This document shows positions 1 through 64,000 of a stretch of DNA of 64,000 bases, one piece after another. The stretch covers positions 186,001 through 250,000 of the forward strand of contig NZ_JAIQWW010000008.1 of NCBI RefSeq assembly GCF_020164455.1, read 5' to 3'. Both the position numbers and the translations under genes were made by a program. Under the pieces are notes generated by a model. The model was not told the DNA's origin. It was given only the letters and a program-made list of their open reading frames with translations, and made no database searches. Position 1 is the stretch's first letter. Each line of letters begins with the position of its first letter. Source of the DNA: Phyllobacterium chamaecytisi (GTDB lineage: Bacteria > Pseudomonadota > Alphaproteobacteria > Rhizobiales > Rhizobiaceae).

Positions 1-704
1 CGTAGGCCGTCATAGATGGCTGTCATCAGCGCTTCGCGGGGAAGGGTTGATTGTTGCACCTTCCAATTATTTCGCCATAAAGCAGTGAGAGGGGCCACAA
101 ATCCAAAGGTCGTGAGCGCGAATGTAACCAGAGGCCCGAAAGCGGCGACGATAATACCACCAAGGGCTGGGCCGATACTGCGGACCGTGTTGAATCCGAC
201 ATTGAGAAGTGTGACCGCGGCCGGGAGATGGCGACGCTCCAGCATATCGCCAAGGGACGCACGCCAGGATGGGTCGCTGAGGGCGATACCGCAACCATCC
301 AAAAAGCTGAAAGCGAGGATTAACCACGGATTAGTGATGCCAAGCGCCATGAGGATCGTCAGTATCGCGGAGGCCGCCATCATGAGGCTTCGACCAATAA
401 TCATGACCATGCGCCGGTTGTAGTTATCGGCAATTGCCCCAACGAAGATCGCCAGAAAGAACGCGGGCAAGGTCGACGCTGCCTGAACCAGGGCAACCAT
501 CGTGTCCGACGTGGAGATCGTGACCATCAGCCAGCTGAGCGCCACGGTCTGCATTAACCACCCTAGGCTCGATAGCTGCGACGCGAAGAAAATGGAACGG
601 AAGGTAGGATTCTTCAGGGGGGCAAAAAGCGCCATATCTTCTGTGGCCGCGTTGGGCATCTGGTTTACTCGTTTCTTCGTTTCGTCAGCCCGCGGTGCTG
701 CCAT
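1..704 (-). CDS. MFS transporter, enterobactin-exporter-like (3' end beyond window)
   Basis: Reading the minus strand from an ATG at 704 (or a second in-frame ATG at 659) gives an uninterrupted frame to base 1. The N-terminal part has the MFS_3 / EntS-like pattern: a cytoplasmic leader with APLKNPTFRSIFFASQLSSL, a first membrane span, then the inter-helix basic motif ADNYNRRMVMIIGR, followed by several hydrophobic helices. About 230 residues (five to six spans) are present; the rest lies outside the window. The ATG at 704 overlaps the end of the LuxR-type gene by 20 bases; neither start has a good ribosome site. Proteins of this family export small molecules, often siderophores, by proton antiport. 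Substrate unknown. The overlap suggests co-transcription with the upstream LuxR regulator. Confidence 0.75.
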   Translation of the reverse strand, partial: MAAPRADETKKRVNQMPNAATEDMALFAPLKNPTFRSIFFASQLSSLGWLMQTVALSWLMVTISTSDTMVALVQAASTLPAFFLAIFVGAIADNYNRRMVMIIGRSLMMAASAILTILMALGITNPWLILAFSFLDGCGIALSDPSWRASLGDMLERRHLPAAVTLLNVGFNTVRSIGPALGGIIVAAFGPLVTFALTTFGFVAPLTALWRNNWKVQQSTLPREALMTAIYDGL

Positions 705-1356
705 AGGGAATAAGTCGCAGATGCGCCGCTTGCGCTATTGCGGCTGAGCTTGAACCGGCCGACTTCAGATACGAGCGGACCGTATGATCTGAAAGTTCAA
801 GAACAATACCGATATCCTTAATGGCTTTGCCAAGGACGCTCCAAGGAGGGCACTCGACTTCGCGGCCGCCGAGAAGCTGTATTGCGCCGCGACCGCCGTG
901 AAGCTCGAACGTCGCCTTTTCATGAATGAAAAAGGCAAGCTCGGTCCACTCGCTTCTCAGGCTGGACACGATCGTGCTCCATTCGCGGTCCCGTTTGCTT
1001 GAATTGAGCGAAAGGAGCGCGCGTCGAGATTTTGCGTTAATCGGGAGGGAGTAGAAGTTATCGCCCAGACCATGTCGGTTCACGTCGGCGCAAAACTCAT
1101 ATGCCGCCTCGGACACTTCAACTTCTCGCCAATGAAAAGGCAACATTCGGTTAAGGCCTTCCTGAAGTCTATCGGGGTAGGTGGTTCTGACGAATGGTGT
1201 GTCTACAGCATCGCCAGGCGTCTGACAGAGAGGGTAAATTATGAAGTCAATGCCATAATTGGTTCGAAAGACCTCAATTGCCTCGACGACTGTGGAGGCC
1301 GCCTGGATTGCTGCAAATGTCGATTTGAAAATTGCCGACTTATCATTGTGATGCAT
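685..1356 (-). CDS. LuxR-family regulator with autoinducer-binding-type N-terminus (LuxR solo)
   Basis: The 223-residue product has the size and layout of quorum-sensing LuxR proteins: an N-terminal ligand domain of about 150 residues with the aromatic stretch around residues 75-105 (LPFHWREVEVSEAAYEF, then GLGDNFYSLPI), and a C-terminal helix-turn-helix from about residue 163 (LGGREVECPPWSVLGKAIKDI, then LSDHTVRSYLKSA). The HTH is somewhat degenerate: the usual glutamate-rich recognition start is shortened and the residues after HTVRSYLK are SAGSSSAA rather than the common KKLGAxNR. No luxI-type synthase is in the window, so it would be a solo receptor for a foreign or distant signal. It overlaps the MFS exporter gene downstream, which it may control. 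No clear lux box was found upstream. Confidence 0.75.
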   Translation of the reverse strand: MHHNDKSAIFKSTFAAIQAASTVVEAIEVFRTNYGIDFIIYPLCQTPGDAVDTPFVRTTYPDRLQEGLNRMLPFHWREVEVSEAAYEFCADVNRHGLGDNFYSLPINAKSRRALLSLNSSKRDREWSTIVSSLRSEWTELAFFIHEKATFELHGGRGAIQLLGGREVECPPWSVLGKAIKDIGIVLELSDHTVRSYLKSAGSSSAAIAQAAHLRLIPYGSTAG

Positions 1357-1691
1357 GGAATTATCCGTAACTTAACGCATGGGCACTTTCTTGAGCCGCC
1401 GCCCCTCAGATCGGACGTTCTTTAGAGAGGCGACCTTCAACGCGAGCCGATAGTTTAAGATTGGAACACCGAAAAGACGGTCCGATGTCGTGATCCCAAG
1501 GACACGTCGCAGCATCGAATCGATGATCTGCGCGAACTGGGTGGAGGGAATTAGATGGACCAGGGTTGTAGGTCACTTTTCTCGCCGCAATATTGGGGAG
1601 GCTTAGTGATCTTACATATTTCGTTACCTTCATTTCCTCTTCCGATCCCTTAACCTGCAGTGGGGTTGTTCTCGACGACGATTCCGCCCAG
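1357..1691. other. Intergenic stretch, no gene seen
   Basis: Between the LuxR-type gene and the AraC gene. A 98-codon minus-strand frame (1406-1702) crosses it but has low-complexity composition, no recognisable domain and overlaps the AraC 3' end, so I do not call it. No lux-box-like palindrome was found. Confidence 0.5.
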
Positions 1692-2660
1692 TCAACTTTC
1701 ATTCAGTGGCATTCTGCGCACATCAGACGGTGTGGCGCCGTAGCGCCGGCGAAAGGCGTGATTGAAGTATGACAGGTCCCCGAACCCGGATTCAAAGGCG
1801 ATACTGCTGATATTCCGATGGAGAAAACGCGCGTCCGCCACAAGGCGGTGAGCGTAAGCCAGGCGCTGCTCGAGGACAAAACTAGTGAAGGTTATACCGG
1901 CACTTGCGAACAAAGCACCAATGTAACGAGGCGTAATTCCGTGGCGGGCCGCCAAGCCTTCGATGCTAAGGCCGCGATTGGTGATGTTGATGACAATGTC
2001 GGCTTTGACCGCTGCGAATCGTGCCGCGCGTTTGCCGCGTCTTTCTATGAGGTCGTGCGCATCAAGCGATTCGCCGCAGGCAAGCGCGACGAGATCATGA
2101 ATATGCACGGCAAGCACCTGGCGCGCCTCCGGCGTTGCGATCGCTTCTTCTATATCGAGAGCTGCGATATAGCCACGCAACAGACACATCGCTTGTCTGT
2201 CACGTACGACGGCGATCCCTTGTAAATCCGAATGGCGCTGAATGAGCGGCAGCAGCAATTGACGACTCAGGCGTAGACCCAAGAGCCGCATGCCAGCCGG
2301 GGCATTAATCGTTGCCGTGGTGCCATACTCTCCGATCGCACCCATGCCGGCAGCAAGTTCATACTCTGTGTTGTCCGCCTGCAGTGAAAGGATACCCTCG
2401 AGGGGTATCAGCATGCAAAGATCGCCATCCTTGGCAGCATGCGCCGTGCGCATGGGCGAACAGGTGCTGTGGGCGATCGCAACGTTAGGCAAGGCGCGGA
2501 TGATGCTCTCAAAGCGGAATGGCGCATCGGCGTGCGGAACGATATCTAGGTCGTAGAGTTGACGGCGATGTTCCTCACAATACCGGTCTATCCATGGACG
2601 GTCGGATTGAGCGGGCGAAAAAAAATGCACTCTCCGGAAATCAAATTTTTCAGCGGTCAT
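1692..2660 (-). CDS. AraC-family transcriptional regulator
   Basis: The 322-residue protein ends in a typical AraC/XylS double helix-turn-helix (about residues 220-315). The first HTH contains LSIEGLAARHGITPRYIGALF and the second contains ISSIAFESGFGDLSYFNHAF, followed by the family signature RRRYGATPSDVRR. The N-terminal 200 residues resemble the ligand-binding domain of the AraC-binding-like group (cupin-like). I start it at the ATG at 2660, preceded by a GGGGGG ribosome site; an upstream TTG at 2684 would add eight residues. It is transcribed toward the LuxR/MFS pair and lies 55 bases downstream of the UPF0262 gene on the same strand. No operator could be assigned. Confidence 0.88.
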   Translation of the reverse strand: MTAEKFDFRRVHFFSPAQSDRPWIDRYCEEHRRQLYDLDIVPHADAPFRFESIIRALPNVAIAHSTCSPMRTAHAAKDGDLCMLIPLEGILSLQADNTEYELAAGMGAIGEYGTTATINAPAGMRLLGLRLSRQLLLPLIQRHSDLQGIAVVRDRQAMCLLRGYIAALDIEEAIATPEARQVLAVHIHDLVALACGESLDAHDLIERRGKRAARFAAVKADIVINITNRGLSIEGLAARHGITPRYIGALFASAGITFTSFVLEQRLAYAHRLVADARFLHRNISSIAFESGFGDLSYFNHAFRRRYGATPSDVRRMPLNES

Positions 2661-2715
2661 CAATGCCCCCCTGGCCGCGATCAATGAAAATGACCGTTTC
2701 GAGCTTGCTCATCCA

Positions 2716-3219
2716 TTAGGCTTCCTGGAAGGCGAAAAGCGCTGTTGGTCTTCGCATAAGCAGTACGTAAAGCAGGGTGAACAGGCGCCGGGCAGTGTTG
2801 TTGTCGACGGCGACCTTGGGTGCGAGCAGCTTGAGCAGCAGTTCCGCGGCGTCGTTGTGGAGGGCGCGGCGGCCCATATCGATCGTTTCGAACCTGGCTG
2901 AATTTGCGTTCGGCAAGGCATCGTAGAAGCTCTCGCAGGTGAGCATGTAGTCCTTAAGCAGCCTTCGGAAGGGAGCGAGTGACAAATAATGGCAGACGAT
3001 GGCGGCTCCCGCCTCGGTGGCTATATGAAACGCCAGGCGCCCCTCCGCCAACGAAAGCTTGAGACGATAGGGGCCGCCACCATGGCCGACTGGAACAAAG
3101 GTGTTCTTTTCGAGCAACTCATAGATAGCGATTGCGCGTTCGCGCTCAATATGCGCGTTGTGGCTGCTCAAAGAGTTGTCAACAGACACATGGCAAAGGC
3201 GGAAATGAGATGAAGGCAT
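2716..3219 (-). CDS. UPF0262 family protein (copy 1)
   Basis: This 167-residue protein belongs to UPF0262, a family of unknown function found mainly in alphaproteobacteria. The core (from about residue 15) carries ERAIAIYELLEKNTFVPV, GHGGGPYRLKLSL, HYLSLAPFRRLLKDY, MGRRALHNDAAELL and TARRLFTLLYVL. The start at 3219 is chosen because a GGAG site lies eight bases upstream; a GTG at 3237 would add six residues. The protein is soluble with no signal peptide. A second copy is encoded at 32275-32790 on the opposite strand and is clearly homologous along its whole length. Upstream (3290-3330) the DNA is strongly AT-rich, which suits a promoter. Function unknown. Confidence 0.85.
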   Translation of the reverse strand: MPSSHFRLCHVSVDNSLSSHNAHIERERAIAIYELLEKNTFVPVGHGGGPYRLKLSLAEGRLAFHIATEAGAAIVCHYLSLAPFRRLLKDYMLTCESFYDALPNANSARFETIDMGRRALHNDAAELLLKLLAPKVAVDNNTARRLFTLLYVLLMRRPTALFAFQEA

Positions 3220-4008
3220 CGCTTCTACTCCAATCACGAGCTTCCGAGCTTAGGCCGCTTGGATAGCGACGCTGTATTGTCGGTGGGGCCTCGTTATGAA
3301 TTATAATGATATAACATATCAAATGGTTTATCTTTTCGCACTTGCGGCAGGGGCAGTTATGTCACGCAGATTCCATTCTGGCCTATCCAGATACTGCAAA
3401 CAGAAAGTGGCTGCCGGCGAATTTCTTTTGCCGGCAGCCTAGTGCCTTGGGAGGCTGAAAAAACACGAAACAATGTTTGCCGCTCATAATCTTCTTCGCG
3501 CAAACCGAGTAGACGACCGTCAGCGAGACCCATAAAAGCCCAGCAATCCGACTTACACCTCTGCGGGTTGTTGATGAACCAAGACTAACGACTCGGTATG
3601 CAGACAGGCTGCTGAATTGAGAGATGTAGCTACGTATTGCTGCATTTTTTTCCATCTTGTTGTGGAAATTCTGCGCCTGTCTAAAGCCGTCGATGTCGAG
3701 GGCAAGACTACAAGTTGCTCATAGAGGGCGAAACCGCAAGCCGGCGGGCAGGTTTGGAGACCCAACGCAAGTGTTCGTATGAAAGGCATTCGATCTGGTG
3801 ATCGCAATATAAGACCGGACTTCAGTAGCCAGGCCCTTTCGCGGCTGGCGGCAAGGTTGGTACAACTTGAATAAACAGGGGTGCGCAACTGATGTTTTCC
3901 AACCCACCTTTGTGCCAATGGCACTGCGATCGCAGAATGAGCTGCGAATGCTAATGCCATCTTCACCCGCTCTCGGACGTTTTGTGGCGTTGAAGCTTCA
4001 ATAGCTCT
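3220..4008. other. Intergenic stretch with AT-rich promoter-like segment, no gene supported
   Basis: About 0.8 kb. It starts with an AT-rich stretch (3290-3340) that probably contains the promoter of the UPF0262 gene. Minus-strand open frames of 60-215 codons cross 3383-4200, but none shows a recognisable domain and the largest lies opposite the decayed FAD oxidoreductase, so I take them as chance. Confidence 0.4.
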
Positions 4009-4944
4009 GCCATCTACGCAAAGGTTGATCTGACCAATCTTGCAGCTGAGACCAAACCTGACGTCTCGCACACGCTCGCCGATGGTCGTGCCGAACCGAA
4101 GAAGGCCGCCGCTCCCGCTATCGCCGAGGCGGCGGGAGAAAAAGGTGCTGCGATTTTTGGCCCAACGCGCCGCGCGCGGTATCGAGACAACTGCGCGCAA
4201 GGTGTCCGGGGCCGCAACGGAGCGTGGCCGGATAAGCTGTGACGCAGTCGTTCTAGCCGGAGGTGCCTGGTCGAACCTCTTGTGGCAATAATGGCATCGA
4301 TCTGCCGCAGTTCAAGGTCATGAACACGGTTCTGCGCACGAAGCCGCCCGGGGGTGGGCCGGAATCTGCGGTCCAAGGACTTTGCCATTCGCAAGCGCAA
4401 GGATTGCCTCGGATCATGAAAACATCGTGGACATCGTTTCGAAAACATTCAGATACGCTACCCAAGTTCCTGCCGGCGCTGCGCATAGAATGGGGATCGC
4501 TGACGTTTCGTTTGGGTAGGCGGTTTTTAGACGAGATCCGGATCCCGACGCGCTGGACGCTGGATGAGGCGGGTTCGTTCGAATACAACCGCGTCCTCGA
4601 TCCTAAGCCGTCGCTCGACATGTCCAACAAGGTTTAGGGAGTCTTGCCCCGTCTTCAACAAAGCCGAAATCGCTCAGCGCTGGGCAGGCTATATCGACGT
4701 AACGCCTGACACCGTGCCGGCCATCTCCGCCATCGGTGCCGTTCCTGGTTTTCATATCGCAACCGGGTTATTCGGCCACGGCTTCGGTATCGGGCTGGCC
4801 ACGGGACGGCTGATGGCAAACATCGTTACTGGCCGACCACCGGTCGTTGACGCCACGAATTTTTGCTTTTCCCGCTTGCTCGAAGCTACAGCCCATCAGC
4901 GGATTTTGAATCGGTGCGGTTGTGGAGCGGCACCGGATCGATAG
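4009..4944 (+). pseudogene. Decayed FAD-dependent oxidoreductase (D-amino-acid dehydrogenase / glycine oxidase type)
   Basis: Pieces of one FAD oxidoreductase follow each other in order on the plus strand but in all three frames. They are: ADGRAEP...AAAPAIAEAA about 4075-4140; GRISCDAVVLAGGAWSN about 4220-4280 (the FAD-side GG motif of DAO proteins); GIDLPQFKVMNTVLRTK about 4292-4345; SKDFAIRKRKD about 4370-4400; HENIVDIVSKTFRY about 4418-4455; LPKFLPALRIEWGSL through NRVLDPKPSLDMSNKV about 4460-4630; then AEIAQRWAGYIDVTPDTVPA...GHGFGIGLATGRLM about 4665-4815. At least five frame changes and a missing N-terminal nucleotide-binding region make it non-functional. It belongs to the same broad family as the intact dadA gene at 10111-11367 but is a different subgroup, so it is not a simple duplicate. 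Confidence 0.85.
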
Positions 4945-5383
4945 TCTGCCAAGTGCAGACAGCATGCCCGCGTAGCGTGTAGTAGTTGTCGACTCGCGTG
5001 ATCATCGGTTTGCTTCAATTCCGCAAGGCGCTCCGACCAGCCATTATTTCCTCATCCATAGTCATCTCCGATTCACCCGTCTTAAAACTGTATCAATTTT
5101 CGGGCGATCCCCCACCTCTTCCAATGCCGAACAATGTCGCGAGAATTAAAAAGCAAATTATCGGCCGCCGGCGACAGACAAGACCCTTTGTTCGCGCTGT
5201 GAGACCCCTGACTAACCGTTTCTCCCGAAGCTCGTGGAAAATTGTTGCCAATCCGCAACACTGGAACTTCGTCATTGCGTCAGTTCTTCACCACCCAAAC
5301 CGGCTTGTACTGTAGCCCAAGCGGAGTTGAATACTGCTCATTATCGTCACCCAGACTACGCAAACTTAAACAAGGAGTAATTC
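4945..5383. promoter_or_regulatory. Upstream region of the porin gene
   Basis: No gene is visible. The segment holds the 5' region of the porin; the ribosome site AAGGAG is at 5371-5376 before the ATG. Bases 5229-5327 contain an element that recurs at 31486-31586 (see the repeat entries). Confidence 0.5.
5229..5327 (+). repeat. Porin-upstream element, copy 1 (diverged repeat of 31486-31586)
   Basis: Three blocks are shared with 31486-31586 at the same spacing. The first is a palindrome GTTGCCAATCCGCAAC at 5244-5259, the second AGTTCTTCACCACCCAA at 5282-5298, the third GTAGCCCAAGC from 5312. The stem bases of the palindrome form GTTGC/GCAAC here and GTTGCC/GGCAAC in the other copy. Conservation of blocks and spacing suggests a functional regulatory or transcript-leader element rather than chance. 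Confidence 0.5.
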
Positions 5384-6362
5384 ATGGATATCAAGAGCCT
5401 TCTACTTGGCTCCGCTGCGACCATCGTTGCAGTTACCGGCGCACGTGCTGCGGACGCAGTCGTTGTTGCTGAACCAGAGCCCGTCGAATACGTTAGGGTT
5501 TGCGACGCTTACGGCGCAGGCTTCTTCTACATTCCGGGGACCGAGACCTGCTTGAAGGTCAGCGGCTATGTCCGTTATGATGCCAAGGGCGGCGACAACG
5601 TTTATAGCGGCGGAAACGTTGGCGCCAAAGGCAATGAGACCTGGTACAAGCGTACCCGCGCCGAAGTCCGTTTCGACGCCCGTTCGGAAACCGAACTCGG
5701 GACTCTGCGCTCTTACATCCAGGGCCGTTTCCAGTTCACCAACGGCATTGATAACGGCGGTTCGCTTCCGCAGGCCTTCATTGAACTCGGCGGCTTCCGC
5801 ATCGGTGTTGCCGACGAAATCTTCGGTTCATGGACCGGTTATGCTGGCAACGTCATCAACGATGACGTGATCAACTACCAGTCGGGCACGAGCAACCAGG
5901 TCAGCTACACATTCAAGGGCGGCAATGGCTTCTCGGCGATCATCGCTGCTGAACAGGGACAGGACGGCGACAGCGCCCTCGGTGGCAACTATGTCATCGA
6001 AGACTACATGCCACACGTTATTGCTGGTGCGAAGTTCGAACAGGGCTGGGGCGCGATCTCCGGTGTTGTTGGTTATGACTCCAACGTTGAAGACGTTGCT
6101 GCGAAGTTGCGTTTGGATGTGAAGTTCTCCGATACGATCTCCGCCTTCATCATGGGCGGCTATCAGTCCGATTACGACGACAGCTATACGATTAGTCCAG
6201 TTACCGGCAGAGCCGTCGTTAATCTGAACAACCGTAACTTCTTCGGTGCTTGGGAAGGTGATTGGGCTGCTTGGGGCGGTTTGTCAGCCAAGGTTACTGA
6301 CAAGGCAACCATTAACGCGCAGGCTGCTTACGAATCCGAAGGCACCTACGCTTTCGCTCTTA

Positions 6363-6370
6363 ACGTACGT
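6363..6370 (+). repeat. Target-site duplication, left copy (ACGTACGT)
   Basis: The 8-mer ACGTACGT sits directly left of the insertion sequence and again directly right of it at 7562-7569. Eight base pairs is the known duplication length for the IS1595 family. Confidence 0.9.
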
Positions 6371-7561
6371 CGCCTTTATCAACCAAAGACAGCTACGGTT
6401 GATTTAAGGATGATCCCGCCATCTGGACTTCTGCGCATCTGACGTCCTGTAGCAGCGCGAAAAACATTCGGCAGTTGCAGCGCCGGCGGGACTCGCGACC
6501 ATAGAGTTCTTACCATTTCTCGGCCATGCCGGGTCTTGCGAACAACGCTGCCGGTTACGACGCGCTGGGCCCAGCGGAAGCCGATTTCATGGAAATACAG
6601 ATCAGCATGCTGCGGGCTGATGTGATGGAAAACACCGGCAATGGTCCGTCGGACACGAGAGTTGAACCCCTCGGTCGAATTGACATGGACACTACCACGG
6701 GCATATTCGCCACTGGCATGTTTCACGGTCTCATGTCCGGCAAAGCTTTCGCCGATCGCGATAAAGGCCTTTGCCTCATCGCTCATCAAATGGGTGTCGG
6801 ACCCAACTTGCGTTTCAATCACGCGTTCTGCCGCGCGCAATGAAAGACCTGTCACAATTGTGGCCCTTGCATCACCAGCCGCAGTACCGGGTGATCTGCC
6901 CGCCGGACGCTGCACCATCGCCAAAACTGGCATTTTCTCTGTCTTTACCTGACCCTTTCGGCCCCGACCTGGAGGAGGAGCGTCTTTCTCCTTTCTCGCA
7001 CGTCCGCCGAGATAAAAATGGTCGATCTCTACGGTGCCATCAAGCATATGCTCCCGTGCCACCATGAGGCGCAATGCATGTCCCATCCGCCAGGCTGTCG
7101 GCTGGCTGACCCCGAGGGTCTCAGCTAGCCGTACCGACGACATGCCCTTGTCCGACTGAAGCAACAACCACATGGCCCGCAACCAGACACGCAAAGGCAG
7201 TTTGGTCGAATGCAGTGGCGTGTGCGTTGTCACCGTGAACTGAAAACGACATTCCCCACTCGAGCATTGATAAAGACCTGGGCGAGCCCGCCGTTTATTC
7301 GTACTGCGCCCGGCAATCGCTATCGAGTGTCGATAGCCACACGACGGGCAAATTCTGCCGTCCGGCCACACCATGCTTTCCAGCAACCTGCGACATCGTC
7401 TTTCATCCCGGAAAGCAGCAACCATTTCATCCACTGTCCGAATGTTGGCAAGCACATCAAGTATCGATTGGGTCATAGCGCTCTCCCTTGGTATTCAGTC
7501 GAAGAATCGCATATTAATCAACGAGATACAACGATATTGCTGTCTTTGGTTGATAAACGCC
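6371..7561 (-). mobile_element. IS1595-family insertion sequence (1191 bp)
   Basis: The element is bounded by inverted repeats of about 23 bases. The left end (6371-6393) and the reverse complement of the right end (7539-7561) share the core TTTATCAACCAAAGACAGC with differences only in the outermost four bases. It is flanked by the 8-bp direct repeat ACGTACGT and contains one transposase gene on the minus strand filling almost its whole length. Both ends and the gene look intact, and the exact restoration of the porin frame on removal shows a clean insertion. Confidence 0.93.
6379..7476 (-). CDS. IS1595-family transposase (ISXO2-like)
   Basis: The 365-residue protein has an N-terminal zinc ribbon (CPSCGY near residue 45 and a second, CSSGEC-type pair near residue 70), then a helix-turn-helix-like stretch [19 protein letters not shown]. 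The DDE-type catalytic core of the ISXO2 group follows: [11 protein letters not shown] gives the first aspartate, LMSDEAKAF the second, and [14 protein letters not shown] the asparagine/glutamate region typical of IS1595. The stop codon lies only eight bases from the left end of the element. No frameshift or internal stop is seen, so the enzyme may be active. It cuts and joins the element ends at 8-bp staggered targets. Confidence 0.92.
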
Positions 7562-7569
7562 ACGTACGT
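7562..7569 (+). repeat. Target-site duplication, right copy (ACGTACGT)
   Basis: Second copy of the 8-bp direct repeat flanking the insertion sequence. The following base begins the codon TAC (Tyr) of the resumed porin frame. Confidence 0.9.
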
Positions 7570-7710
7570 TACGAACTGGTTCCTGGCTTCGTGATCACGC
7601 CAGAAATCAACTACACCAAGTTTGATGGTGCTCGTCAGGTAAACTCTGAAGCAAATGGCGGCAACGACGATGCATTCGGTGGAATGATCCGCTTCCAGCG
7701 TAATTTCTAG

Positions 7711-8172
7711 GCCCGATTCTGCAAGGTCCGGGGGCGCATGCCCCCGCACCCATCTAAACAACGACAATCAAATTGAGTTTGGTGCTGTAGAAGGACTGCA
7801 GTACCAAAATGTGAAGATGGGATCGATCTCCAGTCCACATTCTCACAGAACGGTGAGCTGCAAAGCTCACCGTTTTTTTATGTTTTTAGCTCACGGGATT
7901 GGCGCGGGAGGGAGGGGCCGGGAAACCTCCGTCAGCGGTCGGTGGCCACAGCCGTCGAACGTTATCAAGCGCTCGCACTCCTTAACTATGGAAACTCCAA
8001 ATGCAATCTGGTGGAGATTGAAGTGCCGGTTGGGCCATGTCGACCCAACGAAAATTTTATATGTCACCTGCGCGCTGAAGATCAACGGCGCGAGTCCTTT
8101 CATGACTTTGGAAAATGCCGCCTCGCGTCCTTTACCAATCTTTTTGCATGTCCGTGTTCCCGTGCTGGGCGA
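7711..8172. other. Intergenic stretch between porin and aldehyde dehydrogenase genes
   Basis: Contains a GC-rich hairpin close after the porin stop (GGGGGC / GCCCCC, about 7729-7744) and the Rho-independent terminator described separately. Short plus-strand frames across 7811-8750 are opposite the dehydrogenase gene or lack any domain; nothing else is supported. Confidence 0.5.
7849..7880 (+). terminator. Rho-independent terminator downstream of the porin
   Basis: A perfect 10-bp stem AACGGTGAGC / GCTCACCGTT with a six-base loop TGCAAA is followed immediately by a T run. It lies about 140 bases after the porin stop on the plus strand. Confidence 0.85.
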
Positions 8173-9594
8173 CTACATGCCACCCATGCAAAGATATTTC
8201 ATCTCGAGGTAGTCCTCCAGGCCGTGACGGGACCCTTCACGACCGATTCCGGATTGTTTCATGCCGCCGAAGGGCGCCGCTTCCGACGACATGCGGCCGG
8301 TATTGATACCAACCATGCCGTATTCGAGTGCTTCGGCCACACGCCAGACACGCTTGAGACTGGAGGCATAGAAATAAGCGGCGAGGCCGTAGATCGTGTC
8401 GTTGGCTTGGCGCACCACCTGCTCGGGATCCTCGAAACGGATGATCGGTGCCAGCGGGCCGAAGGTCTCTTCCTGGGCGAGCAGCATATTCCCGGTTATT
8501 CCGGTCAGAACTGTGGGCTGGAAAAAGGTGCCTCCGCCGCCGACCTGTCGGCCGCCACAGCGAATAACACCGCCTTTCTCCAGCGCATCAGTAATATGAC
8601 CTTGGATCTTTGTAAGGGCCCTCGTATCAATCAGCGGGCCGATCGAAACGTCGGGATCGAATCCGTCGCCGACCACAAGCGTGCGCACCCGCTCGGTGAG
8701 TTTGTCCGCAAATTCGTCGTGCACGCCAGCCTGTACATAGATCCGGTTCGCTGAAACGCAGGTTTGCCCGGCATTGCGAAACTTTGCTTGGATAGCACCG
8801 TCGACGGCCGCATCGACATCGGCGTCGTCAAAGACGATAAAGGGCGCATTGCCGCCGAGTTCGAGGCTGACTTTCTTGATCTGGTCCGAGCATTGCCGCA
8901 TCAGCTGCCGCCCCACCTCAGTCGAGCCGGTGAAACTGACCTTGCGGACTTTTGGGTTGGAACAGAGTTCTCGGCCAACGGCGTCACCTTCCGATGCGTA
9001 GATCAGATTGACCACGCCTTCAGGCAAACCAGCCTGATGAGCGAGCGCGAACATTGCGCCTGCCACGAGCGGCGTCTGTTCGGCGGGCTTGAGCACGATC
9101 GTGCATCCGGCGGCGAGCGCCGGGGAAATCTTGCGCGCCACCATGGAGGCCGGGAAATTCCACGGCGTGATCGCGCCGACTACGCCAATCGGCTGCTTGA
9201 TCACAAGCATGCGTCGGTCGGTCGAGGGGGCTGAAATCGTCTCGCCATAGATGCGGTTTGCCTCCTCGGCATACCACTTCAGATAGGCGGCGGCGTGCGA
9301 GACTTCGGACTTCGCCTCGGCAAACGGCTTTCCCATTTCGGCCGTCAGGACGGCGGCGAGATCGTCTGTATGGGTGACAATCAGTTGGTGCCAGCGCCAG
9401 AGCGCGTCGGAGCGCTCGCGCGCGGTGAGTGCCGCCCATCCGGCTTGCGCCACATAAGCCCGCTCGATCGCCGCCTGCGTTTCCTCGATGCCCATATCAG
9501 GCAGTTCGGCGAGCAACTCACCGGTCGACGGATTGAAAACCTGAAAGGTGCGCTTGGTGACGACATTGCCCAGTGCCGACACGCGATCAAGCAT
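8173..9594 (-). CDS. gabD: NAD(P)-dependent succinate-semialdehyde dehydrogenase (GabD-like aldehyde dehydrogenase)
   Basis: The 473-residue protein matches GabD along its length. It has the cofactor-binding [14 protein letters not shown], the motif [11 protein letters not shown], the catalytic-base segment LELGGNAPF, and the catalytic cysteine segment [14 protein letters not shown]. It ends in [20 protein letters not shown]. The enzyme oxidises succinate semialdehyde, or a related aldehyde, to the acid. The start is placed at 9594, where a GGAG site lies eight bases upstream; an upstream start at 9651 would add 19 residues that fit the family poorly. It is the last gene of a run alr-dadA-ridA-gabD on the minus strand, so a role in amino-acid or amine breakdown downstream of the D-alanine genes is plausible. 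The exact substrate is inferred from similarity only. Confidence 0.9.
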
Positions 9595-9692
9595 GCCGAA
9601 TACTCCTGGATCTTTAAGACGTCGTGTCAGAGCGTTCGGCATCTTCAACATACTAGCACTCTACAATTTTGGGCAAGCGGAGGTCTTGCCGT

Positions 9693-10074
9693 TTATTCCA
9701 CCCCGATTATTGCTTCGATCTCGACCTTTGCACCTTTGGGAAGTGCGCTGACCTCATAGCACGCGCGAGCCGGAAAAGGATGGCCGAAAAATCCGGCGTA
9801 GACGCGATTGATATCTGCGAACTGGCCGAGATCGGTCAGGAGCACCGTGGTCTTGATTGTCTTGGACAGGTCGGTGCCAGCCGCAAACTGCGATCGCCCG
9901 AATATTTTGCAGGCATTGGTCTGCTTGCTTTACCGGATCATCGGAGTTGAACTCACCAGTGGCAGGGTCGATAGGAAGCTGGCCCGATACGTAAAGCAGC
10001 TGTCCGACTTTGATCGCCTGGGAATAGGGGCCAACCGCTGCGGGTGCGCCATTCGTCTTGATTTCTGTCAGCAT
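9693..10074 (-). pseudogene. ridA: RidA-family enamine/imine deaminase, frameshifted
   Basis: The first 64 residues are a normal RidA start: TEIKTNGAPAAVGPYSQAI, then VGQLLYVSGQLPIDPATGEF and ending CLQNIRAIA. At about 9888 (plus-strand coordinate) the frame shifts by one base. The remaining part continues in the next frame as AGTDLSKTIKTTVLLTDLGQ, then FADINRVYAGFFGHPFPARA and the catalytic-region end CYEVSALPKGAKVEIEAI, stopping at 9693. One extra base explains the break; corrected, the protein would be 126 residues, normal for the family. RidA removes the reactive 2-aminoacrylate and imines made by pyridoxal and flavin amino-acid enzymes, which suits its place directly after dadA. This may be a true mutation or a sequencing error. 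Confidence 0.85.
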
Positions 10075-10110
10075 GTTCTAATCCTTGATGGAAGTTCTTC
10101 GACTGTTGTT

Positions 10111-11367
10111 TTAGGCATACCGGAGGATCGCCAGATCGGTGGCGTCGATCTCAGTCTTACGGCCGCCGACAAGATCGCTGACGACGCGAGCCGAACCGGT
10201 GCTCATCGTCCAGCCGAGCGTGCCGTGGCCAGTATTGAGGAAGAGGCCGGCGATCTTCGTCGGGCCGATGACAGGCGTTCCATCCGGGGTCATCGGTCGC
10301 AGGCCGGACCAGAAGGTCGCCCTGGAAACGTCGCCGCCGGGGAAGAGATCTGTAACGGAGTGTTCCAGCGTGCGGCGGCGGGCCTGGCCGAGGTCGTTGG
10401 TATAGCCGGAGATTTCCGCCATACCGCCGACGCGGATACGGTCTCCGAGCCGGGTAATCGCGATCTTGTAGGTCTCGTCCATCACTGTCGATTCCGGCGC
10501 CCGCGACGCATCGGTGATAGGGATTGTCAATGAATAGCCCTTGACCGGGTAGACCGGCAGTTTGATGCCGTAGGGTTTCAAGAAGAGTGGCGAATGGCTG
10601 CCGAATGCCACCACGACCGCATCTGCGCTTATCATCCGTTCGCGATCGGTCGCAACCCCGCGCACGCGCCGTCCTCCCTCGACATCAAGCCGTTTGACGA
10701 CCGTGTTGTAGAGGAAGCGGACACCCATGCGATCTGCTGACGCGGCCAGTGCATTGGTGAACTTGAAACAGTCGCCTGTTTCGTCCCTCGGCGTTAAGAG
10801 ACCGCCAACGATCTTGTCGCGGACATGAACAAGCGCCGGCTCAGAACGGACGCAGCCATCGCGGTCCAAAGCTTCGTAAGGGATACCGTCGGCCGCCAAA
10901 GCCTTGACGTCTTTCGCCGACGCATCGAGTTGTTGCTGTGTCCGAAAAAGCTGCAGCGTGCCCTGCATGCCCTTGTAATAGGCGATACCGGTTTCCGCGC
11001 GCACCTCGGCTAACGCAATTCGACTATAATCTGCCAGGCGAAGCATGCGGCCCTTGTTGATTGCATAGCGCTCGGACGTACAATTCGCCAGCATCTTCAC
11101 CAGCCACGATAACATGGCGGGGTCGAACTTCGGTCGCAGGATCAGTGGGGCGTGCTGCATGAACAGCCATTTCAACGCCTTCATGGGAATGCCGGGCGCC
11201 GCCCATGGCGAGCAATAGCCGAAGGAAACTTGGCCGGCGTTGGCAAAGCTCGTCTCAAGTGCCGGCCCCTGCTGCCGGTCGATGACAGTGACCTCATGGT
11301 CGGCTTTGGCGAGCTGATAGGCAGTGGTCACGCCGATGATGCCGGCTCCGAGAACGATGACTTTCAT
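10111..11367 (-). CDS. dadA: D-amino-acid dehydrogenase small subunit (DadA)
   Basis: The 418-residue flavoprotein starts with the FAD-binding Rossmann motif [20 protein letters not shown] and an acidic strand end (VTVIDRQ). It carries the family landmarks [20 protein letters not shown], the central VVVAFGSHS, and the C-terminal FAD motif [20 protein letters not shown]. The ATG at 11367 is chosen because the Rossmann motif starts there and GGGGAA precedes it. DadA oxidises D-alanine and other D-amino acids to the keto acid and ammonia, passing electrons to the membrane quinone pool. Upstream and slightly separated is the alanine racemase that supplies D-alanine; downstream is RidA. This is the usual dad catabolic layout. 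Confidence 0.95.
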
Positions 11368-11395
11368 GTTTTCCCCAATGATGCAGCAGCTGATG

Positions 11396-12529
11396 TCAGC
11401 GATATTGCCGATGATAGCGGTCACCGAGACCGGTCAGGATTTCGTAGGATATGGTGCCGGCGTCGTGGGCGAGGTCCTCAAGCGTTTGATTCAGACCAAG
11501 GACTTCAACGAGGCTGCCTATCGTCAGCGTGCCCGCGGCTAGTGCGGAAATGTCGACAGTCATGCTGTCCATCGACACGCGACCGACGATCGGCAGGCGT
11601 ACGCCATTATGGTAGACCGCGCCGCGGTCGCTCAGGCTACGCGGGAGGCCGTCGGCATAGCCGGCGGCGATGGTTGCCAGGCGCGTTTCACCCTGCGTAA
11701 CGTACGCGCCGCCGTAACCGACCTTGGTGCCGGCCGGCACGATGCGGGTCTGGACGACTGCGACATCGAGACTGATGACGAGCTCCATCGGGTTCGGCTC
11801 TCCAGCCGTCAGCGCGCCGCCATAGAGCGCGATACCGGGACGGGCGAGGACACGGTGATAGTCACTGCCCAGGAAAATGCCGCCGGAATTGGCCACGGAA
11901 ATATCAAAGCCTGGGAACGCATCGGCGATGCGGGTCATCTCGGCAAGCTGCTCGCCGTTCTGATCGCTGTCCAATTCGTCGGCCGAGGCGAGATGGCTCA
12001 TGATGAACTGTATCTCGACATTGCCGCTGTCCTTGACGGCCAACGCCAGATCTACCGTTTCTTCCGGCGGAAAACCGAGCCGGGACATGCCGGTGTCGAA
12101 CTGCAGCACCGCCGGGAGGGTGCGCTTGACGCTGGCGGCGGCGGCAGACCATCGCCGCCACTGTTCCAGCGAATTGAGAACCGGGATGACGCCGCTTTCA
12201 GCACAGGCGATCTCGTTGCCCGGTTGTAAGCCGTTAAGCACGAAAATCTTGGCATCGCAGGCGAGGGCAGGGCGAAGTCGGACAGCCTCAACGAACTGGG
12301 CGACGAAGAAATGCCGGCACCCCTTGCCGTAGAGAGTCTTTGCGACCCGTTCGGCACCGAGCCCGTAAGCATCCGCCTTGACAACGGCCGCAGCACGGGA
12401 GGGCGTCAGCATGAAGGAGAGCTTTTCGTAGTTGCGGCCAAGCGCCCCAAGATCGATTGTTAGATAGCCGGAAGAACCTTCCAAAACCGACCCGTAATAG
12501 TTTGCATGTTCCAGTCTTGCGGTTCGCAT
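11396..12529 (-). CDS. dadX: Alanine racemase (catabolic, DadX-type)
   Basis: The 377-residue protein is a fold-III pyridoxal-phosphate enzyme. The PLP lysine lies in [12 protein letters not shown] (about residue 51). Other markers are [14 protein letters not shown], the serine-rich phosphate site [10 protein letters not shown], the second catalytic tyrosine region [18 protein letters not shown], and [13 protein letters not shown]. It interconverts L- and D-alanine. Sitting upstream of dadA and divergent from an Lrp-type regulator, it most likely serves L-alanine catabolism rather than wall synthesis, although the sequence alone cannot separate Alr from DadX. Confidence 0.93.
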
Positions 12530-12662
12530 CTGTGGTTTCTCTTAACTCTAGACCTCTATGAGCATATTGAAATGATCATCGAATTTCCCATTAATTCGTA
12601 ATTGATAATTTCAAAATTCTATGTTTCTTAGAAGAAACCGCGAAATTTTGGAGTAATCGCTC
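12530..12662. promoter_or_regulatory. Divergent promoter region between alanine racemase and Lrp-type regulator
   Basis: The 133-bp gap is strongly AT-rich (runs such as ATTAATTCGTAATTGATAAT near 12590-12610) against GC-rich flanks. It holds several imperfect TTTCAAAATT / GAAATTTT half-repeats, as expected for Lrp-family binding sites. It also carries the GGAG ribosome site of the regulator at 12649-12652. Confidence 0.55.
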
Positions 12663-13127
12663 ATGGCCGGCCTCGATACAATCGATCGGAATATTCTCAG
12701 ACTGCTGCGCCTTGATGCGCGCATGAGCAATACCAAGCTTGCGTCCGAAGTTGGCTTGTCACCATCCGCCTGTTTGCGCCGCATCAAAATTATGGAACAG
12801 GCCGGAGTGATCCGTGGCTACATGGCGCTGGTGGATACTGCAAATACGGATGCGACGATCGCGGTGATTATTAATATCACCCTTGAAAGGCAGACCGAGG
12901 ATTACCTCGACCGGTTCGAGGCGGCTGTACGCAAACATCCTGAGATCAGGGAGTGTTTTCTGATGACCGGTGGATCTGATTACCTGCTGCGGGTGGAAGT
13001 AGAAAACGCCGGGGAATTCGAGCGCATTCATAAGGAGATCCTGTCGACGTTACCTGGGGTGTTGCGGATCCATTCCAGCTTTTCTATTCGTAATGTGCTC
13101 GCTGTAAGATCGACGAAAAAGCGATGA
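12663..13127 (+). CDS. Lrp/AsnC-family regulator of the D-alanine operon
   Basis: The 154-residue protein has the family layout. An N-terminal HTH comes first (LDTIDRNILRLLRLDARMSN, then LASEVGLSPSACLRRIKIME), followed by the RAM/AsnC ligand domain with a beta-alpha-beta-beta-alpha-beta pattern (about residues 68-145) containing ECFLMTGGSDYLLRVEVEN. It is divergently placed from alr-dadA-ridA, the arrangement in which such regulators activate alanine catabolism in response to alanine. The target is an inference from position. Confidence 0.93.
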   Translation: MAGLDTIDRNILRLLRLDARMSNTKLASEVGLSPSACLRRIKIMEQAGVIRGYMALVDTANTDATIAVIINITLERQTEDYLDRFEAAVRKHPEIRECFLMTGGSDYLLRVEVENAGEFERIHKEILSTLPGVLRIHSSFSIRNVLAVRSTKKR

Positions 13128-13767
13128 CAGCGGATGGCTACGCATAGCGTCAACAGGAATTGCTTTGCCCGCACTCGGAGGTTGACGCTATCAAAGTCCG
13201 CGCGAAATGCGCAGCAATCTTGGGTTAAGGCTCCATCCTGAGCCTCCAGCAATTGCACAGCCCACTGGACGCGCTAATCGCTGCGATATCCTTCCTCATC
13301 CGTCTCAGTAGAATGAGAGTGCTTCCAATCCTGGCAGTCCGGGTCAATACGACCCCTGACGGGGCATCTCAACTGCTCCCCGACGGTTAGATCAATGACT
13401 GGTTCGGCGCGGGCAGTCGACAAGTTGACAGCATCAACATCATCTTGGGTTGGACGACGATCGCGTGGTTGATGCTGTCAATCAACATGATGAAGCCAAA
13501 TCAATGGGATTGGAGTTCTTTTGCTTGTCAAAAAAGCTACCTCGACAAAGGTTTACGTTTCGCAGACGCGCGCATTCTGATGCTCGACAACAATCATCAA
13601 TCTTTTACAAATCCGACGGGGTGGCCCAAGGAAATATGATTCGGCGTTGAGGTTTGCCAGCTTCTCGGTAGTCGAACATCAGGAAGGGTGGGTTTCCTGA
13701 AAACTGGCGGTAGTTCGCCTAGTTGGTATGCCAGAAATTCGCCTAGTATTGCAGATGCCGTTGCGCG
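13128..13767. other. 640-bp gap with inverted repeats, no gene supported
   Basis: Two plus-strand frames of about 65 codons (13445-13650) overlap each other and show no domain. The stretch holds a 14-bp inverted repeat (separate entry), a small GC hairpin CCCCTGACGGGG near 13350-13361, and TCAGGAA/TTCCTGA arms near 13678-13699 between the two convergent genes. Confidence 0.45.
13425..13481. repeat. 14-bp perfect inverted repeat with 29-base spacer
   Basis: The arm TTGACAGCATCAAC at 13425-13438 is matched by its exact reverse complement GTTGATGCTGTCAA at 13468-13481. The spacer shows no T run, so it is not a standard terminator; it could be a recombination remnant or a regulator site. Confidence 0.6.
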
Positions 13768-15159
13768 CTAGGTCGCTCGGTCCGCGTAGTAGTCTGTTGC
13801 CCTGATAAATGCAGCCAGCCTCTGTGAATTGGAATGCGTGGCCGCCCGGAGAGCCCAATCGAGCATTTCTTGCTTAAGCGCCAGTTGCGGATTTATCTCT
13901 GCGGCTGAGGCAGTTTCCTCCGCGACCCGCCTCCTGGCATTCGCAAATGCCCTTGAAAGTTTGTCAGGCACACCCTGGAGGAGCCACCTTGGAAACTGAT
14001 CTCGAAAGGCCGTGGTATCGCCTTCCAGACTGCAAAGCTCGATGCAAGACCAAAGGCTGTCGCCGATCTGTGCCAGGTCAGATCTCATCTGCTCCGACGC
14101 CTGATGCATATCGTCTGCGAGCTTGGCCGTTTGACGCAGCAATCTGCTGGCGTCATCCCGAAACTCCGCTCTTGTGTCGGCTTCATCCTCTACGAAGACG
14201 ATCAATCGATCGAGCCGACTTGCCGCAGGAGGATGGCTACCTGCTTCAATAGGCGCATATTCTTCGAACCATTTCAATGTTGTCAGGACCATCCAAGCGC
14301 CCAAGAGGGAAACGGCCTTTTCCTGTTCGGTCTTATGGGCGTATATCAAGTTTTCAAAGGCCCACCGATCGGCCTCATACTCCCGTTCGGCTATCGGTTT
14401 TACCGGTTTCTCATCTGCGGTCAGATGATTAAGTGCAACATGCCCGCATTCGTGCAACAACAGGAACCGTCTCCCGTAAGCAGCCAGATAGCTGGAGGCC
14501 TCCAAAGGATGTCCATAGCGCTTCGGATCCCCGGGCAGGGGCAGTGGCTCGAACGGGCGCAACGCATCCGGTGTGTCGCTTACGCCAAGATCACAATATC
14601 TTCTCACAAAGTGAGGCAGGTTCCAGGAGACAAACTCGATCGGCGAAGGTTTTAGCGAATCCCACCAATATCGCAGCTGCGCCTCCCGCATCAGGCGTAT
14701 CGATTCCGAATTTGGAATGCCAAAGGTGAGCGAGCCGGCGTCACATATTCTTGTTTGAAACTGAGGCTCAGCGGCAAGGCATAACAACCCCGCGGCCATG
14801 TTGAGTGTAAAAAATGCCCCCGAGAAAAAAACAATAGCGATACCCTGATCATCCTTCAAGTTTATAGCGAACCCGTTGAATTCCGTATCATGAACTGACC
14901 CCACGGCCAGCCGGTCCGACAATTTCAAGCATTCTTGGATTTCAGGGGCGAGTGCCGGCAACAGGGTCTTAAACTCGCTAAGTGCCCAATCCATCCCCAT
15001 GAGAGCAGAATAAGCTTCGGCCGGGGAGAGTGATTTGATGCCGATACGAACCAGTTGTTCTTTCAGGTCTGGCGGAAGTTCCTTCGGCTGGAAAGCCAGG
15101 AGCCACTCCATCAGTTCAAGGCTTTGTTTCCTTTGATTCAACCAATCCTGGGCCAGCAT
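13768..15159 (-). CDS. Putative zinc metallopeptidase (HExxH zincin) of unknown role
   Basis: The roughly 463-residue protein has one clear motif, FLLLHECGHVALNHL, with the HExxH zinc/catalytic pair (about residue 235). A likely third ligand or support lies in REYEADRWAFENL about 25 residues later, the spacing seen in minimal zincins such as the peptidase families with HExxH...ExxxD. No signal peptide is visible; a hydrophobic stretch (about 110-130) contains GIAIVFFSGAFFTLNMAAGL. The start is uncertain: ATG 15159 has GAGGG just upstream, while ATG 15174 and GTG 15198 are possible, the last overlapping the preceding gene. It is the third gene of a short operon with a membrane protein and a small protein. 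Substrate unknown. Confidence 0.7.
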   Translation of the reverse strand: MLAQDWLNQRKQSLELMEWLLAFQPKELPPDLKEQLVRIGIKSLSPAEAYSALMGMDWALSEFKTLLPALAPEIQECLKLSDRLAVGSVHDTEFNGFAINLKDDQGIAIVFFSGAFFTLNMAAGLLCLAAEPQFQTRICDAGSLTFGIPNSESIRLMREAQLRYWWDSLKPSPIEFVSWNLPHFVRRYCDLGVSDTPDALRPFEPLPLPGDPKRYGHPLEASSYLAAYGRRFLLLHECGHVALNHLTADEKPVKPIAEREYEADRWAFENLIYAHKTEQEKAVSLLGAWMVLTTLKWFEEYAPIEAGSHPPAASRLDRLIVFVEDEADTRAEFRDDASRLLRQTAKLADDMHQASEQMRSDLAQIGDSLWSCIELCSLEGDTTAFRDQFPRWLLQGVPDKLSRAFANARRRVAEETASAAEINPQLALKQEMLDWALRAATHSNSQRLAAFIRATDYYADRAT

Positions 15160-15176
15160 CGATCCCTCGTACATTT

Positions 15177-15572
15177 CTACATTCGGCACATGATGCACAC
15201 CAATGGCAGCGGATTGCTCTTGGCGGCCTCCGGGGGCTGGAACACAAGCGCTACAATCGCAAGCACAGCCACAGCAACAGCGCCAGAGGCAAAACCAATA
15301 ACGTTTATCATACCCGGGATCTTAAGACCGCGGTCGGCAAGGTCATAGTTTTGATCGCTCAACATTGTCGCGCCACGCATGTAAACAAGGACACCCGCGG
15401 CGAGACTACTCCCCAACAATATGAGGGCGACGATGAGGGCAGTTCTCTCCCATCCAGGATCAATTTGCGCAAGAAACGACGTGCCAGTCAAAAAAGCGAT
15501 AAGAGCACCGTCCAATGTCAGAACGAATTTGGTGAACTCGATGGCCGTGACCAGACCTTCCTTGTCGGGCAT
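15177..15572 (-). CDS. Small integral membrane protein of unknown function
   Basis: The 131-residue protein has three to four predicted membrane helices: FVLTLDGALIAFLTGTSFL, TALIVALILLGSSLAAGVLV, and VIGFASGAVAVAVLAIVALV. It ends with a short cysteine-containing tail. A strong AAGGAG site precedes its ATG. It lies 12 bases after the small gene upstream and reaches the 5' end of the metallopeptidase gene, so the three are probably one transcript. It could anchor or gate the neighbouring peptidase, but nothing in the sequence proves that. Confidence 0.7.
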   Translation of the reverse strand: MPDKEGLVTAIEFTKFVLTLDGALIAFLTGTSFLAQIDPGWERTALIVALILLGSSLAAGVLVYMRGATMLSDQNYDLADRGLKIPGMINVIGFASGAVAVAVLAIVALVFQPPEAAKSNPLPLVCIMCRM

Positions 15573-15584
15573 ATTCCCATCTCC

Positions 15585-15887
15585 TTAGCAAAACCAGAGA
15601 TAGTGACATGTCGACTTCAGGAGTGCCTCCTGTACGGTAAAGCTATTTACCGATTGTGACGGCCTCGACGGGCTTTGGAGTTCCTCGACGACGCTGCGGA
15701 TTGCTTTTCGGAGCATCTCAACATCGACGTTCCTTAGTTCGTCATTCGGCCATGTCCGGCCAGGTGCGATAAGTGGCTGTGCCGCGTCTCGCGCAATAGG
15801 TCCCAGACCTGCAGAAACCTTGCTGGCTTCCTCGTTGAAGATTGAAGAGATGGTGAGTTCCAACTGGCTGGCATTCGACAAGTCCAT
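15585..15887 (-). CDS. Small hypothetical protein, first gene of the metallopeptidase operon
   Basis: I place the start at 15887 because GGGGGAA lies six bases upstream; the longer frame from 16121 lacks such a site. The 100-residue product (MDLSNASQLELTISSIF at its start) is mildly acidic, predicted helical, and has no signal peptide or membrane span. No family recognised. Divergent from the patatin gene with about 450 bases between them. Confidence 0.55.
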   Translation of the reverse strand: MDLSNASQLELTISSIFNEEASKVSAGLGPIARDAAQPLIAPGRTWPNDELRNVDVEMLRKAIRSVVEELQSPSRPSQSVNSFTVQEALLKSTCHYLWFC

Positions 15888-16335
15888 GTGAATTCCCCCA
15901 ATGAATCCGCATTCCCGCGGTTGCCTCGCGGGTAGAGCTTTTGTCATAAGTTCGGATGCTCTCACCTGCGGAAGGCTTTGGCAAGCTGCGTCAATCAAAC
16001 ATGGAGCTAACCTGATTGGATTATTTTTGTTTTGTTCTATCCGCTGTACTATGGACTGTGGGGAAGAACTTGAACCTGAGCCGCCGTCGTTGAAATTGCT
16101 CAGGTCTACCGTCGCATACAAACTCCTGAACTGCCCCCGTTAGATGGGCGGCAATCATGAACGCATTCGCGCCATCGGTACAACGTCGCGCCCGAGGGCC
16201 GTGGCTACGGCCGTCATGGCGTTGCAGTCGGCTAAAGGCGGCACGACAGATTTGGACGAATTACGCAGACACATTGGTCGCGTCTTTTGACGCGTAATTC
16301 GATTGGCTTGCAGTTCTGATAAGGGGGGAGGGGCT
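15888..16335. other. Divergent intergenic region with small frame and 10-bp inverted repeat
   Basis: Separates the metallopeptidase operon from the patatin gene. It contains a 48-codon plus-strand frame at 16144-16290 (separate entry) and a perfect 10-bp inverted repeat CGAATTACGC (16257-16266) / GCGTAATTCG (16292-16301) just before the patatin ribosome site, a possible operator or hairpin. Confidence 0.45.
16144..16290 (+). other. Possible small gene or 3' remnant (48 residues)
   Basis: The frame reads MGGNHERIRAIGTTSRPRAV and continues through VATAVMALQSAKGG and LDELRRHIGRVF to a stop. The composition looks like real protein with an amphipathic C-terminal helix, but there is no clear ribosome site and I do not recognise the family. 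It could be the 3' end of a lost gene. Confidence 0.3.
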
Positions 16336-18567
16336 ATGAACGATCCTGGACAGTTTGAGAGAGATCGAGAAAGTACTGAAACTGTCAACGCCGGTTCGGC
16401 GGCAAGACTAGAATGCGACATCGTGATGGCGGGAGGTGTGACAAGCGGGATCATCTATCCCGGTGCTGTCGAGATGATTGCACGGCGTTATTCTTTTCGA
16501 AGCATCGGTGGGACGTCTGTCGGCGCAATAGCCGCAGCGGTGACTGCTGCGGCCGAGTTTGGACGGCGGAACGGCAGGACTGAACAAGAAACATTCAGGC
16601 AAATTGGCAAGATCTCTAAAACCCTTGCTGAGCGCTCCGGAAATCACTCGCGCCTCTTTCATTTATTCACCCCGGAAAAATCAACGAGGCCGCTCATGGC
16701 CTTGGCGACCCCGATCGTTGGCGACGGGAATGTATGGAAAAAACTCGCCGATGTTATGAGCCTAACATTGACCGCTTGGCAATTCTGCTTGCCACTCATC
16801 ATCGTTGCCCTCGCAGGTCTCTACTTACTCAGCGCACTTCTACTTGCGAATGCCGTCCTGCCGTTTTTCATCGCCCTTCCTATTTCGGGATTGGCAATGA
16901 TCGTAGTCTGGCTGCTGACCGTAGCTTACATGCTAGTGAGACACTGGCTGGTGGCTTGGCAAAGCAACTACTATGGCGTGTGTACCGGCAACACCAACCC
17001 CGCACTTGGCGGCGCTGGGGCAACCTTTGATGGCCTGACTCCTTGGATGCATCGCGTCATACAAGACGCATCTGGTAAATTGGATGGCCCGCTAACGTTT
17101 GGTGACCTTTGGCGCGCTCCTTTGCCCACGGGGGGTGCACCTTCAACCTCGGCTGGAGACTCCAGCCCGCGGTCGATCGAACTCGCGATGATCGCCAGCG
17201 ACATCAGCCGTAACCGAACCGCACAGATTCCCTTTCTGGAGAGCCCATCGGCGCTTTATGCAGATCTCGCCATATTGAAAGACTTTTTCCCAGGCGAGAT
17301 CGTGCGATGGATGGAGGAGCACCAGGGTGACTACGAAAAGGAGGTTGCGAGGCTTCATCCCAATTTTATCCGATTGCCCAAGCCGGGCGAACTGCCCGTT
17401 GTCTTTGGCGCACGCTTGTCGCTTAGCTTTCCATTTCTCCTGTCCGCGGTACCGTTACACACCCCAGACTTCGCCACGAAGGACAACGAGGGCAAGTTTA
17501 AGTTGCGCAAGGTATGGTTCTCAGACGGGGGATTGACGTCAAACTTTCCAATCCATTTCTTTGACAGCCCGATCCCATCACGGCCCACTTTTTGTCTGAA
17601 TTTGATTGATTTCGACGCCGAAGCGTCCAGGGTTCGAGCTCTTTCCGCTGAAGAGGCAAACCAGAGCGGAGCTGATCTGGCGCATAGTGCCAAAGAGGAA
17701 GCGAAACCCATTGCTCGATCGCAGTCCCAGGAACGCATGGCCGCCCATCCTCTTCAAGTCAGCCCTGGTGACCCGAAGCCGCATGATGACGTGTGGGGAT
17801 TTGTCACAATGAACAAGGGCGACGAGATGCCCGTCGCGCCCTTCACCGCGTTTGAGAAATCCCGCGGGATGCCCCTTGTCGCCTTCTTCAAGACTCTTTT
17901 CAACACGTCGCGTTGCTGGAGCGACAATCAGATGCTTGTTGCCCCTGGGGTTCGGGAACGTGTTGTAAACATCGCGCTTCGCGAGAATGAGGGTGGGGTA
18001 AACCTCGACATGCCCGCGCAGACGATTTTGGAGCTCGATTTCCGCGGAAGGGCTGCGGGAATGTTGATCGCCGCGAGGTTTGATCCGTTTGAAATGACTG
18101 ATCCAGAGACCGGTCAACTGGATAACCCGAGAGTATTCACCAGTCATAGATGGATAAGGTTCCGCAATTTCATGGCGGCGTTCGAGGACCTGTCTCGCCG
18201 ATTTGTAACGTCGCGGGACGCCTCCGATAAGGCAGCAGACCTCCGCAGAGAGACGAAGCTAAGTGGCCTGATCGCCCGGCCCACAAATGGCGTCGGTTAT
18301 GACGCGTCTCCCGCCGCGCGGCGCTTCTATAAGACATTTACCAACAAATTGGAGAAACTCGCGTGTCAGATGGCTGACCGGACACGCGCCATGCCGGACG
18401 CAACGTTCGACAATTCAGCACCGTTGGGACGATCGCCGCGTCCAAAAATGCATATGCGCCTAAGGCCGCTTGTCGATACGGATCCGCGGGGTGAAACAGC
18501 AGACCTACCAGACCCGCAACTCGCAACACACCGCTCGCAAACCCAACAGCCAACGACAACCTCATGA
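16336..18567 (+). CDS. Patatin-like phospholipase with internal membrane segment
   Basis: The 743-residue protein is a patatin-type serine lipase. Near the N-terminus are the oxyanion element MAGGVTSGIIYPGAVEM (residues about 31-47) and the nucleophile elbow GTSVGAIAAA (GxSxG, Ser near residue 59). The catalytic aspartate is in WFSDGGLTSNFP (near residue 402). Between them an insertion carries two strongly hydrophobic helices (about 148-205: FCLPLIIVALAGLYLLSALL and FIALPISGLAMIVVWLLTVA), so the enzyme is probably membrane-anchored. The start at 16336 has a very strong GGGGGGAGGGG site. Patatins release fatty acids from membrane lipids; bacterial ones serve as toxins, secreted virulence factors or abortive defence effectors. 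There is no signal peptide. The long low-similarity C-terminal third is unassigned. Confidence 0.85.
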   Translation: MNDPGQFERDRESTETVNAGSAARLECDIVMAGGVTSGIIYPGAVEMIARRYSFRSIGGTSVGAIAAAVTAAAEFGRRNGRTEQETFRQIGKISKTLAERSGNHSRLFHLFTPEKSTRPLMALATPIVGDGNVWKKLADVMSLTLTAWQFCLPLIIVALAGLYLLSALLLANAVLPFFIALPISGLAMIVVWLLTVAYMLVRHWLVAWQSNYYGVCTGNTNPALGGAGATFDGLTPWMHRVIQDASGKLDGPLTFGDLWRAPLPTGGAPSTSAGDSSPRSIELAMIASDISRNRTAQIPFLESPSALYADLAILKDFFPGEIVRWMEEHQGDYEKEVARLHPNFIRLPKPGELPVVFGARLSLSFPFLLSAVPLHTPDFATKDNEGKFKLRKVWFSDGGLTSNFPIHFFDSPIPSRPTFCLNLIDFDAEASRVRALSAEEANQSGADLAHSAKEEAKPIARSQSQERMAAHPLQVSPGDPKPHDDVWGFVTMNKGDEMPVAPFTAFEKSRGMPLVAFFKTLFNTSRCWSDNQMLVAPGVRERVVNIALRENEGGVNLDMPAQTILELDFRGRAAGMLIAARFDPFEMTDPETGQLDNPRVFTSHRWIRFRNFMAAFEDLSRRFVTSRDASDKAADLRRETKLSGLIARPTNGVGYDASPAARRFYKTFTNKLEKLACQMADRTRAMPDATFDNSAPLGRSPRPKMHMRLRPLVDTDPRGETADLPDPQLATHRSQTQQPTTTS

Positions 18568-18706
18568 GTCTGGTGTTGTCGACCGATCCAAGAATACTGA
18601 CGCATTCACTAGCGGCGGCAGTGGTTGACTAAATGTACGTAGCTAGAGTTCGAATGGAAAAACCGGCGAGAGGGTAAGCCGCCGTATCAAACGGGAGGGA
18701 AAGTTC

Positions 18707-19096
18707 ATGTTAATTGCTATTAGAATGCCGGCAGGCGATATCGAATACATCGACGCGGACGACGTTTTATGGATTCGTGAAGCTTTTGACTTTGAGTGGA
18801 AAGGAGCCAGGCTTGTTCGTCTTGGAGATGATAGACTATACTCTATCGACACCCTCGATGAACTTGTTGAAAAACTGGAAGGGGGAGGGTCCAAGATGGT
18901 CGAATTCACCCCGCCAAACGCCGAAATAAAAATGATCGCCAATGTGAAGAAGGTAACCGACGTCGAGAAAAGCAACCCCGCAATTTCGCACGAGAAGGCA
19001 AAATCTGTATTGAAGTTTTCTCCGAAATTGTTCCTTGCCGTAAGGGAGAGCGTGAAAAAGGCTAAAGAAATGATCGAGGCTGCCTTAAAAAAATAG
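18707..19096 (+). CDS. Hypothetical 129-residue protein downstream of the patatin gene
   Basis: A GGAGGG site precedes the ATG. The N-terminal half looks like a small beta-rich domain (IRMPAGDIEYIDADDVLWIR, then GARLVRLGDDRLYSIDTLDE); the C-terminal half is lysine-rich and helical (KLFLAVRESVKKAKEMIEAAL). No signal peptide or membrane span. Family not recognised; position suggests co-expression with the patatin, 140 bases upstream. Confidence 0.6.
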   Translation: MLIAIRMPAGDIEYIDADDVLWIREAFDFEWKGARLVRLGDDRLYSIDTLDELVEKLEGGGSKMVEFTPPNAEIKMIANVKKVTDVEKSNPAISHEKAKSVLKFSPKLFLAVRESVKKAKEMIEAALKK

Positions 19097-20634
19097 ACCC
19101 CGCGAGCACGCCTCAGCTCGGTCATGTGCTCAACAAGACCTTGATGACGACGTCGCTCGGGCATGCATGGCGGGGGACGATCGCCATAGTGGGGCTGTGG
19201 CAAGCTCATTTTGATTGTGTGGGGGCAGACGGCTCGTTCAATAAGTTCTCAGTATCTTCGGCTGCCGCTAATTTCAGCTGTTCTGCGTCTCAGAGCGTTG
19301 CCTTGTCTTTAATAACAGCGCGACGTCCGTTGCACTTGATTTCTATAATGAATGGTTTTGCAGCTTTCATGGAACCCTTGAAACGGTGAGCGGGGAAAAT
19401 GGCAACTCTGGATCATTCGAATCGAATTTTAGTTTTTTCAACAATTGCTGATGTCAAATACTTGAACTGGTCGCGAATAACAGGCAACGGTTTCCATTGC
19501 CTCGGCGCAATCAACCTCCTGCTCGTCGCGATTTGTGAAATCGCTTGATCTCAAGGTTGGCCAGAAGGCGCTCGACTTCTTGGTCGGATAGCTTGCTTCC
19601 ATCTGTGCGATGCCAAGAGCCAATGCTTTCGATGGTCGCGATCATTCGCAATACCTTCAGACGCTCAGGCGCGGTCGTATCCAGCGCGCCAATTCTATCC
19701 GATTAGATGCCAGATTATGCCTGAATAGATGTGATTAATCGCCTTCTCAGCGAGTAATTTGTTGAATTCCATCAATAGCTTAGATGATATTTCGTGGTAT
19801 TTGGTAGATAATTCCGCAAAAACCTGCAAAGGCGGCCATGGCGGGCACCACCGGAGTCAGAACGGCGAACATGAGTATGGCTGACAAACGGGATCAAAAA
19901 AGCAAAGATTTGTCCGCCTGGCGTGCACTTCATTGGCAGTATGACTCACCTGCGGGCAACCGCCGGAGGTGCAACGAATTTGGGCTTGGCTTCGCTAATG
20001 GCGGATACAGCTGTGCTGAATACAAGAATTGCAACTGCGACCAGAGCTGTAATTATCAGCAAATCTCTCGTATCTAGCGGATCAGGTTGCATTTTTCCCC
20101 TACCTCATGTCGCTCAGTACCGTAATATTAAGCGATGATCATCAATAGACCGCAATTGAGCACATTTGTTTAAACCCAGGTCCGGCGACCGAAAAAGTGT
20201 CGGGCGCAATATTGGCATTGGTTCCCAACCGCGTTGCAACCCAAAGAGGTCTGGCGTGTGAAAAGAAGCGCGGGCTTCCGCCAGACCTCAAACCCTCAGC
20301 GGGTCTCTTCTTGGGAGGGATAGAAGGGCCATTGTCCCGTAAAGGCGTATCTGAAACCGGGAAATGACCACCGGCAAGACCGCCAGCACTGCCAGCATAT
20401 CGGGTCGGATGGTGCGATCAACTAGGTAATCCGACTTAATCGGTCGGTATCAGTTGCATCAACCCGCGGCGCACGGTTTCAGATACGCGTTGACCACTTC
20501 ACGTCAGGTCTTCGGTCAGCATGCTTATCTTTGGAAGGCTTGGCGGTTGGGGCATCCCGTCCCTCGGCAAAACCACGGCTTGATCCTGTCTCGCACCGTC
20601 GATACGCTGTCATTTCCAACAGAAGGACTTTAAA
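19097..20634. other. 1.5-kb region without a supported gene
   Basis: Only short open frames occur (19126-19389, 19438-19623 minus, 19838-20138), none with a recognisable domain, good ribosome site or protein-like composition. Base composition is more AT-rich than the flanks, consistent with remnant DNA. The last 110 bases form the 5' leader of the cold-shock gene. Confidence 0.4.
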
Positions 20635-20844
20635 ATGGCTACTGGAACAGTCAAATGGTTCAATTCGCAAAAGGGTTTCGGATTTATTCAGCCCGATAGC
20701 GGCGATGCAGATGTGTTCGTACATATCTCCGCAGTTGAGCGCGCAGGATTGCGCGGACTCAACGACGGACAGAAGATCAGCTACGAAATCGTGCAGGACA
20801 AAAGAACTGGCAAAATGTCGGCTGATCAGTTGAGCGTTAGTTGA
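20635..20844 (+). CDS. cspA: CspA-family cold-shock protein (single domain)
   Basis: A 69-residue single cold-shock domain with both RNA-binding motifs: [15 protein letters not shown] (RNP1 KGFGFI) and DVFVHISAV (RNP2 VFVHI). It binds single-stranded RNA and DNA and melts secondary structure. An AAGGA ribosome site lies upstream. The leader from about 20520 could form a cold-responsive structure, which I could not evaluate. It stands alone, convergent with the pYEATS operon. Confidence 0.95.
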
Positions 20845-21114
20845 CCGCTCTACAGGCTGTCGCGAAGCGCAGCCTCCGTTCAAGCTGGACCAGAGTGCAG
20901 CACTGACAGATCGTCTGCTGCCGCGAATGGAACCACACTCGGCTCCAAGCGGCGATCAGCCCGTTTTGCAGGAATATGCCCAAGTGTCGTCGCCTGAGAA
21001 ATCGGCCCTCCGGCTGCACACACCATCCGCGAAAGGGCCTCAACAGCGGCCATTCGTTTCTGATGAGAAAATTGCGATTCAGTTTTGATGGCCGCATCTA
21101 CAGTGACGGCTTGA

Positions 21115-21984
21115 TTAGCGCTCCTTCCAGTCCTTCGGAGCATCGATATTTGCAGAGGCGAGATCCAGTTCAAGCTTGGTGTCGCCGTCGTCTGCGATGA
21201 CGCCCACCGTGAATGCGCCCACGGCGGTTGCTTCGAACGACACGGAAAACGACCCTGGGCGAATTTTAACGCGATAAGCGTTCGGTTCGAATGTGTCGTG
21301 AAGGAAAAAATAAGCATAAGCGCCTTTCAGGGGCCTTCTGTCGGTGGCCTTGAGTGTAAAAATCACCTTTTGCCAACGAGGATTCAAATCCGACGGCGAA
21401 ACCTTGGCAGAGAGTGCCCTGGACGGATTGGATTCCTGCCCGCCAAACCGCCCCTTTTGCGGGTCATCGACAATGGTGGGTGCCGGAAGCAATGCCCGGA
21501 TCTCGTGCATGGATGGTTCAATTTTCTCTAGAGCGTCTTTGGAGCCGGGCTCGCTCGGTGCTCCTGGCGAAACAGGGCCATTTTCCAACTTGGCGAGGAG
21601 TTCGGAAATCTGTACGGACAGCGCGCCAATCTGTTTTCGCGTTTGTTCGAAGCTTTCGCTCCGGGCGGCTTGGGCCCTCGTTTCCATCTGGTCGATGAGT
21701 TCGATCGGGTTGGAAACCTCTACGCTGCCCCCGTCCTTGGAAAAATTGACTTTGCTCAAGAGAGGCAGCGCGACGCAAACGCTGGCGAAACCCAATAGCG
21801 CAATGAATTGCCAGGTGGGCTCCCGAAAATCCCGAGTGACGAGAAGAACGAGAAAACTGAACGTTAGCGTGGCAATACTCAGGAGCGCATATGACGCGAT
21901 GCGATATCGACGCAGTTCTTCGCGTACGAATGCTGCGCGCAATGTCGTCCAATCGTTATCCTTGAACTTTTTCTGCTCTGACAT
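21115..21984 (-). CDS. Membrane protein with C-terminal pYEATS-like domain
   Basis: The 289-residue protein has two adjacent membrane helices near the N-terminus (IASYALLSIATLTFSFLVLL about 29-48; FIALLGFASVCVALPLL about 60-76). A coiled-coil-like linker (about 90-135) follows, then a proline-rich stretch. The C-terminal domain of about 85 residues carries WQKVIFTLKATDRRPLKGAY, then FFLHDTFEPNAYRVKIRPG and AVGAFTVGVIADDGDTKLEL. The pattern FLHxTF...GAFTVG...LELDLA fits the prokaryotic YEATS (pYEATS) family, an immunoglobulin-like fold discussed as a sensor in bacterial conflict systems. GGGGGAA precedes the ATG. It is the last gene of the seven-gene operon. The domain call is by pattern recognition and needs a profile search. 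Confidence 0.65.
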   Translation of the reverse strand: MSEQKKFKDNDWTTLRAAFVREELRRYRIASYALLSIATLTFSFLVLLVTRDFREPTWQFIALLGFASVCVALPLLSKVNFSKDGGSVEVSNPIELIDQMETRAQAARSESFEQTRKQIGALSVQISELLAKLENGPVSPGAPSEPGSKDALEKIEPSMHEIRALLPAPTIVDDPQKGRFGGQESNPSRALSAKVSPSDLNPRWQKVIFTLKATDRRPLKGAYAYFFLHDTFEPNAYRVKIRPGSFSVSFEATAVGAFTVGVIADDGDTKLELDLASANIDAPKDWKER

Positions 21985-22050
21985 ATTATTCCCCCAAACA
22001 ATTGCATCAATGATCCGCTAACCTGCTGCACGGTGCAGGGCGGTAGGAGT

Positions 22051-23805
22051 TCATTTCGCCGACAGTGATACTGCCCCGACCTGATCAACCTCGGATTGTC
22101 CAAACTTGCCTCGAATTGTTGCTGCCGCGCCCGCTGTGGCCGACCCCCCTGAAGACCCTGGCGAGCCATTTGCCCCAGGCTGACCGGAACGGCCCGCCGA
22201 ACCGCAGAATCCCGATGTGTTTCCTTCTGCCCCTGGCCGACCACCATTGCCTCCGGACCCGCCAAGGCCTGGCGCTCCCTGACTTCCCCCCAGCGATTTG
22301 ACCTCTACGGTTGCTGCTGGATCTGACTGATCGAATTCCAGCCTGACGGTGCCCGCCATGCCGCCGGATCCGGCATTTCCTCCGTTACCGCCCTTACCGC
22401 CGCTTCCTCCGTCACCGCCGCGCCCCGGACCGCGGCGGCAGTCGAAAATTCCCGTGACCGCGGACGCGCCTTTGGATCCATCACCGCCACGGCCACCAGT
22501 GCCTCCATCACCGCCCCGGCCGCCGTTCTGCCCAAGATTGTCAACCACCATCTGGCCGCGGAAAACTTTCGCTTGCAAGGAGATTTCCCCGGCCGATCGA
22601 CCCGGCATTCCAGTCGCTCCGTCCCCTCCCGTTGCGCCGCCTTCGCCGCTTTGTCCTTCTCCACGACCATTGTCACCGTCGGCGCCATTGCTTCCGTTGG
22701 CAACCGGCGGGGCGATGCCACCACCCTCGTCAAAGCTGACAATGTGCGTATTGGCACTTTCGATTTCGGCTGCTTCGATGGCCAGACCAAACCCATTGGT
22801 GACTATTCTGGCAGGCAGTCTGCACGATACCGGGCCGCTTTTGACCGTAATAGGTGCTGTGAGCTTGAAGAGTTCGCCGCCCCGGCAAATCTGATCGGCC
22901 GATAGCAGTTCGGTACGTTCTTTTGGGGCAGCACTTCCTGTTGCCGTCACCAATTCCGGTTGGGTGATACGGATGGGGATTTTCTCTTGTTTGAAGTGTC
23001 CGAACTTGTCGGTCGCTGTGAGGGCGATATTCAAAACCTGATTATCAAGTCCGGCCAATGGAGCTGTAACATCCAAGGTCTTGTCAACGCTCGCGCGCAC
23101 TCCATCAACAGTCCAAACCAAGTTGGGGAGCTGTTTGTCGAAGGTAACAGACTGGCTGGCATCAAGCTTAATGGCTGCGCCGGACACGAGTGTCGTCGGG
23201 TGCGGCTGTATAAAAATTTCCGGGGCGGTAGGCGCCAAGGCCTGTAGAAGCACACTGGCGATCGCCGTCTTGTTGCAGCCCGCCTCGCCAAAAACCAGTT
23301 TCCGCCAGTAAGGGCAGTCAGCATCATCTGTTGCTGCAAGTTGTATGAGATAAAACCCTTGCGTCGGGGCTTTCCACGCCCACTGCCGACCCGCGCAAGT
23401 CGGGCCGCCTGTGGCGCAGGGATCGGCCTCGGCATCTGAAACTGCGGACCATCTGAGCGCCAGCTTCTCACTGACCCCATCAGGATCGAAGGTTTGATCG
23501 GCGAAGAACACAAGCTTCTCGCCTACCGGAATAGTAGCGGTGACCCCCGGAGGTGCATTCATACCATTTGGTGCACCTGCAGCCGAAAAGATAACGCCGT
23601 TGCCAACGAAAACGCGAATTCCGACCGAAGGGGGCGTATTGTCTTTGAAAACAGTTGATGTAAACGTCAGAACGCCAGTGGCGAGCACGCCGAGAAGTGC
23701 AAATAGTGGCACAATCAAAGAAGACATGAATGCGCCTCGTTTGCTGCCCGGTTGTTGAGTTGCGCCTTTGCTTTCTCCGGCTTCCGGCTCGCTCTTATCC
23801 CCCAT
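22051..23805 (-). CDS. Membrane-anchored protein with collagen-like glycine-rich domain
   Basis: The 584-residue protein has a short cytoplasmic leader and one membrane helix (SLIVPLFALLGVLATGVLTF, about 29-48). The extracytoplasmic part begins with two Ig/PKD-like segments (about 60-290, including FADQTFDPDGVSEKLALRWS and VSGAAIKLDASQSVTF). Residues about 365-570 are glycine-rich and collagen-like, with repeated GGxGGxGG and GxxGxxG runs such as GGRGGDGGTGGRGGDGSKG, interrupted by short beta-rich stretches. Paired cysteines suggest disulphides outside the cytoplasm. GGGAGGG precedes the ATG. Such proteins are usually surface stalks or adhesins. The glycine-rich strand gives long antisense frames that are not genes. 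Confidence 0.75.
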   Translation of the reverse strand: MGDKSEPEAGESKGATQQPGSKRGAFMSSLIVPLFALLGVLATGVLTFTSTVFKDNTPPSVGIRVFVGNGVIFSAAGAPNGMNAPPGVTATIPVGEKLVFFADQTFDPDGVSEKLALRWSAVSDAEADPCATGGPTCAGRQWAWKAPTQGFYLIQLAATDDADCPYWRKLVFGEAGCNKTAIASVLLQALAPTAPEIFIQPHPTTLVSGAAIKLDASQSVTFDKQLPNLVWTVDGVRASVDKTLDVTAPLAGLDNQVLNIALTATDKFGHFKQEKIPIRITQPELVTATGSAAPKERTELLSADQICRGGELFKLTAPITVKSGPVSCRLPARIVTNGFGLAIEAAEIESANTHIVSFDEGGGIAPPVANGSNGADGDNGRGEGQSGEGGATGGDGATGMPGRSAGEISLQAKVFRGQMVVDNLGQNGGRGGDGGTGGRGGDGSKGASAVTGIFDCRRGPGRGGDGGSGGKGGNGGNAGSGGMAGTVRLEFDQSDPAATVEVKSLGGSQGAPGLGGSGGNGGRPGAEGNTSGFCGSAGRSGQPGANGSPGSSGGSATAGAAATIRGKFGQSEVDQVGAVSLSAK

Positions 23806-23910
23806 GCCAATTCCCTCCCCAATCTGATACCCGCTGAGTTTGCGGCCCCGTTGATGGCCATAGTACCCTCAAACTCAGGCTGTACTTAATCCTCTTCCTC
23901 GCCTGATGAG

Positions 23911-25722
23911 CTATTCAGTTTTTTCGAATCCGGCCATGTGTGCAAACACCTCGACCCGCTTCCTCCGCAGACTGCCAACAGTGTATTTCTTGAGCCACGA
24001 ATCATCGGGCGTAAGGAATGCGCTGAAGCCCGTCTTTGACGTATCCCCCCGACCAGGATGGCGGCTCATCACTTCCTGCACCGAACGAAAATAATAGTGA
24101 AAGAAAAGTCTGTTGAACTCGGTGAAATAAATATCCGCCGTCCGGAGGTCACCGCGGATGATCAACATGTTTTCATCATTACTGGTCGTCGAGGGCTCAC
24201 TGAAATTAGCTGAGCCCGTAACTACAATGGGATCGGCGCTGAGCGGATCTCTTAACAGAAACTTTGAGTGAATGAAGCTCACATGCTGGTTCAAGCCGAG
24301 ACGGCCCGCAGACGTCTCCTTTGCCCAGCGATGCAGCGGTTCGCGGAGAAAGCTGCCCCAAGCTTCATATACATTGTTACGCGAATTGAGCGCCACGAAG
24401 GGTGTCGTGCTGCTTGAATTTGGTCTGTCTTCCTTTTCGAGCAAGAAGAATGCCAGATGGCTGCTTACGCTGTTGTCAGCCAGGCGCTCCTTGAAAACTT
24501 TGCTGATCCCGAACGCAAGCGTGATACAGGCAAGACGTTCGGCGCTGTCGAGCAATTGAGCGTACAGCTCCAGCATGCCCGTGCCAGCGCGGGGACTGAA
24601 GACCGGTGTCACGCCGAGGGGGATGTCGCTGATCGTAGCTGGTGTTTTATTAATCCCGCCCACACTTCGGCGCAGCTCGGCCGTCTTCCTGGCACTGTCC
24701 GGGTCATCCTTGCCTTTGCTCCCGGGATCATAAGCGAGAAGTCGCCAGTAGTCACGAAAGGCAGTGGCAATGTCGGGGTTGCGTAACCAGTGACCGACAT
24801 TGGTCTGCCCGTGGATACCGCCGATGGAAAGATTGGTAGATCCCGTCCACACGGCGTTGGGTTTTGCGTCGTCGCCATTGCCCTCCAGCCAGACCATGAA
24901 CTTGTTGTGTTGAATATTGCTAGGCTGGGCCTCCCGAAGGATAATTGCATCGTCAGGAAAGCCTTGCCTCTGAACGAGTTCCAGGTTTTCGGTCCGCGGA
25001 AAGCTTTGTTTGATTATCTCGCCGGTGATCTTGTCGCGTATCTCGTTCTTCTTTGCATCGATGATGATGCGTACCTTGACTTGGTCATCAATCGCCTTTT
25101 TCAGGGCCACGGCGACCGGCTCGTAACGGAACTCGTAGAAGCAACAAAGCAGGGTGTCGCCGCGTTTCGCCTGGCCGATGAATTTTAAGAGCGCCTCATC
25201 GAGATCGCGGCTTAACCAATCGAGAGCTTGTTGCCGCTTTGGTTCTTCAAGATCGTCGGGTCGGCGGTTGCCGAATTCCCGCTTGTAGGCTTGGCTGCTG
25301 GCAACTCCACGGTTGAAGAACACATCGTGTTCGAGCTTGGAGAAGAGGAGTTCGGTGCGAACCGCGATCGGGATTGGCGGTTCGGTGCGATCGATATTCT
25401 TGGGTTTACCTTTCAGCGGATAGAACAGGTATTCATAGGCGCGGCCGGGTTTGGCCGTGAAATCGTCGTGAACGAAGCTCTGCACCGGGTGGTTGAACGT
25501 TGTAACCAAAGTGGTCTCATCTGGAATGGGAACGATTTCTTCGAACACTTTGAAACCATAAAGGAAATAGCGCTCGTTCTCTTCCAGATCAATGCGTTCA
25601 ATGGCGAAGCCAAGAAGATGAGCTGTGTCGGCGCTGTCGAAGTCGATCGCAAACGAGACGGTGTTGGTGCCGGTCACGGCGAAGATCTGATAGCCGCCAA
25701 TCTTTTCTGATTTGAACCGCAT
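23911..25722 (-). CDS. Phospholipase D / nuclease-superfamily protein (two HKD motifs, one incomplete)
   Basis: The 603-residue protein contains two PLD-type motifs. The first, near residue 272, is IQHNKFMVWLEG followed by AVWTGSTNLSIGG: it has the His and Lys but lacks the Asp expected five positions after Lys. The second, near residue 485, is HSKFLLRD followed by VVTGSANFSEPS and is complete. PLD-superfamily enzymes work as a two-motif unit using the histidines, so activity is still possible. An N-terminal Ig-like region of about 110 residues (YQIFAVTGTNTVSFAIDFDS) precedes it, with no signal peptide. The family includes lipases and nonspecific nucleases; being next to two nucleases makes nuclease action as likely as lipase action. 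GGGGAG precedes the ATG. Confidence 0.82.
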   Translation of the reverse strand: MRFKSEKIGGYQIFAVTGTNTVSFAIDFDSADTAHLLGFAIERIDLEENERYFLYGFKVFEEIVPIPDETTLVTTFNHPVQSFVHDDFTAKPGRAYEYLFYPLKGKPKNIDRTEPPIPIAVRTELLFSKLEHDVFFNRGVASSQAYKREFGNRRPDDLEEPKRQQALDWLSRDLDEALLKFIGQAKRGDTLLCCFYEFRYEPVAVALKKAIDDQVKVRIIIDAKKNEIRDKITGEIIKQSFPRTENLELVQRQGFPDDAIILREAQPSNIQHNKFMVWLEGNGDDAKPNAVWTGSTNLSIGGIHGQTNVGHWLRNPDIATAFRDYWRLLAYDPGSKGKDDPDSARKTAELRRSVGGINKTPATISDIPLGVTPVFSPRAGTGMLELYAQLLDSAERLACITLAFGISKVFKERLADNSVSSHLAFFLLEKEDRPNSSSTTPFVALNSRNNVYEAWGSFLREPLHRWAKETSAGRLGLNQHVSFIHSKFLLRDPLSADPIVVTGSANFSEPSTTSNDENMLIIRGDLRTADIYFTEFNRLFFHYYFRSVQEVMSRHPGRGDTSKTGFSAFLTPDDSWLKKYTVGSLRRKRVEVFAHMAGFEKTE

Positions 25723-25796
25723 GCCTAGCTCTCCCCGACTTAAAAAAATCCGACGCGCTGAAAATTGCGCCTTCCTTCAGTTGCTATTCCCGGCCT

Positions 25797-27815
25797 TCAG
25801 AAGGCTATATCTTCCGGACCGCGAATGGGCCTTGCCGATGCCATCGCGGTTGTTTCTACGCTTCCCATTCTGTCCATCGTTTTCAGATCGCCGAAATCCA
25901 GGCCCGTCAAATCCTCGATGAGTGATATCGGACGTTGGAAGACGCGGGCTTCATCCACGGTGTAAGGATTGTATCTTGTGCTCTCAAACAACGGGGCAAT
26001 GTTCCTCGATTGCTCAATAACGAAACCCGTCACCGAGGCGCTGTCGTCTGGCCGCTTGAAGACAGCGATCTTCCAGAAGGACCAGAGTATCTGCCAGGGG
26101 CCACCCATTAAGCCTTCACCGTAGAAATCGTCATCTGGCCGAAGAATGGGTCCGGTCATGACACTGACCTTGTGATCGCGCTCTTCGGCGCGCGCCAATA
26201 CAAAATCTTCGAGATTGCCCCAAACCTCGCTGTTGTAGACATGCTCCTGCGGTGCCGAATTGGTATAATGAAACGTATCGCTCCCGGCCCTGTCCGCTAC
26301 GGACTGCGGCCCCCAGACCGGATCAAGTCGCCTCACAAGATGACCCCGATCGATCTGGATACCTTTGCCGGGAACAATTCCGTAGACTTCGGCCAACGTC
26401 TGTTGGTTTGCTGGCAACCGGCTGTCGCGCCGCCAACTGGGTGACGCGGCAGACTTTAGCTCTTTGCCGTTGATGTTGACTGCGGTCCACGCCGCAAGAC
26501 GACGCTCGACGTTCATGGCAAGACTGAAATGCGTGTAGTTAAAAACCTTGGCGCCGGTATCCTCGTTGATGGCAAGCGTTCCCCTGAACTCGCGTTTGGG
26601 TTTCGGCAGGGGAACGACCAGATCCTGCCCCAGGAAATCCGGTTTGTAGCCCATGAATTCAGCAAAAGCCGGATCCGAAAACCGGGTGCTCTCGAAGGCC
26701 GGAGCCTCGGGCACATTGGGTAGAGTCTCCCACTTCTGTGGGGTTGCGTCGATCCTGGCAGAATGGGGCTGATACGTGACGCGCGGTTCATGGGCAAGCA
26801 TTGCCATAATCCTTGCCGCGTCCGCATTGAAAGGGGCCGCGCGCTGCAAATGCGCCCAGATCGCGCTGATGCGAATGCCCTCGTTAGCGATCCATTTCTT
26901 TGCATCCTCACCGTCCGCTTCGGTCCAGATTTTGTCATTTCGGTTGAGGGGATTGCCGTATCTGTCGAGGTCAACAACGGCGAGATGGTGGACGGCAACG
27001 AGATCCCATTGATCGTTAAAAATTGGTGAGCCCGAAGATCCCAATTCGGTATCGGCCGTATAATGAATGAACGCCGGATTGATGTTCGGAAATTTCTTTT
27101 CATCAAGGACGATGATGCGGTTTTCCCGCACAACGACTTGCTTGGTACCGCCACCGGGATGCTGGATAATCGAGACATGCTCACCGGCGAGCCCTTTGCC
27201 GCTCATCGGGATCAGCGGAAGCACGCCGAAATCGGTAATCGGTGTTCCGTCGTGGGCCATAGGGGAGATCGCTACGACGGTGAAGTCGAGTTCGGCGCTG
27301 GTGTAAAAGGCTTCGATCGGCGCGAAAGGGAAGATGCGGCCGCGGCGTTCAACAAAGTTCCTGTCCAGTTCATAGCCGAATTCGGCGAGACTGCGGCTTG
27401 CGGTTTCAGGATCAGGCAGGACATGGTTGTTCGTCACCAGCAAGCTCGATGTTACAAGAAATCCTGTGGCATAGTCTGGAGGGGTTGCTGGCATGCCGAG
27501 GGTCTTGATGCGACATACGGCTTTTGCCACTTCGAGCCCGCGCTCGAAGAAGTTGGTGCTTACGATGTCACGCTTACCGAGCAGGCGCTCAATAGCGTTC
27601 GGATCCTTGCGGTTGATACGATCAAACCGGACGGCAATACGCTCAGGAGACTCATTACTCAACATCTTCGCAGCAGCGGCTGCGTCAGCTGTCAGACCCT
27701 CTTTGGTCTTATCGAGATTTTTCTGCTGCTTGATCGCTTCCTTGGCGGCAGTTGCAAGTTCAAGCGGATTTGTTGATTCCGGCGTTTCATCGATATGTGC
27801 CACGACAGCCCCCAT
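25797..27815 (-). CDS. Fusion of trypsin-like serine protease and DNA/RNA non-specific endonuclease (EndoG-like)
   Basis: The 672-residue protein joins two enzymes. Residues about 95-290 form an S1/V8-type protease with a complete triad: His131 in LLVTNNHVLPD, Asp177 in SAELDFTVVAI, Ser261 in TELGSSGSPIFN. Residues about 400-650 form a beta-beta-alpha-metal nuclease of the EndoG/NucA family: Asp489-Arg-Gly-His492 in IQIDRGHLVRRLDPVW and Asn519 in FHYTNSAPQ, the catalytic histidine and metal-binding asparagine. An alanine-rich helical N-terminus of 90 residues precedes both; no signal peptide is seen. A protease that cleaves its own nuclease free is an attractive model but an inference. The ATG at 27815 lacks a good site; a GTG at 27803 has GGGGG upstream and may be the true start. 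Confidence 0.88.
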   Translation of the reverse strand: MGAVVAHIDETPESTNPLELATAAKEAIKQQKNLDKTKEGLTADAAAAAKMLSNESPERIAVRFDRINRKDPNAIERLLGKRDIVSTNFFERGLEVAKAVCRIKTLGMPATPPDYATGFLVTSSLLVTNNHVLPDPETASRSLAEFGYELDRNFVERRGRIFPFAPIEAFYTSAELDFTVVAISPMAHDGTPITDFGVLPLIPMSGKGLAGEHVSIIQHPGGGTKQVVVRENRIIVLDEKKFPNINPAFIHYTADTELGSSGSPIFNDQWDLVAVHHLAVVDLDRYGNPLNRNDKIWTEADGEDAKKWIANEGIRISAIWAHLQRAAPFNADAARIMAMLAHEPRVTYQPHSARIDATPQKWETLPNVPEAPAFESTRFSDPAFAEFMGYKPDFLGQDLVVPLPKPKREFRGTLAINEDTGAKVFNYTHFSLAMNVERRLAAWTAVNINGKELKSAASPSWRRDSRLPANQQTLAEVYGIVPGKGIQIDRGHLVRRLDPVWGPQSVADRAGSDTFHYTNSAPQEHVYNSEVWGNLEDFVLARAEERDHKVSVMTGPILRPDDDFYGEGLMGGPWQILWSFWKIAVFKRPDDSASVTGFVIEQSRNIAPLFESTRYNPYTVDEARVFQRPISLIEDLTGLDFGDLKTMDRMGSVETTAMASARPIRGPEDIAF

Positions 27816-27881
27816 TAATTTTCTGCACGGATGAATCAGGCGAGTGAAATGCGCGGATGAAATTCCATGTCCCGCACGTCG

Positions 27882-28730
27882 CTATCGGTCGAGGATCTGG
27901 TTGAGCACTGCCGCAAGGCGAAGCGCGGCGAGCGTCAGCTCACGGTCTAGCAGCGGCTGCACGCGCTGCTGGTATGTCTGATCAATAACCAGTCTCGAAG
28001 AACCGTCCACCGGGGTCGGGAGCAGGGCGTAGGCTTGCTGACCCGCCTTGTGGCATTCCTCTGTCCAGTTACTGATGTGATCTAATCTCGTGTCAGGGCT
28101 CAGGCCGGGCATCACGGACGTTTCCAGTTCATCAGCGTACGCCCCCCAACTGAAAGTGTGCGCCTCGATCAGGGTTTCGTCCCAGAGCTTGTGGAAACTG
28201 ATCTCATCATTGAGCGGTTTCCCGTCGGGGCCCTTGCCCTGAAAGGTGACGGCCAAGCCGTTGCCGCCGCCATCGTTGTTGCGTTCGGCGCAATGAAGCG
28301 GCTGATGAATATCACCGATGAGATGGACAACGAATTTCAGAGCGCTCTCGCGCGCGCTCATCGAGGCGCTAGCATCGGTAAGGACGTTAACCTCGCGAGT
28401 GAGCGCGGCAGTGATACAATCACCTTCAGCCTGCTTCTCGCAGTTGGCCGGCGTACCCCCACCGTCTTGCGCAATGTCGATGTCGACGAAGTGCCAGCGG
28501 CGTGTCTTTTCGCCGCCGAAGACAAACTTGTAGTCATCAGCCCAACTTGAAATCGACGCGAGCGAAACGCCGGAGCCCAGCAGCGCTGCAATCGAGGACT
28601 GAGCCTTGGGCGTCAACCTCCTTTGGGCAAGTTCGGCAACGATGGAATGCCCGTCAGGTCCCCAGGCCAAGGCACCGTTTGCCCAGGACATGGAGATCAA
28701 CGCGACCACTGTCAATTTGAACGTTCCCAC
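27882..28730 (-). CDS. S1/P1-type nuclease, secreted
   Basis: The 282-residue protein has a signal peptide ending ANGALA, so that the mature protein starts with WGPDGH. A free N-terminal tryptophan acts as a zinc ligand in S1/P1 nucleases. Further zinc-site segments are SSWADDY, RRWHFVDID, KFVVHLIGDIHQPLHCAER and ISFHKLWDETLI. These trinuclear-zinc enzymes cut single-stranded DNA and RNA and remove 3' phosphates, outside the cytoplasm. The start is a GTG with GGAGAAG eight bases upstream. It lies between the DUF2278 and trypsin-EndoG genes in the same operon and is the only one of the enzymes with a clear export signal. Confidence 0.93.
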   Translation of the reverse strand: MGTFKLTVVALISMSWANGALAWGPDGHSIVAELAQRRLTPKAQSSIAALLGSGVSLASISSWADDYKFVFGGEKTRRWHFVDIDIAQDGGGTPANCEKQAEGDCITAALTREVNVLTDASASMSARESALKFVVHLIGDIHQPLHCAERNNDGGGNGLAVTFQGKGPDGKPLNDEISFHKLWDETLIEAHTFSWGAYADELETSVMPGLSPDTRLDHISNWTEECHKAGQQAYALLPTPVDGSSRLVIDQTYQQRVQPLLDRELTLAALRLAAVLNQILDR

Positions 28731-28807
28731 TCTTTATCTTCTCCATTATTTTTTGAAATCTGCCGCTGCTTTCGGCCAAACACGGATTTGGTTGTGCAAC
28801 GCAGACT

Positions 28808-29857
28808 CTAGCTCTGAAACGGAATGGTCCGACCTGGCTGCCGTGCCTGTTCTTTCGTGTAAGAGACCCCATGAACCTTGATGCCCTGCGCATTGATCAA
28901 GGTAATGAGCCCGCCCTTGTTGGAAAGTGCCACCGGAGCTTTCACCTCGACAACCTGGGTCGCGCCGGCAGCAATCGATCCACCAAGGTCCATCGCATTC
29001 TTCTGCTTGTCCTTGATCTGCCACCCGGTGAGGTCAATGGATACATCCGCAGTATTCAGCAGTGTCACCGTTTCATGTTCAGGTGTCTTCACGTCATTGA
29101 CATAGGCGGCGATGATGCGCACCAACCCGTCTGGCACCTCGAAATCGGGGATGCGGTCGCGATCGACTGGCGCATGCGGCCTGCCCGGGTGATCGCCTTG
29201 CTGGGGAATGATGAGCGATCCGTTTCCATCGTCCGAGTGCCAGGCCTGCGTTTGAAATTTCAGGAAGACGCCGACCCATTGCTGCTCGCGGGGAAACTCG
29301 AAGATCAGTCCGCCATCCTGCCATGGCCCGTTCTGCGAGGCAAACCTTCCGGGAGGGTTGCCCTGGTTGAAATGAATATCGTGAATGCCCCGTCCGGGCT
29401 TGAACCCGAAGTACTTGTCGGCCTTGTCTTGCTCCGGTCCCCACGTCTCGCCGAAGGCGTAGATCATCGCGTCCTCGTCTGACATGGCACGCTGGACATA
29501 GGCATCGATCTTCTCATTGAGGTCATTGTCAGGACCAACTGCCGAGAGCGGCAACGGCACAAGTTCCCAAGGTTGCATCAGGTTACCGCGGATGAAATCC
29601 AGCGCGACGCCTCCCGGCTGGCTCGGCGTCTTGTGCAGCCCCTCAGACAACTCCACAAGGAGATCGGTGATCGGATGCTCGAATCGCGACCGGACGAGGA
29701 ACTCGACTTCGCTGCCATCCTGCGAACGGACATTGATCGCGATGCGGTGCAGGGTGCCATTTTCCGACACGAGGACCTGGTAATGCGGACTTGCGCCGGA
29801 TGCCAGACGATTATTGATCGGTCGGCCCTTGAGCACAGCGTAGTTGTCGAGTGGCAT
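28808..29857 (-). CDS. DUF2278 (YukJ-like) protein with C-terminal lamin-tail domain
   Basis: Residues 1-225 match DUF2278: MPLDNYAVLKGRPINNRL, then FEHPITDLL, ALDFIRGNLMQPWELVPLPL, the segment MIYAFGETWGPE, YFGFKPGRGIHDIHFNQGNP and FLKFQTQAWHSDD. Conserved His, Asp and Glu residues in these blocks look like an active or metal site. Residues about 240-345 form a lamin-tail (LTD) Ig-like fold: TVTLLNTADVSIDLTGWQIK, a central GGSIAAGATQVVEV, and ALSNKGGLITLINAQGIKV. LTD domains occur beside nucleases in secreted bacterial proteins. GGAGG precedes the ATG. DUF2278 has no established activity that I can name. Confidence 0.85.
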   Translation of the reverse strand: MPLDNYAVLKGRPINNRLASGASPHYQVLVSENGTLHRIAINVRSQDGSEVEFLVRSRFEHPITDLLVELSEGLHKTPSQPGGVALDFIRGNLMQPWELVPLPLSAVGPDNDLNEKIDAYVQRAMSDEDAMIYAFGETWGPEQDKADKYFGFKPGRGIHDIHFNQGNPPGRFASQNGPWQDGGLIFEFPREQQWVGVFLKFQTQAWHSDDGNGSLIIPQQGDHPGRPHAPVDRDRIPDFEVPDGLVRIIAAYVNDVKTPEHETVTLLNTADVSIDLTGWQIKDKQKNAMDLGGSIAAGATQVVEVKAPVALSNKGGLITLINAQGIKVHGVSYTKEQARQPGRTIPFQS

Positions 29858-29939
29858 GATATCCTCCGTGTCAATTCTTACGAGATATTTCTATCCGACG
29901 ATTGTCGGCACATGTTCAGAAGGCGAGGGGGTGCTGTCG

Positions 29940-30818
29940 CTACCTGCGGCCAGCACAGCCGCTCGGCAGCGCCATCGCCGTCTTGCTTGCATGGTCGGTA
30001 TTCACATAATCACCAAGATCGATTTGGAGGCCAATAAACAGATCAAGTGCCCTGCGGGCCGCCTTTCCAGGCATTCCGCCGGCGATGGTTGCACATTTAA
30101 ATGAAATCTCTGCGACAGCAGGCGGGAAATCAGTCGTCTCGAAGTACCAGAGCGTCAGCGTGAAATCCCCGGTGACATTCTCACTGAGCCTGACTTGTGC
30201 GCCTTTGCTGACATATTCATGAATGACGGGACCGCCGATCAATGAACTCTCTCTTGCGAGTGTATTCGGCGCCTTGAGGTTTTCGGCAAGGGTTGGGAAA
30301 AGCGCCCGTAACACCGCCGTTGTCCGGTCCATTTCCTGCCAAGCATGAACTAGCGTGGTCGACAGCGAAAAGCGGCTGCGAATGGAATGCTTCGACGGAA
30401 ACACAACCGGCGTGCCCGGAACGGATGGAATGACCTCAAGCGGAGCAATGTCCTCCTCGAACTTTATCTCGCCTTGACCGGCCGCGCCCGGTAGTGGCGT
30501 CGACGCGACCACGAAATAATCTTCCGTTCGTAGCTTAAGGGTTATCTCAGGTACCCCGGATTTCGCTTGGGCTCGGGTGCGCAAGGCGAAGTCGGAGCCG
30601 GTCAAAGTGCAGTTCGGCGTATCCCAAAAGCGGATGATACGCTCTTTCGGGGTGCCAAACGATCCCACGGCGCGGGACTCACCATTCTCGCGCTTCTTCA
30701 GCCGGCACTCGATAATGGGCATTATCCGGTCGCGCCAGAACGTGTTTGCTCTGGGCTCTGCGAACCAGCTGGGATTCAACAGCAGCTTATATTCGCGCGC
30801 GTCGAGATTGTGTCGCAT
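29940..30818 (-). CDS. Hypothetical protein, possibly CYTH-like; first gene of the hydrolase operon
   Basis: The start at 30818 has GGGGGAGG just upstream (30842 would add eight residues). The 292-residue protein begins RHNLDAREYKLLLNPSWF and has IIRFWDTPNCTLTGSDFALR and then PEITLKLRTEDYFV. The order of a strand with Tyr/Phe-Asp-Thr, then an xLRxR strand and a KLR strand resembles bacterial CYTH-like (triphosphate tunnel) proteins, although the N-terminal ExExK signature is not obvious. No signal peptide. It is the promoter-proximal gene of seven minus-strand genes spaced by 67-106 bases. Confidence 0.55.
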   Translation of the reverse strand: MRHNLDAREYKLLLNPSWFAEPRANTFWRDRIMPIIECRLKKRENGESRAVGSFGTPKERIIRFWDTPNCTLTGSDFALRTRAQAKSGVPEITLKLRTEDYFVVASTPLPGAAGQGEIKFEEDIAPLEVIPSVPGTPVVFPSKHSIRSRFSLSTTLVHAWQEMDRTTAVLRALFPTLAENLKAPNTLARESSLIGGPVIHEYVSKGAQVRLSENVTGDFTLTLWYFETTDFPPAVAEISFKCATIAGGMPGKAARRALDLFIGLQIDLGDYVNTDHASKTAMALPSGCAGRR

Positions 30819-31705
30819 GATTCCTCCCCCTGGAATCTGCAAGAACTATAGCGGATGACGTCGAACCATTCAGAACCAAATGAACTTGACTAAGAGAGCA
30901 CGATCCCTGATCTGCCACAATAAACCAGAAAGGATTAGGCTGCGACGCGGAAGCCATTGCCAAAACCTTCCGGGCCATCTGTGCGCAGCCGGTTGCCGAT
31001 GATGGTGTGACGTTTGATGTCCCCTCGTTGACGGCGGCCTGGGATTTGCGCGCATACGCGGTGATCTTCTGAAATGGCTCGGCGTTCGTCAGGGGAGGGG
31101 GCAAGATAGGTAAGGTCAGCCATGGAGCGCCATATTTGATCGCCGACACGCCTCGGATATCTGAGGGATTTCGATCCCTTCTCGGGGTCGACCAGGACGT
31201 TGCGAAGCTATGTCTTCATCCTGACGCACCAGAATAGGGGCGGTAGTAACATCCCTCCCTTCAGGCGTCCCCCGGCTGTTCAAGCCGCACGTAGCTGGAA
31301 CGAAACGATTGCCGTCGTCGGCGACTGGACCGTCCCCGACGTAACATGGTCCAAGAAACACGGCTGGCACTTCCATTTGCAGGTCGCAGTGGCGATGCTG
31401 ACAGAGGATGAGGCAACCGCTGAGGCGGGGCTGAGGGACGGCAGATCGTCAACGTGGGGAGAAGGGGGGCGGAAAAGCGGCACAAAGCTCAATTGGATCA
31501 TCTGTTGCCAATCGGCAACGCGCGCCCTTATCAATGCCTTAGTTCCTCACCACCCAAGTCAATGTGCGTTGTAGCCCAAGCAGGCCCGATCGCCTGCCCC
31601 CTATACTGGGACGTTCAACGTGGCCGATCGAATAGCTTCGGCTGATTGCCGATTAGCGCATACCAGGAGGAATACCCCGAGTTACTATAAGCCAAGAGCG
31701 GATAT
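30819..31705. other. 0.9-kb gap upstream of the hydrolase operon; no gene supported
   Basis: Several overlapping frames on both strands (30787-31149, 31116-31376 minus, 31200-31574 plus) show no domain. The stretch must contain the promoter of the minus-strand hydrolase operon. It also holds the second copy of the porin-upstream element at 31486-31586. Confidence 0.4.
31486..31586 (+). repeat. Porin-upstream element, copy 2
   Basis: Same block order and nearly the same spacing as 5229-5327: a perfect palindrome GTTGCCAATCGGCAAC (31504-31519), AGTTCCTCACCACCCAA (31541-31557), GTAGCCCAAGC (31571-31581). No porin follows here; the next plus-strand frame is a small membrane protein 120 bases on. 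Confidence 0.5.
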
Positions 31706-31939
31706 ATGCGACCAGATGACGACGGACCAGAGTTTGACGAGGGGCCGTATTTCACATCAGTTTGGCCATATTTGATTGTCTTCGTAATGATAATCGCGAT
31801 CGCCTTTTGGATTTGGTTCGACAGGCGGACTAAATGGTGTTGGTTCACTGGACACCAAAGCACGAACGGAAGAAGGGCCGAGTTGGCTTGCAGACCAAAC
31901 TCCGAAGACGTCAATAGGAAAAACGGCGAGAGGCTTTGA
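31706..31939 (+). CDS. Possible small single-span membrane protein
   Basis: The 77-residue frame begins with an acidic stretch MRPDDDGPEFDEGPYF, then one hydrophobic helix VWPYLIVFVMIIAIAFWIWF followed by basic DRRTK, a convincing inner-membrane anchor. The last 35 residues look unstructured and may be chance extension. The ribosome site is weak. No family recognised. Confidence 0.35.
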   Translation: MRPDDDGPEFDEGPYFTSVWPYLIVFVMIIAIAFWIWFDRRTKWCWFTGHQSTNGRRAELACRPNSEDVNRKNGERL

Positions 31940-32274
31940 GAGTCCTGTTACTCGTTGGCATGACCCAGCAAAACCTTGGAGCCGCAATTGGCGTTTCATA
32001 TGTGCAGATTCAACAGGACGAAAATGGCAAGAATCGCGCGGCGTGCCGGCGATAACAGTTATCACGGCGACAGTCTTAGCTACGACGCAACGGGAAGCGA
32101 TAGCGGCTCGTGCAGTCGGTCAGCGCCTATTTCAAAGAGATTTTCCACCCGTTTAGCCTCCCAAGGCAACGTGGCTGTCGTCGGACCCGTTTCGACGGCA
32201 GCCACTTCTCGCTGCATTACAAGACGGTTCGGCGAAGCGGCTAGAGCAACCTGTGCACCGAAACGGGTTGTCAG

Positions 32275-32790
32275 ATGACAGTCGCGACCATGTCCTTGTC
32301 GAGCTTTCGGCTTTGCGCTGTCTCGCTCGATGCCTCTTTCAGGAGTCAGAGGGATTCAGAACGAAAGCGCGAACAGGCTGTCGCGATTTTCGACCTGCTA
32401 GAAAACAACACCTTTGTTCCAGTTGGCCATGGCGGTGGCCCCTACCGCCTGGGCCTCACATTGATGGATGGGCGCCTTGTCTTGACCGTCACCACTGAGA
32501 AAGACGTGCCCATCCTTTGTCACCATTTGTCGCTCACTCCGTTCCGACGGCTGCTCAAGGATTACAGACTAGTTTGCGACAGCTACTCCGACGCCGTGGT
32601 GCGCAAGGTCCCAGAGAGGCTTGAAGCTATCGATATGGGACGCCGGGCCATCCACGACGAAGCCTCCGAATTGCTGAGAAAGCGCCTCAAATCCAAGGTC
32701 GATATGGATCAGGGAACTGCCCGACGGCTGTTTACCTTGGTCGATATCCTGATCACACAAGACGTAGCGTATCGAGCACATCGAACGTGA
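32275..32790 (+). CDS. UPF0262 family protein (copy 2)
   Basis: The 171-residue protein is the homologue of the copy at 2716-3219. Shared blocks are ENNTFVPVGHGGGPYRLGL, HHLSLTPFRRLLKDYRLVCD, MGRRAIHDEASELLRKR and GTARRLFTLVDIL. The two differ at many positions and at the termini, so the duplication is old or the second copy came by transfer. No membrane span or signal. Flanked by sparse DNA with no operon partner. Function unknown. Confidence 0.85.
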   Translation: MTVATMSLSSFRLCAVSLDASFRSQRDSERKREQAVAIFDLLENNTFVPVGHGGGPYRLGLTLMDGRLVLTVTTEKDVPILCHHLSLTPFRRLLKDYRLVCDSYSDAVVRKVPERLEAIDMGRRAIHDEASELLRKRLKSKVDMDQGTARRLFTLVDILITQDVAYRAHRT

Positions 32791-32925
32791 GACGAAACGT
32801 ATATCCCTGTCCGCGAGGAGGGGAGAAAGCGGGCGAGCGCCGTTCTACAGGGATTGGCGGGACGTCGAGGCCATCATAGCATCGAGGTCGTTTGAGCCAG
32901 CGCTCGCAACTGGTGCAACGCGGCT

Positions 32926-33279
32926 TTATCGCGCTGACCGGCCAGGTTCAGCGGTTCCAGTCTGTTCATCCTCATGATCCGTTTCGGCAGATACCTCGTC
33001 CTCCAGCATCTGAATTTTATCGGCAGCGGCATGAACGAAATGGCACCATATCTTTGCAAGGTTGTCTGCGGCATTGCGGTATGTCTCGTCGACATCCTGT
33101 TCATTCATCAGCTCAAGAACTTCGTTAAAATCACGCTGCCCTTTTTGAATGACTGCGCGCAAACGTTTGGCGTGATCGAGACTTAGCCCAGGTCGGTCGA
33201 GAGCCTGAGGCACCTCCTCCACCAGCCGTTTTACAAGATCCGCGTGTCCTCGAAGTCTTGGGATCCAGTCAATCGACAT
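32926..33279 (-). CDS. Hypothetical helical protein (117 residues)
   Basis: The ATG at 33279 has GGGGAA eight bases upstream; an earlier start at 33318 is possible. The product (MSIDWIPRLRGHADLVKRLV at its start) is predicted almost wholly helical, with several heptad-like stretches and an acidic C-terminus (EDEVSAETDHEDEQ). No domain recognised, no export signal. Confidence 0.5.
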   Translation of the reverse strand: MSIDWIPRLRGHADLVKRLVEEVPQALDRPGLSLDHAKRLRAVIQKGQRDFNEVLELMNEQDVDETYRNAADNLAKIWCHFVHAAADKIQMLEDEVSAETDHEDEQTGTAEPGRSAR

Positions 33280-33878
33280 CGTTTCATTCCCCAAACGTTT
33301 TGCCGCACCTTCAGCCACTAAAGAAAAGCCGGAATGATGGCAACTTGTAAAGCGGCGGTGCTTTTGAGGTTGTTCCCGCTGGCAGACTGCTCTTGGGATA
33401 AGACACCATTGTTGAAGGATTCGATCAGAAAGTCGTTGTTGCCCACGTTCGGCTTCTCCCTAGCGAAGGTTTTCTGGATAATTCACCACCATTGGAGGGC
33501 TATCGATTGACTTGGAAGGGACATAATCTGCTGGATAGATCCGCGCCCCTATCTATCGCATGTGAAAGATAGCGCGCGTACACGAATCTGACCGTATGTC
33601 CGCCTTTCGGCCTAAAGTTCGCGGTTGAGTCATGCTTTTCAGCGGGAGTTAAAATAGAAACGTCCATTTGCGAGAAGTTTCGTAAACCGGTGAGTCAGGC
33701 TTTTGGAAGTCGTTGCAACCATGTACGTGCAGCCGATATTCTGAGCCTGTCGCGACGTCGGGATCTCATTGCGAAAGCGAGACATGGGCCATATTTGCGT
33801 TTGACACGACCGCGTCGTCCGATAAGGATATTATCCTCACGGAAGCGCAGTGTGCCCTCCATGCCAATCGAGATGATC
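33280..33878. other. 0.6-kb gap upstream of the double cold-shock gene
   Basis: No gene supported. An open frame extends back from the cold-shock gene to 33690, but its first 63 codons are rich in Arg/Ser/Leu and unlike the family, so I treat them as untranslated leader. Small inverted repeats around CTATC...GATAG near 33556-33572 are seen. Confidence 0.4.
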
Positions 33879-34478
33879 ATGGGCAAATATCGAGACCATC
33901 GCGAGCCACGCCGGCATCGGCATGACGATAACCTCATTTCCTTTTTGGAACGGACGTCCGAGCCAAGCTACTTTCAGCGTTCGCCGACTATGACCACAGA
34001 TCCTGTCGAGGCGGAGGTGATATGGTTCAACGCCAGCAAGGGTTTTGGCTTCGTCAAACTGTCGGATAGCACGGAGGCCTATCTGCACATCCGACAGTTG
34101 GAGGCAGCCGGAAGCCGCGGTGTTTCCGAGGGGACGCGTCTCAAGGTCACGGTCGAAGAAAGTCAAAGAGGCCATCAGGTCGTGCAAGTCCTGGAAATCG
34201 GCCAACCGATTGCTAAAACGCCGGCACATACGCACCGCGCGGGCGAGGCCACTGCCGAGACAGGTGACCAGCTGGAGAGCGCGGGCACCGTCAAGTGGTA
34301 CGATCCCGAGAAGGGCTTCGGCTTCATTGCTCCCGATAACGGTGAGAAAGACGTCTTCGTCCATGCCACAGCGCTGACCGGCTCAGGGCTCAGCCTGTTG
34401 GTGGAGGGACAGAAGGTTGTTGTTGAATGCGGGCAGGGCAAGAAAGGCCTGGAAGTCCGGAGCATTCGCCTGGGCTAG
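33879..34478 (+). CDS. Double cold-shock-domain protein (rhizobial type)
   Basis: The protein of 199 residues starts MGKYRDHREPRRHRHDDN, the usual beginning of the alphaproteobacterial two-domain Csp family. The first domain (about 47-110) reads VEAEVIWFNASKGFGFVKL and then AYLHIRQLEAAG. A linker of about 25 residues follows, then the second domain (about 133-197) with GTVKWYDPEKGFGFIAPDN and DVFVHATALTGSGL, ending in the family tail GKKGLEVRSIRLG. In the first domain RNP2 is altered (AYLHI instead of VFVHI), as is usual in this family. It probably binds RNA under stress or in stationary phase. The stop overlaps the beginning of a PIN-domain fragment. Confidence 0.9.
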   Translation: MGKYRDHREPRRHRHDDNLISFLERTSEPSYFQRSPTMTTDPVEAEVIWFNASKGFGFVKLSDSTEAYLHIRQLEAAGSRGVSEGTRLKVTVEESQRGHQVVQVLEIGQPIAKTPAHTHRAGEATAETGDQLESAGTVKWYDPEKGFGFIAPDNGEKDVFVHATALTGSGLSLLVEGQKVVVECGQGKKGLEVRSIRLG

Positions 34479-34606
34479 TTTTCCTGCAGGCGCGGCAATT
34501 GGGTGCGAGTGTGCTTACCGGCAACTTCCGGAATTTCGACTATCTTTTCCAGATCATTCCAACCGGGCGCGTCATTCTGTACCGATCTCCTGCAGCGCCA
34601 CAATGA
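34472..34606 (+). pseudogene. C-terminal fragment of a PIN-domain toxin
   Basis: Directly at the end of the cold-shock gene, in another frame, the sequence reads LVFLQARQLGASVLTGNFRN followed by FDYLFQIIPTGRVILYRSPA, then a stop. This matches, position by position, the end of the PIN protein encoded at 61176-61937 (LFLQAQKLGFTVLIGNVSDF, then DYILQLIPTGRVMLYR). The rest of the gene and any antitoxin are missing, so this is a leftover of a toxin gene. Confidence 0.7.
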
Positions 34607-34787
34607 GGCGGAAGGCAAGACACTGCTGTCGGCGACCCAGGCTATTTTGTCGAGCTTCAATTCAATGATTGTGAAGATGGGCGATGTGCCGACGCTAGTG
34701 AGCTTGCCGGCGCGTTTGCTTAGTGCTTATGGGAACTCCTGAGAATGACCCGCTTGCCGCGGGAACAAACCCAATGGAGGGAAAGAA

Positions 34788-34991
34788 ATGGACAACAGCG
34801 AACTGCTAGCCAGGCTTAAGGTCAGACGGTCTACCGCAATAACTGCGATGTTAAAGAGCGGAGAGAATGACAAATCGCTTATTGCACTCAGTGGAATACA
34901 GGGATCGATCAGCGCCATCGAAGCATACATGGCGGAAAAAGCGGAACCAACCGGGTCGTCTTGGAACGATCCGGACTTTCAGCTTGCTTAG
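34788..34991 (+). CDS. Small hypothetical protein (67 residues)
   Basis: GGAGGG lies seven bases before the ATG, a good ribosome site. The product MDNSELLARLKVRRSTAITA and onward is helical and soluble, with an acidic disordered tail. No family recognised. Several DNA-binding-like basic residues occur in the first 20 positions, but there is no recognisable fold. Confidence 0.5.
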   Translation: MDNSELLARLKVRRSTAITAMLKSGENDKSLIALSGIQGSISAIEAYMAEKAEPTGSSWNDPDFQLA

Positions 34992-36029
34992 CGGGCGGCA
35001 TAAATGAGGCGATGGTCAGTTGGCTGCGGCAACAGGCCTGCGATCGCACCAGCTTTGAGGATCGCGTAACATGGGGGCGGAAAGAAGCGATGTGGCTTCC
35101 AAACCCGTCGCTAAGATAATGCCAGAAAGCGAACCCGAGCTTTTTGCAGATCTTCATCAGCCGTAGCCATGGTATCGGGCGCAAGACGGAAGTATCGGCT
35201 GACCGGACGCTTGCATTCCACGCGAAGGATGATTCTGGATGCTCAACTGGATTTTGCCACTTGCCGCGTATCTATTCTTCGCAACATGGCGACGCGAGTT
35301 CTCAAATCCCTGACCCATTGAGTTCTTGGGCATCGCGAAACCCTGGCACACGAAGCACGTGATCCTGTCAATCGCAGTTGAAATCGAGCGCTGCTCTTGC
35401 GGACACGAACCGATTCATAACGACCTTGAACTCAGGTGAAGTAAAGTCAAGGGCATTGCCGTGCCGACTGCTCGCCGGCGGCGACGGCGTCCTCGAAGTG
35501 GTCGAGAATGACGCGGGCGAGGACTATGGGGCGGCACGTGGCATCCCCACTGCACTGCAGCGACTTAAGGAACTTGTCGCCGGCGGTATAGCAGCACGGT
35601 GTCAGCTGAAAAGTATGCCCCCGGTGACGTCGTCACCGGGGGGCATATGTCCCCTTTTGCGGTGGTTGATTATCCGGCGTCGGGGCTTAGAGCGCCGTTC
35701 TTAAAGCATCTTGGCGACCAAAACCGCGAACGCAACTCCTCTGGCCAATACGCTCAGATATTTGATGGGACACGAGTGGCAAGACCACGCTGCTTCGTCG
35801 TCATCATCCAGATCGTCATACTCGGAGAGGTCGTTCATATGCACGGTCGGTTCCTGTTGCGATCACCACCATTAAGCCTGATGCCTATCATTCGTGACCA
35901 ACAGGATTGTGACCAGAAATATACTTTCAATGTTCGACCGTTGCCTAAAACTTCTTTGCGATCGAGTTCACTGCGAATTCATAAAGTAGTCCGGTGGCGA
36001 CGTTTGCCAAACTGACGTTGCGTTGAGGT
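34992..36029. other. 1-kb gap with a strong palindrome; no gene supported
   Basis: Frames at 35378-35704 and 35599-36015 overlap and show no domain. A near-perfect inverted repeat at 35614-35646 is listed separately. The region lies between a small plus-strand gene and the convergent LysR gene. Confidence 0.4.
35614..35646. repeat. Near-perfect 33-base palindrome (hairpin)
   Basis: TATGCCCCCGGTGACG is followed at once by its reverse complement with one extra G (CGTCACCGGGGGGCATA after a single T). It is GC-rich with no following T run, so a bidirectional hairpin or protein-binding site is possible. Confidence 0.6.
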
Positions 36030-36926
36030 CTAAGAACGCGGGGCGTCCAGCTCGATCCTCATCCATTGGCGTAGCGCTTCGACGTCGGAGCGGCTGCTGA
36101 CGGCAGGCGCGCAGACGAAATGGTAGATGTCGCCGGGCAGGACGTGGTGGAAAGGCTGAACCAGCAGGCCCGAGGCGAGGGTGTCCGCCGCCAGTACCAA
36201 ACTGACAATCGCCACACCCTGTCCGGCGATGGCCGCCTGCATGGCGTGCAAGCCGTTGGAAAAGTGCAGACCGGCGGTGGTGTTCACGCCACTGATACCA
36301 GCTCCCGCGCACCAGCGCGGCCAGTCCGGCAGTGGCCGCGGTGCGGTGCGGCCATCGACATGAATGAGCGCGACCCGACGGATGTCTTCAAGATCAACAA
36401 TATTCAATCGAGGACTGCACACCGGGGCGAATGTGTCGATCCTGAGAGAGGTTGCTTCGACACCTGCGAATGGCCCCTTGCCATAACGTATCGCCACGTC
36501 AATCTCGCCCGGCTGCAATTTCACGATCGTTTCGGAAGCGTGCAGGCGCAGATCGAGTTCCGGCAGAACATGGCGGATTTCGGCCAGGCGCGGAACGAGC
36601 CAATGGCTAAGAAAAGCCGTGGTCGCGGAAAGCGTCAAAGCTTTTCGGTTATCGATTTCGCGAAGACGGGCGACTGATCGGCGGATGTCGGCGAAGCCGG
36701 ACACTGTCGCCTCATAGAGCTCCTTGCCCTTGGATGTGAGACTTACGCTGCGCGGTGTTCGATCGAGCACGCGCACTCCAAGATATTCTTCAAGCTGGCG
36801 GATCTGATGACTAATGGCCGTGGGCGTGACGAACAGTTCCGCCGCCGCCGCTTTGAAACTGCTGAGGCGAGCGGTGGCTTCGAAAGCGCGAAGAGCCGTC
36901 AGGGGCGGCATGTCTGATCCTGTCAT
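36030..36926 (-). CDS. LysR-family regulator (GcvA-like)
   Basis: The 298-residue protein starts with the winged HTH typical of GcvA-like LysR proteins: PPLTALRAFEATARLSSFKA, AAAELFVTPTAISHQIRQLE, and LGVRVLDRTPRSVSLTSKG. The effector domain follows from about residue 90 (LTLSATTAFLSHWLVPRLAE). It is divergent from a PhzF-type gene with about 110 bases between the starts, the normal arrangement for a LysR regulator and its target. Confidence 0.92.
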   Translation of the reverse strand: MTGSDMPPLTALRAFEATARLSSFKAAAAELFVTPTAISHQIRQLEEYLGVRVLDRTPRSVSLTSKGKELYEATVSGFADIRRSVARLREIDNRKALTLSATTAFLSHWLVPRLAEIRHVLPELDLRLHASETIVKLQPGEIDVAIRYGKGPFAGVEATSLRIDTFAPVCSPRLNIVDLEDIRRVALIHVDGRTAPRPLPDWPRWCAGAGISGVNTTAGLHFSNGLHAMQAAIAGQGVAIVSLVLAADTLASGLLVQPFHHVLPGDIYHFVCAPAVSSRSDVEALRQWMRIELDAPRS

Positions 36927-37035
36927 GATGAATCCATTTCATCTTAGACATGAGAAAAGCGATTTTGAAACCTCGCTGTCACCAGCATATCCTGTGCGAC
37001 ACAAGCGACTTCCACTCATCTCACAAGGACAAATT

Positions 37036-37911
37036 ATGGTCAATCTCACCGCAGGACTGGTCGACGTTTTTGCCGACACGCCGCTGAACGGCAATCCTCT
37101 CGCCGTGGTCGAAGGAGCCGACCACCTCGAGGATGACGTTCTGCGCCGCATCGCGCGCGAATTCAATCAGTCGGAAACAACCTTTGTCTTGCAAAGTGAC
37201 CGTGCGGACTGGAGGCTCAGGTCATTCACCGCCAGTGGAGCAGAGGTTTTCGGAGCCGGCCACAACGCTCTGGGCGCCTGGTTATGGCTTGGATACGACG
37301 GTCAGCTCGGTGAGCTGACGACACCGAAAACATTCCGGCAGGAGATCGGCGACGAAATATTGCCCATCACGATCGAAGCGCGCGAGGGCCGCATCCATGG
37401 CCGGATGAAGCAAGCGCCCCTGAGGGTGTTACCTCCGCTGAGCTCATTGGATGCTCTGGGGGAGGCACTTGGGTTGAAAACTGCCGACCTTTTCTCGGAT
37501 CCAGCGCCACGCGCCGCTGATACTGGCGCTGCCCATCTCATGGTCCGGGCGCGCGATCGGCAATGCGTCGATCGCGCCGAACCTTCGGCAGCAAAGCTGA
37601 TCCAGGTGCTCGGTCTTGCAGGCGCGCAGGGGTGCTATCTTTATGCATTTGATGCCGCCTCTCCGACGACCGCTTACGCTCGCTTCTTCAACCCCGCGAT
37701 GGGACTTTGGGAAGACTCGGCAACCGGAACGGCGGCGGGGCCTTTGTGCGCATATTTGGGATCGATCGGTTTGCTGACAAACGGAAACAACCTGTTGATC
37801 GAACAGGGCACCCGCATGGGGCGGAAAAGTTTTCTGCAGGTGCGACTTGACCCTGACCCCGAACTTTCTGGCTCAGGTGTCGTGGTGTTGCGCGGTATGC
37901 TGCATCTGTGA
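37036..37911 (+). CDS. PhzF-family isomerase/epimerase
   Basis: The 291-residue protein is a PhzF-fold enzyme. It has VDVFADTPLNGNPLAVVEGA at the N-terminus, the catalytic glutamate in FNQSETTFVL (about residue 47), FTASGAEVFGAGHNALGAW, and the second-lobe signature LWEDSATGTAAGPLCAYLG. The start is set at the ATG at 37036 after AAGGAC; the open frame extends upstream into the LysR promoter. The family moves protons in small acids (as in phenazine synthesis or amino-acid isomerisation). Substrate unknown. Confidence 0.88.
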   Translation: MVNLTAGLVDVFADTPLNGNPLAVVEGADHLEDDVLRRIAREFNQSETTFVLQSDRADWRLRSFTASGAEVFGAGHNALGAWLWLGYDGQLGELTTPKTFRQEIGDEILPITIEAREGRIHGRMKQAPLRVLPPLSSLDALGEALGLKTADLFSDPAPRAADTGAAHLMVRARDRQCVDRAEPSAAKLIQVLGLAGAQGCYLYAFDAASPTTAYARFFNPAMGLWEDSATGTAAGPLCAYLGSIGLLTNGNNLLIEQGTRMGRKSFLQVRLDPDPELSGSGVVVLRGMLHL

Positions 37912-38331
37912 TGCACAATAGCAACGCAGGCGGGGTCTGCATTGGTTCAGAACATCAGCTCTGCCGCACGTGCTCTCGAGTCGGCTTTATCAAAAGGCCC
38001 AATCATCGCTCGTCGGAACGCAAGATTACTCGCGTTTTAGGTCAACGAGTACACCAGCATGATCGTTTCCGATCACGTCGATCGCATGCGGCGGCTTCAG
38101 CGCGTGCGGAAGAGGGGCTCTTGTAAAATGATGTGACAATGCTGCCGAAATTGGCATGAACTTTCTCAGTCAGCTGGAAAATGAGATCAAAAATGTTATC
38201 AATCTTGCTCTCAAAAATCTACGCTTGGCCTGCCATGCTTCTCACTGAAGCGCGGAACGGGGGATAGGCGGGACGAACGATGCTTGTTTTGACTCCCGAG
38301 GCTACGTCGAGTGCAACTCAGGAGACTCAAA
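37912..38331. other. Intergenic region upstream of the solute-binding protein gene
   Basis: No gene supported. It contains a copy of the shared regulatory palindrome (38192-38203) and the AGGAG ribosome site of the downstream gene. Confidence 0.5.
38192..38203. promoter_or_regulatory. Shared operator-like site A (upstream of the solute-binding protein gene)
   Basis: AATGTTATCAAT matches the consensus ATTGNTANCAAT seen at four transcription units, with one mismatch. It is 129 bp from the gene start. Confidence 0.5.
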
Positions 38332-39996
38332 ATGCATCCATATTTTCAAGCAAGTTCATATCGCGCCAAAGCGTCATTAATGGCCCGCGCAGGTTACTTC
38401 CTGAAATCCACAGCACTTGGATTTCTATGCATAGTTGGTGCGCCTCTCACTTTGAGCGCGTCCCAGGCAGTTGCCCAGACCCCTTCCGGTACTCTCGTTG
38501 TGGCAAAATATATCAGTGATCTGATCACGCTGGATCCTGCGGAAGTTTATGAAGCAACCGGGGGGGAGGTGGTCAATAACGTTTATGAGCGTTTGATAAC
38601 GTTCGATCCATCGGACTTTACAAAGCCAATAGGCGGAGCAGCTGAGTCATGGACGATTTCCGATGACGGTCTTACATTTACGTTCAAGATACGCGACGGT
38701 TTATATTTTTCTTCCGGACGCAGCCTGACCGCGGAAGATGCCGCCTTTTCGCTGCAACGTGTGCTGCGCCTCGGCAAGACTCCGGTTTTCTACCTGACGC
38801 AGTTCGGATGGTCGAAGGACAACATAGATCACCACGTTAGCCAGCTTGACGAGAAAACGCTCGTCCTCAAGCTCGACAAGCCTTACGCCCCGGACCTGTT
38901 CCTGAAGGTTCTTTCATCTACGGTTTCGTCAGTCGTAGACAAGCAGGAAGTCCTGAAGCATCAGAGCGATGGTGATCTGGGTTACGGCTGGCTAAAGAAA
39001 AACACAGCGGGTTCCGGGCCGTATCAGCTTGCCGGGTGGACCCCAAATGAGGCCGTTGTTCTTGCGGCTAACCCGCATTTCAAGCGCGAAAGCGTGCCGC
39101 TGAAGAATGTCGTCCTGCGCCATATTCCGGAAGCGGCAACCCAGCGTCTTTTGCTCGAGAAGGGTGATGTGGATATCGCCCGCAATCTTAGCGCTGACCA
39201 AATACAGGCGCTTTCGACGAACGCAGATATAACGATCATCTCGACACCCAAGACAGACGTGAACTATATCGCGCTCAATCAGGGGGTAGAGCCGCTGGGC
39301 GATGCCAAAGTACAGCAAGCCTTGCGGTGGGCGATCGACTATGACGGTATAACCAAGAACATCCTCAAGGGGCAGGCAACTGTTCATCAGAGTTTTTGGG
39401 GAAGCGGCTCGGGCGGCTCCCTGGACGAAACGCCCTACACGCTTGACATTGCGAAAGCAAAGGCGCTGCTCGAGGCAGCAGGCTATAAGGACGGCTTCAA
39501 GCTCAAGCTCGACGTATCCAGTCGCTCGCCCGACAGAGAAGTCAGCCAGTCACTGCAGTCCACCTTCGGTTTGGCAGGTGTCACCGTGGAGTTGAACACG
39601 CTCGACCGCGCGCAGCTGCAGACAAGGTTTCGTGGACGTCAGCACGATGCCGTGTTCTTTGGATGGTCGCCTGATTACCTTGACGTCCACGCCAGCGCGT
39701 CATTCTTTACGATCAACGATGACGACAGCGAAAACTCCATTAACAAGAACGCGGCCTGGCGCGATCACTGGCTTGTCCCGGAGCTGACCAAAAAAACGTT
39801 GTCGGGCCTGACCGAGGCCAATGCCGCAAAGCGTTCCACAATCTACCTCGATCTCCAGAAAGAGGTGCGCGACAACTCGCCATTCATCGTCATTTACCAG
39901 CAGCTTGGACAAGTGCCGGTGCGGGCAAATGTGAAGGGGTTTGTGCCCGGCCCCAGCTGGGATACGCCAGCCTACTGGCGCACCAGCAAGAGCTGA
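38332..39996 (+). CDS. ABC transporter family-5 solute-binding protein (peptide/nickel/opine type)
   Basis: The 554-residue protein starts at ATG 38332 behind AGGAG. A long signal region ends near ASQAVAQ. The mature part is an SBP family-5 protein: LITLDPAEVYEATGGEVVNN, VYERLITFDPSD, SWTISDDGLTFTFKIRDGLY and GSGPYQLAGWTPNEAVVL. It ends VKGFVPGPSWDTPAYWRTSK. It would bind an oligopeptide, metal chelate or similar ligand in the periplasm. The matching permeases and ATPases (47502-51103) are 7.5 kb further on, separated by two monooxygenases and a second importer, but all are on one strand and share an operator-like palindrome. Confidence 0.92.
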   Translation: MHPYFQASSYRAKASLMARAGYFLKSTALGFLCIVGAPLTLSASQAVAQTPSGTLVVAKYISDLITLDPAEVYEATGGEVVNNVYERLITFDPSDFTKPIGGAAESWTISDDGLTFTFKIRDGLYFSSGRSLTAEDAAFSLQRVLRLGKTPVFYLTQFGWSKDNIDHHVSQLDEKTLVLKLDKPYAPDLFLKVLSSTVSSVVDKQEVLKHQSDGDLGYGWLKKNTAGSGPYQLAGWTPNEAVVLAANPHFKRESVPLKNVVLRHIPEAATQRLLLEKGDVDIARNLSADQIQALSTNADITIISTPKTDVNYIALNQGVEPLGDAKVQQALRWAIDYDGITKNILKGQATVHQSFWGSGSGGSLDETPYTLDIAKAKALLEAAGYKDGFKLKLDVSSRSPDREVSQSLQSTFGLAGVTVELNTLDRAQLQTRFRGRQHDAVFFGWSPDYLDVHASASFFTINDDDSENSINKNAAWRDHWLVPELTKKTLSGLTEANAAKRSTIYLDLQKEVRDNSPFIVIYQQLGQVPVRANVKGFVPGPSWDTPAYWRTSKS

Positions 39997-40065
39997 TCTC
40001 GCAGGCATGCCGGGCTAGTCCCGGCATCGCTTTCCTTCGACATTTCCGCAATCCACGAGAACAGC

Positions 40066-41394
40066 ATGGCACGGCGAAACAAGCTCATACTCGGTGCATT
40101 TCTTCAGACTCCAGGCCAGCACACGGCAGGCTGGCGATATCCACGGGCGAACGCCGAAGCAAGTCTTGACATTGACGCGCAGATTGCCTTCGCCAGGACG
40201 GCTGAACGAGGACTGTTTCACGCGATCTTCATCGCCGATACGCTTCCTTTTCCGGTCAATCTCAATGATGAGACGCTCAGCTACAGTGCAAGGGTCGTCG
40301 ATTTCGAGCCGATAACGCTGCTTTCGGCTTTGGCCGTTGCAACGAACCGGATTGGCCTGGTCGGCACGGTAACCACCACCTATCATGAACCATACAGCGT
40401 TGCGCGTCAGTTGGCGTCGCTCGATTACCTAAGCAAGGGCCGAGCGGGATGGAACGTGGTGACTTCTTCCAATTCTGCAGAGGCTTTCAACTACGGCAAA
40501 CGCGAACATCCGTTGCATTCGCTTCGTTATGTTCGGGCGAGGGAATTCGTCGAGATCGTCAAGGGTTTATGGGATAGCTGGGATGACGACGCTTTTCTGT
40601 TCGACAAGGCAGGCGGCAAGTTTTTTATTCCTGAAAAAATGCATGTTCTCAATCATCAAAGCGCGCAGTTCAATATACGGGGTCCGCTCGGCGTCGCCCG
40701 CCCGCCCCAGGGACATCCGGTGATCGTGCAAGCCGGGTCCTCCGATGCGGGACGAAACGCAGCGGCCAGTTTCGCTGACGTTATCTTTACCGCACAATCG
40801 GACTTGGCGGGCGCGATTGCATTTTATGACGATGTCCGGGCGCGAACGTCGGCCGCCGGTCGCGACCCCGACCATGTGGCAATTCTGCCAGGAGTGACTC
40901 CGGTCGTCGCCCCGACGCGGAGCGAAGCGGAGGACAAGTACGCACAGTTGCAGGATCTTATTCATCCTGTAGCCGGTGTCGCAATGCTTTCTGGCGCGGC
41001 GGGAGCGGACCTGTCGAAATACTCGATCGACGGTCCTTTGCCAGACGTGCCCCCGACGGAGGGTGACAAGACACGGCAGGAACTGCTGGTGGCTCATGCC
41101 AGACAAACCGGAAAGAGCATCCGCGATCTCTATCGATGGCTCGCCTCCGGTTATAACACGGTGGTTGGAACGCCGGCGGACATCGCGGACCATTTCGAAC
41201 ATTGGTTCAGAAACGGCGCTGCCGATGGCTTCAATGTGCGGTTTTCTTATCTGCCGGGCGATCTTGACGATTTTGTCGATCTGGTCGTTCCGGAACTCCA
41301 GCGCAGGGGTCTTTACCACGACACGTATGAAGGGGTGACGCTGCGCGACAATCTCCAAATACCGCGTCCCCACAGCCGCTACCGCCGCGATTAA
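40066..41394 (+). CDS. Flavin-dependent monooxygenase, NtaA/SnaA/DszA (LLM) family, copy 1
   Basis: The 442-residue protein has the NtaA-group landmarks: LILGAFLQTPGQHTAGWRYP, an early FARTAERGLFHAIFIADTLP, RIGLVGTVTTTYHEPYSVAR, and the signature LDYLSKGRAGWNVVTSSNSA. HPVIVQAGSSDAGRNAAASF follows. Members use reduced FMN from a separate reductase to oxygenate chelators (nitrilotriacetate, EDTA), dibenzothiophene sulfone or S-substituted cysteines. No reductase is in the window. It follows the binding-protein gene by 69 bases and precedes a second LLM gene by 43, so it probably works on the imported compound. Substrate unknown. Confidence 0.9.
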   Translation: MARRNKLILGAFLQTPGQHTAGWRYPRANAEASLDIDAQIAFARTAERGLFHAIFIADTLPFPVNLNDETLSYSARVVDFEPITLLSALAVATNRIGLVGTVTTTYHEPYSVARQLASLDYLSKGRAGWNVVTSSNSAEAFNYGKREHPLHSLRYVRAREFVEIVKGLWDSWDDDAFLFDKAGGKFFIPEKMHVLNHQSAQFNIRGPLGVARPPQGHPVIVQAGSSDAGRNAAASFADVIFTAQSDLAGAIAFYDDVRARTSAAGRDPDHVAILPGVTPVVAPTRSEAEDKYAQLQDLIHPVAGVAMLSGAAGADLSKYSIDGPLPDVPPTEGDKTRQELLVAHARQTGKSIRDLYRWLASGYNTVVGTPADIADHFEHWFRNGAADGFNVRFSYLPGDLDDFVDLVVPELQRRGLYHDTYEGVTLRDNLQIPRPHSRYRRD

Positions 41395-41437
41395 ACAAGA
41401 GACCCGGAACTCGAACGTAGAGATAGCTGAAGGCCAA

Positions 41438-42784
41438 ATGCTCAAGAAACCGATTTTCTTCAATCTGTTTGAAATGAACAATCGCACAGGCGATACTCAC
41501 GGTCTGTGGAGACACCCCGACAGCCGGCACCATGAGTACAATGATATCAACTTCTGGGTGACAATCGCGCGCAAGATCGAAGAGGGAGGTTTCACCGCAC
41601 TTTTTCTCGGCGATTTCTTCGGTGCGTCTGACGTTTACAAAGGCTCGTCAGAGACAACGATCCGCCATGCCATGCAATTTCCCTCCAATGATCCATCACT
41701 GCTCATTCCATCCATGGCTCAGGCCACGACAAGCCTCGGTTTTGTGACCACGATTTCGACGACCTACGAACATCCCTTCCATGTTGCCCGGCGGCTCTCC
41801 ACCCTCGATCATCTGACAAACGGCCGCATCGGCCTCAACGTCGTGACGTCTTATATTGCCAGTGCCGCCCGCTATTTCGGGCTGAGCGAGCCGATCGCGC
41901 ACGACCGCAGATACGCCATCGCCGATGAGTTTCTGTCGGTTTGCTATAAACTGTGGGAAGCGAGCTGGGAGGATGGCGCGGTCAAGTTCGACGTGGCAAA
42001 CAACATCCATATCGACCCCGCGCGGGTTCACGACATCAACCATCAGGGCGATGTCTTTAAAGTTGCCGGTCCGCATGTGTGTGAGCCATCACCGCAGCGT
42101 ACGCCTGTGATCTTTCAGGCTGGAAGCTCGAAAGCCGGACGCGACTTTGCCGCCCGGCACGCGGAATGTGTCTTTGTGCAAGGCCGAACACTGGCCGCGG
42201 TCAAGGAGAATGTCGCCGCCATCCGCAGGCGCGCCGTTGATTTTGGTCGTGCTCCGCAGGATATCCTGATCTTCCACCAGCAGACTGCCATCGTTGCACC
42301 CACGCGAGCAGAAGCGCGCGAGCAATTCGAGGATTATGCACGATACCGCTCCCCGGAATCGGCGCTTGCGCAATACTGCGGCTCGTCCGGCTACGATCTG
42401 TCCGCCCTCGATCCGGATGCTATCCTGACCTACACCCCGACGGAAGCGAACCAGTCGCGCGCTGCACAGTATACGACCCAGTCCGACCGGTCTTTCCGGG
42501 TATGGGAGGTCATTGACGATGTCGGGCGTTTCGGAAGCGGTATTCTGGTCGGCACCCCAATCGACATCGCGGACCGGTTGGAATCGATCGTAGATGAAAC
42601 CGGTCTGGACGGGTTCAATCTAAACTCCATCGTCACGCCCACTACGATTTTCGAATTCGTCGACCAGGTCATTCCGGAACTGCGCAACCGGGGACGTATC
42701 GCGGAGCGCCGGTCAACGTTTCGCGAGACGCTGTTCGGAAAAGGACGCTCCCACGCAATAAACGCTTCGCGTCTTGCTCACTGA
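41438..42784 (+). CDS. Flavin-dependent monooxygenase, NtaA/SnaA/DszA (LLM) family, copy 2
   Basis: The 448-residue protein belongs to the same family but is only distantly similar to its neighbour. Markers are FNLFEMNNRTGDTHGLWRHP, KIEEGGFTALFLGDFFGASD, LGFVTTISTTYEHPFHVARR, the signature LDHLTNGRIGLNVVTSYIAS, and TPVIFQAGSSKAGRDFAARH. A GAAGG site precedes the ATG. The pairing of two LLM enzymes with a family-5 binding protein and an amino-acid importer recalls sulfur- or chelator-scavenging loci (for example the S-alkylcysteine operons of Bacillus), which is family knowledge, not proof for this gene. Confidence 0.9.
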   Translation: MLKKPIFFNLFEMNNRTGDTHGLWRHPDSRHHEYNDINFWVTIARKIEEGGFTALFLGDFFGASDVYKGSSETTIRHAMQFPSNDPSLLIPSMAQATTSLGFVTTISTTYEHPFHVARRLSTLDHLTNGRIGLNVVTSYIASAARYFGLSEPIAHDRRYAIADEFLSVCYKLWEASWEDGAVKFDVANNIHIDPARVHDINHQGDVFKVAGPHVCEPSPQRTPVIFQAGSSKAGRDFAARHAECVFVQGRTLAAVKENVAAIRRRAVDFGRAPQDILIFHQQTAIVAPTRAEAREQFEDYARYRSPESALAQYCGSSGYDLSALDPDAILTYTPTEANQSRAAQYTTQSDRSFRVWEVIDDVGRFGSGILVGTPIDIADRLESIVDETGLDGFNLNSIVTPTTIFEFVDQVIPELRNRGRIAERRSTFRETLFGKGRSHAINASRLAH

Positions 42785-42917
42785 ACCTTGCCGATAGTCC
42801 GTAAGCGGCCGTGTCAAATCCTGCTGGCAGACAAACCAACCGAGACAGGAGCGGCTTCTAACCGCAAGATCATCACTGGCAAAACATTCGCCGCCGAGCC
42901 GCATAAATGAAAACAAT

Positions 42918-42929
42918 ATTGTTAACAAT
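42918..42929. promoter_or_regulatory. Shared operator-like site B (upstream of the amino-acid binding protein gene)
   Basis: ATTGTTAACAAT, a perfect 12-bp palindrome, 60 bp from the start of the binding-protein gene. It fits the consensus ATTGNTANCAAT and the GT(N)AC core of GntR operators. Confidence 0.6.
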
Positions 42930-42989
42930 CCGGTTTTGGCCTTTATATTGAAGCTGTGAACTTAACGTAGACGGGGGTTGGGGTAGGGC

Positions 42990-43853
42990 ATGTTTAAACG
43001 AATTCTGTGGGCATCGGTCGCCGCCGCTTTTTTGTCGGGCCTGGCTGTTTCCTCTGCTGCGGCGGAAACGACTTTAGAGCGTATAAAGCGGGATGGCGTC
43101 GTGCAGGTTGGGTTTGCCAATGAGAAGCCTTACAGCTTCAAGCAACCCGACGGCAGTCTTGCCGGTGTTGATTACGAACTGGCGCGTGCCGCTTTCGCCA
43201 AGCTCGGTGTGCCAAAGGTCGAAGGTGTCGCCGTGAAATTCAGTGCGTTGATCCCCGGCCTCAAGGCAGGGCATTTCGATGCAATCGCCGCAGGACTTTT
43301 CATCCGTCCGTCGCGATGCGCCGAAATCGCCTTTGCCGAACCGCATATTCAGATTGCCGACGCCGTCACGGTTCGCAAGGGAAATCCAAAAAACATCCAT
43401 AGCTATGACGACGTTCTCAAAAATCCGGACATCAAAATCGGAACGCAGCAGGGATCGGCTTCGAGGAAGGATTTCGAACGGCTGGGCATCCCCGAGAGCC
43501 AGCTCGTTAGTTTCCAGGATTTTCCCGAAGTCTTCTTCGCATTGAAATCGGGTCGGGTGGATCTGACGACGTCGACCATCTTTGCGGCGAATGAAACAGT
43601 CGCGGCCGATGGCGGAACGTCAGTGGAGCGAGCTGCGCCGTTCACGCTGCCGGTCTTTGATGGCAAGCCTTCAATCAACTATCTCGGTTTTGGTTTCCGT
43701 CCGGATGATCAGGATCTCGTTGCTCAATTCAATGATGCGTTGCGGTCTATTAAAGGCACGCCGGAATATGACGCGATCCTAGCAAAATACGCGATCACAG
43801 CAGCGGATATCCCATCGCCGGATGTGAAGCTCGCCGACATCTGCAAGGAGTAG
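42990..43853 (+). CDS. Polar amino-acid ABC transporter solute-binding protein (EhuB-like)
   Basis: The 287-residue protein has a signal peptide ending SSAAA|ETTL, then the SBP family-3 pattern: LERIKRDGVVQVGFANEKPY, DGSLAGVDYELARAAFAKLG, LIPGLKAGHFDAIAAGLFIR, IGTQQGSASRKDFERLGIPE. It resembles EhuB, the ectoine/hydroxyectoine binding protein of rhizobia, but binding of ectoine, glutamine or another amino acid cannot be decided. It is followed by two permeases and an ATPase, a complete importer. Confidence 0.88.
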   Translation: MFKRILWASVAAAFLSGLAVSSAAAETTLERIKRDGVVQVGFANEKPYSFKQPDGSLAGVDYELARAAFAKLGVPKVEGVAVKFSALIPGLKAGHFDAIAAGLFIRPSRCAEIAFAEPHIQIADAVTVRKGNPKNIHSYDDVLKNPDIKIGTQQGSASRKDFERLGIPESQLVSFQDFPEVFFALKSGRVDLTTSTIFAANETVAADGGTSVERAAPFTLPVFDGKPSINYLGFGFRPDDQDLVAQFNDALRSIKGTPEYDAILAKYAITAADIPSPDVKLADICKE

Positions 43854-43918
43854 GGTGTTGCACCTCGCGTTTTTCCATCAGCCTGGAAGGCTCAAGGTTC
43901 CGGTCGCGGTTTCCGCAC

Positions 43919-44587
43919 ATGCGTGACCTGCTTGCGTGGGTCCCGCTGCTGCTGGAAGGGCTTTTGCAAACACTGCTATTGTTTGTGATTGTCCTGGCGC
44001 TCGGCTTCAGTTTGGGCATCGTCATCGGTCTTGCGCGCTTGTCTCGATTGCGCCTCGTTCGCTACTCCGCTTCGGCCTTCGTCGAACTGTTTCGAGGTGT
44101 TTCCCTTTATGTCACCTTGTTCTGGCTCTATTTTGCCGCGCCGTTTCTGGGTTTGCGCCTGAGTGTCTGGCAAGCGTCCGTCATAGGCTGCGCCCTCACG
44201 CATGCGGCCTATTCCTCGGAATATATCAGGGCTGCGGTCCTTTCTATTCCCGCCAGCCAGCACGAGGCCGCTGTGGCGTTGGGAATGACCAGTCTCCAGC
44301 GGCTGCAATACGTCGTGCTTCCCCAGGCCCTGGTCGCCTTGCTGCCGTTGATGGGCAACGAGTTTGTGATGCTTCTTAAAGGCACATCGGTGGTATCGCT
44401 GATTGGGCTGGCGGACCTGACGGAGCAGGCCCATTCGGTCATCGTCAGCACCTACCAGCCGGTTCCGGTACTGCTCGTCGTTCTGCTCACCTACTTCGTC
44501 CTGGCGCAGGCATTGATACGGCTGATGCGCAGGATGGAGGGCCGTTTCGGAGGGTGGAAATTGCGCGCCCCGGGGGAATCCACGTGA
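43919..44587 (+). CDS. Amino-acid ABC transporter permease (EhuC-like)
   Basis: The 222-residue membrane protein has about five spans and the HisM/GlnP family features: FVELFRGVSLYVTLFWLYFA, the cytoplasmic EAA loop AAVALGMTSLQRLQYVVLPQ, and NEFVMLLKGTSVVSLIGLAD. It forms the channel with the next permease. No strong ribosome site is visible at the ATG, suggesting coupling to the upstream gene. Confidence 0.88.
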   Translation: MRDLLAWVPLLLEGLLQTLLLFVIVLALGFSLGIVIGLARLSRLRLVRYSASAFVELFRGVSLYVTLFWLYFAAPFLGLRLSVWQASVIGCALTHAAYSSEYIRAAVLSIPASQHEAAVALGMTSLQRLQYVVLPQALVALLPLMGNEFVMLLKGTSVVSLIGLADLTEQAHSVIVSTYQPVPVLLVVLLTYFVLAQALIRLMRRMEGRFGGWKLRAPGEST

Positions 44588-44651
44588 TGGGCCCGGCTGC
44601 ATTGGAAAGGATGCGCTTGCCTTCGCGGCCGGACAATAGTGATTTCCTTTC

Positions 44652-45374
44652 GTGGCTTTCAGGATGACTATATTAGGTATTGATATTCTCGCGGACTGGT
44701 TTCGACTAAGTGTCGTGACTGTTGTCCTGCCAAAGCTGATCGCAGCTGCAAGCGTAACGATTTACGTCGCGCTCCTTGCTTTTGTAGGGGCGCTCGTGAT
44801 CGCCATTCCGTTATTGTGGGCTCAGCGCTCCCATTTGCCTCTTATCGCAAGGCCGGCGGTATTTCTGTCCGATTTCATTCGGTCCACGCCACTCTTGTTG
44901 CAGGTATATTTTTATTTTTTCGTGCTGCCGCAGATCGGCGTCATGCTACCGGCCATTGCCACAGGTGTTCTCGCGCTATCGATCCACTATGGATGCTACG
45001 TTTCCGAGGCATATCGGGCCGGCCTTGAAGCCCTGCCGGTCGGGCAGCGGGATGCTGTCATAGCCCTCGGCTTTTCACGCTTTGATGCCTATCGCTACAT
45101 CATTGTACCGCAACTCATTCCTTTCTTGATTCCGGCGCTTGGCAACCTATTGGTGTCAATCTTCAAGGAAACGCCATTGCTCGCGTCCATCGCCGTTACC
45201 GACATCATGTTCGTTGCCATGCAGCATGGCGCGGACCATTTCCAATATATCGAACCAATCACGCTTTGCGGTCTCATATTCCTGGCTCTCAGTCTGGCTA
45301 CCTCCTTCGTTATCCGAGTTCTCGAAAATGCTGCCTCACAGACGTGGCTTGGCAGGAGAAACATACGTGGCTGA
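44652..45374 (+). CDS. Amino-acid ABC transporter permease (EhuD-like)
   Basis: The 240-residue membrane protein has about five spans and family signatures LSDFIRSTPLLLQVYFYFFV, the EAA loop DAVIALGFSRFDAYRYIIVP, and LVSIFKETPLLASIAVTDIM. The start is either GTG 44652 or ATG 44664; neither has a good ribosome site. The stop overlaps the first codons of the ATPase gene. Confidence 0.87.
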   Translation: MAFRMTILGIDILADWFRLSVVTVVLPKLIAAASVTIYVALLAFVGALVIAIPLLWAQRSHLPLIARPAVFLSDFIRSTPLLLQVYFYFFVLPQIGVMLPAIATGVLALSIHYGCYVSEAYRAGLEALPVGQRDAVIALGFSRFDAYRYIIVPQLIPFLIPALGNLLVSIFKETPLLASIAVTDIMFVAMQHGADHFQYIEPITLCGLIFLALSLATSFVIRVLENAASQTWLGRRNIRG

Positions 45375-46155
45375 CCAAATCGCGTCTCCCATCATCAGCT
45401 TTCGCGCCGTCACCAAAAAATTCGGCGGCACCACGGTTCTGGCAAATCTCGATCTGGATGTGGTGCAAAACGAAAATCTGACGCTTATCGGTCCGAGCGG
45501 CTCAGGAAAATCAACGATACTGCGCATTCTCATGACGCTGGAGAACGTACAGGCTGGCGGCGTTACCGTCGATGGCGAGGCCCTCTGGGTTGATCAGGGC
45601 CCTGATAAACTCAGCCAGCAGGCTGCGGCGGCGCAAACCCGCGCAATTCGTCGTAAAGTCGGCATGGTTTTCCAGAGTTTCAATCTGTTCCCGCACATGA
45701 GCGCACTGCGAAACATCGCGGAAGCGCCCATTCGTGTGCTGCGGCTCTCCAAGGATGAAGCTTACGATCGCGCCATCGAACTATTGAAGCTTGTCGGTCT
45801 CGCCGACAAACAAAACAATTTTCCCATCCAGTTGTCGGGAGGCCAGCAGCAGCGTGTGGCGATTGCCCGCGCGCTCGCAATGCGTCCCAAAATCCTGCTG
45901 TTTGACGAAGTGACGTCGGCGCTGGACCCGGAAACTGTCGGCGAGGTCCTGTCGGTCATCCGGCAACTGGCCAAAAAACATCAGTTTACCACGTTAATGG
46001 TCACACACCATATGGGGCTGGCCAGGGAAATTTCGGATCGCGTGTGTTTTCTCGAAGGTGGCCGCATCATCGAACAGGGCAGTCCGGTGCAGATATTCGA
46101 ATCCCCTGCGAATAACCGTACGAAAGCTTTCCTCAGGGCGATCCTGGAAGCCTGA
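45367..46155 (+). CDS. Amino-acid ABC transporter ATP-binding protein (EhuA-like)
   Basis: The start is a GTG at 45367 with AGGAGAA eight bases upstream, overlapping the permease stop; the open frame running further upstream is antisense to family expectation. The 262-residue ATPase has Walker A GPSGSGKST, the Q-loop GMVFQSFNLFPHMS, signature LSGGQQQRVAIARAL, Walker B ILLFDEVTSALDPE and the switch histidine VTHHM. An insertion of about 20 residues between strand pairs (ALWVDQGPDKLSQQ) resembles that of EhuA. Confidence 0.9.
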   Translation: MADQIASPIISFRAVTKKFGGTTVLANLDLDVVQNENLTLIGPSGSGKSTILRILMTLENVQAGGVTVDGEALWVDQGPDKLSQQAAAAQTRAIRRKVGMVFQSFNLFPHMSALRNIAEAPIRVLRLSKDEAYDRAIELLKLVGLADKQNNFPIQLSGGQQQRVAIARALAMRPKILLFDEVTSALDPETVGEVLSVIRQLAKKHQFTTLMVTHHMGLAREISDRVCFLEGGRIIEQGSPVQIFESPANNRTKAFLRAILEA

Positions 46156-46565
46156 CGCGCAGATTGCCGCCTTTTTACACAGGATCGGAACGCCGGTGGG
46201 TTCCCATATTGCTCTCCTGTCAGTCAAAGGTTGTCCTCTTCCTTAAGAAGGGTGATCACCGCATTTGAAGTCACAGCGCCGGGCCTCCTTTCGGCGTGCA
46301 CGCCCTTTATGACAGAGCGTTGTCCAGCCCCGTTTTCCTGCTCGTCCCCTGAAAGCTGATGCTCGCATTGTTCGGTGAGGGTCCGCACTCCCGTGCACCT
46401 TGCTGCATTATTTTTTCGCAAATGGCGCCTTGCGCAAAATTATCCTCTTGCTCGCGCGATTGGTGGCAATATTGTATGCCAAATATTCGGTTCGGGGCGA
46501 ATGGTGGCGCATTCACCGATTTGTCACAAACAGTGACAGGTCGGCGGGGTGTCGACCCGTTATTC
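46156..46565. other. Intergenic region upstream of the GntR gene
   Basis: No gene supported; an open frame runs into it from the GntR gene but lacks family residues. A weaker relative of the shared palindrome, ATTGTATGCCAA, is at 46471-46482, possibly an autoregulatory site. Confidence 0.4.
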
Positions 46566-47246
46566 ATGCAATTGAAAGGAAAGAGATTAAAGGTGGTGAG
46601 GGTTTCCAAACGACAGAACGATCCGGTGGCAAAGCTGCGCAAGGCGATCGAGACAGGGCATTTTCTCCCGGGTCAGCGGCTTCCTGAGATAGAATTGGCA
46701 GAGTGGTTGGGCGTCAATCGGGTCAATGTGAAGCTGGCGCTTGGGAAGCTGGATCAAGAAGGCCTCGTTGAAGTCGAGCGCAACAAGGGTGCGCGCGTCC
46801 GTGTGATCAGCGACAAGGAGGCGGTTGAAATCCTTCAAACCTTTGCGTCGCTTGAGACGCTCATTGCACGCAACGCTGCCGCCAAGGCGACCGCAGATGA
46901 TTGCGAGCGCCTTAAGATGATTTTGACAGCAATCAAGCAGGCCCGTGCCGAGGAAGCCTATGTTGAATATTTGCATGAGATAAACAAACTTCACACCGAG
47001 ATTCGGCGCATCGCCGCTCTTTCGACCGCAAACCGCATCGTCGCAACGTTAAATGCGCAGATCGCGCGCTTCCGGTTTCAAACAGTTTTGTTCCCGGGCC
47101 GTATCAAACAATCCATCCAGGAGCTGGAGGAAATTGTCGCTGCGATCTGCGCCGCTGATGGTGTGCGTGCCGGAAAGGCAATGCTCGAGCACCTCAACAA
47201 TGTTGCAAAGGCCCTGGAGCAGAACCTGGCTCGCGTGAACGCCTGA
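46566..47246 (+). CDS. GntR-family regulator (FadR/VanR subgroup), likely controller of the cluster
   Basis: The protein of about 226 residues has the N-terminal winged HTH of GntR proteins: VAKLRKAIETGHFLPGQRLP, EIELAEWLGVNRVNVKLALG, and KLDQEGLVEVERNKGARVRV. An all-helical FCD-type effector domain follows (VEILQTFASLETLIARNAAA through EYLHEINKLHTEIRRIAALS). The ATG at 46566 lacks a ribosome site; a GTG at 46593 with AAGGAAAGAG upstream is a good alternative. It lies between the two importer operons. The palindrome ATTGNTANCAAT found at four units of the cluster contains the GT-AC core of GntR operators, so this protein is the natural candidate to bind it (inference). Confidence 0.9.
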   Translation: MQLKGKRLKVVRVSKRQNDPVAKLRKAIETGHFLPGQRLPEIELAEWLGVNRVNVKLALGKLDQEGLVEVERNKGARVRVISDKEAVEILQTFASLETLIARNAAAKATADDCERLKMILTAIKQARAEEAYVEYLHEINKLHTEIRRIAALSTANRIVATLNAQIARFRFQTVLFPGRIKQSIQELEEIVAAICAADGVRAGKAMLEHLNNVAKALEQNLARVNA

Positions 47247-47403
47247 AGCTTTCTGCTTTCCTGGAGCGCTTGCCTGCTGCGAAGGCGTTGGATGAAGATG
47301 ATCGGTGCGCAAGTCTGTGGACTTCGCCGCATGCTGCAAAAGTTTCGATTCCTGGGCTTGTCGCAGGAGATAATTCTCCAGATCCGCAAATAGTGAAATC
47401 AAT

Positions 47404-47415
47404 ATTGTTAGCAAT
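47404..47415. promoter_or_regulatory. Shared operator-like site C (upstream of the Dpp-type permease operon)
   Basis: ATTGTTAGCAAT, matching the consensus ATTGNTANCAAT, within a larger palindrome (ATATTG...CAATAT), 87 bp from the first permease start. Confidence 0.6.
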
Positions 47416-47501
47416 ATAGCCCTTGGTGTGGAATTGTTGCTTAAGCTTCGGCAACCTGACTGGTTGTCGTTGGTCAGGTGTGATCGCAGGGGTGCAACTC
47501 G

Positions 47502-48623
47502 ATGACGGAAGAGATCCCGGCAGTGTCTGCGTTGCGCCGCGCCGTTTTTCGAGACTCGGGCACTTCGCCGTTCGCTTTGCGCGCTTTAACCGGACCTTTG
47601 CGATACTGCACCGCATTTGCCGGCAGGCTGGCATCGGCGGCAGTGGTTCCGGGCGTCGTTCTGCTGGGCCTCCTTTTTGTCGTCTTCGCCATTGGTCGAT
47701 TGCTACCCACAGACCCTGTTCTGACCGTGATCGGGGATCATGCGCCGCAAGAACTATACGAAAAAGTGCGTCGTGAGATGCATCTGGACAAACCGATAGC
47801 CGAGCAGTTTGTCCTGTTCGGCCTGGACATGGCGCGCGGAGATTTCGGTGTTGCCACGACAACCGGAAATCCCGTCGTAGAGGACATCGGCCGCTTTCTA
47901 CCCGCGACGATCGAGTTGGCGACCGTGGCAATCGCGCTCGGTGTAGGGCTGGGTGTTCCAACTGGATTGCTGGCGGTCCGATTCTCCGGCAGGTGGCCGG
48001 ACAATCTCGTGCGGCTGATCGCAATCCTTGGAAATTCCATACCGATCTTCTGGATGGGATTGGTGGGGCTGCTCTTGTTTTATGCGCATCTCGGCTGGGT
48101 AGGGGGACCGGGAAGGCTTGACATCGTCTATCAGTATACGGTCCCCAGAGTGACCGGCCTTGTTCTGGTAGATACAGCGATCAGTGGCAACGCGGCAGCA
48201 TTCTGCAATGCGGTTTCGCATATAGCCCTTCCTGCCTTGCTGTTGGGATTGGTTGTCTTTAGCGATATAGCCCGCACCACTCGCGGGTTGCTGCTGTGGC
48301 AGTATCGCCAGGACTATATCAACGTCGCACGGCTGAAGGGACTGTCTGAAACGAATGTATTGTGGCGCCATGCCTTGCCTAACGCGGCGGGTCCTCTCCT
48401 TGCCGTTATCGCCTGGAGCTACGCCTATCTGCTCGAAGGAGCGGTGTTGACGGAGACAGTGTTCGCCTGGCCTGGACTCGGACTCTACATCACTCAGTCC
48501 CTGATGGCGTCTGATATGCGTGCTGTGCTGGCGGCAACGTTGATCATCGGTACCATATTCATGGTGCTGAACATGGTGGCGGAAATCGCCCAAACGCGCG
48601 TCGATCCGCGTACGCGGGCCTGA
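47502..48623 (+). CDS. Peptide/nickel-type ABC transporter permease (DppB-like)
   Basis: The 373-residue membrane protein has a longer N-terminus than usual (about 40 extra residues), then the DppB pattern: LLFVVFAIGRLLPTDPVLTV, HLDKPIAEQFVLFGLDMARG, and the EAA loop INVARLKGLSETNVLWRHAL. About six spans. The following permease starts three bases after its stop. Together with 48627-51103 it forms the membrane and energy part for the family-5 binding protein at 38332. Confidence 0.9.
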   Translation: MTEEIPAVSALRRAVFRDSGTSPFALRALTGPLRYCTAFAGRLASAAVVPGVVLLGLLFVVFAIGRLLPTDPVLTVIGDHAPQELYEKVRREMHLDKPIAEQFVLFGLDMARGDFGVATTTGNPVVEDIGRFLPATIELATVAIALGVGLGVPTGLLAVRFSGRWPDNLVRLIAILGNSIPIFWMGLVGLLLFYAHLGWVGGPGRLDIVYQYTVPRVTGLVLVDTAISGNAAAFCNAVSHIALPALLLGLVVFSDIARTTRGLLLWQYRQDYINVARLKGLSETNVLWRHALPNAAGPLLAVIAWSYAYLLEGAVLTETVFAWPGLGLYITQSLMASDMRAVLAATLIIGTIFMVLNMVAEIAQTRVDPRTRA

Positions 48624-48626
48624 CGT

Positions 48627-49517
48627 ATGGGCGCAGTCAAGGAATGGCTTTTCGACAATAGTCCCAATACCCCGCTCCAGGCGCAACTGGGAAGGGTCGC
48701 ACGCGATATCAGGGCGGTGCTGCGCGATCCGATCGCGGTCATCGGTCTGCTCGTTGTCTTGGTGATGGTGGGCGTTGCGGCCCTCGCACCGGTGTTGCCG
48801 GTCCAGGATCCCGGTTTCCAGATCCTCAACGACCGTTTGCAACCGCCGTCTGCGGTCCACTGGTTCGGGACCGACATGCTCGGACGCGATATCTTTTCGC
48901 GCGTTGTGTCAGGCGCGCGGCCGACGCTCGCCATTGTTGCCTCGGTTCTGGCGATCGTGACGCCGCTGGGCGTCCTGATCGGCATTGCTTCCGGGCTGTT
49001 CGCACGGCTCGACACGCCGTTTATGCGGCTCTGTGATGTGTTCATGGCGTTTCCGCGCCTTATTCTGGCGATTGCCGTAGCGGTCACGCTTGGCCCCGGC
49101 ATCGGGGCGGCGATCGTCGCGATCGCAGTGACAGGGTGGCCTTCCTATGCCCGCATCGCCCGGGCTGAGGCCGTGGTAATCCGGCGATCCGAATTCGTGC
49201 AGGCCGCGCAGGTGCTTGGCGCCTCGCGTATCCGCATCATGCTCACACACGTTCTACCGCTTTGCCTGCCTTCGGCAATCGTCCGTGCCACACTCGATGC
49301 CTCGAGCATCATTCTCATAACCTCAGGACTGGGGTTTCTGGGGGCCAGCGTGCCGCCTCCGCAACCAGAATGGGGTGCAATGGTCGCCGAGGGCAGGGAT
49401 GTCATATTCGAGGCGTGGTGGGTCTCGACGATGCCCGGAATTGCAATCCTGGTTTTTGCCCTTGGCTTCAATCTGCTCGGCGATGCGTTGCGCAATCTTT
49501 TCGATCCGCGGGCTTGA
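48627..49517 (+). CDS. Peptide/nickel-type ABC transporter permease (DppC-like)
   Basis: The 296-residue protein shows the DppC N-terminal helix and the signature HWFGTDMLGRDIFSRVVSGA, the EAA loop VQAAQVLGASRIRIMLTHVL, and the end FNLLGDALRNLFDPRA. About six spans. Spacing of three bases to the preceding gene and six to the next indicates one operon. Confidence 0.92.
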   Translation: MGAVKEWLFDNSPNTPLQAQLGRVARDIRAVLRDPIAVIGLLVVLVMVGVAALAPVLPVQDPGFQILNDRLQPPSAVHWFGTDMLGRDIFSRVVSGARPTLAIVASVLAIVTPLGVLIGIASGLFARLDTPFMRLCDVFMAFPRLILAIAVAVTLGPGIGAAIVAIAVTGWPSYARIARAEAVVIRRSEFVQAAQVLGASRIRIMLTHVLPLCLPSAIVRATLDASSIILITSGLGFLGASVPPPQPEWGAMVAEGRDVIFEAWWVSTMPGIAILVFALGFNLLGDALRNLFDPRA

Positions 49518-49523
49518 GAGGAG

Positions 49524-50369
49524 ATGAAATTGCACGGTTCCCTGCTCGACGTTTGTGATCTTCAGGTCGGCTTTCGCACCTCCGACGGCTATGTCGAGGC
49601 CGTGAAGGGCGTCAGCTTCACACTTCGTCGCGAGCGTCTGGCGATTGTGGGCGAGTCGGGATCGGGAAAATCGATGACGGTCCGCTCGCTGATCGGCCTT
49701 GCCGGGCACAATGCAATCGTTTCGGCGCGGCATGCCCGCTTCGGTGAGACGGATCTGCTGTCGCTTTCGGGTCGCGAGCTCAGTGCAGTTCGCGGCCATC
49801 GCATTGCGATGGTGGTTCAGGATCCAAGGCAAGGCCTCAATCCGGTGCAGACCGCTGGGCGCCAGGTCGGCGAGATGCTCCGCATGCATCGACGGACCCG
49901 GCGGCACGACATGCGCAATGCGGTAGAGACGCTTTTCGACGAAGTGCACATCCGCGATCCGCGGCGGGTGTTCGATCTTTATCCCCACGAACTCTCGGGC
50001 GGGATGGCGCAACGCGTGATGGTTGCGATGATGCTCGCCGGTGGGCCAGACATCCTGATAGCCGATGAGGCCACGTCCGCCCTCGATGCGGTCGTTCAAA
50101 GGCGCATCCTCGAACTGATCGACGAGCAGGTCCGGTTGCGGGGTATGGGTCTTATCCTCATCAGCCACGACCTGGAACTTGTCTCCGGCTTCGCCGACCG
50201 GATCATGGTCATGTATGCAGGCCGTACCGTGGAAACGTTCGCCGCAGGGCAGGGATACGGGAGCGCGCGACATCCCTACACGCACGGACTGATCGCGTGC
50301 GTGCCATCCCTGGATCACCCCGGCCAGCGTCTGCCGATCCTCAACCGTGATCCGGAGTGGGCCCGATGA
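49524..50369 (+). CDS. Peptide-type ABC transporter ATP-binding protein (DppD-like)
   Basis: The 281-residue ATPase has Walker A VGESGSGKS, Q-loop MVVQDPRQGLNP, signature LSGGMAQRVMVAMML, Walker B ILIADEATSALDAV and the switch segment ISHDLELVSGFADR. It ends with the oligopeptide-transporter tail (HPYTHGLIACVPSL). GAGGAG touches the ATG, so a TTG two codons later may be the true start. The stop overlaps the next start (ATGA). Confidence 0.92.
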   Translation: MKLHGSLLDVCDLQVGFRTSDGYVEAVKGVSFTLRRERLAIVGESGSGKSMTVRSLIGLAGHNAIVSARHARFGETDLLSLSGRELSAVRGHRIAMVVQDPRQGLNPVQTAGRQVGEMLRMHRRTRRHDMRNAVETLFDEVHIRDPRRVFDLYPHELSGGMAQRVMVAMMLAGGPDILIADEATSALDAVVQRRILELIDEQVRLRGMGLILISHDLELVSGFADRIMVMYAGRTVETFAAGQGYGSARHPYTHGLIACVPSLDHPGQRLPILNRDPEWAR

Positions 50370-51103
50370 CGCCGCAGGCTCTTTCCCTTGACGGGCTGTC
50401 AATCCGTTTGGGGGCGTCGCTGGTCGTCGACACGGTCTCGCTGACGCTCGAGCATGGGGAAAGTCTCGGCATCGTCGGGGAATCCGGCTGTGGCAAGAGC
50501 ACATTGCTGAAATGCATTGCGGGCATCTACGATACCTGGTTGGGAAACATCGAAGTTTTCGGTAGCAAACTCAATGCCCGGCGAACCTATGCCGATCGCC
50601 GTCTCCTGCAGATCGTTTTTCAGGATCCAGCGGCAGCGCTGAACCCGGCGCACACCGTGGACACAATCCTGCGCGAACCGTTGATCATTCATCGCTTCGA
50701 TAGGCAGGACAAGCGCATCGCCGACGTGCTCGAAGCGGTCAGTCTGCCGCATTCCATCCGGTTCAGGTTTCCCGGTCAGATTTCGGGAGGGCAGCGGCAG
50801 CGTCTTTGCATTGCGCGCGCTCTGCTGGTCGAGCCAAGGATAATACTGCTGGATGAGACGACATCATCGCTCGATGTGTCGGTGCAAGCGGAGATCCTCA
50901 ACCTGCTCGCCGAATTGCGCGACGAGCGGCAGATTTCCTACCTCCTCATAAGTCACGATCTCGCGGTTGTCGCACAGTTGTGCGAGCGGATCATGGTGAT
51001 GGCCGCCGGAAAGATCGTCGGACGCACCACGCGCGATGAATTGCGCGGCAAAGCAAAAGAGGAAAGCTACCGCAAGCTGCTGTTGCCCTTTTCGCGAGAT
51101 TAG
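50366..51103 (+). CDS. Peptide-type ABC transporter ATP-binding protein (DppF-like)
   Basis: The start at 50366 overlaps the previous stop as ATGA. The 245-residue ATPase carries Walker A VGESGCGKST, Q-loop IVFQDPAAALNP, signature ISGGQRQRLCIARAL, Walker B IILLDETTSSLDVS and ISHDLAVVAQLCER. It lacks the C-terminal oligopeptide motif present in its partner. It completes the five-part importer. Confidence 0.92.
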   Translation: MTPQALSLDGLSIRLGASLVVDTVSLTLEHGESLGIVGESGCGKSTLLKCIAGIYDTWLGNIEVFGSKLNARRTYADRRLLQIVFQDPAAALNPAHTVDTILREPLIIHRFDRQDKRIADVLEAVSLPHSIRFRFPGQISGGQRQRLCIARALLVEPRIILLDETTSSLDVSVQAEILNLLAELRDERQISYLLISHDLAVVAQLCERIMVMAAGKIVGRTTRDELRGKAKEESYRKLLLPFSRD

Positions 51104-51269
51104 AATCTTCGTGCCTTGTCGTGAACGTGTCGCTCCGCAGGTCCAGTCTTTCAAGTCCTTCTAAGGCGACGTTCGGTGATTACGCTTTAGGCAGTGCGCT
51201 CAAAAACCGTGCGTCCCACAGATCGAAAAGAGCAATTTATTTCCATCTCGCATCAAGAATGGGCAGTTA

Positions 51270-51293
51270 ATTGTTATCAAGATTGATATCAAT
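51270..51293. promoter_or_regulatory. Shared operator-like site D (tandem, upstream of the NRPS gene)
   Basis: Two adjoining copies of the consensus ATTGNTANCAAT occur here. ATTGTTATCAAG is at 51270-51281 with one mismatch, and the exact palindrome ATTGATATCAAT is at 51282-51293. The second copy sits inside a 16-bp perfect palindrome (51280-51295). It ends 38 bp before the synthetase start. Confidence 0.6.
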
Positions 51294-51331
51294 CTGCTTG
51301 GATATGCTCATTCGAAACGGGCGGTATTGAG

Positions 51332-54300
51332 ATGACAAAATCCACACTCATACAGCAACTGAAAGAGCAGGTTCTGCGACATCCGGATCGAGTTGCCGTC
51401 TCCTCGGATTCTGGTTCGCTGACTTTTGCCGAGCTTTGGCGTCGCAGCGGACAGGTCGCGGCCCATTTGCGCAATCATGGCGTCAAAGCCGACGCCGTTG
51501 TTGGCGTCTTTGTCGATTCCTCGCTCGAACTCGAGATTGCGATCTGGGCTGTTCTTCGCTCGGGTGGAGCGTACCTGCCGTTGTCTCCGGAGTATCCGAG
51601 CGTCCGGCTGCGATATTCTCTTGAGGATTCCGGTGCCAGGATCATCCTCACGACGGCACTCCTGGAGAGCGATGCACGGACAATCCAGTCCGCCCAAGGT
51701 GCAATTGTCCGTATTGAGGATTGTCTGGAAGGTGGGAGCGACGATGCCGAACAGGACGGTTACGCCGGATCGAACAACCTTGCCTACGTCATCTATACAT
51801 CGGGAAGCACGGGCAAGCCCAAAGGCGTGGCGATCGAGCATGGGAGCATTGCGCACCAACTCGATTGGTTGCGTGACGCCATGGGCATCAACGAAGACGT
51901 CAGGATTTTGCAAAAGACCCCCTTCAGCTTCGATGCGGCCCAATGGGAAATCCTTAGTATCGCTCTTGGCGCAACCGTCGTCATGGCCGGCATCGGCACA
52001 TACCGCGACCCATCCAGACTCGTCGAAACCGCCAAACGCCATGCGGTCACAACGCTGCAGTGTGTGCCGACACTTTGGATGGCTCTTTTGGAAACGGACG
52101 GATTTCAGGATTTAAGCCTTGCCCAGATATTTAGCGGCGGGGAGGCCCTGACGTCGCGTCTTGCGCGCAATCTCATCCGTGTTCACCCCTCAGCAAGCCT
52201 GGTTAACTTGTACGGGCCGACAGAGACCACCATTAATGTCTCTGCCTACACTGTCAGAGCCGACGAACTTGATGATACCGACCGCGTCCTGCCGATCGGA
52301 TTCCCGGTCTACCATACAGACCTCATTGTTTGCGATGGTGCGAGGGAACTTGCGGATGGCGAAGTTGGCGAACTTTGCATTACCGGACCCCAGCTGGCCC
52401 GTGGCTACATCGGCAATGCGGAGCTGACCGCGGCTAAATTCACGATGTTGGTCGACGCGCAGGGGCGCAAGCGCCGCGTATATCGAACCGGGGATCTTGC
52501 GATCAAGGGCGCCGCCGATGGGGTCGTCGGTTTCCTTGGCCGCGTCGACAATCAAGTCAAGATCAGCGGCCATCGCATCGAACTGGACGAGATCCGGCTG
52601 GCGATCGAGAACCATCGCTGGATCCGAAGGGCGACGGTTGTTCCCTGGCAAACCCGTCGCGGCACCCCGCAATTGGCCGCTTTCGTCGAGTTGGATGAAA
52701 CCGAAGCGGCCCTGATGGACCAGAACATCTCCGGCAGCCATCACAAATCCAAGGCTAGCCGCCGCCAGGTCAACGCGCAGCTTTCGAACGGCGCGTTCCG
52801 TTTGGCGGACGAGCTTGACGGAAATATCGTAAGCCTGCCATCCCGCGAGGCCCCAGAGGATATCGCGACACGGGCATTTGCGCGCAAAACCTATCGCAAT
52901 TTCAGGACGCGGGTCCGCGGCGATCAGATCGTAGAGGCTATACGCAGTGCGCAACGTCCTCCGCTGCCAGGCAGCACTCATGACGCGAAACTTGATAAAA
53001 CTCTGATAGGGCGAATCTTGCGCTGGTTTGGCCCGTTCTCCAGCGATACACGCCTTTTACCCAAATACGCCTACGCTTCTCCAGGTGCATTGAACGCATC
53101 GCAAATCTTTGTGGAAGCCTATGGTGTGGAGGGCCTCTCGCCGGGCCTGTATTACTTCCACCCGGCAGACCATACATTGACCCACGTTTCGCCATTGACG
53201 CCATCGGATGTCGGTATTCGCCTCCACGTTTATGGCAAGCGCAGCCGTATCCGGGAAGTCTATTCGACAAATGTGGACGAGGTTCTTCACCTCGAAGCGG
53301 GGCACATGCTGGGGCTTCTTGAGGAAGTCGCAGTCGAGCACGGTCTCTACCCGGCCAGGGCGGCGCCGCCGCATTCCGCCCCGGCGGAGCTTTTCAGTGC
53401 CGAAGACTACCTCCACACTCTCAGTGTCAAATTGGCTCGGCCGGTTGTGCCAGAGCCGCTCGTCAAGTCCCTCGCCCTTGTTCAGATCCACGAAGAGACC
53501 CCGGATGGCGTTAAACCCGGTACGTATGGACTGGATAGCGACAAGCTGACGCCCATCGGTGATCCCATCATTCGCCGCAAGGACGTCATTGCCATCAATC
53601 AGGCGGTCTTCGACCGGTCGACCTTTGGCATAGCTTTGATCGTTGCGAAGCAATCCGGATGGGAAGGTTTTGTCGAACTCGGCCGCTTTCTCCACCGCCT
53701 GCAAACCAGCGACCCCGAGATCGGGTTGATGTCGTCGGGCTACAGTTCGCTTTCGGGCTACGAGATGGCGACGTCGATCCGGCTGGATGCACTCATCGGA
53801 AAGGACTTTTTCTCCGGGAACGGCACCATTTCCTATTTTGCCCTGGGAGGCGGGATTTCTTCCGCCCAGCGATCAAGCCGCGGCATGGAAGAAGACCTCG
53901 TGCACATGCGCGGGCCGACGGAAATTCTGAAGGACGATCTGCGCGAACTGTTACCCGAATATATGGTTCCTTCGCGCGTGAAAGTGATCGACACGACACC
54001 GACCATGCCGAGCGGCAAGATCGATCTGCAGTCACTGCGCAATCTGGTCGAAGCGGAAGAAAGCGCGCGCCCGATCGTCCCGCCCGGCACGAGAACCGAG
54101 CTTGAGGTCGCGGGCATCTGGAAGGACATTCTGGGTCTGGAGTACGAGGAACTGTCGATCCGGGATTCGTTTTTCGACGTGGGCGGCAATTCCCTTTCGG
54201 CCATGGCGCTCATCAATCGGCTGAACGCCAGATTTGGTACAAGGCTACCGATACAGGCCCTCTTCGCTGTGCCGACTGTCGAAGCCCTTGCAAGCGAAAT

Positions 54301-55381
54301 CGGCTCCGGTGCGGTTGCCCTCGCCAGCCGCCTGGTCAGCCTCAATGAGGCACCAGTGGGAAGCCCGATCTATTGCTGGCCGGGACTGGGAGGCTATCCC
54401 ATGATCCTTCGATCATTGGCGCAGGCGGCAGATCAAGGTTCATATCGGTTCCTTGGCGTTCAGGCGCACGGCATCAATCCGGATGAAGTCCCGTTTACGA
54501 CCATCCAGGAAATGGCGGCGGCGGATGTGGAGCTCATTCAGCGTCACGATCCCACAGGCCCGATTACGTGCATCGGCTATTCGTTCGGTGCCCGGGTGGC
54601 CTTCGAAACTGCTTATCAGTTGGAACAGCTGGGTCGAACGGTGGAGAGGATCGTTCTCATTGCCCCTGGATCTCCGTTGCAAAAGACAACCGCGGCGGCA
54701 GCCGAGGCTGATCGCTTCGAGGACGAACGGTTCCTGCGTATTCTTTTGTCGGTGTTTGCCGGGACGCTGAACTCACCCCTGGAGGCGCAATTGCTTGCCA
54801 GCGTCGGTGACGAGCGCGCCTTCATCGACTTCATCACGAGTAAGTTCGAGGATCTTTCGACCGAGCTGGTGGCGCGAATCGTCACCGTCGTCAAAGCCAC
54901 GTTCTCCTTCGAATACACCTTCGACGAGCTCAGTCAGCGTGCGGTTCGGGCGCCGATCACCCTCATCAAGGCGCAAGGGGACGACTATTCGTTCCTGGAG
55001 ACAGCCAGCAGCAGCCAAGGCTTTAGCCAGGTCATCGAACTTTCCCATGACCATTATTCAATCCTGCGTGGCGATGGCCAGATGGCGCTCGCCCAGGTTC
55101 TCAGCGACGTGCTTTCATCCGATCGGGAGATTTCCATGCCTCATATCAGTGTCAAGCATTTCCCCGCCCACATCGACGAGGGTCGCCGAAAGATTTTGGC
55201 CGACGAGCTCGCATCCGCCGTCATCAAAGCCTTCGGCTGCGCGCCGAATGTGGTCTCGGTGGCGCTCGAACCGGTGGAGGAGGCCAACTGGGATGCGCTC
55301 GTCTACCAGCCCGAGATCATCGGACGACAGAAATTTCTGGTCAGAGAGCCAAGCTACGGCCTACGCCAAAACGCAAAATAG
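51332..55381 (+). CDS. Indigoidine-synthetase-like NRPS (A-Ox-T-TE) with in-frame C-terminal tautomerase
   Basis: The 1349-residue synthetase contains an adenylation domain with A3 IYTSGSTGKPKGV (154-166) and A5 NLYGPTETT. Its A8 region is DNQVKISGHRIELDEI (406-421). A large insertion (about 430-860) replaces the normal A8-A10 link; its stretch SPGALNASQIFVEAYGVEGL and neighbours fit McbC/nitroreductase-type FMN oxidase domains. A10 resumes with MPSGKIDLQSL (892-902). The carrier site is FFDVGGNSLSA (Ser954) and the thioesterase has GYSFG (Ser1084) and DHYSIL (His1241). This order, and the end of the thioesterase near residue 1268, equal those of indigoidine synthetase, which makes a blue dimer from glutamine. 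The specificity residues read by eye are D-A-W-Q-I-S-L-I-N-K, close to a code reported for glutamine (DAWQFGLIDK). Residues 1269-1349 are a PptA-like tautomerase. The product is not proven. Confidence 0.88.
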   Translation: MTKSTLIQQLKEQVLRHPDRVAVSSDSGSLTFAELWRRSGQVAAHLRNHGVKADAVVGVFVDSSLELEIAIWAVLRSGGAYLPLSPEYPSVRLRYSLEDSGARIILTTALLESDARTIQSAQGAIVRIEDCLEGGSDDAEQDGYAGSNNLAYVIYTSGSTGKPKGVAIEHGSIAHQLDWLRDAMGINEDVRILQKTPFSFDAAQWEILSIALGATVVMAGIGTYRDPSRLVETAKRHAVTTLQCVPTLWMALLETDGFQDLSLAQIFSGGEALTSRLARNLIRVHPSASLVNLYGPTETTINVSAYTVRADELDDTDRVLPIGFPVYHTDLIVCDGARELADGEVGELCITGPQLARGYIGNAELTAAKFTMLVDAQGRKRRVYRTGDLAIKGAADGVVGFLGRVDNQVKISGHRIELDEIRLAIENHRWIRRATVVPWQTRRGTPQLAAFVELDETEAALMDQNISGSHHKSKASRRQVNAQLSNGAFRLADELDGNIVSLPSREAPEDIATRAFARKTYRNFRTRVRGDQIVEAIRSAQRPPLPGSTHDAKLDKTLIGRILRWFGPFSSDTRLLPKYAYASPGALNASQIFVEAYGVEGLSPGLYYFHPADHTLTHVSPLTPSDVGIRLHVYGKRSRIREVYSTNVDEVLHLEAGHMLGLLEEVAVEHGLYPARAAPPHSAPAELFSAEDYLHTLSVKLARPVVPEPLVKSLALVQIHEETPDGVKPGTYGLDSDKLTPIGDPIIRRKDVIAINQAVFDRSTFGIALIVAKQSGWEGFVELGRFLHRLQTSDPEIGLMSSGYSSLSGYEMATSIRLDALIGKDFFSGNGTISYFALGGGISSAQRSSRGMEEDLVHMRGPTEILKDDLRELLPEYMVPSRVKVIDTTPTMPSGKIDLQSLRNLVEAEESARPIVPPGTRTELEVAGIWKDILGLEYEELSIRDSFFDVGGNSLSAMALINRLNARFGTRLPIQALFAVPTVEALASEIGSGAVALASRLVSLNEAPVGSPIYCWPGLGGYPMILRSLAQAADQGSYRFLGVQAHGINPDEVPFTTIQEMAAADVELIQRHDPTGPITCIGYSFGARVAFETAYQLEQLGRTVERIVLIAPGSPLQKTTAAAAEADRFEDERFLRILLSVFAGTLNSPLEAQLLASVGDERAFIDFITSKFEDLSTELVARIVTVVKATFSFEYTFDELSQRAVRAPITLIKAQGDDYSFLETASSSQGFSQVIELSHDHYSILRGDGQMALAQVLSDVLSSDREISMPHISVKHFPAHIDEGRRKILADELASAVIKAFGCAPNVVSVALEPVEEANWDALVYQPEIIGRQKFLVREPSYGLRQNAK
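55136..55381 (+). CDS. PptA-like 4-oxalocrotonate tautomerase, in frame with the NRPS; possible independent start
   Basis: The last 81 codons of the synthetase gene encode MPHISVKHFPAHIDEGRRKI and ANWDALVYQPEIIGRQKFL, closely following the E. coli PptA pattern. These tautomerases use the N-terminal proline, freed by loss of Met1, as general base. In the fusion the proline is internal and would be inactive. However, the ATG at 55136 has GGGAGA five bases upstream, so ribosomes may start here and make a free tautomerase with Pro1. I list it separately because both forms may exist. Confidence 0.6.
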   Translation: MPHISVKHFPAHIDEGRRKILADELASAVIKAFGCAPNVVSVALEPVEEANWDALVYQPEIIGRQKFLVREPSYGLRQNAK

Positions 55382-55392
55382 GGAGAGAAAAG

Positions 55393-56310
55393 ATGGAAAA
55401 GGCAACTGCGGCGCGGTTTTTCGGGCAGGCGGCGATATGGGGTGCGAGTTTCACCTTCATCAAGTTCGCGCTCGAGGACTTCAGCCCCAACCAGCTCGTG
55501 CTTTTTCGGCTGATCCTCGGAGCGGCCACGCTCGCTTTGATTATTGTCTTTACGGGAAGGTCCTTCAAGCTGACCGGCAAGGCTTGGTTCCACGTTGCGG
55601 TCTCTTCGATTTTCGCAAACGTCGTGCCCTATCTGCTGCTCAGCTATGGCGAACTGCATGCCAGTGCCGGTTTGGCGGGCGTGCTCATCGGCGGCACGCC
55701 ATTGGTGACGCTCTTCATCTCGACTCTGGCGTTGCGCGACGAGCCGGCAACCTCGCGCAAGGTGACCGGCTTCATTCTGGGTTTTCTCGGCGTGGCGCTC
55801 GTGGTCAGTCCATGGAAGGTGGAGGGAAGTTCGCTGCTCGGCGCCCTGGCGTGTTTTGGGGCAGCGACGAGCTATGCGGTGGGCTACGCCTATGTCGGCC
55901 GTTTCCTGGCGCCTTTGAAGGTGGACCCAATCACGCTCGGCGCCAATCAACTTGTTGCGGCGGCCATCCTTCTGGCGCTGGCCGTGCCATTCTTCACCTG
56001 GCCCCCGATTGAATCGGTCTCCGCTGTACCGTTGTTGTCTCTGCTTTATCTTGGCGTGCTTGCCAGCGGTTTTGCCAACATCCTTTATTTCAGACTGATC
56101 CAGGATGTCGGGGCGTCAACCGCATCGGCCGTCGACTACGTCGTTCCGGTGTTTGCTGTTCTGTTCGGTGCGGTTTTGCTGCTCGAACCGTTATCGTGGA
56201 ACGTGATCGCGGGCGGTGCAGTCATCTTGATCGGAATGGCAATCGCCGAGGGGCGCATCTCCTCATCCGCTTTCTCGCAAGCTTCGTCTGGAAAGGTGAA
56301 TAACTCATGA
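55393..56310 (+). CDS. EamA/DMT-family transporter
   Basis: The 305-residue protein has about ten membrane helices arranged as two EamA repeats (first from AAIWGASFTFIKFALEDFSP, second from ALACFGAATSYAVGYAYVGR). GGGAGA precedes the ATG 12 bases after the NRPS stop, and its stop overlaps the next start (ATGA). Members export metabolites such as amino-acid derivatives; here export of the synthetase product is plausible but unproven. Confidence 0.9.
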   Translation: MEKATAARFFGQAAIWGASFTFIKFALEDFSPNQLVLFRLILGAATLALIIVFTGRSFKLTGKAWFHVAVSSIFANVVPYLLLSYGELHASAGLAGVLIGGTPLVTLFISTLALRDEPATSRKVTGFILGFLGVALVVSPWKVEGSSLLGALACFGAATSYAVGYAYVGRFLAPLKVDPITLGANQLVAAAILLALAVPFFTWPPIESVSAVPLLSLLYLGVLASGFANILYFRLIQDVGASTASAVDYVVPVFAVLFGAVLLLEPLSWNVIAGGAVILIGMAIAEGRISSSAFSQASSGKVNNS

Positions 56311-57341
56311 GTGGCGCAGAACCTTTTCCATCAAGCAGTGCCTCGCGTGCGATGCTGCCGCATGTCGATAGGGCATCGACGCAAACGCCCCGGCCTGGCC
56401 TTCGGCAAGACGTGACGCCCTCCACAACCGCCGCAGAGGCCCGCTTCTTCGGCTCCGGTATCGGCGCAACACCTGTCCTTGAACTGCCGGCGGACCTCGT
56501 CGGTGGACGAGGGGTCTATGCCAAGCTGGAGAAATACAACCCCTTTTCCAGCATCAAGGATCGCATCGCCTGGTATATGCTTGCAGGGGCCGAAACCCGT
56601 GGGCAACTGGTCCCGGGCGGCACGGTCATCGAGGCCACTTCGGGTAACACGGGAATTGCGCTCGCGGGTTTTGCAAGGGCGCGCAACTATCGTTGTATCA
56701 TCGTTCTGCCGGATAGTGCGTCGAAGGAACGAATAGAGTTGCTGAAGTTTTTTGGCGCGGAGCTGGAGCTGACACCAAGCGAGGCGGGATACACCGCCGC
56801 GATCGAGAAAGCCGAACAACTGCGCGACGTGACGCCGGGGGCATGGTTTGCCTGCCAGCACGAAAATGCGGACAATGTTCTGGCTCACTACGAAACGACC
56901 GGGCCGGAACTGTGGCGCGATCTTGCCGGAAAGATCGATACCCTTGTTTGCGGTGTTGGTACCGGCGGAACGATCAGCGGCATCGGAAAATTTCTCAAGG
57001 AACAAAACCCGGATATCAAGATCGTTGCCGTAGAGCCGGAGCGCTCGGCGGTTCTGAGCGGCAATCCCGGCGGGATCCACCGCATACCGGGACTGAACGG
57101 CGGCTTTGTCGCGCGGACGACCGACCGTACCTTGATCGACGAGATCATCACGGTGGCCGATGAGGATGCCTGGGCAATGGCAAAGAAGCTTGCGTCCGCA
57201 GGAATTGTCGTCGGGATTTCATCTGGCGCTGTGGCCGAGGTCTGCAGAGCAATTCGGCAAAGGTCGACCTCGGACGAGGGACGCATCGTTACCATCTTTC
57301 CGGACTCCGGAGAGCGGTACGTGTCCCTTCTCAGCGCATAG
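56307..57341 (+). CDS. Cysteine-synthase-like fold-II PLP enzyme
   Basis: The 344-residue protein has an unusual N-terminal extension of about 45 residues (rich in Ser/Pro), then the cysteine-synthase core: GATPVLELPADLVGGRGVYA, the PLP lysine in NPFSSIKDRIAWYM, the substrate loop EATSGNTGIALAG, the phosphate site GVGTGGTISGIGKFL, and VGISSGAVAEV. It is in the CysK/CysM/SbnA group, which replaces the leaving group of O-acetyl- or O-phospho-serine with a nucleophile. With a serine acetyltransferase nearby and an NRPS upstream, it may make cysteine or a beta-substituted alanine for the synthetase; the sequence cannot decide. It is translationally coupled to the exporter gene. Confidence 0.9.
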   Translation: MSGAEPFPSSSASRAMLPHVDRASTQTPRPGLRQDVTPSTTAAEARFFGSGIGATPVLELPADLVGGRGVYAKLEKYNPFSSIKDRIAWYMLAGAETRGQLVPGGTVIEATSGNTGIALAGFARARNYRCIIVLPDSASKERIELLKFFGAELELTPSEAGYTAAIEKAEQLRDVTPGAWFACQHENADNVLAHYETTGPELWRDLAGKIDTLVCGVGTGGTISGIGKFLKEQNPDIKIVAVEPERSAVLSGNPGGIHRIPGLNGGFVARTTDRTLIDEIITVADEDAWAMAKKLASAGIVVGISSGAVAEVCRAIRQRSTSDEGRIVTIFPDSGERYVSLLSA

Positions 57342-57406
57342 TCGGCAAAACTGGCGGATCCATCGAAATTAGAAATTCTGATCGATACTCAAGGAAGGAA
57401 GAAGTC

Positions 57407-57898
57407 ATGACGCAATTTTCGAAGACCCTATTTCCCGGTGAAGGCGAATCCGTTCAGATCGGAACCACAACGCACACAACGTTCAAGGCGGTCGGCAAGG
57501 AAACGAGCGATCGTATCGGCTTGTTCGAGCACCGGATGAAACCCGGTGCGCCCGGCGCATCGCCGCATGTTCACCGTCATCAGCTCGAGGCTTTCTACGT
57601 CCTCGAAGGAACGGTAGAGATCTATGTCGATGGCGAACATATCGCCGCCCCGGCCGGCACCTACATACAGGTTCCCGAGGACGTGCCCCACGGCTTTCAC
57701 AATCCGTACGACAAGGAAGCGGCGATGCTGATCTTTTTCAGCCCCGGAAAGAATCGCGAGGAATATTTCCGCAGGCTGGCGGCGCTCTATGCCAATGGCC
57801 GCCGGGCATCCGAGCAGGAGCTCATCGACCTTATGGCCGACTTCGATCAGTTTGAGGTCGAGTATACCGGTGACGTCCCGGGATGGGGCCGCCATTAA
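57407..57898 (+). CDS. Cupin-domain protein
   Basis: The 163-residue protein has a single cupin barrel. Motif 1 is SPHVHRHQLEAFYVLEGTVE (His, His, Glu metal ligands) and motif 2 is GTYIQVPEDVPHGFHNPYDK (His). A helical C-terminus of about 45 residues follows. AAGGAAGGAAG precedes the ATG. Similar small cupins are dioxygenases or isomerases of small molecules, so a tailoring step on the NRPS product is possible. Confidence 0.85.
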   Translation: MTQFSKTLFPGEGESVQIGTTTHTTFKAVGKETSDRIGLFEHRMKPGAPGASPHVHRHQLEAFYVLEGTVEIYVDGEHIAAPAGTYIQVPEDVPHGFHNPYDKEAAMLIFFSPGKNREEYFRRLAALYANGRRASEQELIDLMADFDQFEVEYTGDVPGWGRH

Positions 57899-57982
57899 CA
57901 GCCTTCAAACTGGACTATCATCCTGCAGCGGGCGGCAGTTCCCCGGCCGATCCGCCTCACCATGATGTTACAAGGACAGCAA

Positions 57983-59020
57983 ATGTTACCAAATCCGTTC
58001 GATGACAAGCCGTTTCAAATCAGGACCAAAGCCGCAGTCACCTTTGCGTTCCTGATTTCCGCGAATATCGCCGCGTGGATTTGGGCATGGGTCGCGTTTG
58101 CAGATCGGCCCGCCCTCATGGGCACTGCGTTTCTTGCCTATATGTTGGGGCTGCGTCACGCCTTCGATCCTGATCACATCGCTGCGATCGACAATGTGGT
58201 GAGAAAGCTGATGCAGGAGGGCAAAGCGCCTTATTCCGTCGGTTTCTTCTTTTCGCTCGGGCATTCAAGCATCGTCGTCCTGGCTTCCATTGCCATTGCG
58301 GCAACAGCAGCCGCAATGCAACTCAAAGAGATCGGCGATATCGGGGGCATTATCGGCACAATCGTTTCGGCGGCGTTCCTTCTGATCATCGGTATTGCCA
58401 ATCTCGTTGTGCTAAAGGGTATCTGGTCCGTGTTCAAGCGCGTCCGCAGAGGCGAGAAGATCGTCGAAGAAGACCTCGATGCCCTTCTTGCAGGGCGTGG
58501 TTTGATCGCCAGGGTCTTTCGACCAGTCTTCCGGGTCGTTTCCCGTTCCTGGCACATGTATCCTATCGGCTTCCTGTTTGGCCTTGGCTTCGACACGGCA
58601 ACGGAAATCGGGTTGCTTGGAATCTCGGCGATGCAGGCCGCCCAAGGCATGTCATTCTGGACGATCCTTGTTTTTTCTGCGCTATTCACGGCCGGCATGT
58701 CGTTGATGGACACGACGGACAGCGTCCTAATGACCGGGGCCTATGGCTGGGCATTTGTCAATCCGGTCCGCAAACTTTGGTACAATTTGACGATCACCGC
58801 AGCTTCCGTCGTCGTGGCAGTGTTCATCGGCGGGCTCACAGCCGCCGGGCTCATCATCGAAAAGCTTGGTCTCGATGGCGCCTTCTGGACGTATATCGGT
58901 GGAATTGACGACAACCTGGCCGGCGTCGGTTACGCCGTTGTTGGCATTTTCATCTTGAGTTGGATCGTGTCGACGGTCGTATATCGCGCGAAGGGATATG
59001 ACACTCTTCGCGTGGGATGA
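57983..59020 (+). CDS. Nickel/cobalt transporter, NiCoT (HoxN/NixA) family
   Basis: The 345-residue membrane protein has about eight spans and the NiCoT signatures: RHAFDPDHIAAIDNVVRK in the second helix, GFFFSLGHSSIVV in the third, and LFGLGFDTATEIGLLGISAM. The ATG at 57983 after AAGGA is preferred; an ATG at 57962 would add seven residues. Such permeases take up Ni2+ or Co2+ with high affinity. In this cluster it could supply metal to the cupin or a chelate system; no nickel enzyme or cobalamin gene is in the window, and the 84-base upstream gap is too short for a cobalamin riboswitch. Confidence 0.92.
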   Translation: MLPNPFDDKPFQIRTKAAVTFAFLISANIAAWIWAWVAFADRPALMGTAFLAYMLGLRHAFDPDHIAAIDNVVRKLMQEGKAPYSVGFFFSLGHSSIVVLASIAIAATAAAMQLKEIGDIGGIIGTIVSAAFLLIIGIANLVVLKGIWSVFKRVRRGEKIVEEDLDALLAGRGLIARVFRPVFRVVSRSWHMYPIGFLFGLGFDTATEIGLLGISAMQAAQGMSFWTILVFSALFTAGMSLMDTTDSVLMTGAYGWAFVNPVRKLWYNLTITAASVVVAVFIGGLTAAGLIIEKLGLDGAFWTYIGGIDDNLAGVGYAVVGIFILSWIVSTVVYRAKGYDTLRVG

Positions 59021-59146
59021 TTATGCGCCGTCAGCGGGCCGGTCTTCAGAAACGCGCTGCGGCTGTTTCTAGTAGAGCAAACGGTCCTTAGACTTAAAGG
59101 GAGTCGCTGCGGTCTCATTCATATTTGGCTGGAGGTTTGACGAGCA

Positions 59147-60001
59147 ATGCTCAACCATCCTATCGCACCTTGGCTGGAAAGCGTTGTGGCCATAGGCTTG
59201 GAACTGAGGGTGAAGTGGTTGCGGCCCCGATTTTACGCAATCCTCGCCCTTGATGTACCACGTCAAACGCCAATGTGCAGCGGTTTGCCGATTACGGCGG
59301 AGGAGTGGGGCAGGGCCCAGCGCTACAAGCATGTGATGGACCGCAATCGCTCTCTGGTAGCGTGGAGTGCGCTGCGGGTTCTCCTCGGTGTCCTTTTTGA
59401 AACGCAGCCTGAGCTAGTCGAAATTGCCCGGACGGTTCACGGCAAACCGTTGGTTCCGGACGGGCCAAGCATCAGCATTTCTCATTCCGGCGAGCTGGCG
59501 GTGATCGCGCTGTCGAGCGCATTGAGCATCGGGGTGGATATTGAGGCAATCAAGGACAGCGCTGCGTTCGCTCCCGCCGTGCTCGATACGCTGACGAAAT
59601 CTGAATTGGCCTATATTTCCGATCGTACGGGGGACGCCGCTTTTCTGCTTCGGGCATGGACCAGGAAAGAGGCAACGGCGAAGGTCCTCGGTGCCGGGCT
59701 TTCTCTTGATTTTCGCTCTCTATCGGTTCTTGTTGGCGATGGCTGCCGATTCAAGGGGCTTTTTCACCAACCAGATGGGCAGGTCTTTGTTAACGGCATG
59801 GATCTGGACCTTCGCGATGGCTATATAGCGGCGCTGGCATCCACCCAAACCATTCCTGAAGTGACAAGCTACTGTGTCGCTGCCAATGGCGCATCTGCTG
59901 TCGGCTTCGCCGGTTGGCCTGGCAATTGCAACCGAGCGCACCGAATGCCGTCAAACCCTATAAAGATGAGATTTCGTCGACGGACTTTCTGGCGTTCGTA
60001 G
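59147..60001 (+). CDS. Sfp-type 4'-phosphopantetheinyl transferase
   Basis: The 284-residue protein has the three Sfp motifs: HGKPLVPDGPSISISHSGEL (P1-P2 region), the magnesium-binding SIGVDIEAIKD, and FLLRAWTRKEATAKVLGAGL. It attaches the phosphopantetheine arm of CoA to carrier domains, as required for Ser954 of the nearby synthetase. Presence in the cluster supports an active NRPS. The first 30 residues and the last 45 (ending MRFRRRTFWRS) do not look like the family and may be poorly placed start and a drifted tail. A distant GGAGG is 11 bases before the ATG. Confidence 0.88.
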   Translation: MLNHPIAPWLESVVAIGLELRVKWLRPRFYAILALDVPRQTPMCSGLPITAEEWGRAQRYKHVMDRNRSLVAWSALRVLLGVLFETQPELVEIARTVHGKPLVPDGPSISISHSGELAVIALSSALSIGVDIEAIKDSAAFAPAVLDTLTKSELAYISDRTGDAAFLLRAWTRKEATAKVLGAGLSLDFRSLSVLVGDGCRFKGLFHQPDGQVFVNGMDLDLRDGYIAALASTQTIPEVTSYCVAANGASAVGFAGWPGNCNRAHRMPSNPIKMRFRRRTFWRS

Positions 60002-60021
60002 AAAAGCAGGAGCGCAGCTTA

Positions 60022-60888
60022 ATGGAGGTACACGAGTTGGATCAGATGCAGCCCAAGTCGGCGTTAGACGAGGCTCGTGCTGGCCTCGACGTTTCTCATG
60101 ACGAGCTAGTCTGGAGCATATTGTGCCGGGAAGCGCACGCCGCCGTTGACAATGACAAGCGTCTTGGTCGCACGATGAATTCGAATATTCTCGGCCATCA
60201 GAGTTTTTCCCGTTCACTTGCTTATCGGATAGCGGTGAAACTCGCAAACGATGATGTTGACGCGGAAGTTTTGTTTCCTTTGACCTGCGGGGTCTTTCAA
60301 GAGGATCCACATATCGTGTCGTCCGCAAGGGTCGATCTGGAGGCGATCCGCGATCGCGATCCGGCCACAACAGACGTTCTCACACCATTCCTATACTTTA
60401 AAGGATTTCTGGCTTTACAGGGGCACAGGGTAGCGCATTGGCTGTGGAGCCATAGCGACGTTTACTTGGCTCGCCATTTTCAAAGCCGTATATCGGAAGT
60501 TTTGGCGATCGACATTCATCCGGCTGCCCGGATGGGCAAGGGAATTATGCTCGATCATGGGAATGGTCTTGTGATCGGCGAAACTGCTGTTGTGGAAGAT
60601 GATGTTTCAATTCTTCAAGACGTGACATTGGGTGGGACGGGGAAGGAAACTGGAGATCGCCACCCGAAAATTCGCCGTGGCGCCCTCATTGGCGCCGGAG
60701 CGAAAATACTCGGAAATATCGAAGTCGGAGTGGGAGCCAAAGTAGGTGCGGGGAGCGTTGTCGTCTCGCCGGTGGCAGCGCACACTTCAGTCGCTGGCGT
60801 GCCGGCGCGGTTGGTAGGAAGGCCAAAATCCGATTTACCGGGCATCACTATGGAGCAGTCAATTACGGGACCCGAATACGTAATCTGA
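60022..60888 (+). CDS. cysE: Serine O-acetyltransferase
   Basis: The 288-residue protein starts at ATG 60022 behind CAGGAGCG; a longer frame from 59914 overlaps the preceding gene. The N-terminal helical domain (ELVWSILCREAHAAVDNDKR) and the left-handed beta-helix (FQSRISEVLAIDIHPAARMG, GIMLDHGNGLVIGETAVVED, GGTGKETGDRHPKIRRGALI) are typical CysE. The catalytic His-Asp pair is in DIHPAA / LDHGNG. It makes O-acetyl-L-serine, the substrate of cysteine-synthase-like enzymes such as the one at 56307. The dedicated copy beside the NRPS genes suggests a need for O-acetylserine in the pathway. Confidence 0.93.
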   Translation: MEVHELDQMQPKSALDEARAGLDVSHDELVWSILCREAHAAVDNDKRLGRTMNSNILGHQSFSRSLAYRIAVKLANDDVDAEVLFPLTCGVFQEDPHIVSSARVDLEAIRDRDPATTDVLTPFLYFKGFLALQGHRVAHWLWSHSDVYLARHFQSRISEVLAIDIHPAARMGKGIMLDHGNGLVIGETAVVEDDVSILQDVTLGGTGKETGDRHPKIRRGALIGAGAKILGNIEVGVGAKVGAGSVVVSPVAAHTSVAGVPARLVGRPKSDLPGITMEQSITGPEYVI

Positions 60889-61175
60889 CTGAGATGCCCA
60901 CGACCTCGGTTCGCAGCTTCTGATCTTTCCGCCACCGCGCCTGCAGGAAAATCAGGGCATCGTTGACAAACCGGCTGGTGACCCTCACGCTTTGGCAAGT
61001 TGCTAACCGAAAGAGCAACCCGGCGAGGACGCCCCGACAAATGGCAGAAAAGCAAGTGGGTCGACACAGCGCAGAATTGGCAAAGCGAATTGCCGAAAAT
61101 GTTGCAGACGCTTGAGCTTCCCGAGTTCTCCTCATTCCAGGCATCCCGTCTGTATCGATCGGTCGAGAAAGGTGC

Positions 61176-61937
61176 TCAGACTTTCGACCATATTGGAGGA
61201 GATGGAGCAGCATGATGATGTTGGATGACGAATTGATGCAAGCGGCCGAAACGATCGCTGATATTTGGACAAATCTCTCGGTTGCTGCTGCAAATAGGCT
61301 TCGAACTACGCAGGGTTTGGCGCCTATCGAAATAGCACCAGATGCTCAATGAAGACGCTGAGCCGACCCGTGAGATCTGACGATACAGCATGACGCGCCC
61401 GGTTGGGATCAGCTGCAGAATATAATCGAAGTCACTGACATTCCCGATGAGAACCGTAAAGCCAAGCTTTTGAGCCTGTAGAAACAACACGCAGTCATGA
61501 AGAGCGCGAAGACGTGCATCGGATTTGTAGCTTTGCAGGCGACACAACATGCCAGAAAGCAGGGCGGCCCTGCCCAAAACATCTGGATCTGGTGCAAATG
61601 TCCGGTGAGGAGGCATATCTTTGACAGTCGTAGCAATCTGTTTCACGGCTGTCTGTGTGCCTGGATGATTAGGATCCAGCACGCCAACTGTGTGCATAAG
61701 TTCCTGAATTGCGATCGTCGAGTGATTGACTTGTCTGAGTGCAAGCATATCGGCGATGACCCGCGGCGCGCGACCCTGCAGGCCATCGATGTACACGCAC
61801 GTATCGAGAAGAAGGTCCGGGCCCGCCTCTGCGGACTCGCCGAGAAAGGGCAGATTGGCATCCTTGCGATGACTCAGAGTTTTTTTAGGATCGAACCGTG
61901 CCCATTGAACGGCTGCATCAAAATCGAATTCAACCAA
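61176..61937 (-). CDS. PIN-domain toxin (VapC-like) with unusual C-terminal tail
   Basis: The 253-residue frame starts with TTG two bases after the antitoxin stop. The PIN fold runs from LLLDTCVYIDGLQGRAPRVI (first catalytic Asp; about residues 40-60), with a middle acidic segment AIQELMHTVGVLDP, to RLRALHDCVLFLQAQKLGFT and LIGNVSDFDYILQLIPTGRV (further Asp residues). PIN toxins are Mg-dependent ribonucleases, often cutting tRNA. The natural end is probably after MLYRQ; the further 65 residues (SRVGSASSLSIWCYF and beyond) have a different, Ser/Pro/His-rich composition and look like read-through after loss of the stop. The same C-terminal PIN motif occurs as a fragment at 34472-34606. Confidence 0.78.
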   Translation of the reverse strand: MVEFDFDAAVQWARFDPKKTLSHRKDANLPFLGESAEAGPDLLLDTCVYIDGLQGRAPRVIADMLALRQVNHSTIAIQELMHTVGVLDPNHPGTQTAVKQIATTVKDMPPHRTFAPDPDVLGRAALLSGMLCRLQSYKSDARLRALHDCVLFLQAQKLGFTVLIGNVSDFDYILQLIPTGRVMLYRQISRVGSASSLSIWCYFDRRQTLRSSKPICSSNREICPNISDRFGRLHQFVIQHHHAAPSPPIWSKV

Positions 61938-61938
61938 A

Positions 61939-62298
61939 TCAAAAACCGAGCTTCAGAGATGGATCCACTGTCCCCTGAGTTTTGCGGAATGTTTCCGCAA
62001 AATTGTCCTCGAGCGCGAGACTTGCAAGAGCAAATTCCACGAGCTCCGTATCGGAAGTCAAACCGGTCCTGGCCTTCGCTTTTTCGATGAGATCTGCGCT
62101 CACACGTCCTGCAATTCTTCCGGTTTTCTCTTCCAGAAGTCCGGACCGCTTCGCGCTCTCAATGACGGCTTGGAAGCGTTCCCGCTGCCGTTTCAGCACT
62201 TCAATGCGGTGCAGCTGTTCCTTGGTCGGACGACGCACGCGCTTGGTCGTTCCACTTGTCCGTCCTTGGCGGGTGCGGAAGGCTAGCTTGGCAGTCAT
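61939..62298 (-). CDS. Antitoxin of the PIN-toxin pair
   Basis: The 119-residue basic protein starts at 62298 behind GGAAGGGA; an upstream start at 62325 lies within the operator palindrome. It begins TAKLAFRTRQGRTSGTTKRV and has a helical centre (LHRIEVLKRQRERFQAVIES, AGRVSADLIEKAKARTGLTS). The last part, LTSDTELVEFALASLALED, resembles the small ribbon-helix-type domain found in antitoxins of rhizobial PIN pairs. It would bind and silence the toxin and repress the operon through the palindrome just upstream. Confidence 0.7.
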   Translation of the reverse strand: MTAKLAFRTRQGRTSGTTKRVRRPTKEQLHRIEVLKRQRERFQAVIESAKRSGLLEEKTGRIAGRVSADLIEKAKARTGLTSDTELVEFALASLALEDNFAETFRKTQGTVDPSLKLGF

Positions 62299-62316
62299 GA
62301 TGGCGTCCCTTCCTCT

Positions 62317-62343
62317 GTTTAACAAAAGCCAATTTTGTTAAAC
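62317..62343. promoter_or_regulatory. Operator palindrome of the toxin-antitoxin operon
   Basis: A perfect 11-bp inverted repeat GTTTAACAAAA (62317-62327) / TTTTGTTAAAC (62333-62343) with five bases between, lying 19 bases upstream of the antitoxin ATG. The position is typical for autorepression by the antitoxin complex. Confidence 0.75.
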
Positions 62344-62644
62344 ATACCACAATCAGCCGGAATTTCGAGGAACAAGAAAAACAAGCCAACCACCACAATC
62401 TTCTAGCGGCAACTGCAACGACGATAGCGCGCTCTCTTAAGTCCCTACCGACCGGTCTACCAGTCGAACCGCGAGGTCCCAAGGTATATTGAGTTCGTAT
62501 CGCAAAGGAAGCGGGCGATAGTTTGCTGCGCCTGGCTCCGGTTCTATTAGATTTGGCAAGCGCGGACCTTGGTGATGTCTATTTTGAACGGTGGCATTTT
62601 GGCCTTCGTTCAGTCACCCACTGCCCCACACTTTTTTATGGGCC
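62344..62644. other. 301-bp gap, no gene seen
   Basis: Between the amidohydrolase 3' end and the toxin-antitoxin promoter, both read on the minus strand. Only frames that are opposite or chance are present. Confidence 0.4.
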
Positions 62645-63517
62645 CTATTTCCAAAACAGGCGTTCGGGATTATCGACGAGCACCAAGCGCAACAGCTTGC
62701 GATCATCGATCCAGTCAGCAAATTGTTGCAAAGAAGCGCCGTCGTCGATATCTCTGAACGGCGCAACATCACCGCTGTCTTGCTGCCCAGTCCCTCCTAC
62801 GGCGTGTGGCCAGTTAGATCCCCAAATAACCCGATTGGGATTTGCTTGGAGAAAGGCGTGAACAAGGACTCTCACGTCGGTGAAGTTCGTTTCATTCGAG
62901 ACCAAATAAGGTGCCGCTACTTTCACGTAGGTGCCCTTGGCAACGAGGTCGAGAAGTTCGGAGAAAAGCGGCTGTTCAATTCCCTTCGCTGCGTTGGCGA
63001 GACCAAAATGGTCAAGGATAACGTTGACGGGCAGTTCGTCGATTGTAGCTGCCAATGCAGCTATAACTGTCAGATTAGCGAAGATTTGGAGAGCCCAGCC
63101 TAAACCCGCGACCTGATCGGCTGTCCGCTTGAGCTGATCTCGCGCATCAGCCAACGAGATTCCCCCGGCCGCCGCCAGGTTTAGACGCACTCCGCGGCAG
63201 CCGGCGTCATTGAACGCATCCAATTCAGTCTGCGTTACTTGCGGGGTAACGACGATCACGCCACGCGCTGCGCCCTGAAATCGGCGCAACGCATCGATGG
63301 TGCATCGATTGTCCGACCCATAAACGCTTGGTTGCACCACGATGACCCGATCATGCCCGATCCTTGTCTGCCGCGCTGCGAGGTCCTCAAATGAGGCAAG
63401 CCCTGGCGCGTATGGCGCCAGCTTGTCCAGTGGAAAAGTTGCCCGAGGTCCGAATACGTGGACGTGGCAATCACAAGATCCTTCGGGCAGTGCTAAAGTG
63501 GAAGTGCCTTGGCTCAT
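62645..63517 (-). CDS. TIM-barrel amidohydrolase (2-pyrone-4,6-dicarboxylate lactonase-like)
   Basis: The 290-residue protein is an amidohydrolase-2 family member. It has the first-strand metal motif SCDCHVHVFGP, then HDRVIVVQPSVYGSDNRCTI, GVIVVTPQVT, a fold-typical GCRGVRLNL, VILDHFGLAN, and the late catalytic segment VIWGSNWPH followed by an Asp-rich loop. The best-known relatives hydrolyse 2-pyrone-4,6-dicarboxylate or sugar lactones. It overlaps the end of the Gfo/Idh gene by four bases, so the two act in one catabolic operon, and a lactone made by the dehydrogenase may be its substrate (inference). Confidence 0.88.
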   Translation of the reverse strand: MSQGTSTLALPEGSCDCHVHVFGPRATFPLDKLAPYAPGLASFEDLAARQTRIGHDRVIVVQPSVYGSDNRCTIDALRRFQGAARGVIVVTPQVTQTELDAFNDAGCRGVRLNLAAAGGISLADARDQLKRTADQVAGLGWALQIFANLTVIAALAATIDELPVNVILDHFGLANAAKGIEQPLFSELLDLVAKGTYVKVAAPYLVSNETNFTDVRVLVHAFLQANPNRVIWGSNWPHAVGGTGQQDSGDVAPFRDIDDGASLQQFADWIDDRKLLRLVLVDNPERLFWK

Positions 63518-64000
63518 GGAAGTGGCTCCGGCTTCTGGGTACTGGCTATCTTGGCGTCAGACGTGTCTTGAGCGCGCTGAAGGATCTCCATCGCAGCAAG
63601 CACTGATCTTCCGGGGACATTGGGTTCTCGGTCAAAACGCACTGCTTCAACGAAGTCTCGCGCGACCTGCGCATTATTCTCCTGCTCGCTGTCGATTCTC
63701 AATTCACCGCTGCCGGTAACGAACAAGCCCCGCAGAATGTCCAGCCGATAGGAATCTTGATCCGTCACAACAAAGACATCGAAGATTCGCTCGCGCGAAT
63801 AATACGACCCGGTACATACGATCGATTGTCCCTTTGGGGTTTCGATCAACATGGCGATCTCCATTGGGATGCCGGTGGTGCCATCTTTTGGTGATTGAAA
63901 TGTAGAAACGCTCAGCTCGTCTCGTCGGGCGGACGACAAATCGCCCCCATGGGTCAGCCATAGGCCGACGTCGACGAGATGTGCTCCATGGTGCCATAGA
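63514..64000 (-). CDS. Gfo/Idh/MocA-family oxidoreductase, C-terminal part (5' end beyond window)
   Basis: The open frame enters from the right edge as LWHHGAHLVDVGLWLTHGGD, the catalytic helix of the Gfo/Idh/MocA family (conserved HHGAHLVD), and continues through the beta-sheet domain (GTTGIPMEIAMLIETPKGQS) to a stop at 63514. About 160 residues are present; the NAD(P)-binding half is outside. The family oxidises or reduces sugars and related compounds. It is coupled to the amidohydrolase gene. Confidence 0.85.
   Translation of the reverse strand, partial: LWHHGAHLVDVGLWLTHGGDLSSARRDELSVSTFQSPKDGTTGIPMEIAMLIETPKGQSIVCTGSYYSRERIFDVFVVTDQDSYRLDILRGLFVTGSGELRIDSEQENNAQVARDFVEAVRFDREPNVPGRSVLAAMEILQRAQDTSDAKIASTQKPEPLP

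Follow-up and report, generated by a model that had tools for sequence, protein, structure and literature searches.

The gene at 51332-55381 (+) of the window, the whole 64,000-nucleotide stretch of Phyllobacterium chamaecytisi DNA analysed here, is by its sequence an intact A-Ox-T-TE NRPS that belongs with the indigoidine/minimycin enzymes and ends in a tautomerase. Together with its neighbours it may represent a third indigoidine/minimycin branch, in which CysK-like alanine coupling would give an unreported class of heteroaryl-alanines in Streptomyces and on rhizobial Ti/agrocin-strain plasmids, and in which the tautomerase would be made twice, as a domain and as a free Pro-1 enzyme. We put this full reading forward tentatively, at somewhat short of an even chance. 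The NRPSs of this family make one reactive monomer, and whether this becomes a pigment or an antibiotic nucleoside depends on the partner enzymes. If the reading is true, the sugar-coupling enzyme would have been swapped for serine-derived chemistry as a further outlet of the monomer, and new amino-acid-like products would be predicted in S. clavuligerus and in rhizobia, among them the biocontrol strain K84.

The original prediction of an indigoidine-synthetase-type A-Ox-T-TE enzyme was borne out by an uninterrupted frame of 1349 amino acids, by the Pfam domains and by the intact motifs. AMP-binding (PF00501, residues 11-359, E 9.5e-83) marks the adenylation core at 51362-52408 (+), with a predicted L-glutamine code; PP-binding (PF00550, residues 926-988, E 5.1e-17) marks the thiolation (carrier) domain at 54107-54295 (+), with Ser954; and Thioesterase (PF00975, residues 1012-1128, E 3.1e-20) marks the thioesterase domain at 54365-55105 (+), with Ser1084 and His1241. 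The motifs lie at residues 155 (A3), 292 (A5), 384 (A7), 403-421 (A8), 893-898 (A10), 947-955 (T core), 1082 (GYSFG) and 1240 (DHY). There are one carrier and one thioesterase with serines and histidine intact, and all three residues were conserved in 19 of 19 aligned rows. Whole-length identity was 44.3% to the S. lavendulae, 41.6% to the Leisingera and 45.4% to the S. clavuligerus enzyme. The likeness to BpsA/IndC (Streptomyces) and IgiD (Leisingera) extends to the domains, the glutamine code, the FMN-oxidase insertion, the catalytic tyrosine base and the T/TE residues, all kept in the Streptomyces and Leisingera relatives, with 41-45% identity over the shared part.

In an alignment to the GrsA core, the adenylation code of the window NRPS read DAWQFGLIN plus K896. 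DAWQFGLIN was identical in 14 of 16 relatives and K896 was present in all 19 aligned rows. The code proposed earlier, DAWQISLINK, agrees in its predicted glutamine type, but two of its ten positions were out of register. By code and overall identity the enzyme goes with the indigoidine-family enzymes, as expected of a glutamine-type placement, and the adenylation domain is predicted to be glutamine-specific.

The motif positions also confirmed that, as expected, an oxidase-sized segment (about residues 455-870; 52694-53941, +) is inserted between A8 and A10. No Pfam family matched this insertion up to E = 1. The Ox segments of two relatives gave no Pfam oxidase family either (none in S. lavendulae, and a sub-threshold TPR match only in Leisingera), so the lack of a match is a family trait. 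A profile built from 15 relatives matched FMN oxidases, as had been anticipated: the NRPS oxidase BmdC (E 2.4e-11), the nitroreductase 3eo7 (1e-6) and ThcOx/CyaGox (7e-4). The structure model of the domain was weak (mean pLDDT 49.9), and its 13 best PDB matches were nitroreductase/oxidase chains. The Ox domain is assigned an FMN-oxidase fold and is probably a pseudodimer, as proposed for IndC. Tyr644 aligns with position 665 in the S. lavendulae relative, which corresponds to Tyr665 of BpsA, and was found in 18 of 19 rows; R522 was found in all 19, and R518 in all except S. microflavus (18/19). Tyr644 is a candidate general base.

Behind the thioesterase, in one continuous frame as in MinA of minimycin, a 4-OT-type tautomerase (PF01361; 55136-55381, +) starts from Met1269, with Pro1270 as Pro-1. 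With the whole protein as query, residues 1270-1320 scored 19.9 bits (E 0.0007), below the cut-off of 22, and the C-terminal piece alone scored 24.2 bits, above it. The tautomerase had been regarded as an unusual extra, a view that did not hold, as such fusions are already published for S. chromofuscus IndC, some BpsA-type enzymes and MinA. In all 13 aligned tautomerases, fused and separate, the start residue is followed by proline; this proline lies inside the fused chain and would become N-terminal there only if an internal start were used. A candidate start is present at 55125-55138 (+), where GGGAG is followed after 6 bases by ATG and then CCT (Pro); its duplex energy of -7.4 kcal/mol ranked second among 38 in-frame ATG/GTG codons of the gene. 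The Shine-Dalgarno, the start codon and Pro-1 are kept in the tautomerase of all three fused lineages examined, which makes separate translation possible, and the fused tautomerase may also be translated alone. Against this, the K1/93 start ranked just fifth of 34, and the Shine-Dalgarno could have been left over from the fusion event. An internal start would explain how a Pro-1 enzyme works when fused behind another protein, and this would apply to MinA- and IndC-type fusions too; no published mention of such a retained start in fused NRPSs was found in the literature searched.

The NRPS, EamA and CysK-like genes follow in succession, with gaps of 11 and -4 bases. The EamA/DMT exporter (55393-56310, +; PF00892, 3.7e-40) is 53% identical to the gene at the same position in S. 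clavuligerus. The CysK-like PLP enzyme (56307-57341, +; PF00291, 2.1e-72) resembles O-acetylserine sulfhydrylases in its type II fold and TSGNTG loop. However, it missed the NCBIfam cut-offs for cysKM (331.2 against 344.15 bits) and cysK (329.6 against 350.95), and it carries QHEN and HRIPGLNGGF in place of the QFDNPAN and HKIQGIGAGF of the closest homologue in the genome. All 8 subgroup rows showed these two motifs, which the 3 other homologues from the same genome lack. Downstream lie a cupin (57407-57898, +; PF07883, 6.5e-19) with a conserved-looking His/Glu metal site judged by eye (HVHRHQLEAFYVLEG ... HGFHN), 91-99% identical across five rhizobial loci; a NiCoT nickel/cobalt transporter (57962-59020, +; PF03824, 3.1e-103; TIGR00802 over cut-off); an Sfp-type 4'-phosphopantetheinyl transferase (PPTase; 59147-60001, +; PF01648, 7.4e-14) that would activate the carrier domain and is annotated as such a transferase in K84; and a CysE-type serine O-acetyltransferase (59914-60888, +; PF06426, 1.9e-30) with a C-terminal Ile (tail GPEYVI), the true start of which is probably later than the listed TTG. 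The partner list of the original prediction (CysK-like, CysE, cupin, NiCoT) stood, but it had left out the exporter and the PPTase.

These genes belong to an island of about 22 kb, the gene order of which is common to the K84 plasmid pAtK84c and three Ti plasmids; synteny with K84 and pTiK1_93 covered 38141-60889. By annotation, the order NRPS-EamA-CysK-cupin-NiCoT-PPTase-CysE recurs in K84, K1/93, R. tumorigenes 932 and B21/90, and blastp found all seven genes in loci L009 and L010. The upstream half (38311-51103, +; Pfam, synteny) encodes an SBP_bac_5 protein, two luciferase-like (LLM) monooxygenases, an amino-acid-type ABC importer, a GntR regulator and an Opp/Nik-type ABC importer. No published mention of this conserved plasmid island was found in the literature searched.

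Minimycin is one of the nearest known systems; its cluster with MinA comes from Streptomyces hygroscopicus JCM 4712 (PMC8724604). The window NRPS likewise has A-Ox-T-TE-Tau in one chain and a glutamine code, and it is 45.5% identical to the NRPS of the minimycin-type locus of S. mirabilis, where the fused NRPS occurs with Indigoidine_A (MinB), HAD+PF14027 (MinC) and a UPRTase. In contrast, the island lacks MinB (the C-glycosynthase), MinC and the uracil phosphoribosyltransferase, and has CysK-like, CysE, cupin, NiCoT and PPTase genes. In the BpsA-/IgiD-type relatives (L018, L019, L022, L015, L016 and L024) the tautomerase is separate and the partners are IndA or Igi proteins, again different from those of the window. 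The earlier remark that the partners are unusual stood, and so did the absence of helper genes as far as IndA/MinB and PF14027 are concerned: tblastn at 1e-3 with four queries (MinB and MinC-HAD from S. mirabilis, PF14027 from S. clavuligerus and IndA from A. vitis) found nothing in the window or in loci L009, L010, L026 and L027. An Indigoidine_A gene is present on another contig (C10).

A closely similar gene arrangement was found on S. clavuligerus pCLA1, where a fused NRPS-tautomerase, EamA, CysE-like, CysK and PF14027 genes stand in a row. Its CysK is 61% identical to that of the window, and its PF14027 protein shares 55% identity with the S. mirabilis counterpart across 407 residues; the window cupin, NiCoT and PPTase had no match in its 30 kb. 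No assigned product for this cluster was found in the literature searched. From sequence comparison, the C-glycosynthase of the S. mirabilis cluster looks exchanged for CysE/CysK in S. clavuligerus, an exchange for which the same search gave no published mention. Furthermore, in Streptomyces NBC_01450 a CysK of the subgroup lies about 300 bases from an indigoidine-type NRPS, the two genes diverging.

A pathway may be proposed from these partners. Following the steps of the family, glutamine would be adenylated and passed to the carrier, which the cluster PPTase would have primed. The FMN Ox domain, using Tyr644 as base, would oxidise the bound glutamine at C2-C3, and the thioesterase would then cyclise and release it as an aminopyridinedione, which left alone would dimerise to indigoidine. 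The tautomerase, which needs a free Pro-1 nitrogen and would gain one if made separately from the internal start, would convert the aminopyridinedione to the tautomer used by the coupling enzyme, which is MinB in minimycin. Here and in S. clavuligerus, CysE would yield O-acetylserine, and the CysK-like enzyme would attach the aminoacrylate derived from it to the ring, by way of N, C or an added heteroatom. The resulting heteroaryl-alanine would perhaps be further oxidised by the cupin (by the PF14027 enzyme in S. clavuligerus) before export by EamA. We consider it an even chance that the CysK-like enzyme joins O-acetylserine-derived alanine to the ring of a MinA-kind synthetase. The gene exchange, the tight NRPS-EamA-CysK spacing, the distinct CysK motifs and the missed cysteine-synthase cut-offs argue for it. 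On the other side, CysE and CysK may serve nothing more than cysteine synthesis, ordinary cysteine synthases being the closest solved structures (270 bits, with O-ureidoserine synthase at only 196); the upstream LLM monooxygenases have solved relatives that include sulfur-compound enzymes; PF14027 is absent from the rhizobial island, and the cupin as its replacement is a guess; the S. clavuligerus CysE, whose similarity is only about 40% and covers just part of the protein, may be a separate recruitment; no tautomerase was found by motif in NBC_01450; a 49% relative of the window EamA occurs in S. anthocyanicus with no NRPS nearby; and no CysK lay near the NRPS in 11 other indigoidine-type loci searched.

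The product had been expected to be indigoidine or a related oxidised dimer, and perhaps new; the partners and the tautomerase point rather to monomer diversion as in minimycin. An ordinary indigoidine synthetase with a dedicated PPTase and EamA, making the pigment as a radical scavenger beside functionally separate CysK, CysE, cupin and NiCoT, is rather unlikely, even though the code and catalytic residues match the S. lavendulae and Leisingera relatives, ind clusters also contain EamA-family exporters and IndC/BpsA activity by itself is stated to be enough for the pigment (PMC3992020). Against it, EamA and the CysK-like gene share 4 bases in one operon, S. clavuligerus again has CysE and CysK together, next to a PF14027 gene of the minimycin type, and identity between the window EamA and its counterpart in the A. 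vitis ind cluster is only 26%. The minimycin tautomerase, moreover, is described as diverting the same intermediate as in the indigoidine pathway (PMC8724604).

Two further explanations draw on the rest of the island. A metallophore-like product with affinity for nickel or cobalt, leaving through EamA and re-imported by the Opp/Nik-type system, with NiCoT and cupin on the same metal theme, seems very improbable. The NiCoT exceeds its family cut-off, and the Opp-type permeases and ATPases score high against nickel and staphylopine importer models, though these scores are all below the cut-offs. Permeases of the Opp, Dpp and Nik types, however, are not easily distinguished, chelation is conjecture and the metal genes are missing from the S. 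clavuligerus locus. It is improbable, to a lesser degree, that the island imports and oxidises organosulfur compounds through its two LLM monooxygenases and two ABC importers, with CysE/CysK assimilating the sulfide and the NRPS making a thiol adduct or a redox compound linked to sulfur supply. For LLM1 the nearest match is YtnJ, with further matches to nitrilotriacetate and dibenzothiophene monooxygenases; for LLM2 it is an alkane monooxygenase, followed by a dimethyl-sulfide monooxygenase; and the entire block stays together in rhizobia, with LLM2 80-90% identical in six plasmid records and below 60% in the other 345. However, S. clavuligerus keeps NRPS-EamA-CysE-CysK while the upstream genes of the window had no match in its 30-kb stretch at 1e-6, and the CysK motifs set this enzyme apart from the other homologues of its own genome.

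The uninterrupted frame at 51332-55381 (+) codes for 1349 residues, in which Pfam profiles found AMP-binding, carrier and thioesterase domains and a C-terminal tautomerase, the last exceeding its cut-off once the C-terminal piece was scanned by itself. By motifs, A8 (403-421) and A10 (893-898) are separated by a long insertion. In indigoidine synthetases, the Ox domain is described as sitting between A8 and A9 and a pseudodimer was proposed (PMC8795117). No Pfam family matched the insertion, even at E = 1, and no oxidase family matched the equivalent stretch of the Streptomyces lavendulae and Leisingera relatives either. A profile built from 15 relatives found BmdC, the oxidase of the bacillamide NRPS, at 2.4e-11, as well as nitroreductase (1e-6) and ThcOx (7e-4). 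The missing nitroreductase profile was therefore dropped as a refutation of Ox, because two relatives were without match too and the family profile finds BmdC; the FMN oxidase originally predicted for the 430-860 segment is borne out by this match. The 13 best PDB matches of an AlphaFold model of the segment were nitroreductase-fold chains with BmdC at the top, which we gave little weight because the model was built from three usable rows only (mean pLDDT 49.9, pTM 0.55).

The specificity code, read with GrsA as the yardstick, was DAWQFGLIN plus the A10 lysine; it was identical in 14 of 16 compared rows and differed at one position each in S. clavuligerus and S. lavendulae. Lys896, the carrier Ser954 and the thioesterase Ser1084 and His1241 were invariant in all 19 rows. 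Tyr665 is named as the base of BpsA (PMC13405713; PMC8795117). In our alignment it corresponds to residue 665 of the 1283-residue S. lavendulae relative and to Tyr644 of the window enzyme, a tyrosine kept by all but one of the 19 rows. That one, from S. microflavus (NZ_CP054927, 4152-13457), is a diverged member (37.6%) that is also without Arg518 and is flanked by two aroA genes and one asnB; its locus belongs to a different pathway. On every sequence test made, the window enzyme is of the indigoidine-synthetase type: the Pfam A, T and TE domains, the motif-placed insertion, the Ox profile, the code and the catalytic residues agree with the A-Ox-T-TE architecture of the original prediction, and we hold this identity to be nearly certain.

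The tautomerase had been presented as an unusual extra domain, and this part did not stand. Its fusion is already published for IndC of S. chromofuscus (PMC3992020) and for MinA of minimycin, given as A-Ox-T-TE-Tau in a review (PMC8724604). Furthermore, both fused and separate forms are discussed for Streptomyces and myxobacteria in a passage of PMC12766979, a tautomerase motif appended to an indigoidine synthetase is mentioned in PMC5818174, and Table 2 of PMC5014874 lists the separate igiF of Leisingera. The published fusions (PMC3992020; PMC12766979; PMC5818174; PMC8724604) rule out the tautomerase as a unique feature, and it is not new in kind. On the tree, the fused or separate label needed three changes, with long branches for the A. 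vitis and Corynebacterium rows, and the fused state may be of single origin.

In three unfused in-frame cases (L011, L015, L016), the NRPS stop was followed by one codon and then the tautomerase start. The fused rhizobial genes read ATT or ATC in place of the stop but retain the purine-rich element and start codon: CGGGAG-ATTTCC-ATG-CCT in the window, CAGGAG-ATTCTC-ATG-CCT in strain K84 and CGGGAG-ATCTCC-ATG-CCC in Rhizobium K1/93. The corresponding sites were GGGGGAG-ACACC-ATG-CCG in S. clavuligerus and CAGGAGG-TCGGA-GTG-CCC in S. mirabilis. When ranked by anti-Shine-Dalgarno duplex energy among the in-frame ATG/GTG codons of each gene, these sites came 2/38 in the window, 2/39 in P. sophorae, 2/35 in Rhizobium ICMP 5592, 3/37 in K84, 5/34 in K1/93, 2/66 in S. 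clavuligerus and 2/54 in S. mirabilis. The window site reached -7.4 kcal/mol, compared with -4.1 to -9.0 for separate tautomerase genes. The N-terminal proline is given as the working residue of the tautomerase group (PMC5818174), and a fused tautomerase would be without it unless also started internally. This proline was retained in 13 of 13 aligned tautomerase sequences. Arginines 11 and 39 of 4-OT were not conserved in our alignment. Additional translation from the internal start would give the tautomerase its N-terminal proline; the retained start appears as a pattern across three lineages, short of proof of translation.

In tblastn searches with the NRPS, 36 of 199 matching plasmid records covered at least 80% of the protein. 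The relative on pAtK84c of strain K84 (79%) is annotated 'indigoidine synthase'. The order NRPS-EamA-CysK-like-cupin-NiCoT-PPTase-CysE is annotated in K84, Rhizobium K1/93 (pTiK1_93), R. tumorigenes 932 (pTi932) and Rhizobium B21/90 (pTiB21_90), and P. sophorae and Rhizobium ICMP 5592 carry the full set. The NRPS is preceded by an Opp/Nik-type importer, a GntR regulator, an importer of the amino-acid type, a pair of luciferase-like monooxygenases and an SBP_bac_5 protein. DNA similarity to the longer K84 and K1/93 stretches spans 38141-60889, past which the annotated neighbours there are different; in K84, transposase genes lie near one end of the island. RepC was not found on the window's contig (C78), and four matches lie on contigs C2, C89, C12 and C23 of the same genome. 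C12 also bears a second NRPS-like frame (112262-114295) that resembles the A, T and TE parts at 31-34% identity. The PPTase (59147-60001) is far more diverged, with 46-50% identity to the K84, ICMP 5592 and Ti copies, compared with 76-79% for the NRPS and 91-92% for the cupin of the same rhizobial islands. A Gloeothece relative of the cupin was abandoned as a lead, having no NRPS or CysK annotated nearby, and EamA as a cluster marker was weakened by S. anthocyanicus. In overlapping samples, own genome counted, matches occurred in 2/20 genomes of the genus, 2/199 of the family (1e-100), 1/397 of the order and 1/398 of the phylum; another genus of the family gave 0/146. Outside the genus search, scoring was limited to the two to four top candidates of each genome.

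Among relatives, three kinds of neighbourhood were found: Ind, Igi and that of the window. The Ind type (L018, L016, L024, L038) has a pseudouridine-5'-phosphate glycosidase (IndA/MinB), EamA, uracil phosphoribosyltransferase and a separate tautomerase. The Igi type (L019, L022, partly L015 and L023) has a tautomerase and an MFS transporter, several members adding arylmalonate decarboxylase, an NAD(P)-dependent oxidoreductase and TetR. In L022 (Rhizobium jaguaris pRCCGE525a, 1-3735), a YcaO/SagB-type TOMM gene set adjoins the cluster. CysK of the window kind was not found within flanks of about 1.5-9 kb at 11 other NRPS loci (L011, L015, L016, L018, L019, L021, L022, L024, L037, L038, L039; L023 was left out).

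The window's CysK-like enzyme fell below the NCBIfam cysteine-synthase cut-offs. It shares QHEN and HRIPGLNGGF with four rhizobial relatives, S. clavuligerus, Streptomyces NBC_01450 and S. goshikiensis (8 rows in total), and both motifs are absent from the three other homologues of its genome. A role as O-ureidoserine synthase was unsupported by the nearest solved structures and by a profile search whose 60 best matches were mainly cysteine synthases. Because the nearest solved structures are plain cysteine synthases, an altered substrate is our inference. The S. goshikiensis enzyme stands in a biosynthetic setting, with CysE, ATP-grasp and NikS-type neighbours. That locus (NZ_CP108579, 9337-12249), where CysE and CysK stand next to a pair of ATP-grasp proteins and a NikS-type one, is probably another non-protein amino acid pathway.

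On S. clavuligerus pCLA1, a CysK 61% identical to the window's lies 1.7 kb 3' of the fused NRPS, with EamA (53%) and a CysE-like gene between them and a PF14027 gene after them. The S. mirabilis cluster holds a fused NRPS, Indigoidine_A, a HAD plus PF14027 protein (PF14027 corresponds to DUF4243, and the domain order agrees) and UPRTase. It is a minimycin-type cluster and fits the reviewed set of MinA, MinB, MinC (HAD + DUF4243) and MinD (PMC8724604). Over 407 residues, the C-terminal half of S. mirabilis MinC shares 55% identity with the PF14027 protein of S. clavuligerus. The latter species therefore carries a set resembling that of minimycin, in which CysE and CysK stand in MinB's place. 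In the window's own genome PF14027 gave no match at 1e-3, but the control gave no signal either. In NBC_01450, a CysK of the window subgroup lies 0.3 kb from the NRPS. The nearness seen in these records would be expected by chance in about 0.1-0.3% of cases, calculated from record lengths with one randomly placed CysK match per record. At the NBC_01450 locus (10061-16480), CysK adjoins an ATP-grasp gene of the L-amino-acid-ligase type, both divergent from the NRPS, and further NRPS-like matches occur at 23.7-29.3 kb.

The review describes two fates for the MinA thioesterase product, spontaneous coupling to indigoidine or tautomerisation by Tau to the MinB substrate (PMC8724604). Plain indigoidine, the former fate, is compatible with the enzyme type and code, and we consider it a rather unlikely product of this island. 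The CysE and CysK genes kept beside the fused NRPS in the rhizobial islands and S. clavuligerus point to diversion of the monomer by this pair, to which we give slightly less than an even chance; the whole mechanism as worded, NRPS part included, we place at evens. The open-licence PMC literature gave nothing joining indigoidine with cysteine synthase or with K84, nothing on R. tumorigenes and nonribosomal synthesis and, judged by title, none on an indigoidine-O-acetylserine link. The upstream half suggests that organosulfur or similar compounds are taken up and oxidised, and a sulfur reading of the island was kept open.

The two luciferase-like monooxygenase genes of the upstream half lie at 40066-42784. 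The second is 80-90% identical in six island-bearing plasmid records only and below 60% in the other 345 matching records. Elsewhere in the window, trypsin-like and DNA/RNA non-specific endonuclease domains are joined in one protein (25797-27815, -), adjoined by a DUF2278 plus lamin-tail protein (28808-29857, -).
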